35,508 nt of DNA from a virus: the IMG/VR virus record IMGVR_UViG_3300031565_000178, positions 1 to 35,508 of that record; one strand, written 5' to 3'. Made by a program: the position numbers and the translations under genes. The notes under the pieces were generated by a model. That model had not been told where the DNA came from and ran no database searches. It saw only the letters and a program-made list of their open reading frames with translations. Positions 1-35,508 of the stretch are shown here, one piece after another (the stretch's first letter is position 1; each line of letters opens with the position of its first letter).

Positions 1-222
1 TTCGGGCCAGCACTCATCAAGTGGCGCGTAGTGGGTGACGTCAAGTGGTTTGGGTTCCGTAACTCGGTAGTCCCACCATCGGTGGTTGAATGATCGATAG
101 AGTGCGATTGTGACGCCCGCGCCAGGTACATAAACCCAATACCAATCACTAGGCGGTTCGTTATCATAATCGCGCCAGTCATTCTTATCATAAACACTCC
201 AGGGAATCTTCACACAGGTCAT
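1..222 (-). CDS. DUF551-like small phage protein, 3'-truncated by the window edge
   Basis: An ATG at 222 opens a frame that stays open to position 1, giving 74 codons without a stop. An SD-like AGGGTGA lies just upstream. The protein is rich in Trp, Tyr and Asp. It contains WYWVYVPGAG near residues 28-37 and ends VTHYAPLDECWPE at the edge. That layout resembles the short DUF551 proteins of phage early regions, which carry a terminal HW-x-PLPEPP-like motif; their function is unknown. It starts 10 nt after the stop of the preceding gene, so it belongs to the same leftward early operon. The family assignment is from memory of the motif and is moderate at best. Confidence 0.6.
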   Translation of the reverse strand, partial: MTCVKIPWSVYDKNDWRDYDNEPPSDWYWVYVPGAGVTIALYRSFNHRWWDYRVTEPKPLDVTHYAPLDECWPE

Positions 223-232
223 TCTTTCACCC

Positions 233-394
233 TTAGTTCCATACGATCTTGGCTATCTCGAAAGCCAACTGGGGACTGCAATAGATGACGGGCATGGGAT
301 CATCCTTGTCCACCGGCCCATCGACGGGCCGCCACACTATGCTAAGGAACAGTTTCAAGCCGCGCCAAAGCCGGTAGACCGGGCTACGCTTCAC
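233..394 (-). CDS. small protein with an N-terminal hydrophobic/basic segment, unknown function
   Basis: I chose the GTG at 394 because GAGGAG lies 7 nt upstream. The same frame continues upstream to 469, but there it runs inside the preceding gene without an SD. The product is about 53 residues. It has a basic, aromatic start (SPVYRLWRGLKLFLSIVW) that could be an amphipathic or membrane-associated helix, followed by an acidic stretch and a hydrophobic tail. It overlaps the stop of the 384-689 gene by 11 nt, which suggests translational coupling. No family is recognised. Confidence 0.55.
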   Translation of the reverse strand: MKRSPVYRLWRGLKLFLSIVWRPVDGPVDKDDPMPVIYCSPQLAFEIAKIVWN

Positions 395-689
395 CCCTTC
401 GCTCCTCGCGCTCGACGATTTGTTTGAGCTGTAGAAACGCAGTACCCCACTCGTTTGTGCTTGGTACATGGGATGCCGCTCGAATCATCTCAATCATATT
501 TCGCGCCGCCTCCAGCAGCGTCGGTTCCGGCTTGCGGAGAACCCAGACGATATACGTGTGACAATCGGCTCCCTCTAGACAATCGCCCGCCACTAATTGC
601 CAGCCCGCCTTTTGCAACTGCTTGGCTTCATCGGGTATGCCACTACCACCCCATTCCCCTGCAAACGCTCTCAGTTCCGGTTCTGCCAT
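384..689 (-). CDS. hypothetical phage early protein (101 aa)
   Basis: The ATG at 689 follows a near-consensus SD (AAGGAGGAGCG). The protein combines a short N-terminal part containing AGWQLVAGDCLEGADCHTY with a helical C-terminal half (LLEAARNMIEMIRAA ... LQLKQIVEREERR). Two Cys lie six residues apart in the first half. I do not recognise the family. Its position in a run of small SD-led genes is typical of phage early operons. Confidence 0.7.
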   Translation of the reverse strand: MAEPELRAFAGEWGGSGIPDEAKQLQKAGWQLVAGDCLEGADCHTYIVWVLRKPEPTLLEAARNMIEMIRAASHVPSTNEWGTAFLQLKQIVEREERRGEA

Positions 690-699
690 CGCTCCTCCT

Positions 700-780
700 T
701 CACAACCAATCCGGGCCGCCCACGAGGACGGTCAATAACATCGCCACCAGGCACAAGAGCCAAAGTCGTCCTCGTATCAT
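700..780 (-). CDS. 26-residue single-pass membrane peptide
   Basis: ATG at 780, preceded by AAAGGAGCAGCG; TGA at 702-700. The peptide begins MIRGRLWLLCLVAMLLTV and ends VGGPDWL: a short Arg-containing start followed by about 16 hydrophobic residues. This is a membrane segment or an unusually short signal-like peptide. The stop lies immediately before the SD of the next gene (ATG at 689), so the spacing is what an authentic gene in this operon would show. Function is unknown. The good SD and the clean hydrophobic profile are the support. Confidence 0.6.
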   Translation of the reverse strand: MIRGRLWLLCLVAMLLTVLVGGPDWL

Positions 781-791
781 CGCTGCTCCTT

Positions 792-911
792 TCATTGGCG
801 GATAGCCGGAATCTTCCCACAGTTCTCGCAGTCAATCTCGTCATCCAGATCGTAAGCTTGGCCGCCGCACATCGTTTTGTGCCATCTATATACGCTGCTG
901 GCATTACCCAT
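792..911 (-). CDS. 39-residue putative zinc-binding mini-protein
   Basis: This frame runs from ATG 911 to TGA 792. It contains HKTMCGG near the middle and DCENCGK near the end, so a His-x3-Cys plus Cys-x2-Cys arrangement could bind zinc. The acidic DLDDEID linker looks like real protein. The start is uncertain: AGGAGG lies only 2 nt before ATG 911. It is better spaced for ATG 904, which opens a different 77-codon frame (671-904) of unnatural, Arg/Thr-rich composition. An in-frame ATG at 872 is a third option. The stop sits just before the SD of the 26-residue membrane peptide gene, which favours this reading. Confidence 0.45.
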   Translation of the reverse strand: MGNASSVYRWHKTMCGGQAYDLDDEIDCENCGKIPAIRQ

Positions 912-1254
912 CACCTCCTACCAGTGCCCTCTCTGTGAATTCCGCAAAGCCGTCAATGACCCTCATCCTCATGATTATTGACTTTGTCTCATTGACTGGC
1001 ACGCGCATCAATTGCTCCGCTATGTCCTTTTCGGCGCGACCCCTGGCGATGCGCAGACCTTTCTCTCGGTCCCACGGCAGTTTCGGACATTTAGCATCAT
1101 TCAGGTTGTATTTCGCAAAACCAAACCCGACGAAATCTTGTCCCTGGAATTCTAGCCGAAGCTGCTCAAAGGAGTAGGGATACCTACTCAGACTGCGGAG
1201 ACATTCTGTTTCCTGATTCCGCACCAGCGCCTTGGCCTGCTTCTTGGATAGCAT
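904..1254 (-). CDS. hypothetical phage early protein (116 aa)
   Basis: The ATG at 1254 overlaps the upstream stop as TGATG and follows AAGGAGGTC, a strong SD. The basic N-terminus (MLSKKQAKALVRNQE) leads into a mixed region with WDREKGLRIARGRAEKDIAE, and the protein ends in a short helical tail. I recognise no domain. It sits two genes downstream of the Bet-type annealing protein, so a role in replication or recombination is possible but unproven. Confidence 0.72.
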   Translation of the reverse strand: MLSKKQAKALVRNQETECLRSLSRYPYSFEQLRLEFQGQDFVGFGFAKYNLNDAKCPKLPWDREKGLRIARGRAEKDIAEQLMRVPVNETKSIIMRMRVIDGFAEFTERALVGGDG

Positions 1255-1610
1255 CAGACCTCCTTATTCTCCTGCCACCAGTTGCACTTTGCGCACCCGC
1301 CACGACAGGCCAGGGTATACAAGCCGTCTCCCCCAACTTCCCTCACCCACTCGGTGGTCATCTCCAGATACCATTGCGCCGTGTTTCTAAACTGGCAAGC
1401 ACGTCCATCATGCCATGCCTTACGGCCATGTTGGGCGATAGCCAAAAAGTGGGAGCATATCCCCACGTGACGATCACCGTCCATATCTTCTGTCGGATGC
1501 CAGTCTATACACTGGGCGCAACACCGCACGTGTGGATGGGTCATCCCGTTTTGATCCGGGCCATCGTACTTCAATCTATCCCGGACTTTCACGAACCCTG
1601 GATCGTCCAT
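1254..1610 (-). CDS. Cys/His-rich putative zinc-binding protein (118 aa)
   Basis: The start at 1610 overlaps the Bet stop as TGATG. Clustered Cys and His occur throughout: HVRCCAQCIDWH near residues 27-38, GICSHF near 50-55, ACQF near 71-74 and CRGGCAKCNWW near the C-terminus. This pattern suggests one or two zinc sites. No exonuclease or nuclease catalytic motif is evident. Being directly coupled to the annealing protein makes a recombination accessory role plausible, but that is inference from context only. Confidence 0.7.
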   Translation of the reverse strand: MDDPGFVKVRDRLKYDGPDQNGMTHPHVRCCAQCIDWHPTEDMDGDRHVGICSHFLAIAQHGRKAWHDGRACQFRNTAQWYLEMTTEWVREVGGDGLYTLACRGGCAKCNWWQENKEV

Positions 1611-2683
1611 CAGAGGGGAATCTCCGTCTGCTCGTGGACTTCCTTTCCCTGGGCGGCTTGCTCTGCGACCCAGGCGTCTATCTTAACTTTGGCTTGTCCT
1701 ACCGTGTATCCGGCCACGACCCAGGGAAGCACAGCATTCAGGTTCAGGGTTTTGTGGATGCCCTCAAGTCCGATGTCGAAGTGATTGAGGCCGTAGTCCA
1801 GAATTCCCAAGATCGCGTTGGCGTCTTCCATGCTGCGGTCCCATTCCTTCATGCTCTCGACGCCGAACTCCTTATGCACGGTCTCGCGTGACAAGTTCAT
1901 GTCGCCCACCTTGGCCCAGAATCTGTCCCGTGCGGCCTTTGTCCAGCCTTCCCAGCCAACGCCTTTGGGCGCGGCTTTCTGCTTGACCTTGGGCGCTGAT
2001 TGCTTGGTCTGAGGTGGTTCCTTTTTGCCCTTGGGTTCTTGTTGTGATTGCTGCTGGCCAGTCTCCTTTGAGCCATTATCGTCTCCGGCCTGGTCCATCT
2101 CTTCGGTGGTATAGAGTCCACTGAGTTCCTGAGGAAATGCTTTGCGCAAGCCAAGCGATTCAGCGCACTTCGCCAACTGGTTCGCGGGCATCTTGCTCCA
2201 CATCCAGTTCGGTTCGCCGCTTTTCTTCGTGACCACATACTCTCTATAGATAGCAACCGTCCATAGGGGTTCCCTAAAGTTGCTGTTCTGAATGCCTACC
2301 TTGGCGGCTTGTGGTGGTTTCGATTGGAGCCAGACATCCAGCCATTTGCCGTCCTCGCCACACCAAAAGGGTCCTAACTGGCCCGCGTACTTTCCGGTCC
2401 GTTCCGCAACTAGACGGAAACCATCTATGCTGACCTGCACGCCCATCACCTCTCGACTCTCACGACTACTCCAGCGTTTCACCATGTAAATTTGTCGCGC
2501 AAATGGGTCAAGTCCCGTCCGGCGGCATTGGTACAAGAACAGTTTCAGTTCGTCATCGGTGGCACCCTTTGCGATAGTTCGCTTAATGAGTTCGATTTGA
2601 TCTGGGCTGAACTCTATTGGTTGAATTGTCACCGTCTCCGGCGTCAGCATGGGCAGAACCGTCACAACCTGCTTGTCAGCCAC
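1610..2683 (-). CDS. bet: Bet/RecT-type single-strand annealing protein with C-terminal extension
   Basis: Residues about 20-200 match the phage Bet (lambda Red beta) family. Typical segments are a helix of the form [20 protein letters not shown], then [19 protein letters not shown] and [17 protein letters not shown], and later [18 protein letters not shown]. Such proteins anneal complementary single strands during phage recombination and replication. I chose the GTG at 2683 because GGAGGAG lies 4 nt upstream; a TTG at 2698 is the alternative. After a Gln/Lys/Pro-rich linker (about residues 210-245) comes an extra roughly 110-residue domain beginning [20 protein letters not shown], not found in lambda Bet. 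No partner exonuclease is recognisable nearby. Confidence 0.88.
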
Positions 2684-2876
2684 CGCACTCCTCCTCAAGT
2701 TTGAGCATCATATTGAGATATGCCAGGTCGCCCAGCGGCAATCCCAGCAAACCATCTCTCACGATGGTGCGCCCCATGTCGCCATCTGCGGGCACGAAAA
2801 ACGCTGGCGACTCCTGCAGATTGATGAACGTGTCGCGCGTGACACAGATTTGATCGCCGTCCCTAAACCACTTCAT
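2676..2876 (-). CDS. hypothetical protein (66 aa)
   Basis: The ATG at 2876 is chosen because AAAGGAGGAGCGCG precedes it. The open frame extends further upstream only as a shadow of the 2863-3192 gene. The product starts [20 protein letters not shown] and looks like a small beta-rich protein with a helical end ([14 protein letters not shown]). It overlaps the neighbours by 14 and 8 nt. No family is recognised. Confidence 0.65.
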
Positions 2877-3192
2877 CGCGCTCCTCCTTTCCCCAATCTT
2901 GCCCCATTTTGAATGCTTCTTCGGGCGTTGGCACACCAGCACTGGCCTTGCCAAACACCGGGTGTGCGCAACGGAACAGCCTCTCAACCCTGACCCTGGT
3001 CTCGTGATCATAGTATCCAGCGTAATAGCCAAGATTTCCCTTCTCGACTTCTTCCGCCTTTTCTCTGGTACGACCCCAGTTCATAGTATGCTCCACGCAC
3101 GACTCAAAATACGCATCGGCTTCTTCCTGGTCTGTGATCTTCATGGCTGGCCGATATTTCTCGCCCATCGTAATCAACTTCTCAAGTGCCAT
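2863..3192 (-). CDS. hypothetical protein (109 aa)
   Basis: ATG at 3192 with a consensus AAAGGAGGAGCGAG in front. The sequence is soluble and charged, with EEADAYFESCVEH and YYAGYYDHETRVRVERLF, suggesting a helical fold. One Cys lies in each half. I recognise no domain. Its SD is nearly identical to those of several neighbours, consistent with one co-evolved early operon. Confidence 0.72.
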   Translation of the reverse strand: MALEKLITMGEKYRPAMKITDQEEADAYFESCVEHTMNWGRTREKAEEVEKGNLGYYAGYYDHETRVRVERLFRCAHPVFGKASAGVPTPEEAFKMGQDWGKEERDEVV

Positions 3193-3210
3193 CTCGCTCC
3201 TCCTTTGAAA

Positions 3211-3609
3211 CTACAACCGGTTAGAACTCTTTGCGATCTTTGCCCCGAGAGCAGAGTAGGCTTCATCCAGTTCCTCGTTCATATTCGCAATCCTGATTGC
3301 CAACTGTAGAATCTGCTCCTGCAGAGTGCCAATGTATTTAGTAATGTCAGCATCCAGTCCCCCGCTTCCCTTGCACACCGGGCACTTCTTCTCGTCATCG
3401 TCTGGCGGCCCATCGCCGGTGACGAATCCAGTGCCGTCACAAGCGGGGCAGTCGGTCTCTCCGAGTACATATGCGATTCCACACGATAGGCACAGGACGG
3501 TAGGATCGTCAGCGCTTATCCTTTCCTGCCAATCCCTGCGCCGCTCGCCGCATTTCGGGCACAGCGGCTCGGGGTTGTCGGGCGGGTCGTTATGATTCTG
3601 TGGATTCAT
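3211..3609 (-). CDS. multi-zinc-finger protein (zinc ribbon plus DnaJ-type CxxCxGxG repeats)
   Basis: ATG at 3609 after AGGGAGGGCCAAG. Eight Cys form four CxxC knuckles: CPKCGERR (residues 17-24), CLSCG (about 40-44), CPACDGTGF (about 54-62) and CPVCKGSGG (about 76-84). The last two follow the CxxCxGxG pattern of DnaJ cysteine-rich domains. A C-terminal helix (IGTLQEQILQLAIRIANMNEELDEAY) could form a coiled coil. The likely role is protein or nucleic-acid binding through zinc-stabilised fingers; the partner is unknown. It overlaps the preceding gene by 20 nt. Confidence 0.8.
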   Translation of the reverse strand: MNPQNHNDPPDNPEPLCPKCGERRRDWQERISADDPTVLCLSCGIAYVLGETDCPACDGTGFVTGDGPPDDDEKKCPVCKGSGGLDADITKYIGTLQEQILQLAIRIANMNEELDEAYSALGAKIAKSSNRL

Positions 3610-4009
3610 CTTGGCCCTCCCTATTTATGCTCCATGGTACGTCTGGCTTTTTATGAGGCGAAGCCATGCGCTCTTCGCATTGATCCCTCACACGGCGTGC
3701 CCGTTGCCCAATTTCATCCCTGCAATTGACAAGATTCAGTTCTCCCCAAGGGAATCCGGAGTTCGCCAGCTCACGACCTAACCAATAAGCTCGCCGCTTA
3801 TTCTGGTACAGCAACAATGCATAGCCAGTGGGCATATGCGTAATCGTATAGCCAGGTCCTTCGGGTGTTTTGTGTACCCCTATGAAGTCACCATACAACA
3901 TGCCTTCCAGTTGTCGTATCACGGCCTCCTCGTCCAGCGCTGTAAGATCTGGACGGCACATACAGGGCACCAATCCGGCATGTCCCTTGATGATGGGCTT
4001 GTCACACAT
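3590..4009 (-). CDS. hypothetical protein (139 aa)
   Basis: The ATG at 4009 follows GGAGAGGAGGAGGC, far better than the longer frame start at 4054. The N-terminus has three Cys (MCDKP ... PCMCRPDL). The middle contains a motif GPGYTITHMPTGYALLLYQN that looks like a small beta-sheet domain. The tail is Arg- and Glu-rich and polar. I cannot assign a family. Confidence 0.7.
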   Translation of the reverse strand: MCDKPIIKGHAGLVPCMCRPDLTALDEEAVIRQLEGMLYGDFIGVHKTPEGPGYTITHMPTGYALLLYQNKRRAYWLGRELANSGFPWGELNLVNCRDEIGQRARRVRDQCEERMASPHKKPDVPWSINREGQDESTES

Positions 4010-4035
4010 GCCTCCTCCTCTCCTTGCGGATTCTG

Positions 4036-4317
4036 TCATTGGCGGGCGGGGCATTCGCCACTATGCTCACCCGCCCCTGCGATAGTCCATGAAAGCCAAC
4101 CGGGATAATTCTTCCGTCTCCATATCCATCCCCACCAATACGCCTCAACGCTTCCCTGGTTAGCTTGACTCATATTGTTAACTGTCTTCGCGAGCCAATC
4201 ACAGAGCCGTCCCGAAACATCTTTGAGCGTTCTGGCTGGCCTCGATGGCCCATGAATGAATGTGATGTAGTTAGTCTCGTGGTCAATGGCGTATGCGATG
4301 CCCCAGATTCTTGTCAT
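4036..4317 (-). CDS. hypothetical protein (93 aa), Trp-rich
   Basis: ATG at 4317 after GGGTGAGCATTC. The first 40 residues (TRIWGIAYAIDHETNYITF) look like a beta-hairpin domain. The second half carries a cluster of Trp (YWWGWIWRRKNYPGWLSW), which may be an interfacial or membrane-touching segment. No homology is recognised. It lies 14 nt after the previous stop in the same operon. Confidence 0.6.
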   Translation of the reverse strand: MTRIWGIAYAIDHETNYITFIHGPSRPARTLKDVSGRLCDWLAKTVNNMSQANQGSVEAYWWGWIWRRKNYPGWLSWTIAGAGEHSGECPARQ

Positions 4318-4331
4318 GAATGCTCACCCTT

Positions 4332-4478
4332 TCACCACGGGTTGCGAAACATCTGCCAGACGAAATGCTCGCCGAGCCACCACGCCAATCCGATAGCGAC
4401 CGCGATCACCAACAGTCTGATGGGCACGACCAGTGCCCCGCTGATGCTCCTCGATGATGGCCGGTCCGACCACTTCAT
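4332..4478 (-). CDS. 48-residue single-pass membrane protein
   Basis: I place the start at ATG 4478 because AAAGGAG lies 4 nt upstream. A longer version from 4529 would overlap the previous stop by 8 nt and is possible. The product has a short basic, Ser-rich start and a hydrophobic run ALVVPIRLLVIAVAIGLAWW (about residues 15-34), followed by an aromatic tail. It is probably an inner-membrane protein. Small membrane proteins in phage early operons often interfere with the host envelope, but no specific function can be given. Confidence 0.6.
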   Translation of the reverse strand: MKWSDRPSSRSISGALVVPIRLLVIAVAIGLAWWLGEHFVWQMFRNPW

Positions 4479-4521
4479 ATTGCTCCTTTCGGCCTGCGGG
4501 GCGCCCCGTGGCACCCACCCA

Positions 4522-4746
4522 TCAGACATATTCGATAATCTGATCCATCGGCACCCATTCGGTTGCATGTCCACCGAGGATGAAGCCCATGTCGATCAAT
4601 AGATGCGGGCTACCACTGGCCATAGCTCTGCGACGAGACGCCTTTCGGATTCCGCGTTTGCCCGGCTCTCCCCAACCGCATATGGTCCCGGTACGTCCAT
4701 CCGCTAACAGGACCTTATGCCCTAGATTCCGTGCCTTGACGAGCAT
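4522..4746 (-). CDS. hypothetical protein (74 aa)
   Basis: ATG at 4746 is preceded by AAGGAGGACAG; the upstream ATG at 4770 lacks an SD. The N-terminal half (GHKVLLADGRTGTICGWGEPG) reads like a small SH3-like beta-barrel. It is followed by a basic stretch (RKASRRR) and a C-terminal WVPMDQIIEYV. The overall look is of a small phage beta protein that might bind nucleic acid. It overlaps the upstream gene by 32 nt. Confidence 0.65.
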   Translation of the reverse strand: MLVKARNLGHKVLLADGRTGTICGWGEPGKRGIRKASRRRAMASGSPHLLIDMGFILGGHATEWVPMDQIIEYV

Positions 4747-4966
4747 CTGTCCTCCTTGCCGCCCACGCATTGGCCCTCTTCACGATCCTGCGCCAGAGGG
4801 CGCATCGATAAGCGTGGTAACGGTCCGTCGGTCTGCAAATCTCCAAGTCCTCCTCGACGGCCTCAATCCAAGATTGGCCAGAACGCCTGCCGATCCCGTG
4901 ATAGGTAGCGAAGCGCTCGGCTTTGGCTTCCAGACTGAATGGATTGTTCGTGAATGCGCTGGTCAT
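4715..4966 (-). CDS. hypothetical protein (83 aa)
   Basis: ATG at 4966 follows AAGGAGGCACC. The protein is mostly helical and basic towards the C-terminus (RIVKRANAWAARRTDAR). No domain is recognised. It lies directly after the XRE regulator gene and so is the second gene of the promoter-proximal early operon. Confidence 0.68.
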   Translation of the reverse strand: MTSAFTNNPFSLEAKAERFATYHGIGRRSGQSWIEAVEEDLEICRPTDRYHAYRCALWRRIVKRANAWAARRTDARQGTESRA

Positions 4967-4987
4967 GGTGCCTCCTTGCCGCCGTCG

Positions 4988-5206
4988 CTAGTCGGCGTCC
5001 TTGACCAGTACCTTTAGCGCCTCATCCGAGGCCGGGGAAAAGTCCAGCACCTTCTGAATCTTGGCTGCCGTCTCGTCCGTCGCCCTGACCAGGCCGGTCT
5101 CGATGAAGCTGATAATCCTCTGGCTGGAGCCGACGCGTTCCGCCAGTTCCGCCTGGGTCATTCCCCGCGCGGTACGCATTATCCTTACGGCTCTGCCGAA
5201 GTTCAT
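4988..5206 (-). CDS. XRE/Cro-type helix-turn-helix transcriptional regulator
   Basis: The 72-residue protein is almost entirely an HTH_3 domain: RIMRTARGMTQAELAERVG (helices 1-2) followed by SSQRIISFIETG (recognition helix) and a closing helix (ETAAKIQKVLDF). Such proteins are Cro- or repressor-like and bind palindromic operators. AGGAGG precedes ATG 5206 by 4 nt. It is the first gene after the promoter at 5236-5264, and an inverted repeat lies just upstream of that promoter, so autoregulation is likely. No dimerisation or cleavage domain is present, which favours a Cro-like rather than LexA-cleavable repressor. Confidence 0.85.
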   Translation of the reverse strand: MNFGRAVRIMRTARGMTQAELAERVGSSQRIISFIETGLVRATDETAAKIQKVLDFSPASDEALKVLVKDAD

Positions 5207-5235
5207 GAACCCTCCTCATCCTTCATCTCACTGCT

Positions 5236-5264
5236 ATTATAGCATACATTATCCAACTTGTATA
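5236..5264 (-). promoter_or_regulatory. putative sigma70-type promoter for the early operon
   Basis: Read on the minus strand, TATACA (5264-5259) and TATAAT (5241-5236) are separated by 17 nt. The -10 is consensus and the -35 matches 4 of 6. It points at the XRE gene, with transcription starting around 5229. An alternative TTGACG at 5279-5274 would sit 20 nt from a GATAAT at 5253-5248, which is less well spaced. Confidence 0.65.
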
Positions 5265-5270
5265 GCCCCT

Positions 5271-5305
5271 ATGCGTCAATTTTTATTGACATTTCCGTGA
5301 CGCAT
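5271..5305. repeat. 8-bp inverted repeat, candidate operator
   Basis: ATGCGTCA at 5271-5278 is repeated in inverted orientation as TGACGCAT at 5298-5305, with a 19-nt AT-rich centre. It lies immediately upstream of the -35 element of the XRE promoter. The arms are perfect. Candidate binding site for the adjacent XRE protein; this is inferred from position only. Confidence 0.5.
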
Positions 5306-5317
5306 CACAGACAACGA

Positions 5318-5348
5318 GAAGAGCGGCGCCGGTGAGACGCCGCCCTTC
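5318..5348 (-). terminator. strong GC-rich hairpin ending the late operon
   Basis: On the minus strand an 11-bp stem (arms 5348-5338 and 5328-5318) closes a 9-nt loop. One pair is G-U, which would be an A-C mismatch in a plus-strand transcript, so the structure favours the leftward RNA. The stem ends in CTTC and the downstream tract is only moderately U-rich. It lies 46 nt after the last late gene. Probably a terminator, possibly not fully intrinsic. Confidence 0.55.
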
Positions 5349-5371
5349 CCTGTGAAAAGGAGGAGTATGGT

Positions 5372-5387
5372 CAGCGCTTTCGCGCTG
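5372..5387. other. small perfect hairpin CAGCGC-loop-GCGCTG
   Basis: A 6-bp stem with a 4-nt loop, which reads GAAA on the minus strand (a stable GNRA tetraloop), lies 6 nt past the stop of the small membrane protein gene ending at 5394. It may protect the 3' end of the late transcript or act together with the larger hairpin at 5318-5348. Confidence 0.45.
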
Positions 5388-5393
5388 TTTCTG

Positions 5394-5654
5394 CTAGGAT
5401 CGTTTCTTGAGTCCGCTAAAGAAGCCGCAGGCTGCGAACCCGGCTAGAAGACCAGCACCGGTCACGTTAATCACGGTCGCGGCCTCCGGGTAGAGTTTTG
5501 CGGTTTGGGCAAGCCAAGATAGCCCGACGCCCGCCGCGACTGACACACCGACAGTCCAACGATCTTTCAGTTTGGGAAAGCAATACTTGATTACCTCCAT
5601 GATGCCAGTGACCAGAACCATGCCTCCCAGACCCCATAATGAGAACTCCGCCAT
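5394..5654 (-). CDS. small multi-pass membrane protein, holin candidate
   Basis: ATG at 5654 follows GGGAGGTTGAGAC. The 86-residue protein has hydrophobic segments at about residues 5-24, 35-52 and 60-80, and ends in a short basic tail (GLKKRS). Size, two to three membrane segments and a charged C-terminus fit class I or II phage holins, which permeabilise the inner membrane at lysis. It is the last gene of the late operon. No endolysin is recognisable beside it, so the holin call rests on topology and position. Confidence 0.6.
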   Translation of the reverse strand: MAEFSLWGLGGMVLVTGIMEVIKYCFPKLKDRWTVGVSVAAGVGLSWLAQTAKLYPEAATVINVTGAGLLAGFAACGFFSGLKKRS

Positions 5655-5684
5655 GTCTCAACCTCCCAATATGCTAAGCCTATT

Positions 5685-6209
5685 CTACCATGCTTTTGCA
5701 GCTAACGCAACCGCTAGAGTGATGAGCACTGCCGAAACCTGGATGGTCAATAAAATCATTGAAACCATCAGCACCCGAGATTTGAAGTGGCCGAGTCGGT
5801 TATTCGCCGAAAGCGCGTACAGATAATCGCTCACCAGTTGCTTATAAGCATTCTCATCGCTTTCAGACAAGTATTCTTTCCAGATCGTTTCCCAGTCAAG
5901 TCGGATAGGCGACCGAGTGGTTCGTGGCCACAAACCAACCAGGGTCAAGGCTAGCATAATAAGATAGGCTGCGAACTGAACCCAACCCCACAAGCCAGTT
6001 GCGGGCTTGAGGGCGACGAACAAGGCGAAAATGAAGCCCGCGGCAATAAAGATGGAGACCAACTTGTTGTCAAGGCTATCCCAAGCCCTGAGGGCTTCTT
6101 CATGTTGCGTTTGAAGCTCAACAAGAATCATCTTCTCTCTTTCGTTCATAGGAAGTTCCTCCATATCTGATACCTTGCGCCGTTTGATTCGGTTCTTGCG
6201 AGACGTCAT
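5685..6209 (-). CDS. three-TM membrane protein, putative toxin paired with Panacea antitoxin
   Basis: The ATG at 6209 overlaps the Panacea gene stop as ATGA. After a basic N-terminus come membrane segments at about residues 49-68 and 75-94, a polar helical region (about 100-145), and a third segment at about 148-170. TM1-TM2-helical arm-TM3 is broadly the layout of SLATT- and Pycsar-type membrane effectors. Known Panacea-neutralised toxins include membrane-acting proteins. Together with tight coupling downstream of a Panacea gene, this suggests a membrane-damaging toxin or abortive-infection effector. No catalytic domain is visible, and the toxin role is inference. Confidence 0.6.
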   Translation of the reverse strand: MTSRKNRIKRRKVSDMEELPMNEREKMILVELQTQHEEALRAWDSLDNKLVSIFIAAGFIFALFVALKPATGLWGWVQFAAYLIMLALTLVGLWPRTTRSPIRLDWETIWKEYLSESDENAYKQLVSDYLYALSANNRLGHFKSRVLMVSMILLTIQVSAVLITLAVALAAKAW

Positions 6210-6667
6210 TGCTCAATGAGTCGGGTCTTGAAGAACTTCTCCATTCCCTTCGTCGAGATTATGCCGTCTGCTCGCGCCTCACAATATGGAGGCTCAGTAT
6301 GTGTCATGTTTCGCAGAGTCCAGGCAGTGAATTGACCATAGACAGCAAAAACCTCATCCAGGACTTGCCTTGTTTCGTCTGGCAATTGAGACAATGCTTC
6401 CTTTGGACAAGCAATTGGCCCAGCCCCATATTCCTTGAATGCGCGGTAGATTTCGGGGACTACTGGCCCATGCATCCACCTGTAGATTTCTTCATCAAAG
6501 AGCCGACTTCCTAGGATTGCCAAATGGAATCCCTGGGCATAATAGAGTAGCTTTTGAAGCTTGAGGTTAGTGATAAAATCACCCTCTTCTTCACAAACGA
6601 TTGCAAGGAAATATCTGGCTACATCCATAGCATCTTCCATCGTGATTATCTTCCCTTGATCATCCAT
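6206..6667 (-). CDS. Panacea (DUF4065/SocA-like) domain protein, putative antitoxin
   Basis: The 153-residue protein carries the family hallmark at residues about 33-83: TNLKLQKLLYYAQGFHLAI, an F-x-E-x-I-x-x-W turn, HGPVVPEIYRAFKEYG. Panacea domains act as promiscuous antitoxins that neutralise varied partner toxins; SocA is a proteolytic adaptor relative. The start at 6667 overlaps the upstream broken gene by 8 nt. The stop overlaps the start of the membrane protein gene, giving a two-gene antitoxin-then-toxin arrangement. Its presence inside a phage late operon suggests superinfection exclusion or an anti-defence role. Confidence 0.85.
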   Translation of the reverse strand: MDDQGKIITMEDAMDVARYFLAIVCEEEGDFITNLKLQKLLYYAQGFHLAILGSRLFDEEIYRWMHGPVVPEIYRAFKEYGAGPIACPKEALSQLPDETRQVLDEVFAVYGQFTAWTLRNMTHTEPPYCEARADGIISTKGMEKFFKTRLIEQ

Positions 6668-6787
6668 CTACTCCAATGGGATAGTCATCCTTCAGGTTCT
6701 TCAGGGCCGGAATCCAGCCAATGATGGCGTAGGCTAGCCAGCCCCGCTGCCGATGAGCACCCATTGCAACGCTTCCTGTAGAGTCAT
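6660..6787 (-). pseudogene. small holin-like membrane gene interrupted by a frameshift
   Basis: ATG at 6787 has an excellent SD (AAAGGAG, 7 nt upstream) and reads MTLQEALQWVLIGSGAG, then stops at TAG 6736-6734. A -1 shift at the GGGG just before restores WLAYAIIGWIPALKNLKDD and continues to TGA 6660. The joined product would be a 43-residue single-TM protein. Loss of one copy of a GGCT tandem repeat would explain the break. The site is not a canonical slippery heptamer, so programmed frameshifting is less likely. An alternative 34-residue ORF starts at an internal ATG (MGAHRQRG...) in the second frame. Sequencing error is also possible. Confidence 0.5.
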
Positions 6788-6799
6788 TCCGATTCTCCT

Positions 6800-7639
6800 T
6801 TACGCTATGATCCTCACCCGCTCTTTGTCGGGTTCTATCCATGCCTCGACCACGCTCGCCAATGACGGGGGATAGTCCCTGCGTCGGGCGTATTCCGGCC
6901 ACCCCGCCCCCTCGGTGCCCAGGAAACAGCCCGCGTTCACCGAGTGCGTGACGCTCGCTAGTGCGTTCGGTCCTCTGCCCGCCCTCAGCCGAATCTCCGC
7001 GGGCAGCACCAGGGGCTCGTGACTGTGACCCATCACTATTATATGCGCCTCGTGCGTCCTGTGCAAATCCTGAAGCCTTAGCGCCTTGGCCCCGGCCTTC
7101 CTGCCTCCGGCGGCTCCGTGCGTGGCGTACACGTCGCACGTCCAGGTTGCGCCTTTTTCGCTGCGCCTGAAGATCAATCGGATGAATCCGTCCGGCCCCA
7201 GACCCAACGGCTCCGTGATGCCCTTTTCGCGCCGGGTCTTGATGAAACCCTCCACGAGTCCCCGAAAGACATCCCTCTCCGTGTGTTTCTTGATGGCGAA
7301 CTCATGGTTCCCCTCAATCAGGCCGACGCATTTGTCCGCTATCGGCTCTAATCTGCTTTGGATCCGCCTCTTCTGTTCCTCCGCCTTGTCGTCGACGCCC
7401 CAAAGCCAACTGGCCGTCTCCGATTCCTGGTAGCGGGGATCCCTCACGTTGATCCATTCACAATAGTCCCCAAGTCCGATCCAAAAGGCGTTCTTGCTGC
7501 GCTTGATGGATTCGACCGTCTCCCTTAACAGCCGTTCATCGCAGTGCTTTGATCCGAGGTGTATATCCGACAGGAACACCAGCCTGAACATGTCCCGGCG
7601 GCTCGTGTAGGAGATCTCGCGTTTTAGGACTACGCTCAT
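6800..7639 (-). CDS. calcineurin-like metallophosphoesterase
   Basis: All five metallophosphoesterase motifs are present: SDIHLG (D25, H27), GLGDY (D58), EGNHE (N111, H112), ATHGAAGG (H174) and MGHSHEP (H205, H207). They bind two metal ions and hydrolyse phosphomono- or diesters. The substrate is unknown; phage members have been proposed to act on nucleotides or nucleic acids. Start 7639 overlaps the upstream gene as ATGA; an internal Met at residue 17 also precedes the fold. At 279 residues it is the usual single-domain size. It sits between lysis-type genes where an endolysin would often be found, but it has no peptidoglycan-hydrolase motif. Confidence 0.9.
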   Translation of the reverse strand: MSVVLKREISYTSRRDMFRLVFLSDIHLGSKHCDERLLRETVESIKRSKNAFWIGLGDYCEWINVRDPRYQESETASWLWGVDDKAEEQKRRIQSRLEPIADKCVGLIEGNHEFAIKKHTERDVFRGLVEGFIKTRREKGITEPLGLGPDGFIRLIFRRSEKGATWTCDVYATHGAAGGRKAGAKALRLQDLHRTHEAHIIVMGHSHEPLVLPAEIRLRAGRGPNALASVTHSVNAGCFLGTEGAGWPEYARRRDYPPSLASVVEAWIEPDKERVRIIA

Positions 7640-7917
7640 TCGGATAGTCTCTGCCGCAAATCGCCCAACTCCCTTTGTATAATCGCAAGTTGACTTTGCA
7701 TGTTTCCCTGGCCCACCTCCAATCCCCTTATCTGCACCTGCACTTCCGTGAGTAACAGGATAACGTCTTTTCTTTCCTCATTGCCCTCCTCAATGTCTCT
7801 GGTATTCGCAGATACATCAGCTCTCAATGTTGCCCATCCCGTGGCCATGGCCGCGATCAAGACAACGATGTACAGCGCAGCCCGGATGTTCGACCAGTTC
7901 GGTTTGCCGTTTAGCAT
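7636..7917 (-). CDS. membrane-anchored coiled-coil protein (spanin- or holin-accessory-like)
   Basis: 93 residues: a short cytoplasmic start, one membrane helix at about residues 12-31 (IRAALYIVVLIAAMATGWAT), then a long charged heptad-type region to the end (DIEEGNEERKDVILLLTEV ... QRELGDLRQRLSE). An N-terminal membrane anchor followed by a coiled coil is the layout of inner-membrane spanins (Rz-like) and some holin-associated proteins. It lies between a secreted protein and the phosphoesterase, within the probable lysis segment. No outer-membrane spanin lipoprotein is seen. Confidence 0.6.
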   Translation of the reverse strand: MLNGKPNWSNIRAALYIVVLIAAMATGWATLRADVSANTRDIEEGNEERKDVILLLTEVQVQIRGLEVGQGNMQSQLAIIQRELGDLRQRLSE

Positions 7918-7920
7918 AGA

Positions 7921-8451
7921 TCACTCCTCGATGATTGTGAGATCCCAATTCACGAATCTGATTGTCCCGTTCGATAGCACCTCGATAACCCCCGTACCGC
8001 TGAGCCGTATCCGCATCGTTCCCACGACCGTCACTGGCGTATCGGTTGCTAGAATGGTAGGCGTGTTCGTGGGCGTCGCTCCGCACTCTATGGCGAACAC
8101 TATCCCGGTGGCCTCTGGCATGTCCGCCGGAACTACAATGCCTATCACGTAATCGTTGTCGGATACCGGGCTCAGTTCCCACGGCGCGCTCGCCCCCAGG
8201 CTCACACAGTCCGCGGGCAATGATAGGTACAGGCTGTACCTGTCCGTGAACCTGCGGATCACGAAGCACCAGGTTCCGTCCATACCAATAAGTGTCTGCT
8301 TGGCCAGGTCTCCGTACTGCAGCTTGACGGTCGCCCCGGTGACGCCCGAACCGTCGACGTTTCGGACCTCTCCACAGATCGTGAGGTTGTCCGACTGCGC
8401 GCTTGCGCGGAACACCACGGCCAGAAACACAATGCAGATGATCCGCTTCAT
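7921..8451 (-). CDS. secreted protein with a carboxypeptidase-regulatory-like beta domain
   Basis: The ATG at 8451 overlaps the upstream stop (TGATG). The N-terminus MKRIICIVFLAVVFRASAQS is a clear signal peptide with an ASA-QS cleavage site, and no lipobox Cys is present. Residues about 24-75 (LTICGEVRNVDGSGVTGATV ... DGTWCFVI) resemble the CarboxypepD_reg / Cna-B-like beta-sandwich. A Thr-rich linker and a further beta-rich tail follow. A signal peptide is unusual in a phage tail/lysis neighbourhood. The protein may be exported by the host rather than packaged; a moron or virion-surface role is possible. Confidence 0.68.
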   Translation of the reverse strand: MKRIICIVFLAVVFRASAQSDNLTICGEVRNVDGSGVTGATVKLQYGDLAKQTLIGMDGTWCFVIRRFTDRYSLYLSLPADCVSLGASAPWELSPVSDNDYVIGIVVPADMPEATGIVFAIECGATPTNTPTILATDTPVTVVGTMRIRLSGTGVIEVLSNGTIRFVNWDLTIIEE

Positions 8452-9494
8452 CACCAAGCCCTCGTGTAGAATGCGGTACCTATCAGATATTGACACTGCA
8501 CGGTATCTGCCGCATTCATGACTTGGATTCTCAGATCAAGGTTATAAACGCCCCTGGCGAGAATGTTCTGTGTCCGGCCCGTAATGTCGAGATCGTGATA
8601 ATCATTGACCACAGATTGACCGAAAGTCGATCCGTATACGGAAATGGCTGCGCCGCCTATTGTGGGCCAAAACGTATGAGAGAACGCTCGCGCATTGGTT
8701 ATGTTTCTGTGGCTGGATAAGTGATAAGTGAACCAAATATAACCCGGTTCTTCTAGCGTGAGTGTAAGCGTCGAAGTCGGATAGATCGATACTCCGACCG
8801 TGAAATCCCTGAGCGTATCATCTATGGTCCAGTCATCCATCAGTCGTATCAGCGGGCTGTAGGTTTTGTCGAGTTCATGGAATCTCACGTGATCGATGTA
8901 ACACCAGGCGTCCGTGAGCGCTGCGTTCGTCTGCAGATTGCTTATGACCTTAGCATACCGCGTGCCACCAAGCCATTTCGTATCGCCGACCGGCCCGATG
9001 TCGAGCTGCCTGCGGTCCCAATCCTGTCCGGGAGCCCAGCCATCGAGCGGCCAGATGCTTCCAATGAACACCTTAGCGGCGTCGTAACAGTAGACCCCGA
9101 AATCCACTGTGGCTGCGGCGTCCGTGGCGATGAAAGCTGCAGTGAGATAGTATTCCCGATTCTCATCCACGGGCTGAAATTTGTCACTGAGGACGTACCC
9201 GCCCGCGCCGGTGCCCACCTGTCCACCCATGATGCGCCAGTTGCCCGACAGTCCGCCCGTGACTCGCGTGACGTAATCGTTTTCGGGAATCCAATCTTGG
9301 CAGAGCGGATATTCCCTGGTCGGCCCGCACTCGAAGTCGCCATTGCAGATGCCCTTGCCCTCGACCGGCGGAGCGATATGCTGGCAACCAATCCCGCGCG
9401 CCCAGAGCATATAGGACTCCAGCGTCTCTAGATGCTCTATGCGCCGGTTCAGAATGGCTATGTCCTTGTTTATGTCGCCCGTGAGATTACGCAT
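8451..9494 (-). CDS. minor tail / fibre-like protein with carbohydrate-binding-like region
   Basis: A coiled-coil-like N-terminus (INKDIAILNRRIEHLETLES, residues about 8-27) precedes a beta-rich body. The segment NGDFECGPTREYPLCQDWIP followed by aromatic beta strands resembles the start of carbohydrate-binding jelly-roll modules. The C-terminal 120 residues form another beta domain (LTLEEPGYIWFTYHLSSHRN). It overlaps the baseplate gene by 8 nt. Position after the baseplate hub and domain style suggest a tail-tip or fibre protein that touches the host surface. Confidence 0.65.
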   Translation of the reverse strand: MRNLTGDINKDIAILNRRIEHLETLESYMLWARGIGCQHIAPPVEGKGICNGDFECGPTREYPLCQDWIPENDYVTRVTGGLSGNWRIMGGQVGTGAGGYVLSDKFQPVDENREYYLTAAFIATDAAATVDFGVYCYDAAKVFIGSIWPLDGWAPGQDWDRRQLDIGPVGDTKWLGGTRYAKVISNLQTNAALTDAWCYIDHVRFHELDKTYSPLIRLMDDWTIDDTLRDFTVGVSIYPTSTLTLTLEEPGYIWFTYHLSSHRNITNARAFSHTFWPTIGGAAISVYGSTFGQSVVNDYHDLDITGRTQNILARGVYNLDLRIQVMNAADTVQCQYLIGTAFYTRAW

Positions 9495-10605
9495 CCTCCA
9501 ACTCCACGTTGATCTCCTGCACGTCGCGGTTGAACGTGAATGTCGTCTCGACCACCTTCTTGACCGCCGTGTGGCCCATAAACTCAGCCAGCACCAGGTC
9601 GCCCCGACGATAGTGATATCCCAATAAAGCGCTCGGAATCTGCACAGGAATGAAGGTCAGGTCCTCCGTTGGATTGCCCTCCGCCAGGGTCTCGTCGCCA
9701 GCCGTTTCCAACCCCGCCGTCTCGTCCTCCTGCCTCTGGTCACGCCACACTTCCCGGCGGTTCCATGGGCTACTTATCATCCTTGCGGCGTCGGTGCGCC
9801 ACACACGCTCCCGAGCTGTGCCTGATTCCTGACCCCCGACAAGTACCGCGTTGATCTCGTCATGGTGTGCCAGTTTGAGTCTGGGTTGGCGCATGTTGCC
9901 GAGATCGTAGGCGAACCGCACCCTGTCGGAACCTATCGAGCGGTCCGTTCCCAACTGGCCGTCATGCCACTGGAACTCCCAATTGGCCGGGGTCGTGGGA
10001 ATCACATCGAAGTCGCCGCCCCCGGCCTTGGCTATCTCCTGCACAATCTCTAACAGGTTGCGGTGTCCCCGCTTCCACGTGTCTACGTTGCCGCCCGCGC
10101 CGTCGGCCTCAATCGCCACGTTCGCCAGCGAAGTTGCTCCGCGTGCCTTCTGTTCGGTGATGTACTCTTTGATGACACTCTCCGCCGGGCCCGCCTTGTC
10201 TGCTGTGGTGGTCCCCGCCGCCGCGTCTATGATGGGCCTTCCCAACAGGTCAACAGGTCCCCGCCCCGAACTATAGAACATCAACCCGTCCTCGACGGTG
10301 ATATACCATTCCCAGTCAAGCTGCAGAAATGTCCCCACCAATTGCTTGTCTATGCCCATCTCCGGCCATCTGCGCCAGAATTCCACCTGGCCGTCCAGCT
10401 CGAACCAGCCGGCGGTCTTGCCCACCCTCGTCAGGAAATCCGCATCGGTCTGGGTCGCGCGCTTCATAAAGTAGAGCAGGTACGCGCCGGGGCTGTTCAC
10501 CCGCTGCGTGAACGAGAAACCTGTAAATCCGTCACGTTGTCCAGTTAGTATGGCCTGAACAGTTCCGGCCTGATTCTTGATTCGCACTTCCCAGATTTGT
10601 GGCAC
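9487..10605 (-). CDS. baseplate protein of the siphovirus ReqiPepy6 Gp37-like family (tail hub)
   Basis: 372 residues. The N-terminus (WEVRIKNQAGTVQAILTG ... FTQRVNSPGAYLLYF) and the middle (GPVDLLGRPII, SVIKEYITEQ, RGHRNLLEIVQEIAKAGGGDFDV) match the Gp37-like family as I know it. That family is related to the tail-associated hub proteins closing the tail tip. The C-terminal part (YHYRRGDLVLAEFMGHTAVK) fits the beta domain of the same fold. The start is GTG at 10605 with AGGAG 11 nt away. Location after Dit and the fibre candidates supports a baseplate role. No muralytic domain is fused. Confidence 0.78.
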   Translation of the reverse strand: MPQIWEVRIKNQAGTVQAILTGQRDGFTGFSFTQRVNSPGAYLLYFMKRATQTDADFLTRVGKTAGWFELDGQVEFWRRWPEMGIDKQLVGTFLQLDWEWYITVEDGLMFYSSGRGPVDLLGRPIIDAAAGTTTADKAGPAESVIKEYITEQKARGATSLANVAIEADGAGGNVDTWKRGHRNLLEIVQEIAKAGGGDFDVIPTTPANWEFQWHDGQLGTDRSIGSDRVRFAYDLGNMRQPRLKLAHHDEINAVLVGGQESGTARERVWRTDAARMISSPWNRREVWRDQRQEDETAGLETAGDETLAEGNPTEDLTFIPVQIPSALLGYHYRRGDLVLAEFMGHTAVKKVVETTFTFNRDVQEINVELEDA

Positions 10606-10608
10606 GTA

Positions 10609-11595
10609 TTAGTGATCTCCTATGTGCTGGTCGAATGCCGCGACCCAACCCATGAAATAGATCGTGGCTGCCAATGTGTCATTGATATGGGTAGCATCAC
10701 GCTGAAATAGCAGAGACACGCGACTTGTGCCGGCATTGACGTTGGGTGGTGCAATCACGATGATGGTTCTGCATTCGAGTATGACTAGGGCCCCGCCATA
10801 GGCTTCCGCATTCCAGGCAGAAGCCAGAATCCCGTTATTGTACGCAAGCCCCGCGTCTGCCCAGGCTACGTTGTTCTGGACCTGGACATTTCCTGCTGCG
10901 CCTGCGGCGGCAAGGATTCCTCTTATGATGATACCCGTCTCGCCCGCCGCCAGATTAGTCGCGTTGCTGGGCACGCTCCAGTTGCCGTAGCACAGGGTCT
11001 GCACGGCATCGGCCATGTCCCAGCCCGCATCGGACGTGCGGGTGACATTTACGCCCCCAACGGTTGCACTTGTGCAGGGAATGAAGAACTGCTGCGCCAA
11101 GTCGGGATGTGAAGGGATAATGAAGTGGCGCGTATCCGTCAGGGCAATAGTCCCATCCGTCGACACGACCGCCGAGGCCAGTTGGATTTCCCAACGGACG
11201 CCCGGCGATTGTGTCACCGCCGGTATCGCTATGAGGCCGTCGGTGTTCTGCAAGAGCGCCAGGCGGACAGTCTGTGTCAACCAATCTACGCGCAACACGA
11301 CCGCCGCTCCGGTCGGACCAATGTTCGGCGTGTTCGGCATGAGGATGACGGGAGAGGTGTTTCGATATGGGTATCCATAGCACATGCCGGCGCCGCTTGC
11401 GACGGTGATATAATCCGGCGGCCCCACCACTACGGTGCTCAACAGCGCGTTGAGATAATCATAGAAGATGCCAAACTGTGCTGGAGTCGCCGTCCATTTG
11501 ATTCGTTGCCAAAGGGTTATGTCATCGGACGGGTAGCCCCCCGCCTTGCCATCCCCCATCCCATCCGTCGTCCACCAGATGCTTTTCTGTGTCAT
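10609..11595 (-). CDS. fibre / receptor-binding candidate, copy 2 of a tandem pair
   Basis: ATG at 11595 after GAAAGGAAAGAAAT. It shares its start (MTQKSIWWTTDGMGDG), the central NALLSTVVVGPPD and VVLRVDW-x-x-QTVRLALLQ, and the C-terminal AGTSRVSL-x-FQR and Y-F-x-GW motifs with the gene just upstream. The first 60 residues look like a conserved virion-anchoring domain. The rest is beta-rich and more divergent, as expected for a surface-exposed binding domain. Function is inferred from place and divergence pattern; no enzyme motif is seen. Confidence 0.65.
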   Translation of the reverse strand: MTQKSIWWTTDGMGDGKAGGYPSDDITLWQRIKWTATPAQFGIFYDYLNALLSTVVVGPPDYITVASGAGMCYGYPYRNTSPVILMPNTPNIGPTGAAVVLRVDWLTQTVRLALLQNTDGLIAIPAVTQSPGVRWEIQLASAVVSTDGTIALTDTRHFIIPSHPDLAQQFFIPCTSATVGGVNVTRTSDAGWDMADAVQTLCYGNWSVPSNATNLAAGETGIIIRGILAAAGAAGNVQVQNNVAWADAGLAYNNGILASAWNAEAYGGALVILECRTIIVIAPPNVNAGTSRVSLLFQRDATHINDTLAATIYFMGWVAAFDQHIGDH

Positions 11596-11611
11596 ATTTC
11601 TTTCCTTTCGT

Positions 11612-12637
11612 CTATGCCATATGTCGCGTGAACTGTATTAGATATTCTGCAATCCATCCGTGGAAATAGACTGTGCGCGGCAGCGTGTCCGCCGCGTCAG
11701 CGCCCAAACGCTGGAAACGAAGGGATACTCTCGATGTTCCTGCGACAACTGGCGGCACGGCCCCCATGATGGAATGTGGGCAGCATTCGAGTATCTGCTG
11801 CCCGCCGGGATAAGTTTCTGTTTCGTTTCCACCACCGCTGGTGCCGCTATTATATGCCACACCATTTGCGCCCCACTGGGCACGGTTGGTCAGAACGACA
11901 TTGCCACTCAAATCCGGCCCCGTGAGGACCGCCCAGAACATAACCCCTGCCTGACCAAAGCCGAGATTGACCGCCTCAATAGGAACTGACCAATTCCCAT
12001 AGCAATCCGTCGTGAAACCATTGAGCAAGTCCCAGCCCGCCATCGTTGACCGCACTATTTCCGCCCCAGCCCTGATTGCAGTGACGCAAGGGATGTACTC
12101 TTTCACACGAAAGATGGGCGCTATCGCGTCGACATACCTTCGCCAGGCGGTCAAGGTGGTGATGGCCCCGCCAGGCGCAACAGTCCCCCTGATAAGCCGG
12201 ATTTCCCAAACCACGCCGTCCGTCTGCGTTGGATTCGGCGGTCCAGCCACGCCATCGGCGCTCTGTAAAAGCGCCAGGCGAACCGTCTGCGCATTCCAGT
12301 CGACCCGCAAAACGACCAGCCAACCGGTGACGCCCGCCGGATTGAATGGTCGGAACAGAACCGGCGCGTCATTCTCGTATAGGAACCCGTGGACAATTCC
12401 CGCGCCAGTGTCTATCTGAATGTCATCCGGCGGTCCTACTACCACGGTGGACACTAACGCATTCAGATGCTCAAAAAACACCCCGTGGGGATCGAAGATT
12501 CCGGCTCCCATCGCCGCGTCCGTGTAGGCCGGATTCCATCTAATCCCCTGGTCCCGTGTGACATCATCCATTGAATATCCGTCAACAGAACCGTCGCCCG
12601 TCCCGTCGGTCGGCCACCATAGGCTTCTTTGGGTCAT
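11612..12637 (-). CDS. fibre / receptor-binding candidate, copy 1 of a tandem pair
   Basis: The ATG at 12637 overlaps the Dit stop as ATGA; the frame extends upstream to 12841 only as a shadow of the Dit gene. The 341-residue product begins MTQRSLWWPTDGTGDG and carries LNALVSTVVVGPPD and VVLRVDWNAQTVRLALLQ. Near the C-terminus are AGTSRVSLRFQR and VYFHGW, all shared with the next gene. Both are beta-rich without catalytic signatures. They probably attach to the distal tail and contact the host. Confidence 0.65.
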   Translation of the reverse strand: MTQRSLWWPTDGTGDGSVDGYSMDDVTRDQGIRWNPAYTDAAMGAGIFDPHGVFFEHLNALVSTVVVGPPDDIQIDTGAGIVHGFLYENDAPVLFRPFNPAGVTGWLVVLRVDWNAQTVRLALLQSADGVAGPPNPTQTDGVVWEIRLIRGTVAPGGAITTLTAWRRYVDAIAPIFRVKEYIPCVTAIRAGAEIVRSTMAGWDLLNGFTTDCYGNWSVPIEAVNLGFGQAGVMFWAVLTGPDLSGNVVLTNRAQWGANGVAYNSGTSGGGNETETYPGGQQILECCPHSIMGAVPPVVAGTSRVSLRFQRLGADAADTLPRTVYFHGWIAEYLIQFTRHMA

Positions 12638-13551
12638 ATCGACCACCACCGGATATAGTATTGCATAATGATCTCCGTCTCCGTCGTGCAACTCATAGCC
12701 ACGGCCCAGATTTCGTTGATTCCGTTTAGGGCTTCGGGATGTGGCGCGATATGGAATGTGGCCAGGTCGCTGTCGTTGGTGAGTTCTCCGGTACGCGGTT
12801 TGCCAGCGGAATTGAGTACTTGCTTGTACCCGTATCGGCAATCCACTTCGTAGTAGTCGTTCTCGCCTATTTCCGTGCCCGCCTCAAAAGCAATCTTCTC
12901 ACCGGTTGTAACATTCCGGATTTGCGGACTCGTGCACGGACCGCTAAATCGAATAATGGGATACGTGCCCCACGAACTGGCGTATGTCAGGGTCTGTACC
13001 TGGCTGATGGTGCTGCTCCCGACGAATATCGGGACTTCTACCGGCACTTCGACACCCTTCGCCCAAAGGCCGTAGTAGTATTCCGCCAGGGACCAGGTGA
13101 GCACGCGCAGCGGAACCTCGTACAGCACCGGATCGTCGGCTATCAGCTGGATCACGTCGTCAGCGTAATAATACAGGTCGCTCGCGGCCCTCGGCGCCAT
13201 TGCCCCGTCGTAATGCAACACGTCCAGCCGCCGCTCCACGCCGTCGGGGTATATGCAGACCAGGTGGATGGGCGAGTTGAGGTTGTTGAGCATGAAGGCC
13301 AGCTCGTCCCTGGCACTCAGCAGGGCCGGTTCATCATCCGTGTGGTAATGCAAGGCGAATGTCACCACGCGGGGATTCAAGTATGCGGCCCCCAAAGTCT
13401 GGCCGTCCTGCTGCGGACCCGTCTGCGCGTAGCGCCTCGGCTTGACCAACCCGAGCCCATCATGCGCGGTGACGTATATCGGCCCGTCCAGTCTCAACTC
13501 GTCACCGACGTCGTTCCGCAGCTCAAACCGTTCCTGGACAATCTCTACCAT
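12634..13551 (-). CDS. distal tail protein (Dit-like)
   Basis: 305 residues, directly after the tape measure with a TGATG overlap. The N-terminal region (FELRNDVGDELRLDGPIYVT ... LNPRVVTFALHYHTDD) and the ERRLDVLHYDG and LIADDPVLYE segments are typical of Dit proteins. These form the hexameric ring between the tail tube and the baseplate. The C-terminal half is a second beta domain (PIIRFSGPCTSPQI ... TGEKIAFEAG) like the galectin-like domain of Dit. Gene order (tape measure, Dit, Tal/fibres) agrees. Confidence 0.82.
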   Translation of the reverse strand: MVEIVQERFELRNDVGDELRLDGPIYVTAHDGLGLVKPRRYAQTGPQQDGQTLGAAYLNPRVVTFALHYHTDDEPALLSARDELAFMLNNLNSPIHLVCIYPDGVERRLDVLHYDGAMAPRAASDLYYYADDVIQLIADDPVLYEVPLRVLTWSLAEYYYGLWAKGVEVPVEVPIFVGSSTISQVQTLTYASSWGTYPIIRFSGPCTSPQIRNVTTGEKIAFEAGTEIGENDYYEVDCRYGYKQVLNSAGKPRTGELTNDSDLATFHIAPHPEALNGINEIWAVAMSCTTETEIIMQYYIRWWSI

Positions 13552-16500
13552 CAGGGTGCCACCGTGCCCATTTCGAGCATTGAGATTAGAGCCCGCATCT
13601 CAAATAAAGCGTCGCCTGGCGCTTGATGAATATGGATATCCCCAAAACTGTAGGTTGCCCTGCCTTCCCTACCCAGCGGCGTCACCTCGACATGCTCGGG
13701 ACGCCCTCCCTCGCCCACACCTATGAGCGTCGGCCTGCTTATGATCGCGTCCAGGCCATGCTGATACCACCCGATACCCATTGCCGAACCGCCCGATATG
13801 TTGGGTTGTAATTGGCCCATGTTCGCGTTGAATCCCGCCTCGATCCCGTTGGCTATGTTGGCACCCAGCTGATAAGCTGTTTGGTAGAATGGTCCGATAT
13901 TCCAACTTATTTTGGTCATGGCTTCGTTTAGTTTTCTTTGAATAGCGGCAGCAAGATTGGCACCGTCCGATATGCCTTCGGCTATCCGTTGGCCAATGGT
14001 ATATGCGGCATGATGGAAGCGCCCGGCTGCGCCCGCATACTCTTCGCTTTTGAGGACAGCGATAGCCGTTTGGAGCGCGGAAATTACGGCATTGGCCAAA
14101 CCCAACATACCAGTTTCGCCTGCTCCACCTGGATGGGCGGCTTCAGTTTGCCAATCTCTGAAACTCATAATTCCCAACAATGAGTCCACGCCTGCCTGGG
14201 CCGCCGCCGCGACCTCACCAGCTGCAGTTTCGAATGCTTCGGCATTCGCTAGGCCACCCCCCTCGTATAATGAGTATCTAATCTCGCCCAACTGTTGAAG
14301 GAATGAGTATAGATCATGCCTGAAGTCATACATAGCTTCGACGAGACCGGTTTTCTGCGTATAGGCCGCCATGCGCTTCAGCGCACCAAGCGCCGGAGTC
14401 ACCATGTCAGAGATGTCAGTCATGGCTTTGGCGGCCTCGCTCGCTCCCTTTATCGCGTCGGGGCCGAACTTCTCCCATACATCCACCATGATCTGGACCA
14501 GATCGTTCATCCTGATCTCGAATATGCCTGCGGCCTGCTCGAACTTGCCCTTGAGGGGCATGTCCATCAATTCCTTGATGGCCTCGAGTCCGGGGACTAC
14601 TACACTCATCATCTCTTTCACTGCACCGGCGAAGGCCGTGGCGTCTTTGACTCCGGGTCCGGTGTACTGTTCTTCTATCTCGCCCAGCTTCTGCAACAGC
14701 AGGATCAGGCGCTCCTTGAACTTCTCCGCCGTCCGCTCCAGGGTGGTCGCGCCCTTGTACTGAATCATGGTGGTTATGGCTTCTATCCCCGGCACGATGA
14801 TCCCTATCATCTTGTTGACGGACTCGGCCCAGTCGAACGAGACCGGGACGCCCTCGACGACGAAGTGGTCCTTGAGCTTCTTCAGCTCCTCAATTATGGT
14901 GTCAAGATGAATCACCAACCGATGCATCTTAGCTGGGATACTTCCTTCCTCCTCCCATGCAGCTAGGTCGATCAAGGCCTCGATTGCAGGTTTCACTATA
15001 TCAACGATCTTCTGGGCGCTCTCGTAGAATCCAGCCGCCGCGTCTACTCCGTCATAGTCGAAGAATTGCCAGCAGGCTTTCAGTTCATTGACCACAAGGT
15101 CAAGGTCCATCACGAAACTCGCGATTGCATTTGTGAGGCCGCTAGTCCGGGTGTATTCCCCAAGCAGAATCAACGCTTCGATTCCCGGCTTGACAATGGA
15201 TAGGGTGCCCTTCATAGCCTCGGACAAGAGGCTGGCCGCCTGAAGGCCCTCCAGTTCAAAGCAATCTGCGCTCTCCTCAAGCGCGAAGACCACCTGGCCG
15301 ATCAATCGCTGGAAAGCGTCCATCTTGTCCACCAGCGATTCTACGGGTGCCCAATTCGTGAGGGCCTGGATGGCTTCTATTGCCGGTTTGATGATGGCCA
15401 CGCTATCCTTCATGGCATTGAATAGGATGCTGGCTGCCTGAATTCCTTTCAACTTAAAGGAGTCAGCACTTTCCTCCAGGGCAAAGATCACCTGGCCAAT
15501 CAGTTGTTGAAAAGCGCTCATCTTGTCTACTAGCGATTGCGTTGGCTCCCATGCAGTCAGGGCCAAGATAGCCTCTATTGCAGGCTTGATAATAGAGACG
15601 CTGCCCTTCATGGCCTCGAATAAAGTGCTAGCCGCTTGAATACCTTTCAGTTTGAAGCCGTCAGCAGCTTCCTCAAGCGCGAAGACTACCTGACCAATCA
15701 GGCGTTGGAAGGAATCCATCTTGTCTGCTAGAGATTCTACCGGCTCCCATTCAATGAGTGCTACCATGGCCTCGATAGCAGGCTTGACGATGGAGACACT
15801 GCCCTTCATGGCCTCGAATAGGACACCAGCCGCCTGAATACCTTCCAATTTGAAACAGTCAGCACTTTCCTCAAGAGCATTCACAACCTGGCCAATCAAC
15901 CGCTGGAAGGAATCCATCTTGCCTACTAGCGATTCCACCGGTTCCCAATCCGCGAGAGCCACCATAGCCTCGATAGCAGGCTTGACAATCCCAATGATAC
16001 TACTTGCGGCCCCGGCCAGCATGGCCGCCGCCGACTTGCCTTCTTCATCGAGCGTTATGGCGCTGCCCTCCAATGCGCCGACTATGGAATCGACCACGGT
16101 TTTGAATCCCGCTATCCAGCCGGGGAGTCCGCCAAGTTCTGGTGTGACCGCAAGTCCCTCCTGAAGACCCACGAACTGCGCGAAAGCGCCGACTATGGTT
16201 GCCGTGGCCGTGGCCATCGTTGCCGCTACATCGGCGCTGGCCTTGTCTATGCCCTCCATGGCGGTATGCAACATGCCCGCCGCTTTGGTCAGGAATGAAG
16301 CTACCCTGCCTAGACCAACCTCTACGCCAGCGGGTACATCGAACTCGACCAGGTCCTTAATGGCCTGCATCGCGGACTTCGTGGCCTCTTCTATGTCCTT
16401 GGCAACCTCGGCCATGACGCGGGTGGCGGGTTCGGTAGCTTGCTGCGCAGCCCTTTCCCCTGCGGGGCCACTACCAGCCAGAGCACCCAAATCGAGGCCC

Positions 16501-19058
16501 GGTAAGGGCGGTATAGTCCATGTCCAACCAGTTAGTGTAGCTTGGGCGTCCTTTAATTCTTGCAGGGTAGCCGCTTCTCGTGCTTCCTGTAATTCTATGA
16601 ATGCCTTAAGTGCTTCAGCAGCCGCATCCACTGAACCTTCAGCGATATATTTGCTAACCTCTAGTTGCTTTAGCGCAAAGTCACGTTCATTTGCTAATCT
16701 ATCGGACGCCCCGGAATAGGCTATATCGAGGAGGGTTTTTTGTGCTTCTGCACCTAGATCAGCCCATCCCACATTTTTCTGGAGTTCCGCAGCCAATACC
16801 CTGGCCGTCTGATCGTTTTGATCACTGAGGGCCTGGTGATAATTAGTGAGTTGAGCAATACGCTTAATGAGGTTGTTGCGCTTCTGCTCCTGCTGCTGTA
16901 TCAGGTAGTCTCTGTTCGCTAGGGCCTGTTCGCGCTGGTGTTTCGTTAGGAGATCTGCCGCGTCCTTGACCCTGCCCACTTGAAGCAGCGCCGCGTGCAT
17001 CTGCTGGAATTCCTGCTCGGACTGCGCCATCTCAAAGCCGAGCTGGCGCTGGGATTCCACCCGTTCGTCGGCGGCCTCCTGTGCAATTTGCACCACGGCC
17101 TCATTGTGGTCCTCTATGATGTCGAACATCTTGTCGAGTTGATCCTTGACGGGTTCTGAATCCAGGGCATCAAGTACGATTTTCCGGGTGCTGTACATCG
17201 TTACCTGTATGTCCTGGCCAGCCATGTGCATCGCCGTGGCCATGCCATCGGCAGAAGTCCTCCAATTCCTTTCAGCCTGTTGTATCCAATAGTCGGATTC
17301 CCTCACATAGTTCGTGGTGGTATCCAGTTCGCCCTGCATGTCCCGAAGACCGCCCATAACTTCATCATTGATAGAATCCCAATACTGGAGAGTTTGGGCG
17401 TTCTTGTCCTGGGCCACATTCAACTGGAGTGTGGCTATGTAGGCGAATTCCAGCCCATTGGTGACACTGGCCATCGCCCCCGCATAGTCACCGGCGGCGA
17501 TTTTCGCATGGATATAGGCATCACGGGTATCCATCAGCCCTTCTTCTAGGAGAATCTGGGCCAATGTCTCATCTGTTACCGCGCTGTGAATCTGGTTGAC
17601 CACGCGGATCGTATCCAACACGCTTTGCCGATATTCTCCATAACTGCTCGTCGTTTCTTTGGCTTGGGCGCTGGCGCTAGCAGTCGCCTTTTCCATCTCT
17701 CGCGTGTTGTCGCTGATCTTTTTGACTACGGCGGCGATCGCGAGTCCGGCTGCCACTATGCCCATAGCGATGAGCGCTATGGGATTAGCAGCTAATATCA
17801 CATTCAAGGCGATCATGGCGGTTTTTATGATAGCTATGGCATTCTTCACGGCAATCATTGCGCTTATCAGTTTTGCCACACCAATTAGAACGGGCCCGAT
17901 ACTAGCGGCAACCAATGCAATTGTCAGAATAGTCTGCAATTGTTCCTTATCTAGGGTTGCCAACGTCGTGAGCCATCCCGTCAACACCTTCACGACCTGA
18001 ATGATCGTGGGTATATAGAGATTGGCTAATCGAATGCTGAATACCTCCAGCTCGGACTTCATCTTCGTGATCTGATAGGACCAGGATTGGTGGCGAATTT
18101 CCGCCATCTTCGCGTGTTCGCCAGCACCCTCAGAGGCCAGGGCCACCTCATCCATTGAATCGGCAAACGCCTGACCCTCACCCCGGCCAAGGGCAAAGGC
18201 CGCCTTCATGGCCCGCACATTGCCCAGAAGCGTGGCGATTTCCTCCGTACTGCCCCCAGTTGTCTTGTTTAGCAGAACCATCATCTTCTGGAGTCCGAGT
18301 TCCTGCAGCGCGGTCTCACCGCTCTCATAACCCCAGACCTTGATGATTCCGGCCAATTGATCGGTCGGCTTGATAAGCGACTGGATGAGGGCACGCACGG
18401 CGGTGGACGCCTCGGCCTCGCTATAGCCCGCATCAACTGTCGTCATCAATGCGGCGGCCAGGGTCTCGAAACTGATTCCCGCCGCCGCCGCTATTCCGGT
18501 AGCATTCCCGATAGTCGAGGCAAGAAGTTCGAAATTGATTGCGGATTTATTCGAGGCCAGCTGCAAGACATCGGCCACATGCGTAACGTCGGAGGCTTCG
18601 TAGCCAAAGGCGGCTAGCGTCGAAGTCAGGGCACGCGTGGTCGTTTCGGTGTCTGTCATCATATTGCCAGCGGCGTCAACGGACACCTTGAGGATAGTCA
18701 TGGCGTCGGCGGTCTGGTAGCCCGTACTCATAATGCCGCGCAGGGCAACGGCGACATCTGCAGAACTTTTGCTTGTGTGCGTAGAGAATTCCAAGACATC
18801 TTCTTTGAGGTCTTGGAATGCCTGGCCGCTCAGTTTGACAACTGAGTTCACGCCCATCATCGCCTTGTCAAAGTCGATAGCTGTATGCGCAGCCACAGCA
18901 CCAAAGGCGACTAGGGGCGCAGTCACATATTTCGACATTCCTTTGCCGATAGTCGCGAAGGAATTGGCGACACTGGTCATCTTTTTCTGCATGCCGCTAA
19001 TGACGCCGCTGGCTTCGTCCTTTGCGGTTATCTTGATGTCCAGGTTACGTTCAGGCAT
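13551..19058 (-). CDS. tail tape measure protein (1835 aa) with internal repeats
   Basis: Residues about 30-330 form a TP901-type tape measure domain (FDKAMMGVNSVVKLSGQ, LRGIMSTGYQTADAM, ELLASTIGNATGIAAAAGIS). A strongly hydrophobic region at about 372-455 would form membrane-inserting helices. A coiled-coil Gln/Arg/Glu-rich segment (about 680-830) follows. Residues about 1020-1300 hold four well-conserved 66-residue repeats, with degenerate versions continuing to about 1660. The C-terminus is Gly-rich. Length sets tail length, so a long siphovirus tail is expected. It starts 2 nt after the gpGT stop. No peptidase or lysozyme motif is obvious. Confidence 0.93.
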   Translation of the reverse strand: MPERNLDIKITAKDEASGVISGMQKKMTSVANSFATIGKGMSKYVTAPLVAFGAVAAHTAIDFDKAMMGVNSVVKLSGQAFQDLKEDVLEFSTHTSKSSADVAVALRGIMSTGYQTADAMTILKVSVDAAGNMMTDTETTTRALTSTLAAFGYEASDVTHVADVLQLASNKSAINFELLASTIGNATGIAAAAGISFETLAAALMTTVDAGYSEAEASTAVRALIQSLIKPTDQLAGIIKVWGYESGETALQELGLQKMMVLLNKTTGGSTEEIATLLGNVRAMKAAFALGRGEGQAFADSMDEVALASEGAGEHAKMAEIRHQSWSYQITKMKSELEVFSIRLANLYIPTIIQVVKVLTGWLTTLATLDKEQLQTILTIALVAASIGPVLIGVAKLISAMIAVKNAIAIIKTAMIALNVILAANPIALIAMGIVAAGLAIAAVVKKISDNTREMEKATASASAQAKETTSSYGEYRQSVLDTIRVVNQIHSAVTDETLAQILLEEGLMDTRDAYIHAKIAAGDYAGAMASVTNGLEFAYIATLQLNVAQDKNAQTLQYWDSINDEVMGGLRDMQGELDTTTNYVRESDYWIQQAERNWRTSADGMATAMHMAGQDIQVTMYSTRKIVLDALDSEPVKDQLDKMFDIIEDHNEAVVQIAQEAADERVESQRQLGFEMAQSEQEFQQMHAALLQVGRVKDAADLLTKHQREQALANRDYLIQQQEQKRNNLIKRIAQLTNYHQALSDQNDQTARVLAAELQKNVGWADLGAEAQKTLLDIAYSGASDRLANERDFALKQLEVSKYIAEGSVDAAAEALKAFIELQEAREAATLQELKDAQATLTGWTWTIPPLPGLDLGALAGSGPAGERAAQQATEPATRVMAEVAKDIEEATKSAMQAIKDLVEFDVPAGVEVGLGRVASFLTKAAGMLHTAMEGIDKASADVAATMATATATIVGAFAQFVGLQEGLAVTPELGGLPGWIAGFKTVVDSIVGALEGSAITLDEEGKSAAAMLAGAASSIIGIVKPAIEAMVALADWEPVESLVGKMDSFQRLIGQVVNALEESADCFKLEGIQAAGVLFEAMKGSVSIVKPAIEAMVALIEWEPVESLADKMDSFQRLIGQVVFALEEAADGFKLKGIQAASTLFEAMKGSVSIIKPAIEAILALTAWEPTQSLVDKMSAFQQLIGQVIFALEESADSFKLKGIQAASILFNAMKDSVAIIKPAIEAIQALTNWAPVESLVDKMDAFQRLIGQVVFALEESADCFELEGLQAASLLSEAMKGTLSIVKPGIEALILLGEYTRTSGLTNAIASFVMDLDLVVNELKACWQFFDYDGVDAAAGFYESAQKIVDIVKPAIEALIDLAAWEEEGSIPAKMHRLVIHLDTIIEELKKLKDHFVVEGVPVSFDWAESVNKMIGIIVPGIEAITTMIQYKGATTLERTAEKFKERLILLLQKLGEIEEQYTGPGVKDATAFAGAVKEMMSVVVPGLEAIKELMDMPLKGKFEQAAGIFEIRMNDLVQIMVDVWEKFGPDAIKGASEAAKAMTDISDMVTPALGALKRMAAYTQKTGLVEAMYDFRHDLYSFLQQLGEIRYSLYEGGGLANAEAFETAAGEVAAAAQAGVDSLLGIMSFRDWQTEAAHPGGAGETGMLGLANAVISALQTAIAVLKSEEYAGAAGRFHHAAYTIGQRIAEGISDGANLAAAIQRKLNEAMTKISWNIGPFYQTAYQLGANIANGIEAGFNANMGQLQPNISGGSAMGIGWYQHGLDAIISRPTLIGVGEGGRPEHVEVTPLGREGRATYSFGDIHIHQAPGDALFEMRALISMLEMGTVAP
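15165..16000 (-). repeat. 198-bp tandem repeats inside the tape measure gene
   Basis: The same landmark (TCTTG[T/C]C on the plus strand) occurs at 15323, 15521, 15719 and 15917, exactly 198 nt apart, and flanking bases align at the same period. Each unit encodes 66 residues with SIVKPAIEA, W-x-P-x-x-SL and FQRLIGQVV cores. About four units are highly similar; older, diverged copies lie on the downstream side. Confidence 0.88.
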
Positions 19059-19060
19059 GG

Positions 19061-19611
19061 TTAATCCTTGAAGCTCACGCCCTTGGCCTTGTCCTTCTTG
19101 CCATACTTGGCTTCATAGTGCATGACCATCATATGGTCCCGTAGCCGGTCCCAATCCTCAAGATCGAGCATCCATCCCAGACAGTGATAGACGTCGCGAC
19201 AGAGATGGAGTTCTGTCACCACCCACGGCTCCTCACCGACTCCGGTAAAACCAGCTCCCGTAAAATAGTAGTCTAGGAGCTGGCGGTCGAGTTTTTTCGT
19301 TCCGCCGCCGTCCCCACCAACGCCTCGCCGAGGAACATCAGTTCGGCATCGTAAAGCTGGTCGAGCACGTCAGGATCGTCCTTGAGTTGGGGCATGGCCT
19401 TACCATCGTCGTCGACCCAGTTCCATTCGACGATATGGTCGGCGTAGAGCTTGGCCGCGCGCTCGAACTGCTGTTCCGGGGGCGCGTCCTCTCCAGCCTC
19501 CTTTATCACCTTGCGCATCTCTTTCACCTTGAGTTTGCGCACGACGACATAGGAATCATCGCCCTGGATTTCGGGACTCTCGACTCTCCGGGTTCCCGTT
19601 CTTTTGGGCAT
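19061..19611 (-). CDS. tail assembly chaperone gpGT (-1 frameshift product)
   Basis: Codons 1-107 come from the gpG frame (19611-19291). After a -1 slip at 19297-19291 translation continues for 76 codons to TAA 19061. I translated the extension by hand; it is fully open and reads LDRQLLDYYFTGAGFTGVGE at its start and DKAKGVSFKD at its end. The total is about 183 residues. In lambda and most siphoviruses, gpG and the longer gpGT chaperone the tape measure protein. Position directly between tail tube and tape measure genes is exactly as expected. Confidence 0.85.
19273..19611 (-). CDS. tail assembly chaperone gpG (unshifted product)
   Basis: ATG at 19611 with AAAAGGAGGTAAAC. The 112-residue acidic/helical protein contains VVVRKLKVKEMRKVIKEAGE and ends at TAG 19273, 18 nt beyond the slippery site. 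It carries no recognisable enzyme motif. Its identity comes from the gene order, its size, and the frameshift signal near the end, which is the hallmark of siphovirus tail chaperones. Confidence 0.85.
   Translation of the reverse strand: MPKRTGTRRVESPEIQGDDSYVVVRKLKVKEMRKVIKEAGEDAPPEQQFERAAKLYADHIVEWNWVDDDGKAMPQLKDDPDVLDQLYDAELMFLGEALVGTAAERKNSTASS
19291..19297 (-). promoter_or_regulatory. programmed -1 ribosomal frameshift site A AAA AAC
   Basis: On the minus strand the heptamer AAAAAAC lies in the zero frame as CGA AAA AAC, i.e. exactly X XXY YYZ. It is 15 nt before the zero-frame TAG, and the -1 frame is open for 76 codons beyond it. I did not fold the downstream RNA for a stimulatory stem. 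Confidence 0.85.
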
Positions 19612-19637
19612 GTTTACCTCCTTTTATTCAGTTATTC

Positions 19638-20114
19638 TTAGGTCGTTCCCTGGCCCAGCCTGCCCTTGTAGACGCCCCACAAGGTCGCTTCGACGAGCAG
19701 AATGTCCGCGGTCGTCGCGTCCGAGGAGGGGATGCAGGGTCCCACGACGTGGCCATGGAAGATGTACTCCCAGTTTCCCGCGCCCGCGCCCGCCGGACGA
19801 TACCGCATCCAGATTCTCGTCTCGTTCTCATAGAATCCCTGGAACAGGTCGGTGCTCTCCTCGTCCTCTTCCGTATAGATGGCCCGCGCCACCACGGAAG
19901 CCGGTTCGACCTTGCCGATGCCGGTCAGCGGGTCGTGGAATTCGCCAAAGCTGTGTGTGTAGCCGGTCATGTGATCCCCGCCCGAAGGCGTGAGCGCATT
20001 GCTCGATCCGCTGATGTCGGTCCACGTGGTCACGTTGCCGACGGCGGATACCTGGTCGCTCGACACCTCCAATGTCGAGTGTTTGCTGGTCATGTGTCCG
20101 TCTGTCTGAGGCAT
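19638..20114 (-). CDS. major tail (tube) protein
   Basis: 158 residues, ATG at 20114 after a GGAGAAAA SD. The body is beta-rich with an Ala/Gly-rich C-terminal strand pattern (SSDATTADILLVEATLWGVY). The central segment covers DHMTGYTHSFGEFHDPLTGIG. This size and composition, and its location immediately before the tail chaperones and after the tail terminator, fit the tube protein that stacks as hexamers along the tail. There is no strong motif, so the call relies on synteny. Confidence 0.72.
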   Translation of the reverse strand: MPQTDGHMTSKHSTLEVSSDQVSAVGNVTTWTDISGSSNALTPSGGDHMTGYTHSFGEFHDPLTGIGKVEPASVVARAIYTEEDEESTDLFQGFYENETRIWMRYRPAGAGAGNWEYIFHGHVVGPCIPSSDATTADILLVEATLWGVYKGRLGQGTT

Positions 20115-20121
20115 TTTTCTC

Positions 20122-20541
20122 CTATCCTCTTGCTGTTACTTCCGCTACCAGGGCCCAATAGTTGAAGCCCTGGACGGTGTATTCCTGTACTCTCGTCGTC
20201 ATAGTCGGATAACTCAGAGCTATGTCGGCGTCCTTGAACGCTTTCGTCAGGTTGTCCGACATATCCACCGCAGCCGTGAAGTTGGGTTCCGGCAAAGCCT
20301 GTGCAACCGGTTCTATTATTATGATCACCTCCACCGTCATCATTCCCGATCCGTGCATGTCCGCGCCCTCGACACAGAAGGCGAAGCGCTCCCTGGTTGA
20401 TTTTGGCACCCGCAGGAACTTGGCCGGGAGCATCGCCGTCGTCAGCGACGCAGGCGGCTCCATGCCAAAGTCCTTGGTCACACCTGGTACTTTTGTGGCC
20501 GCGACACCCTCCACATAGGTTCTGAAATCATAGGTTGGCAT
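20122..20541 (-). CDS. tail terminator / head-tail joining protein candidate
   Basis: 139 residues; the ATG overlaps the connector stop as TAATG. Alternating strands and helices with AFCVEGADMHGSGMMTVEVI and NLTKAFKDADIAL resemble the alpha/beta fold of the tail terminator (gpU-like), which caps the tail tube at the head end. The place between the connector and tube genes supports it. A head-closure protein is the alternative. Confidence 0.6.
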   Translation of the reverse strand: MPTYDFRTYVEGVAATKVPGVTKDFGMEPPASLTTAMLPAKFLRVPKSTRERFAFCVEGADMHGSGMMTVEVIIIIEPVAQALPEPNFTAAVDMSDNLTKAFKDADIALSYPTMTTRVQEYTVQGFNYWALVAEVTARG

Positions 20542-21152
20542 TACAGCGCGTTCCTCCTCCGGTTTAGACAGATTTTGAGCACGTCAATCGGAAAGCCCTG
20601 CGGAACCGTGAGCACGCCGCCCTCCAGGAATGCCGTCGTCTCGAAAACCTGCGCGTCCTTTTGCCTGTACAGATACGCAGTCAGACGGAGGCAGGCCTGC
20701 TGTATGTCATACGGGATGTTCTGACCCAGACAGTAACCCCACCAGCCGCGCACGCTGATGGCATTGAGCGGCGAACTGCTGTAGGTCCACACATCGTTCT
20801 TCAGGACAATCGCGTACTTCGGCTTGCGGTTGGTGGGCTTGTACACATAGTCGTTTGCGCCAATAACCGTGCCGTCACCGTTCTTGACCGCGAACGCCTT
20901 GACCAGATCCTCGTCGAGCATGAGCGTGATCCCATCATCTTTCACGCCGTAGCCGTGCTCGTTCGCGCTACCCGTATCGGCATTGAAGAAATGCGTGTCC
21001 TTATAACCTTCGAAGGTGCGACCCGTCAGGTTCTCGATGATGCCCTGCGCCCTATCCAGGTCCTCCTCCAGCAGCAGGTCGTCCTTCTTCATTATGTCGG
21101 GATCGTTCGTTGACAGATACCGCCTCACCCGCTCAACCGGGATGTATGTCAT
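20541..21152 (-). CDS. head-tail connector (HK97 gp6-like) protein
   Basis: 203 residues with the usual connector pattern: an N-terminal helical segment (LLLEEDLDRAQGIIENLTGR) and a beta insertion. Then comes a Trp-containing strand WWGYCLGQNIPYDIQQACLRLTAYLYR that opens the last helices. Such proteins form the ring beneath the portal. It normally sits a few genes after the capsid gene; here about 11 kb of sugar-modification genes separate them. SD GGAAGTGAGAC precedes ATG 21152. Confidence 0.8.
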   Translation of the reverse strand: MTYIPVERVRRYLSTNDPDIMKKDDLLLEEDLDRAQGIIENLTGRTFEGYKDTHFFNADTGSANEHGYGVKDDGITLMLDEDLVKAFAVKNGDGTVIGANDYVYKPTNRKPKYAIVLKNDVWTYSSSPLNAISVRGWWGYCLGQNIPYDIQQACLRLTAYLYRQKDAQVFETTAFLEGGVLTVPQGFPIDVLKICLNRRRNAL

Positions 21153-21155
21153 GTC

Positions 21156-22235
21156 TCACTTCCAACAGAGCCACATGGGGTGCGCGCCGTGGTCGGTCAC
21201 GTACCCGAGCCACTGCACCGTGCTGAAATCCCGCGCTAATTCCGCCTGGTACTTCTCGCGCTTCTCCGTGCTCTGTCCAGAGAACCACATCAATCCCCCG
21301 CAAAGCCGGGGAATCCACGAAGCGTAACCCCCGGCATGTCCCACGATTGACAGGCAGAACGCTATGTCGAACGTCCTGATCCCGCTTTTCTCGCGTATCT
21401 GCTTCCATTGGCTGGGAAGTTCCAACTGGTAGAAATCGAGATTCCAATAGCCCAGCCAGTTCGCCAGCAGGTAGTTCCCTTCGCGGTGCTTGTGGTCAAT
21501 GCCGATCACCCTCGCGGCGCCCATGTCGTCGGCCAATCTCATGAAGGCGCCCTGGTTGCAGCCTATGTCCAGGACAGTCGCGCCCACGAAATCCACTTCG
21601 GACATCTTCATCTGCTTGGCCCTGGCCTTGACGTCGCGCTTGCCCCCCACTCCCAACTCCGGGCAGGGCTGGTAGCCGATGCGCTCCTCCCTGGGTTTCT
21701 TGTGATACAATTCGACATGTCGCTTGACCCACACCCTATAGAGGCGCGGGTTGGCGAACCGCAGCCTTCCGAAATCGACGAGTTTGTCGCCGACCCATTT
21801 GCTGTCGCGGGCCAGATAGTGCGCTATATCCTGTTCGCTCTTTTCCAGTTCGTATGCCGTGATGTCCCACGTCCCGGCCATGCGGGCGGCCCCCTTCTTG
21901 TCGGGCGTCCCCTCTCCCGTGACATAGTCCGTCACCTGGGCCAGTCTCTCGCCGTTGAGGAGAACCAGTCCATACACTCTAGGCGCGAGTCCGGCGAGCG
22001 CGAACAGATTCTGTATCTTGGTCGCCTCGATCAGTCGGTTGCCGGCCCACTTGAACTGCTCCGGCTCCAGCAATTCGTCCTCGGTCATCTTGCGGAATAT
22101 CTTCAGGCAGAGATTGGGCCGTGCGTACCTGGTTTGCAAAGCGCTTGCCAGGCTCTCGTTGTGCGCGATGTAGCAGTTCTGGCCTTCGTGGACTTTGCCC
22201 AACATGCCGCCGAAAAGTCGCAGTTCTTTAATCAC
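21156..22235 (-). CDS. kinase-like domain fused to SAM-dependent methyltransferase (short paralogue)
   Basis: Two parts. Residues 20-160 resemble a reduced protein-kinase-like fold: LCLKIF (K45), AGLAPRVYGLVLL, a YLARDSKW stretch and KLVDFGR (D154, a DFG-like motif). Residues about 215-345 are a class I methyltransferase with motif I VLDIGCNQGA (221-230) and an acidic RVIGIDHKH strand. It is homologous along its whole length to the first ~370 residues of the 23672-26050 protein (shared CYIAHN, LCLKIF, GLAPRVY, VTDY). GTG 22235 overlaps the upstream gene by 8 nt. Substrate unknown; a sugar or glycan in this context. Confidence 0.75.
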   Translation of the reverse strand: MIKELRLFGGMLGKVHEGQNCYIAHNESLASALQTRYARPNLCLKIFRKMTEDELLEPEQFKWAGNRLIEATKIQNLFALAGLAPRVYGLVLLNGERLAQVTDYVTGEGTPDKKGAARMAGTWDITAYELEKSEQDIAHYLARDSKWVGDKLVDFGRLRFANPRLYRVWVKRHVELYHKKPREERIGYQPCPELGVGGKRDVKARAKQMKMSEVDFVGATVLDIGCNQGAFMRLADDMGAARVIGIDHKHREGNYLLANWLGYWNLDFYQLELPSQWKQIREKSGIRTFDIAFCLSIVGHAGGYASWIPRLCGGLMWFSGQSTEKREKYQAELARDFSTVQWLGYVTDHGAHPMWLCWK

Positions 22236-22443
22236 GAACCGTCATCCTCACTGTCCCGCTGGACACTTCCCTCTCGAATAGACACCACCACACGGGCGGG
22301 TTGTCGGCATAGTTGATCTCGTGCCCGATCATCCTCCACCCCTCGCGCCCCAATGCGTTGATGCGGTTTATCACCATATCGCAATTGCTCCTATGGTCAC
22401 TCAGCCTCTCCTCCTGGAATATCTCCGTCCTGTATTGCCACAT
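22228..22443 (-). CDS. small DUF4177-like protein
   Basis: The ATG at 22443 is preferred because AGGGG lies 8 nt upstream; GTG 22452 is the alternative. The 71-residue protein begins MWQYRTEIFQEE, then INALGREGWRMIGHEI and WWCLFER. That strand-helix-strand arrangement with LN-x-LG-x-x-GW-x-x-x is the DUF4177 style, small proteins of unknown function. It overlaps both neighbouring genes (47 and 8 nt). Confidence 0.62.
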   Translation of the reverse strand: MWQYRTEIFQEERLSDHRSNCDMVINRINALGREGWRMIGHEINYADNPPVWWCLFEREVSSGTVRMTVRD

Positions 22444-23332
22444 CTCTGTCACCCCTAAAATGCCTCTCGAAGACTCGTTTGTGGTTATCGCAGAACGCCC
22501 GGATCGTCATGTCCTTGGTGATGGCCCGTAATTCCCGTTTATCATGTGTGCCCAGTTCGGTGATGCAGTGCAGTATGGTTCCACACATTTCGTCGAAGTC
22601 GCCACGTGGATACCGATAGATTCCATGTGTGTCCGGTAGTTCATCCATGATCCCCACACCAGACGGTATGACCACGGGAATCCCGCAACTCAATGCCTCT
22701 AATGGTCCACCGGGACCCGCGTCCACTAGGCTAGTACAGAGGAGGAGATCAAGCCTATGATAGAACTGACTTGGCAAGTCTTCCCATCTGTACCACTTGC
22801 TCTCAATTGGCCAGCCCTGGCCCGACGCCTTGATTCTGAAATGGCCGGTTGCGGCATATTTGTTGAGCTGGTACACTAAGAGTTCGCCCTTGCGCCCTCC
22901 AAGATTGACGAATCCATTGATGCCAACAACCGGCAACGTTTCTGGGTCATACTTCCTCGGACTCAGCGTGAAATGACTTACCTCAACACAATGCTGCACC
23001 AGTTCAGTCGGGCCATGCTGAACCAAATCATCATAGTACATTGGCGCGTTGCATATCCTGAGATCGTGGTGTTCTCTCGCTTCATCCCACCAGCTGCGCT
23101 TCGCCCCATATGGCTCCTTGTGTGTAAAGAAAGCCGCCGTGTCAGTCAAATCCCACGGTCCCCAATGCTTCCAGCCGTTCGTGAACGGCAAGAAATAGTT
23201 CACATCCGCTTGCGGATCAGGTTCCCGCCCCACGGTCCATCCCAAATTCTCATGCAAATACCGCGCGTGGCGGGGCAAGATACGCTCCGGCCCCTTTTTT
23301 CCGTATGCGGTGCAGATCACGTGGACGTTCAC
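22397..23332 (-). CDS. GT-B (GT4-like) glycosyltransferase, paralogue A
   Basis: GTG at 23332 overlaps the acetyltransferase stop as GTGA and matches the starts of the paralogues (V-x-V-x-x-x-x-A). The ~311-residue protein has GT4-type C-terminal motifs: GINGFVNLGGRKGELLV (about 137-153), FYHRLDLLLCTSLVD, then GGPLEALSCGIPVVIPSGVG. The usual E-x7-E is D204-x7-E212 here, a conservative change of the first catalytic-region acid. It would transfer a sugar from a nucleotide donor to an unknown acceptor. It closely resembles the proteins at 28772-29659 and 29656-30519, so the three arose by duplication. Confidence 0.82.
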   Translation of the reverse strand: MNVHVICTAYGKKGPERILPRHARYLHENLGWTVGREPDPQADVNYFLPFTNGWKHWGPWDLTDTAAFFTHKEPYGAKRSWWDEAREHHDLRICNAPMYYDDLVQHGPTELVQHCVEVSHFTLSPRKYDPETLPVVGINGFVNLGGRKGELLVYQLNKYAATGHFRIKASGQGWPIESKWYRWEDLPSQFYHRLDLLLCTSLVDAGPGGPLEALSCGIPVVIPSGVGIMDELPDTHGIYRYPRGDFDEMCGTILHCITELGTHDKRELRAITKDMTIRAFCDNHKRVFERHFRGDRDVAIQDGDIPGGEAE

Positions 23333-23814
23333 AGGAATTTCGCCAGGCTCACCATATCGCGGCTCTCGCCGTCCCAACGCTCTTCCTCCACGTATCGACC
23401 CTCTTCGGTGAAGCCATATGTATCCTTATAGATATGCAACATGGGCGCGTTGTCGCCATACACGCTCGCGTTCGTTTTGTGCAAACCAAGCACCTTCGCC
23501 TCCTCTAGTAGTTTGGCCACGATCTTCGTCCCGTAGCCCTGACCGCGATAGTCCGGCCCGACGCAGACCCCGAATCGGCACACATGACGTTTCCTGTCGG
23601 ACTCGTAGAGTTCAATGTGACCGTAGGCGGCGGCCCGCCCATAGTCCGTCCAGAGCCAACTGCGTAGCCATTTATCCAGGGCAATCTGCGGACCCGTCCG
23701 ATTCTCGAAGTACGTGAATTGGCGGTTGCCCTTCATCTCCGTTATCAGGCTTTGCAGAATCTTCGCCATGTACTCCGTTACCGGGGCGACGCTCATTCCC
23801 GATTGGTGTTTCAT
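23329..23814 (-). CDS. GNAT-family acetyltransferase
   Basis: The acetyl-CoA-binding motif is intact: VCVGPDYRGQGYGTKIVAKL (R-G-Q-G-Y-G at about residues 90-95), followed by the helical arm and NAPMLHIYKDTYGFTEEGRY, typical of GNAT motif B. It would acetylate an amine or, in this context, an amino sugar or other cluster product. The start is unclear: ATG 23814 (AAAGGGGGAAG in front) overlaps the methyltransferase by 143 nt. ATG 23769 and ATG 23733 are possible shorter starts with poor SD. Confidence 0.8.
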   Translation of the reverse strand: MKHQSGMSVAPVTEYMAKILQSLITEMKGNRQFTYFENRTGPQIALDKWLRSWLWTDYGRAAAYGHIELYESDRKRHVCRFGVCVGPDYRGQGYGTKIVAKLLEEAKVLGLHKTNASVYGDNAPMLHIYKDTYGFTEEGRYVEEERWDGESRDMVSLAKFL

Positions 23815-26050
23815 CTTCCCCCTTTGGTTTGCGAAACGCTATGGTCAGATGTTCCCTACTGATGAACTCCCACTTGGCTTTCGCCTGCCACTTGTCTACT
23901 TCCTGCCTCACTACTATGCGCGGACGCTTCTTGGGATTATGGCCATAGTCGTGAAAGACAATGATGCCGCCGTTGGCCATCCTGCGTGTGTACGCTGCTA
24001 TGTCCTTCGGGATTCCGCTTTTCTTGTGGTCGGCGTCAATGAACACGAAGGCGAAATCGCCATCCATCTCCAGCGGCGCGAGCCACGAATTGCCCTTGAT
24101 GAAGATAACATCCTTATCGTAACCTGCCGTCTTCAGGTTCTCCCTCATGAGTGGGCGGTCTATCGTGTCCACGGCGTAGCATTCGCCCTTGTCGAGTCTG
24201 GCGGGAAGCCATGCTATTAGACTGGCACCGTTTAGCACTCCCGCCTCGATTGCTGGCCCCAGTGGTGCCTGCATCGCGCAGTCATAGAGGAACCGAAGTT
24301 CGTTGGCCCTCAAACTCCCCGTTCCCTTGATCGACAAGCCCATCTCTACAGCCTTTTCCCTAGGCGTATCTTCCGGCCTCTGAAACGCTATGGCACTGTT
24401 GACCTTTCCCAGGGGAATCCACTGTGCCTTTTTCTGCCAGGCGTCCACGTACTCTATGACCACCCCCTTGGGGTCTTTCCTTTCATAGTCATGAAAGACG
24501 ATGATGCCTCCGGGCTTGATACGCTTTGTGAATGCCTCGATATCTTTAGGTATTCCATTCCTGGTGTGGTCCGCATCGATGAAAGCAAAGGCCAGCAATT
24601 CCTCTGTTACATATGGTGCCTCCCAGCTGACGCCCCTGATGGCCTTCGCATCGTAGTCATAGTGTTCGATGTTGGCGCGCAGATCGGGTTGGTTCTTGAT
24701 GTCTACGGCATAGCATTTGCCCCTACCCTCACGGGCCGCCGCCCAGCACACAAAGCTAGCCCCACACATGGCCCCCGCCTCTACCGCCATGCCGTCCGGT
24801 GCCTTTTCCGCCAAGTCATACAGGAATCCCATGGTTTCGGGATAGAGATTCACGCGCCCCTGTGCCGTGCGTCCCCGCTCTATGGCCGCTGTCCTGCGCG
24901 CTTCGCCCGATTCTGGCAACGGTTCCGCCGGGGGCCTAGGCGTCTTCCAACATCGGACCAGGACCTTCTTCCTGGCTTCGTCACGAAGGAATCCTAGCGT
25001 CTCAACACGCTGGAAGTCCTGTCGTAAAGCCTTCAGCTTTGAATCAGAGAAGTCTTCCAGCCATATCACCTCATCGCAGAGATCGGCAATCCATTTCTGG
25101 TAGCCACCCTTCACGTGGGGCAGTATGACCAACCCGAACACAACGTCGAAGGACTCAATTCCAGACAGCTTGGCAATTTGATGCTTTTGCTGTGGGAGTT
25201 CTAGTTCCAGGAAATCGAAGTTCCAGAATCCGAGCCAGTTGTTGATGTCATGCCACAGGCTGCAATGCTTGAAGTCTACACCCACGACCCGCTTCGCGCC
25301 GCGCCTGTACGCTTCGCGCATGTAACTACCGGTGTTGCACCCGAGGTCCAGAACGGTCTTGCCCCGGAAATCGATCTCGTCCAGCCGCATGTGATTCAAG
25401 CGATATACGCGGTTGCGCTGCCCAGGTACATTGAGTTCCGGAACAGCCTGGTAACTGACCAGGCTATCTTTGGGACCCCGCCGCCGGTGCATCAGTCTCT
25501 TTCCAAGCCGCTTTTCGTGGCTCTTGGGATCGGTGAAGTGGAACCGCCCCCAGTCCACAAACCATTTGCCGACCCACTTGAAATCGTAATCGAAGTAATC
25601 CTGGGCCTTGGCCAGTTTATCCTCGTATCCAGCAAGTCCGATCTCATACTTCTTGGCAATCCTCTTGGCCTTATCCAGGTCCGGCTTGCCATCTCCCACT
25701 GCATAATCGGTGACTTCCGCCAAGCGATCTCCCTCGCCCTGGTCATGTAGAAGAACCACCGCATAGACCCTTGGGGCGAGTCCCCGGATGGCGAAGTGAT
25801 TCTGCACCCTCACCGTTTCCGTCAGCAGCGTCCGGCCCCACTTAAAGCCTTCGGGATGGGCCTTCTGTCTTGCGGCCAACGGATGGAATATCTTGAGGCA
25901 CAGTCCGTCACGCCCGAACTCCTCTTTGAGCACTTCCGTCAGTTCGGGATTGTGGGCGATGTAGCAGTCCTTGCCGAAGTTCTTGTGTCCGGGTCTTGTT
26001 GGCTCCTGCTGTATCAAATCCGCCTCTACGCTCAATTCCTTATACTTCAT
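23672..26050 (-). CDS. kinase-like domain plus three tandem methyltransferase domains (792 aa)
   Basis: The ATG at 26050 is chosen because GAGGAG lies 6 nt upstream and the N-terminus then aligns with the paralogue at 21156-22235; GTG 26119 is an alternative. Domains: kinase-like (about 25-180: LCLKIF K53, FVDWG D166); class I methyltransferase with VLDLGCNTGS (233-242); then two TylF-type methyltransferases repeated at about 178 residues. These have AVEAGAMCGAS (422-432) with FIDADH (490-495), and AIEAGVLNGAS (600-610) with FIDADH (670-675), each followed by IPKDI and GGIIVFHDY. TylF-type enzymes O-methylate sugar hydroxyls with a divalent metal. The last ~50 residues overlap the acetyltransferase gene and look unnatural. 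Confidence 0.85.
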   Translation of the reverse strand: MKYKELSVEADLIQQEPTRPGHKNFGKDCYIAHNPELTEVLKEEFGRDGLCLKIFHPLAARQKAHPEGFKWGRTLLTETVRVQNHFAIRGLAPRVYAVVLLHDQGEGDRLAEVTDYAVGDGKPDLDKAKRIAKKYEIGLAGYEDKLAKAQDYFDYDFKWVGKWFVDWGRFHFTDPKSHEKRLGKRLMHRRRGPKDSLVSYQAVPELNVPGQRNRVYRLNHMRLDEIDFRGKTVLDLGCNTGSYMREAYRRGAKRVVGVDFKHCSLWHDINNWLGFWNFDFLELELPQQKHQIAKLSGIESFDVVFGLVILPHVKGGYQKWIADLCDEVIWLEDFSDSKLKALRQDFQRVETLGFLRDEARKKVLVRCWKTPRPPAEPLPESGEARRTAAIERGRTAQGRVNLYPETMGFLYDLAEKAPDGMAVEAGAMCGASFVCWAAAREGRGKCYAVDIKNQPDLRANIEHYDYDAKAIRGVSWEAPYVTEELLAFAFIDADHTRNGIPKDIEAFTKRIKPGGIIVFHDYERKDPKGVVIEYVDAWQKKAQWIPLGKVNSAIAFQRPEDTPREKAVEMGLSIKGTGSLRANELRFLYDCAMQAPLGPAIEAGVLNGASLIAWLPARLDKGECYAVDTIDRPLMRENLKTAGYDKDVIFIKGNSWLAPLEMDGDFAFVFIDADHKKSGIPKDIAAYTRRMANGGIIVFHDYGHNPKKRPRIVVRQEVDKWQAKAKWEFISREHLTIAFRKPKGEDETPIGNERRPGNGVHGEDSAKPDNGDEGQPPIHVLRESDGSADCPG

Positions 26051-26134
26051 TTGTTTCTCCTCGATGGACTGGACGTGTTGCAATTCTCCCAGAAATACCA
26101 CGCGATTCTTGGTCTTCACGTCAGGAATCCTTCC

Positions 26135-26341
26135 CTATTCATGGCAGCTGACAAGTAATTCCGGTTTTTCATCTGGATAGAATAATCCCATCTCAATGGC
26201 CTTTTCCCACGACACGGTTCCGGCTGGTTTCCCCGTCTTCTCATGTCCTAAATGCACCAGCCATTGATCCCCCTGATAGATGTAGATCGTGATATACTTG
26301 CCGTCTTTTGATTCACGCGATAGTGGATGTTCTCGCGTCAT
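26135..26341 (-). CDS. small hypothetical protein (68 aa)
   Basis: The ATG at 26341 overlaps the upstream fusion gene as ATGA. A compact beta-rich sequence (KYITIYIYQGDQWLVHLGHE) is followed by EKAIEMGLFYPDE. The AIEMGL stretch resembles VEMGLS in the linker between the tandem methyltransferase domains next door, which may hint at a shared donor module. No family is recognised. Confidence 0.65.
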   Translation of the reverse strand: MTREHPLSRESKDGKYITIYIYQGDQWLVHLGHEKTGKPAGTVSWEKAIEMGLFYPDEKPELLVSCHE

Positions 26342-27420
26342 GTCAGCAGTCCCTCCTTCGACAATCGCTTGGCCATTAGCGCCGCGCAGCCCAGGGCGTT
26401 GAGCTTGTCCCCGTCGATCACCGTGTCGTATTCGCCCTTTTGGGGCGGATCAAAGATAGGTGTCTTCTCTTCGCCTTCCTTGTGCTTCAGGTACACGCGG
26501 TAGGGATCACCCAATATCTCCATGATGCGGTCGCGCCGCTTCTGCGGCGAGGCTATCATGCTCACCACTACCCGATGACCCTGGTTTGCCAATGCCTTTG
26601 CAGTCAGCGCGACCTCTATGGCGAAATCCCTGTGTGTCGATTCCCTACGTTCGTCCTTGAACCAGTCGACCCCGAACTCCGCCGTCTTCTCCAAATTGAG
26701 TTTGGCGTAGGTGTACTGCCAGACGCCAAACCAGAAGTCGTGATCGTCAACCACGACAATGCTGGGGAATAGCGTCTGCAGATACCGACACATGGTGCTC
26801 TTGCCCGCGTTCGACCTGCCGTTGATCCAGATTATGCGTCTCGGTTCTACGACCCTGGCCCCCTCAACCATCGCTTCCTCCCATTGCTTGAAACTGCATA
26901 TCTTGCGCAGGCTCGCGGCGATCGCCACCTGGGTACTGTCCGTCCAGTTTATCTCGATTATCTGCCATTTGAACGGCGTGTAGTAGTCGCACTCCCGCCC
27001 GCGCCTGGTGGCCGGATCGAAGAAATGGAACACCTTGGGGTGCCAGCCGCGCGTGATGTGGGTCGGGTCGGTATAGGCCCGCGCCGCCTTGTAATATGGC
27101 ACCTTGAGATGGACTTTGCCGCCCGGTCGGAGAATCCGCCATATCTCGTCCATGCTCTCCAGGAGCGTTAGGTGCAAATGTTCTAGCACGGCCCAGGCGT
27201 TCACCCGCGAGAACGTGTTAGACGGCCACGGCCAGGGTCTTTGATTCAAGTCCCAGGCCACGTCTATCTCGGGGCGGTGCTTGTCCAGGCTGTGGTTAAT
27301 CCACAACGGGAATACCCGGTTCCCCGCCCCCAGGTTCAGACGTTTGGTGTGCGCCGGGGGCCTGACATCCCACGGGTCGAGGCCCAGACGTTCCCAGAGG
27401 CTCTTCTTGTCCTCGGTCAC
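26338..27420 (-). CDS. methyltransferase fused to APS-kinase-like P-loop kinase
   Basis: Residues about 25-150 are a class I methyltransferase: RLNLGAGN (27-34), DVAWDLNQRPWPW, AWAVLEHL and IWRILRPGGKVHLKVPYY. Residues about 195-350 are a P-loop kinase: IIWINGRSNAGKST (Walker A, G201-T209), VVVDDHDFW, RDFAIEVALTAKALANQGHRV, and IDGDKLNALGCAAL. Helix order resembles adenylylsulfate (APS) kinase, but some D/R contacts of the classical enzyme are not visible. The kinase may phosphorylate a sugar or nucleotide rather than APS. GTG 27420 overlaps the upstream TAG by one nt. Such a fusion is unfamiliar to me. Confidence 0.82.
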   Translation of the reverse strand: MTEDKKSLWERLGLDPWDVRPPAHTKRLNLGAGNRVFPLWINHSLDKHRPEIDVAWDLNQRPWPWPSNTFSRVNAWAVLEHLHLTLLESMDEIWRILRPGGKVHLKVPYYKAARAYTDPTHITRGWHPKVFHFFDPATRRGRECDYYTPFKWQIIEINWTDSTQVAIAASLRKICSFKQWEEAMVEGARVVEPRRIIWINGRSNAGKSTMCRYLQTLFPSIVVVDDHDFWFGVWQYTYAKLNLEKTAEFGVDWFKDERRESTHRDFAIEVALTAKALANQGHRVVVSMIASPQKRRDRIMEILGDPYRVYLKHKEGEEKTPIFDPPQKGEYDTVIDGDKLNALGCAALMAKRLSKEGLLT

Positions 27421-27956
27421 TATAGATTCTCTCTCGGATACCCGTGAGGCGAATCATGCCCATGGCAGCCGATGTAGAAGTCCAGGGTCGCGAGATTCGT
27501 GGCGTTCCATCCCTGCGCCCACACCTTGTATTGCCGCGCCGGAACGTTGCCTATCCTGATCTGGATGGGCGCCCCGGCGGTCGCGTGCGGATTATCTACT
27601 GAGGCAATCACCATGATCTCGCTCCATCTATGCCCGTACACGGCCTCCTTCAGCGACTGGTATCCGAATATGAATCTCGGCATCCATGCCGTCGTGGTGC
27701 TCTGCTCCGCGACCATCACCCGGTGTAGATGATAGGTGCTCGTTCCCTTTGGCCCCGGATCGTCACGAGACCCTATGACCTGAATGACCGGGCCCCAGGC
27801 GTTGTTTCCGCTGACCACCCGGAAGGGATTGGTGACACCCTTGACTATGGCGTTCTTTTCGGTCGGCACCGCCGCCGACCCCCACCAGCGCTCGCGCGTT
27901 TCCAGTTCCCCCAAAACCTCCAGGACGTCATCCCGTATCTCAGTTAATATGTCCAT
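27420..27956 (-). CDS. hypothetical protein, possibly virion-associated (178 aa)
   Basis: ATG at 27956 with AAGGA 7 nt away. A helical N-terminus (ILTEIRDDVLEVLGELETRE) leads into a beta-rich domain with NPFRVVSGNNAWGPVIQVIG, APIQIRIGNVPARQYKVWAQ and a C-terminal LATLDFYIGCHGHD. The look is of a phage structural or fibre-anchoring protein rather than an enzyme. It is the only clearly non-enzymatic medium-sized gene within the sugar block, so it might be the glycan acceptor or a decoration protein; that is speculation. Confidence 0.6.
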   Translation of the reverse strand: MDILTEIRDDVLEVLGELETRERWWGSAAVPTEKNAIVKGVTNPFRVVSGNNAWGPVIQVIGSRDDPGPKGTSTYHLHRVMVAEQSTTTAWMPRFIFGYQSLKEAVYGHRWSEIMVIASVDNPHATAGAPIQIRIGNVPARQYKVWAQGWNATNLATLDFYIGCHGHDSPHGYPRENL

Positions 27957-27959
27957 GTC

Positions 27960-28775
27960 TCATTCCTTCTCCCGGAACTGCGCGCTCATCTCTCGCCACA
28001 GTTTCCGCCCCTGGTGCTTGACTACCCACGCCCTCGCGGCGGTGGCGAAGTGGTATATCCCCACGCTTCTTTTGTAGTCCCGTTTGTGAACGAAGGTGTT
28101 CCATTCGGTGCCGAACGTCCACATCCTCACCGGACATTTCCAAAGCGCCCGCATCATCGCCTGCTGGTCAGTATGCTTGAATCGCCGCCATTCCGTGTGA
28201 AAGGTTTTCAGAAGCGTTTCGGTTGCCTCGCATCGCCGCCAGGCCCACACCCCGCCTGCTATCTGGAGCCACCTGTCGCCGCCCAGGGCCTTGTTGGTGA
28301 ACAGGTTCTCAGCCTCGTATTTCCTCCTCTGCGCATGGTGCACCAGCGCCGCGTCGGGCGGACTCAGTGTCACCACCATCTCCCAGCCATCGCTGAGTAT
28401 GTTGAAGAAGGCGTCGAGTTTCGTCTTGACAAGCATGTCCACGTCCATGTAGAGCACGAGTTCCCACTCCGCGGGCGCAAGACTCCATATCTTCGTCTTC
28501 TGGTAGCGCGCCCTCCTGTCCCTCATGGCCGACGGGATGACTATGTCATCTGCCAGCAACCGCTTCTTGAATCCCTCTGGCACCGGCGTCGGCGACCACC
28601 TGGGCAGCGGATCCGCCGGCTTGCGGTAGTCCTTCTCGAATCCCTCACACACCAGGCATATCGGGATGCCGGGAGAATACTTGTGGATCGACGCTATCAG
28701 GTGGTATGCGCAGTCGTGCGCGTGCCTGCCGTAGGCGACGAGATAGATTCCTGCCTTTCCTGTCCAGTCGGTCAC
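27960..28775 (-). CDS. GT-A-like glycosyltransferase with DVD motif, long form
   Basis: GTG at 28775 overlaps the upstream GT stop as GTGA. The 271-residue protein starts GIYLVAYGRHAHDCAYHLIA, has LVLYMDVDMLV with a D111-x-D113 metal-binding motif, then LQIAGGVWAWRRCEATETLL and TDQQAMMRALWKCPVRMW. It ends with GIYHFATAARAW. This order (DxD, acceptor loop, D-Q, late His) is that of GT8-like retaining enzymes. It is related to the shorter proteins at 30839-31450 and 31573-32214. Donor and acceptor unknown. Confidence 0.8.
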   Translation of the reverse strand: MTDWTGKAGIYLVAYGRHAHDCAYHLIASIHKYSPGIPICLVCEGFEKDYRKPADPLPRWSPTPVPEGFKKRLLADDIVIPSAMRDRRARYQKTKIWSLAPAEWELVLYMDVDMLVKTKLDAFFNILSDGWEMVVTLSPPDAALVHHAQRRKYEAENLFTNKALGGDRWLQIAGGVWAWRRCEATETLLKTFHTEWRRFKHTDQQAMMRALWKCPVRMWTFGTEWNTFVHKRDYKRSVGIYHFATAARAWVVKHQGRKLWREMSAQFREKE

Positions 28776-29659
28776 GCCATGCCCCCAATGAGATTGTGCA
28801 GCGCATCATTCCATCCTCGCCACCAGCGTTCCGGTGTATATCCTTCGACGATTGCCCTCAGACTGGTCATTTGACTAGCAATCTGGGTCTTGTTTTCAAT
28901 CGCTGTCTGCAAGGCTTTCACCATTTCGTCATAGTCGCCCCTCTTGTAGTGATAAATGCCGGGCATGTTTGGCAATTCATCAAGAGCGCCTACCCCCCAA
29001 GGAATGACTACCGGCCTGCCAGAAGCTAATGCCTCCAGAACTGTCACCGGCCCGCCCTCGATCAGACTGGTGCAAAGGAAAACATCTAACCGGTGATAGA
29101 ATCTGGGCAACTCAGGCCATTCGTACCATTTCGTTGGAACGGGCCAGCCCTTGCCCGACCCGATGATCTTCCATCGGTCACCGTATTCTTTGGCCAATCG
29201 CGCCACAAGCATCTCGCCCTTGCGACCGCCTGGATAGATTCTGCCCGAAAGGCCAATGACGGGCTTCTTGTGCTTCTCGAAAGGCCAGAATGTGAAATGA
29301 TCCAGTTCTACCGGATGCGGGATATGCGCCGTCGATCCGCACAGCCTGAGTTCCCTGGCGTACATCGCGCTCGGCGTCACCCGCAAGTCTAAACCCCGAC
29401 TTGCCGCTTCCCAGCGCCTGCGCTTCGCGCCATGCTCTGTTGGCCAGATTTCCTTGTGTGTGAACCATCCCGCCGTCGGCGTGCGATTCCATTTCGAGAA
29501 CCGCCACTGGTCGTAGGGCATGAACACGTTCACAAGTGCCCGCGGATTCGGCTTCGTGGCAATACGCCAGCCGTTGCCATCTTCCAGGTGACGGGCCAGC
29601 CGCGCTATGATGGCGCTGCTGTCCTTGGCATAGTTTGGGGTGACGATGCAGACTTTCAT
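28772..29659 (-). CDS. GT-B (GT4-like) glycosyltransferase, paralogue B
   Basis: I start at ATG 29659, which overlaps the upstream stop as ATGA and gives MKVCIVTPNYAKD, matching the paralogue starts; the frame extends to 29686 only as a shadow. 295 residues. Motifs: VIGLSGRIYPGGRKGEMLV (134-152), then the E201-x7-E209 of SLIEGGPVTVLEALASGRPV. The protein retains the full GT4 catalytic signature. A DELP segment and an aromatic tail follow. Donor sugar unknown. Confidence 0.85.
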   Translation of the reverse strand: MKVCIVTPNYAKDSSAIIARLARHLEDGNGWRIATKPNPRALVNVFMPYDQWRFSKWNRTPTAGWFTHKEIWPTEHGAKRRRWEAASRGLDLRVTPSAMYARELRLCGSTAHIPHPVELDHFTFWPFEKHKKPVIGLSGRIYPGGRKGEMLVARLAKEYGDRWKIIGSGKGWPVPTKWYEWPELPRFYHRLDVFLCTSLIEGGPVTVLEALASGRPVVIPWGVGALDELPNMPGIYHYKRGDYDEMVKALQTAIENKTQIASQMTSLRAIVEGYTPERWWRGWNDALHNLIGGMA

Positions 29660-30519
29660 GGTATCTGCCCCAGCGCTTCCTTCCATTCCCTGGCGTAGCG
29701 TTCCGGAGTCCTATCCACGACATATCCACGCAGTTGTTCCAGCGGGGTCTTGTCCTTCACCGCCCGCTCCAAGGCTGTCACCATCTGTCCATAATCCCCC
29801 GCCTCGTAGCGGTAAATTCCATCATCGTCGGGCAGTTCGTCAATGAATCCCACGCCATTAGGCACGACTATCGGTCTACCACAAGCCAACGCCTCTAGGA
29901 CGGTGACGGGTCCCCCCTCGATGAGGGAGGTGCATAGGAACACGTTGAGCATCCGGTAGTAGTCCGGCATTTCCTTCCAGCGATAATGTTTTGTCCTGAT
30001 GGGCCAGTCCTTTGCGGTCTGTATCTTGCCGGAACCGACGAACTTCCATTCCTTGCTGTGATCTTGCGCCAGTTGCCGGACCAGATGTTCGCCCTTCCTG
30101 CCGCCCCGATACACGTCGCCGCTGACTCCTATCACGGGTTTTTCGTGTTGAACTTTCCCTTTTGGTCGAAATCTGTCCAGTTCGACCGGTGGCGTCACGT
30201 TCACGGTCACGCCATGTTTCCTGAGCATCCTGGCGTACTGCTTCGCCATGGTCACGCGCAGATCCGTGTTTGCGGCGAGATGATTCCAGTGCTTGCGTTT
30301 GTACTTGTCGTTCGTGTCGTAGTGCGTGAAGAAGGCCGCGGTTTTGCCCCCCGTCCATTTCGAGAATCGCCATTTCAGGTAGGGAAAGAATATGTTAACG
30401 TGCGCACGCGGGTCCGGCCTCGTGCCGATTCCCCAACCGTTGTACTTCGCCAGATGGCAGGCCAGACGCGCCAGTATCCAGCTAGTCTTGTACTCGAAGA
30501 CGACGAGATGGACTTTCAC
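29656..30519 (-). CDS. GT-B (GT4-like) glycosyltransferase, paralogue C
   Basis: GTG at 30519 overlaps the upstream stop as GTGA. The 287-residue protein has an N-terminal MKVHLVVFEYKTSWILARLA and a middle VIGVSGDVYRGGRKGEHLV (129-147). Its signature SLIEGGPVTVLEALACGRPI (E201-x7-E209) matches the next gene almost exactly. The tandem arrangement with 28772-29659 suggests recent duplication and possible specialisation for different donors or acceptors. Confidence 0.85.
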   Translation of the reverse strand: MKVHLVVFEYKTSWILARLACHLAKYNGWGIGTRPDPRAHVNIFFPYLKWRFSKWTGGKTAAFFTHYDTNDKYKRKHWNHLAANTDLRVTMAKQYARMLRKHGVTVNVTPPVELDRFRPKGKVQHEKPVIGVSGDVYRGGRKGEHLVRQLAQDHSKEWKFVGSGKIQTAKDWPIRTKHYRWKEMPDYYRMLNVFLCTSLIEGGPVTVLEALACGRPIVVPNGVGFIDELPDDDGIYRYEAGDYGQMVTALERAVKDKTPLEQLRGYVVDRTPERYAREWKEALGQIP

Positions 30520-30839
30520 TTGACGCGTTCCCCATCATATGGGGGCAAGCCCAAGTATCCCTTGCAGCAATCCTTACAGATTTGACCGGATGGCAAAGAC
30601 AAGGCTATCTGACCGAACGTATCGTGAATTATAGCGAAACCGTTGCCGCATAGTCCCGTCCACGTTCTGCCCTTGTAGTGAATTGAGGCGAATGTGCCGT
30701 CGTGATCATCCCATGAATAGTTATGAATGCCTATCTGGGGCTCATCGTCTATCTCGGCTTCCGGCACGCCCAGATGTCGCAACAGTGCCCGTTTGCCAGC
30801 CAAGTTATCGAACAGGAATGTGTGCGTGCGTGTATCCAT
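30516..30839 (-). CDS. small Cys-containing hypothetical protein (107 aa)
   Basis: The ATG at 30839 is preceded by AAAGGAGGAGATA and overlaps the upstream stop; the longer frame to 30986 is a shadow of the glycosyltransferase. N-terminal helix (LFDNLAGKRALLRHLGVPEAE), a central beta stretch (YSWDDHDGTFASIHYKGRTW) and a C-terminal SGQICKDCCKGYLGLPPYDG. The C-x2-CC could bind metal. Family unknown. Confidence 0.65.
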   Translation of the reverse strand: MDTRTHTFLFDNLAGKRALLRHLGVPEAEIDDEPQIGIHNYSWDDHDGTFASIHYKGRTWTGLCGNGFAIIHDTFGQIALSLPSGQICKDCCKGYLGLPPYDGERVK

Positions 30840-31450
30840 TATCTCCTCCTTTGTTTCGCCTTCCCGAACCGGTGTTTTATGATCGGCCCGCCGTTGAACT
30901 CCCGGCTCAACAACCACATTCTCACCGGACATTGCACCAAGGCCCTTATGAGTGCCCCTTGATCCTGGCCCTGCCAGCGATTCCATTCCTTGCGCCAGAC
31001 CTCGAAGAGTTTCTGTGTTCGTTCATTCCTGCGAAACCAGAACACTCCTCCGCCGACGGTGCAGACCTTAGCTCCCTCCGCCGCGTTCATCGTCTCCACC
31101 CGCTCTTCCGCGCTGCAAAAAGACAACCAGTCCGCGTTCTGCATCTTGCTCAGTATGATGATCAGGTCCCACCCGTCAGTGAGTATGTCAAACCCCAACG
31201 AGATGTCGCCGTTTATGCGCGTGTCCGCGTCCAGGTACAGGGTCGGCTCGAAGGGCGACAGTTTGTCAAGGTGAACCTTGGCCCAGCGGCCAGGTTCGCC
31301 CTTGTCCCTGAAGCGGATCGGTTCTATGTCCAGGACCTTCTCGCCAATCACCGCGACCGGCCAGTCGTGATGCTGCCTCAGAGACTTGATGGATTCGGCG
31401 GCCTCTTTCCGCGCAGGTTCTCCATAGGCGATGTAGACGACGCCCTTCAC
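30839..31450 (-). CDS. GT-A-like glycosyltransferase with DAD motif, short form
   Basis: GTG 31450 overlaps the stop of a small upstream ORF as GTGA. 203 residues: VVYIAYGEPARKEAAESIKS, RWAKVHLDKLSPFEPTLYLDADT with D74-A-D76, then TVGGGVFWFRRNERTQKLFE and GQDQGALIRALVQCPVRMWL. It lacks the final ~60 residues of the 271-residue relative (27960-28775), where a late His lies, and ends in a basic KAKQRRR tail. Metal-dependent sugar transfer is likely if the shorter form is complete. Confidence 0.78.
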   Translation of the reverse strand: MKGVVYIAYGEPARKEAAESIKSLRQHHDWPVAVIGEKVLDIEPIRFRDKGEPGRWAKVHLDKLSPFEPTLYLDADTRINGDISLGFDILTDGWDLIIILSKMQNADWLSFCSAEERVETMNAAEGAKVCTVGGGVFWFRRNERTQKLFEVWRKEWNRWQGQDQGALIRALVQCPVRMWLLSREFNGGPIIKHRFGKAKQRRR

Positions 31451-31563
31451 AACCCAAGCGGCCTCCCAATATAGTTGCGAAGTAGCGTGCTGATGATGCT
31501 ACTGAGTACAACGTAAGCCAACCAACTATACCATGGACCTCGCAAGCCAAGAATACTAATCAC
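31447..31563 (-). CDS. 38-residue single-pass membrane peptide between glycosyltransferase genes
   Basis: GTG at 31563 lies 4 nt after AGGAGG, and TGA at 31449-31447 overlaps the next gene's GTG, so start and stop are coupled to both neighbours. The peptide has a hydrophobic core (SWLAYVVLSSIISTLL) and a short basic end (RNYIGRPLGL). It may tether the glycosyltransferases to the membrane or be a passenger. The SD spacing is short, which lowers confidence. Confidence 0.5.
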   Translation of the reverse strand: MISILGLRGPWYSWLAYVVLSSIISTLLRNYIGRPLGL

Positions 31564-31572
31564 CCTTCCTCC

Positions 31573-32214
31573 TTATCGGCTCGCGATCCAGGCCGCGGGC
31601 AGTGCCAGAATGTAGGGCTTGGTCACGTAGACGGCCTCCATGAAGGCCAGCCTCTCGTCCCTTCCGGCCTTGACGCGCTTGTGCCACTCGTCCAGTAGTG
31701 CCTGTACCCGCTCGTTCCGTTTCGCCCAGAACATCCGCGTTCGGAAATACGGAATCCGCAGGTCGTGGATCAGCTCCTCGGCTTCCTTCTTCTGATCGCT
31801 CAACGGCAAGTCCCTCAGCAGCTTGTCGTAGCTCCTCACCGGCGCGAGCACGTCCCAGCCGCTCGTCTTGAGCAGCCGGAAGGTCGGCACGATGAATTGC
31901 CTATTCGGTTTGATCGCCGGGTCCCATATCATACAATGGGCAAACGGCAGGTTCCACAACTTCCCCGTCACCATCTTCAGTTCCGCCGCCTGCACCCACG
32001 CGGGCGGGCCGGGGATCTTCCGCCTCAGCAGGATTCCCGCGTCGTCGGGTATGTCCTGGCTCTGTATGCTCGCGTCTATCGCGAAACCATCCTTGATGAG
32101 CTGCGCGGCCAATTTCTTGTTTTTGATGGTCAGCACGTCGCCGGGATAGAACAACTTCTGACGCCCGGTCTCGTCCGGAAACCTGTGGTGCCGAATCAGC
32201 TGAAGAAAGGGCAT
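31573..32214 (-). CDS. phage-type N-terminal domain fused to a degenerate GT-A-like domain
   Basis: ATG at 32214 after GGAGGAAC. Residues 1-45 (LFYPGDVLTIKNKKLAAQLI) look like the small beta/helix domain often encoded after phage capsid genes (basic, G-D, then A-x-x-LI-x-x-G). Residues about 80-200 align by eye with the GT-A proteins nearby: TSGWDVLAP, FRTRMFWAKRNERVQALLDEW and RDERLAFMEAV. The metal motif is D98-P-A instead of D-x-D. The lost second Asp suggests a non-catalytic or altered transferase; it may target the glycan machinery to the head. Confidence 0.7.
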   Translation of the reverse strand: MPFLQLIRHHRFPDETGRQKLFYPGDVLTIKNKKLAAQLIKDGFAIDASIQSQDIPDDAGILLRRKIPGPPAWVQAAELKMVTGKLWNLPFAHCMIWDPAIKPNRQFIVPTFRLLKTSGWDVLAPVRSYDKLLRDLPLSDQKKEAEELIHDLRIPYFRTRMFWAKRNERVQALLDEWHKRVKAGRDERLAFMEAVYVTKPYILALPAAWIASR

Positions 32215-32256
32215 GTTCCTCCGTTCGCCCTGGTTGGTCCCGCGTTCCCAGGGCTA

Positions 32257-32289
32257 AGGCCAGTGGAGGAGTTTCAGCGGGCCTGGCCT
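32257..32289. repeat. 7-bp inverted repeat in the gap after the small head gene
   Basis: AGGCCAG (32257-32263) and CTGGCCT (32283-32289) flank a 19-nt centre in the 81-nt gap between the decoration-like gene and the sugar-modification block. There is no T-run, so it is not a clear intrinsic terminator. It could attenuate or punctuate expression between capsid and sugar genes. Confidence 0.35.
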
Positions 32290-32295
32290 ACCTCT

Positions 32296-32739
32296 CTAGG
32301 CGATTATCTCGGTCGCTCGCGATGTGTCCACCGGTGCCGCGCGCGGGATACGTCCCTCGGCGATCACGGAGAAGCAGACGGCCGCGGTTCCAACACGCAC
32401 CCTTACGCAGATGTGCGTAAAGAGATTCTGCACGTCCATCTCTTCGGTCCGTAGGTTGATGTAGTCTATGTCGTGCTCATCGCCCCCGGCTGCGGTCAGC
32501 TGCGTGATCGCCTTGAGCGCCTTTGAGCCAGTCCCATTGGCGTCCTGCGCCTGCAGAAGAGCCATATCCAGCGTGGATGTGGCCGCCATATCGCCAACGG
32601 TCAGAGTAACCTTGGCCTGGTGGAAGTTCTCCATCGACATCCAGGTCGGCGCGGTGCGGTAGGTTCCCGCGGGTGCCGCGACCGCGCAGATTTCGCCAAG
32701 AAGTCCCTCTCGTTCAGTCGGCAAGTTTGTATAACTCAT
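32296..32739 (-). CDS. head protein / capsid decoration candidate (147 aa)
   Basis: SD AGGAG precedes ATG 32739 by 10 nt. The region WMSMENFHQAKVTLTVGDMA followed by DMALLQAQDANGTGSKALKA and INLRTEEMDVQNLFTHICVR is a beta-rich pattern. I associate it with small proteins encoded directly after phage capsid genes, often capsid-stabilising or decoration proteins. The family function is not firmly known to me. Position next to the capsid gene is the main support. Confidence 0.62.
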   Translation of the reverse strand: MSYTNLPTEREGLLGEICAVAAPAGTYRTAPTWMSMENFHQAKVTLTVGDMAATSTLDMALLQAQDANGTGSKALKAITQLTAAGGDEHDIDYINLRTEEMDVQNLFTHICVRVRVGTAAVCFSVIAEGRIPRAAPVDTSRATEIIA

Positions 32740-32752
32740 GTTGTCATATCTC

Positions 32753-34105
32753 CTATGAAGTCGCCGCTTCTACATCGAGAACCACGAACGGCGAAACCTC
32801 GGTAACACCGTCCTTCAGGAACACGGGCGCACGCAACTTTTCCTGACCATCAACCCGGATCACGAACTTGTACGCAACCCGGTTCTGGCGGAAGACATGC
32901 TCGGCATCGCGGCTAGCCGCAACGGTGAAGTCCTGCCGGTTGCCGACGTAGTAATACTTCCAGTCGGCCAGTATCACATCGCCACGCAATCCCAGGGTTC
33001 TGGTCTTCTCGGTGAACGTCCATGGCAAACCAAGGATGGTCTGCGGCTCGCCGCCAACGGCGTCCGTGGCCCAGATGTAGTGCCCTGCGGGATCCTGCAG
33101 CGTCCGCAGCGTCTCATAGCACGAAATGTGGAAGACCCACATGCCGCGCGTCCAGGACCTCGGAAGGAAATGCCCCTTCATGCGCACAAGGTCCAGATAT
33201 GTGATCGTCCCCGCCGTCTGCCGCGCCTGCACAAAGGTGCCGGGTGCCATGATGACGCCCTGTGGCTGACCCACCGCCGTTCCATCCAGAAAGGCCTCGT
33301 CCCGATAGAATGTCACGGCCTCCCGGAATAACCCCCGAAGCAGCGTATCCAGGCTTATGGGCGAATCGGCCAGAAGGGCCTCTTTCACTTCGGTGTAGCC
33401 TGACGCCTCATGCGCAACCAATTCGATCTGCGTGAAGGCGGGTTCGGTCTCGCCCTTTTGCGTGCCGGTTTCCACCCAGTGCATGACAACGCCGCCGAAG
33501 AAGTTGGAACGTCCTGGCGTCGAGCCGGTCGTGTCCAGACCGGGTACGGGAAGTGTCCGCGTGGTCATGGGAATGACGTCGGCCCTGGGCATCACGATCT
33601 CGTCTTCGGGATCGATGCGGATGAAATCATTGCTGATTCCAGGTGGAACCGTGAAGCCACCGGCAGCGCCGGTCTGGTCGCCCAGAACCTTGACCTCGTC
33701 CTTCGCCTCGTACTGGTACTCTACCCACTGCGAGCCCATGTTCTTTAGGGTGTTCCGGTCGTTGTTTGCGACAGCGACCCAGAATGCACCCCGATCCCGC
33801 GGACTCCAGACCTTGACTGGCACGGAGTCGCTCGTCCTGGTCGTGAATCCGCCCAACGGTTCAGTCCTGGCCTTTTCCATGCCCTGTATGGCCTTAACAA
33901 CCGCTTGCGCCGTCGCGTCCGCACTCTGATTGGCCAGAAGAACCAACGTCTCGGCATTCATCTGGATAGGCTGTTGCCCCACGATCCAAGTCTTCACCTT
34001 GCCCTCATCAGGATCAACGTGTCGGGCCTCTCCGGTCTTCTGTCCATCCTCATCCACCTCATAGGCCGCGAATTGGCCTGCGAGGGGAAATACTTCCATT
34101 TTCAT
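32753..34105 (-). CDS. putative internally initiated major capsid protein (450 aa)
   Basis: Inside the fusion ORF an ATG at 34105 (Met301, MKMEVFPLAGQ) has AGGAG 8 nt upstream, ideal spacing for initiation. Starting here gives the HK97-fold domain with an N-terminal scaffold/delta-like region (about 100 residues ending near ...MEKARTEPLGG), without the protease. This would let the phage make many capsid subunits but few protease molecules from one gene. No transcriptional start is needed. The alternative is cleavage of the linker by the protease. Confidence 0.55.
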   Translation of the reverse strand: MKMEVFPLAGQFAAYEVDEDGQKTGEARHVDPDEGKVKTWIVGQQPIQMNAETLVLLANQSADATAQAVVKAIQGMEKARTEPLGGFTTRTSDSVPVKVWSPRDRGAFWVAVANNDRNTLKNMGSQWVEYQYEAKDEVKVLGDQTGAAGGFTVPPGISNDFIRIDPEDEIVMPRADVIPMTTRTLPVPGLDTTGSTPGRSNFFGGVVMHWVETGTQKGETEPAFTQIELVAHEASGYTEVKEALLADSPISLDTLLRGLFREAVTFYRDEAFLDGTAVGQPQGVIMAPGTFVQARQTAGTITYLDLVRMKGHFLPRSWTRGMWVFHISCYETLRTLQDPAGHYIWATDAVGGEPQTILGLPWTFTEKTRTLGLRGDVILADWKYYYVGNRQDFTVAASRDAEHVFRQNRVAYKFVIRVDGQEKLRAPVFLKDGVTEVSPFVVLDVEAATS

Positions 34106-35005
34106 CTCTCTGTCTCCTGTCTTGTCTCTCTTTCGTTTCGGTTTGGCCTTGACTATCTCTTTGCTCGCGCCCGCCGTGGACGCCCCCGCGTCCACCTTTG
34201 GCAGCAGCGCCTTGAGCGCCGGTCCCGCCTCGGCCTTGTATGTCTTCAGGGCCACGATTCGATTCCGTGGCTCCGCTGGCATCGGTGTCATGCTGGCCTC
34301 GATGATGGGCCAGCGGATTATCTCGCCCTCCTCCGTCACCTTCCTCAAGTGTGATGCTGTTGCGCTCGACCAGCCCAGTTTGCCCGCTGTGGCCAGGTCA
34401 TAGATCATCTTTTCGTAGTCATCGGCCATATTCAGGACGGTCTCGGCGAACTTGCCATAGTCCGTTTCCTTCACGGAGATAGGCCGGAAAAGATGGTCGG
34501 CTTCCTTCTCGTAACCCTCGGCAACCACAAGGCCGTGATGGAACATGCAGTCCGCCCCGTCGCCCCCGCGCGCGCCCAGGTATGTGCGTGGGCTGAACCA
34601 TTCCTTCTCCAGGTCCCGGTGGTCAATATCGCCATATTGGATCAGTGAGCCGCCCACACGCCCATTGCCCAACGCCTTGAGAGGCCCCCCGAAGGCGACC
34701 AGGGATTCCTCTGTCAACTCGCCAATCTCGTCTTCCGGTGGCTCGCTAGGTGTTTCCGGCGCCGTTTCCACGGCCTTCTCCTCAATCACTGGCTCTTCTA
34801 ACGATTTCTCCGGCTCCTTGAGCACCCACTTACCATCCTCTACTTTGTAGAGTTTCTTGAATTGACTTATTGCAACGGCCCACGGGTTCTCGGCGCCCGT
34901 TATCGCGTCCGCCCACTCGGCGATCTTGTTCGCCTGGCCCAACGTCACGGGCGGATCAATTCCCCTTATCGCCGGATTCACGTCTTCCATGCTCGCGTAT
35001 GGCAT
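32753..35005 (-). CDS. prohead protease-major capsid protein fusion (750 aa)
   Basis: A single ORF. Residues 1-60: a domain like those before phage proteases (ANKIAEWADAIT ... NPWAVAISQFKKLYK). Residues about 118-255: prohead (S78-like) protease, with MFHHG (H156/H157) and GWSSATASHLRKV (S213/S214), then IIRWPIIEASMTPMPAEPR. Residues about 258-302: basic linker (KAKPKRKRDK). Residues about 303-750: HK97-fold capsid protein (GGFTVPP, VIMAPGT, ADWKYYYVGNR, YKFVIRVDGQ). The protease matures the capsid by cleaving its delta domain. Fusion of the two activities occurs in some phages; the internal start at 34105 would also give free capsid protein. Confidence 0.9.
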   Translation of the reverse strand: MPYASMEDVNPAIRGIDPPVTLGQANKIAEWADAITGAENPWAVAISQFKKLYKVEDGKWVLKEPEKSLEEPVIEEKAVETAPETPSEPPEDEIGELTEESLVAFGGPLKALGNGRVGGSLIQYGDIDHRDLEKEWFSPRTYLGARGGDGADCMFHHGLVVAEGYEKEADHLFRPISVKETDYGKFAETVLNMADDYEKMIYDLATAGKLGWSSATASHLRKVTEEGEIIRWPIIEASMTPMPAEPRNRIVALKTYKAEAGPALKALLPKVDAGASTAGASKEIVKAKPKRKRDKTGDREMKMEVFPLAGQFAAYEVDEDGQKTGEARHVDPDEGKVKTWIVGQQPIQMNAETLVLLANQSADATAQAVVKAIQGMEKARTEPLGGFTTRTSDSVPVKVWSPRDRGAFWVAVANNDRNTLKNMGSQWVEYQYEAKDEVKVLGDQTGAAGGFTVPPGISNDFIRIDPEDEIVMPRADVIPMTTRTLPVPGLDTTGSTPGRSNFFGGVVMHWVETGTQKGETEPAFTQIELVAHEASGYTEVKEALLADSPISLDTLLRGLFREAVTFYRDEAFLDGTAVGQPQGVIMAPGTFVQARQTAGTITYLDLVRMKGHFLPRSWTRGMWVFHISCYETLRTLQDPAGHYIWATDAVGGEPQTILGLPWTFTEKTRTLGLRGDVILADWKYYYVGNRQDFTVAASRDAEHVFRQNRVAYKFVIRVDGQEKLRAPVFLKDGVTEVSPFVVLDVEAATS
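34114..34118 (-). promoter_or_regulatory. internal Shine-Dalgarno AGGAG for capsid-only translation
   Basis: AGGAG on the minus strand at 34118-34114, spaced 8 nt from ATG 34105, lies inside the basic linker codons of the protease-capsid fusion (K-T-G-D-R-E). A well-placed SD and ATG exactly at the domain boundary is unlikely by chance alone. Confidence 0.55.
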
Positions 35006-35008
35006 ATG

Positions 35009-35224
35009 TCACCCCTCTATCTCAATCGATCCCTCGTTGATCAACTGGTCGCGGAACCACAGCAGTTCCTCCGGTGTGTATACCGTGCCCAGATACCGCT
35101 TGAGGAAACGGATCAATCCGCTCTGTTCCATCCCGGTTCTTTTGAGGTTCTGCGTGAGCACAGCACGTACCCTGTTCAATTCTCTATTCTGCCAAGCCGT
35201 CTCGGTCAATCTGATTATGGGCAT
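35009..35224 (-). CDS. hypothetical protein (71 aa) upstream of the capsid gene
   Basis: AGGAG lies 7 nt before ATG 35224. The protein is helical and basic (NRELNRVRAVLTQNLKRTGM ... GLIRFLKRYLGTVYTPEELL). The stop is 3 nt before the capsid ATG, and the GAGGGGTGA at its end provides that gene's SD. No family recognised. Position suggests a head-assembly accessory or an internal protein. Confidence 0.65.
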   Translation of the reverse strand: MPIIRLTETAWQNRELNRVRAVLTQNLKRTGMEQSGLIRFLKRYLGTVYTPEELLWFRDQLINEGSIEIEG

Positions 35225-35232
35225 GAATGCTC

Positions 35233-35508
35233 CTAGTTCACGGAAATCTGATAGATTTGAGCGGCGGTGACATCACAACCCCACAAGCACCGGCCATCCC
35301 AGGTCAGCCCAGTAGGTCCTGTCCCGGGAGAGGCGAACTGCGTGACAACCCTTCCTGTCCATGGATCGATCTTATAGATTTGGTCGACCGGAGTGCCATC
35401 AGAGTTCCACAGGAAGGCTCCGTCCCAGGCGAGGCCATATGGAGTAGCTGCCGGACTCGCGAATTGCCGTTTCACTATGCCTGTCCATGGATCGATCTTA
35501 TAGATTTG
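35233..35508 (-). CDS. beta-propeller (NHL/YVTN-like) repeat protein, 5' end beyond the window
   Basis: The frame is open to 35508, so the GTG at 35475 is not a convincing start. Two repeats are visible: QIYKIDPWTG-x-V, then QFASP, then a P-x-GL-x-WDG-x-x-LW motif. Each repeat is about 45-50 residues and is typical of a propeller blade. The protein ends AAQIYQISVN at TAG 35233. Such domains often bind carbohydrates or proteins and are seen in tail, fibre or head-decoration proteins. Located at the start of the capsid segment, it may be a virion surface protein. Confidence 0.75.
   Translation of the reverse strand, partial: QIYKIDPWTGIVKRQFASPAATPYGLAWDGAFLWNSDGTPVDQIYKIDPWTGRVVTQFASPGTGPTGLTWDGRCLWGCDVTAAQIYQISVN

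Follow-up and report, generated by a model that had tools for sequence, protein, structure and literature searches.

Results

The window analysed here, by which we mean the whole 35,508-nucleotide stretch of the viral record IMGVR_UViG_3300031565_000178, carries on its minus strand one uninterrupted open reading frame of 750 amino acids (35005-32753), in which a predicted prohead protease is followed by an HK97-fold capsid protein. An earlier note on this DNA had placed the two proteins in a single frame, and the intact frame, the capsid profile matches and a fold match for the protease uphold that assignment. The ATG of the fusion lies at 35003-35005 and is preceded at 35010-35017 by the Shine-Dalgarno (SD) sequence GAGGGGTG (duplex energy -10.2 kcal/mol), both on the minus strand. 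The same record encodes a RecT-like gene, a distal tail gene (12634-13551) and a tape measure gene (13551-19058). Between the capsid and tail genes, the minus-strand region 21156-32214 holds glycosyltransferase-like frames (27960-28775, 28772-29686, 29656-30519 and 30839-31450, and a weaker candidate at 22397-23377) together with methyltransferase-like frames (21156-22235, 23672-26119 and 26338-27420), an unusual location for such genes. Just upstream of the fusion gene, and separated from it by one 71-amino-acid frame, a minus-strand frame (35233-35508) leaves the contig end; it contains tandem repeats such as QIYKIDPWTGRVVTQFASPGTGPTGLTWDG, is beta-propeller-like and matches DUF6923 weakly.

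The AlphaFold2 model of the full-length protein resolves the fusion into successive parts, all encoded on the minus strand. Residues 1-62 (34820-35005) fold into a separate module ahead of the protease and are followed by a disordered stretch; among relatives, the length of such N-terminal extensions varies from next to nothing to more than 300 amino acids. The protease domain spans residues 107-252 (34250-34687) and leads into a basic, disordered linker rich in charged residues (253-300; 34106-34249), in which pLDDT is mostly under 50. Beyond the linker come strands (302-330) and helices (351-381) that form the N-terminal part of the predicted free capsid protein (33863-34102) and probably represent a delta or scaffolding region, a role that we assign by inference, and then the HK97-fold capsid domain (403-745; 32771-33799). 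The latter is identified by the model and by two profiles, PF05065 (Phage_capsid; residues 449-721, E 1.9e-41) and TIGR01554 (residues 431-721, E 6.5e-57). The protein does not match NF045541 (scaf_prot_MCP2; threshold >525 bits), which by its name and length (634 positions) is a family of scaffold/protease-capsid fusions.

The protease half gave no protease match in Pfam, PHROGs or NCBIfam, and Peptidase_S78 (PF04586) did not match it even at E 10, so that fold and conservation were used for its identification instead; one homologue, P0001, matches TIGR01543 weakly (6.2e-4). An AlphaFold2 model of the protease built from an alignment of 88 homologues reached a pLDDT of 88.8, and its best match among solved structures, by a wide margin, was the T4 capsid assembly protease gp21 (5jbl; VIA-align Z 9.9 over 132 residues, 3.2 A), followed by herpesvirus assembly proteases at Z 4-6. 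The candidate catalytic residues His157 and Ser213 are invariant across the 88 homologues. Fold and catalytic pair, as judged from model and alignment, thus confirm the N-terminal half as a prohead protease of the assemblin fold (T4 gp21 and herpesvirus assemblin) with predicted activity. The only isolate phages found with the same protease were those of 184 Salinibacter phage records, where it is annotated as hypothetical, and we found no cultured phage with fused genes of this protease family. In the one record examined, Salinibacter phage 2_12, the capsid protein is encoded by a separate gene that is not fused to the protease. The protease of this phage forms the C-terminal end of an 839-amino-acid protein (L005, 2321-4840) with an unrelated N-terminal part.

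At the end of the linker, AGGAG (34118-34114) is followed after 8 nt by an in-frame ATG (34105-34103), which is codon 301 and the predicted start of a free capsid protein of 450 amino acids; a further in-frame ATG follows at 34099-34097. The earlier note had located this SD-ATG pair at the domain boundary behind a basic linker, and the model agrees, as it places Met301 directly ahead of the strand that opens the next folded part at residue 302. Within this gene the site is unremarkable given its purine-rich linker (p 0.31 in codon-order shuffles, p 0.23 in synonymous shuffles). Because the motif of a single gene was not significant, relatives were collected, and the case for the site is a comparative one.

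Scans of viral contigs with a single protein, either the whole protein or its capsid half, gave no matches, and relatives were gathered by scanning with alignments of the protease domain, which found the protease in more than 440 viral contigs or loci. Of the 159 loci that we examined, protease and capsid share one frame in 109 and form separate genes in 38; the remaining 12 are truncated or gave no capsid match. Removal of near copies left 69 non-redundant fusions, which share ancestry, so that counts over them are not independent. The linkers of 65 of these 69 contain an AGGA, GGAG or GAGG core spaced as an SD from an in-frame ATG, where 6.1 are expected from capsid-domain windows of equal length scored by the identical rule; the linkers without such a core are those of L044, L094, L096 and L055. 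Whether relatives keep the internal SD was one of the checks that the earlier note had named for its proposal of a fusion protein and a free capsid protein from one gene, and the proposal came through it. It is this conservation that places the internal signal of the studied gene above chance. For 47 of the 69 fusions, the gene's strongest in-frame ATG-SD combination is one within the linker (9.0 expected by length), strong in-frame sites are about four times denser there than in either domain, and out-of-frame combinations are rare in the linker (0.17 versus 1.23 per 100 codons). Codon-order shuffles of the linkers gave a combined p of 7e-22, to be read with the shared ancestry of the fusions in mind, while synonymous shuffles gave a modest per-gene signal (median p 0.21 versus 0.31 for the capsid-domain control) on which we do not rely. 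The SD is read in differing codon phases (48, 16 and 2 cases), encoding X-Glu-X or Gly-Gly, and the amino acids encoded at it vary among relatives (EEV, QGD, KEN, GGV), which suggests that the signal lies in the nucleotide sequence and not in a peptide motif.

Comparison of fused and split relatives places the internal Met where a separate capsid gene begins. Residue 1 of the capsid protein of the split locus L051 aligns one-to-one with the internal Met of two fusions, L101 (71% identity over 295 amino acids) and L075 (49% identity). The nearest fused relatives of the studied gene, L097 and L098, carry GGAGG-ATG at the corresponding position (MKMEVFPLAGQF / MLKVFESGGQFH / MSKLVMFPIGGKF), and when the capsid part of L098 is aligned with the studied one, the match starts one residue past the internal Met. 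On the protease tree the fused or split state changes at least 4 times by force of the topology and 15 times by parsimony, and the well-supported clade of five that includes the studied gene has three fused and two split members. These changes of state imply that the genes have repeatedly been joined and separated while the capsid start persisted.

Predicted RNA structure is low at the junction sites. Across the 69 fusions the opening energy there is 7.0 kcal/mol, versus 14.6 kcal/mol downstream (lower at the junction in 66 of 69) and 12.9 kcal/mol elsewhere in the linker; the difference remains significant after correction for GC content, and part of it reflects the lower GC at the sites. In the studied gene the upstream SD is stronger than the internal one (-10.2 versus -7.4 kcal/mol, with scoring that assumes a standard anti-SD for the host), and the upstream start is more structured (opening energy 8.6 versus 1.2). 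Judged by SD strength alone, the internal start has no advantage over the upstream one across 27 genes (p 0.16); once RNA opening is added, the internal start is the better one in 20 of 27 (p 0.08). We therefore claim no ratio of products.

Fusion of a protease with a capsid protein is as such already known. Published cases are those of Arthrobacter phages of groups AM, AU and AN and of Rhodococcus phage RRH1 (PMC5513430) and gene gp5 of MD8-like Pseudomonas phages (PMC8508860), as well as ORF003 of Pseudomonas phage PAJU2, whose database entry reads 'prohead protease fused capsid protein'. The studied gene belongs with the fusion genes of the PAJU2 and Circum type in having both domains in one uninterrupted frame. 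PAJU2 and MD8 likewise derive protease and HK97-fold capsid from one gene, and PAJU2 shares the AGGAGG-ATG at the junction; they differ in being described as a polyprotein or a three-in-one gene, and the MD8 protease is ClpP-like whereas the studied one resembles assemblin and T4 gp21. Searches with Circum gp12 and Maggie gp7, representing the Arthrobacter fusions, return their own families and not the studied one.

We examined 19 fusion genes of isolate phages for a start site at the junction. The region judged in each was broad and had no matched control, and these genes serve as supporting evidence only. PAJU2 has a strong AGGAGG-ATG (CCAGGAGGGCAACGACATG, dG -10.8), and a clear SD-ATG is also present in Nightmare, GMA5, Schiebs, Circum, Salk, Bing and a faecal phage. 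Maggie, Penoan, Atraxa, Adaia and RRH1 have weaker sites, and most of the Arthrobacter-type and RRH1 fusions tested have a junction SD-ATG. Such a site is thus present in several fusion families unrelated to the studied one; Lactococcus phage 1706 and Microbacterium phage PensacolaC28 have no good site among the 19. Some Circum-type fusions (within the set L166, L174, L175, L177, L178, L180 and L188) carry two successive in-frame SD-ATG candidates, preceding MPDL.. and M-x-RNVFDQ, which might reflect either nested initiation at both or conservation of the residues themselves. The paper on the Arthrobacter and Rhodococcus fusions (PMC5513430) does not mention internal initiation, nor does the MD8 paper (PMC8508860) mention an internal start, and we found no report of internal initiation in protease-capsid fusions in the open-access papers searched.

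Discussion

The locus holds a protease-capsid fusion gene with an internal start signal at its domain junction, and that signal is conserved among the fusions related to it. We consider it likely, with good confidence, that this gene, joining an assemblin-fold protease to an HK97-type capsid protein, contains a nested, in-frame capsid cistron. Ribosomes starting at 35005 would make a protein consisting of protease, linker, delta region and capsid domain, while those starting at the internal AGGAG-ATG (34105) would make the delta region and capsid domain alone. As both products would have the delta and capsid parts in common, the fusion could co-assemble into the prohead and bring its protease along, at a dose lowered by the free capsid subunits. 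Cleavage of the delta region and the linker by the protease would follow once the particle is assembled. The N-terminus of the mature capsid protein is probably proteolytic whether the gene has one start or two, since maturation of the HK97 type removes the delta region.

Nested in-frame genes are familiar from capsid assembly. In lambda C/Nu3 and herpesvirus UL26/UL26.5, a long protease-scaffold product is accompanied by a short C-terminal product from a nested in-frame start, which is translational in lambda and arises from a separate transcript in herpesvirus. The studied gene shares this nested design, including a conserved in-frame SD and start at the domain junction. It differs in its predicted short product: those systems make the scaffold as their short product and encode the capsid protein in another gene, whereas here the short product would be the capsid protein itself, holding the whole capsid domain together with its own delta region. 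The gene is therefore better regarded as a variant of the lambda C/Nu3 and UL26/UL26.5 type than as a member. HK97 gp4/gp5 offers a similar pairing, in which the protease is encoded beside a capsid protein whose N-terminal delta scaffolding region it cuts off, but from two separate genes.

Alternatively, translation might begin only at the upstream start, placing a protease on every subunit, with self-cleavage freeing the capsid protein and the internal ATG-SD being a fossil of a once-separate capsid gene. A capsid polyprotein that undergoes autocatalytic cleavage has been put forward for PAJU2, as cited in PMC8306868. The interchange of fused and split states on the protease tree would lead one to expect fossil starts in young fusions, and the two isolate fusions without a good internal site fit this explanation as well. 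A fossil SD should decay, however, yet all but four of the 69 divergent fusions retain one, in more than one codon phase and alongside low RNA structure, and we regard a single start as unlikely. Less probable by some distance is that the junction matters at the protein level, as a self-cleavage site or a flexible acidic/basic linker, with the SD-like sequence a by-product of Glu, Lys and Gly codons and a conserved Met. The linker is indeed disordered and highly charged, purine-rich codons commonly resemble an SD, and the studied site on its own is not unusual; but the residues encoded at the SD vary between relatives, a cleavage site requires no Met, and the corresponding Met is the start of the gene in split L051. 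That the fusion arose from an assembly or sequencing error removing a stop codon between two normal genes can be rejected with near certainty, for although this is a metagenomic viral contig of which no identical second copy was found, independent homologues with the identical fused frame make up 109 of the 159 loci. They stem from many metagenomes, two of them lie on Anaerolineae genome contigs, and their linkers are long open in-frame stretches.

With the nested capsid cistron as the preferred reading, the conserved second start signal suggests, from sequence comparison, a widespread and unreported way of making much capsid protein and little protease from one gene. Whether the design extends to phage protease-capsid fusions in general is a more finely balanced matter, on which we lean slightly towards the affirmative: nested internal initiation may have been acquired convergently, with tailed phages keeping the capsid start whenever protease and capsid genes become fused. 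A single gene would then fix the proportion of protease-bearing and plain subunits, and genes described as encoding a 'capsid polyprotein' would be two-product genes. This could be tested in phages already in culture, such as PAJU2 or the Arthrobacter and Gordonia phages. An old question of capsid assembly is how a few dozen proteases come to be packed among hundreds of capsid subunits. If the nested-cistron reading is true, fused genes would set the number of proteases in each prohead through the relative strength of their two starts, and several hundred phage genes now labelled as fusion proteins or polyproteins would need new annotation.
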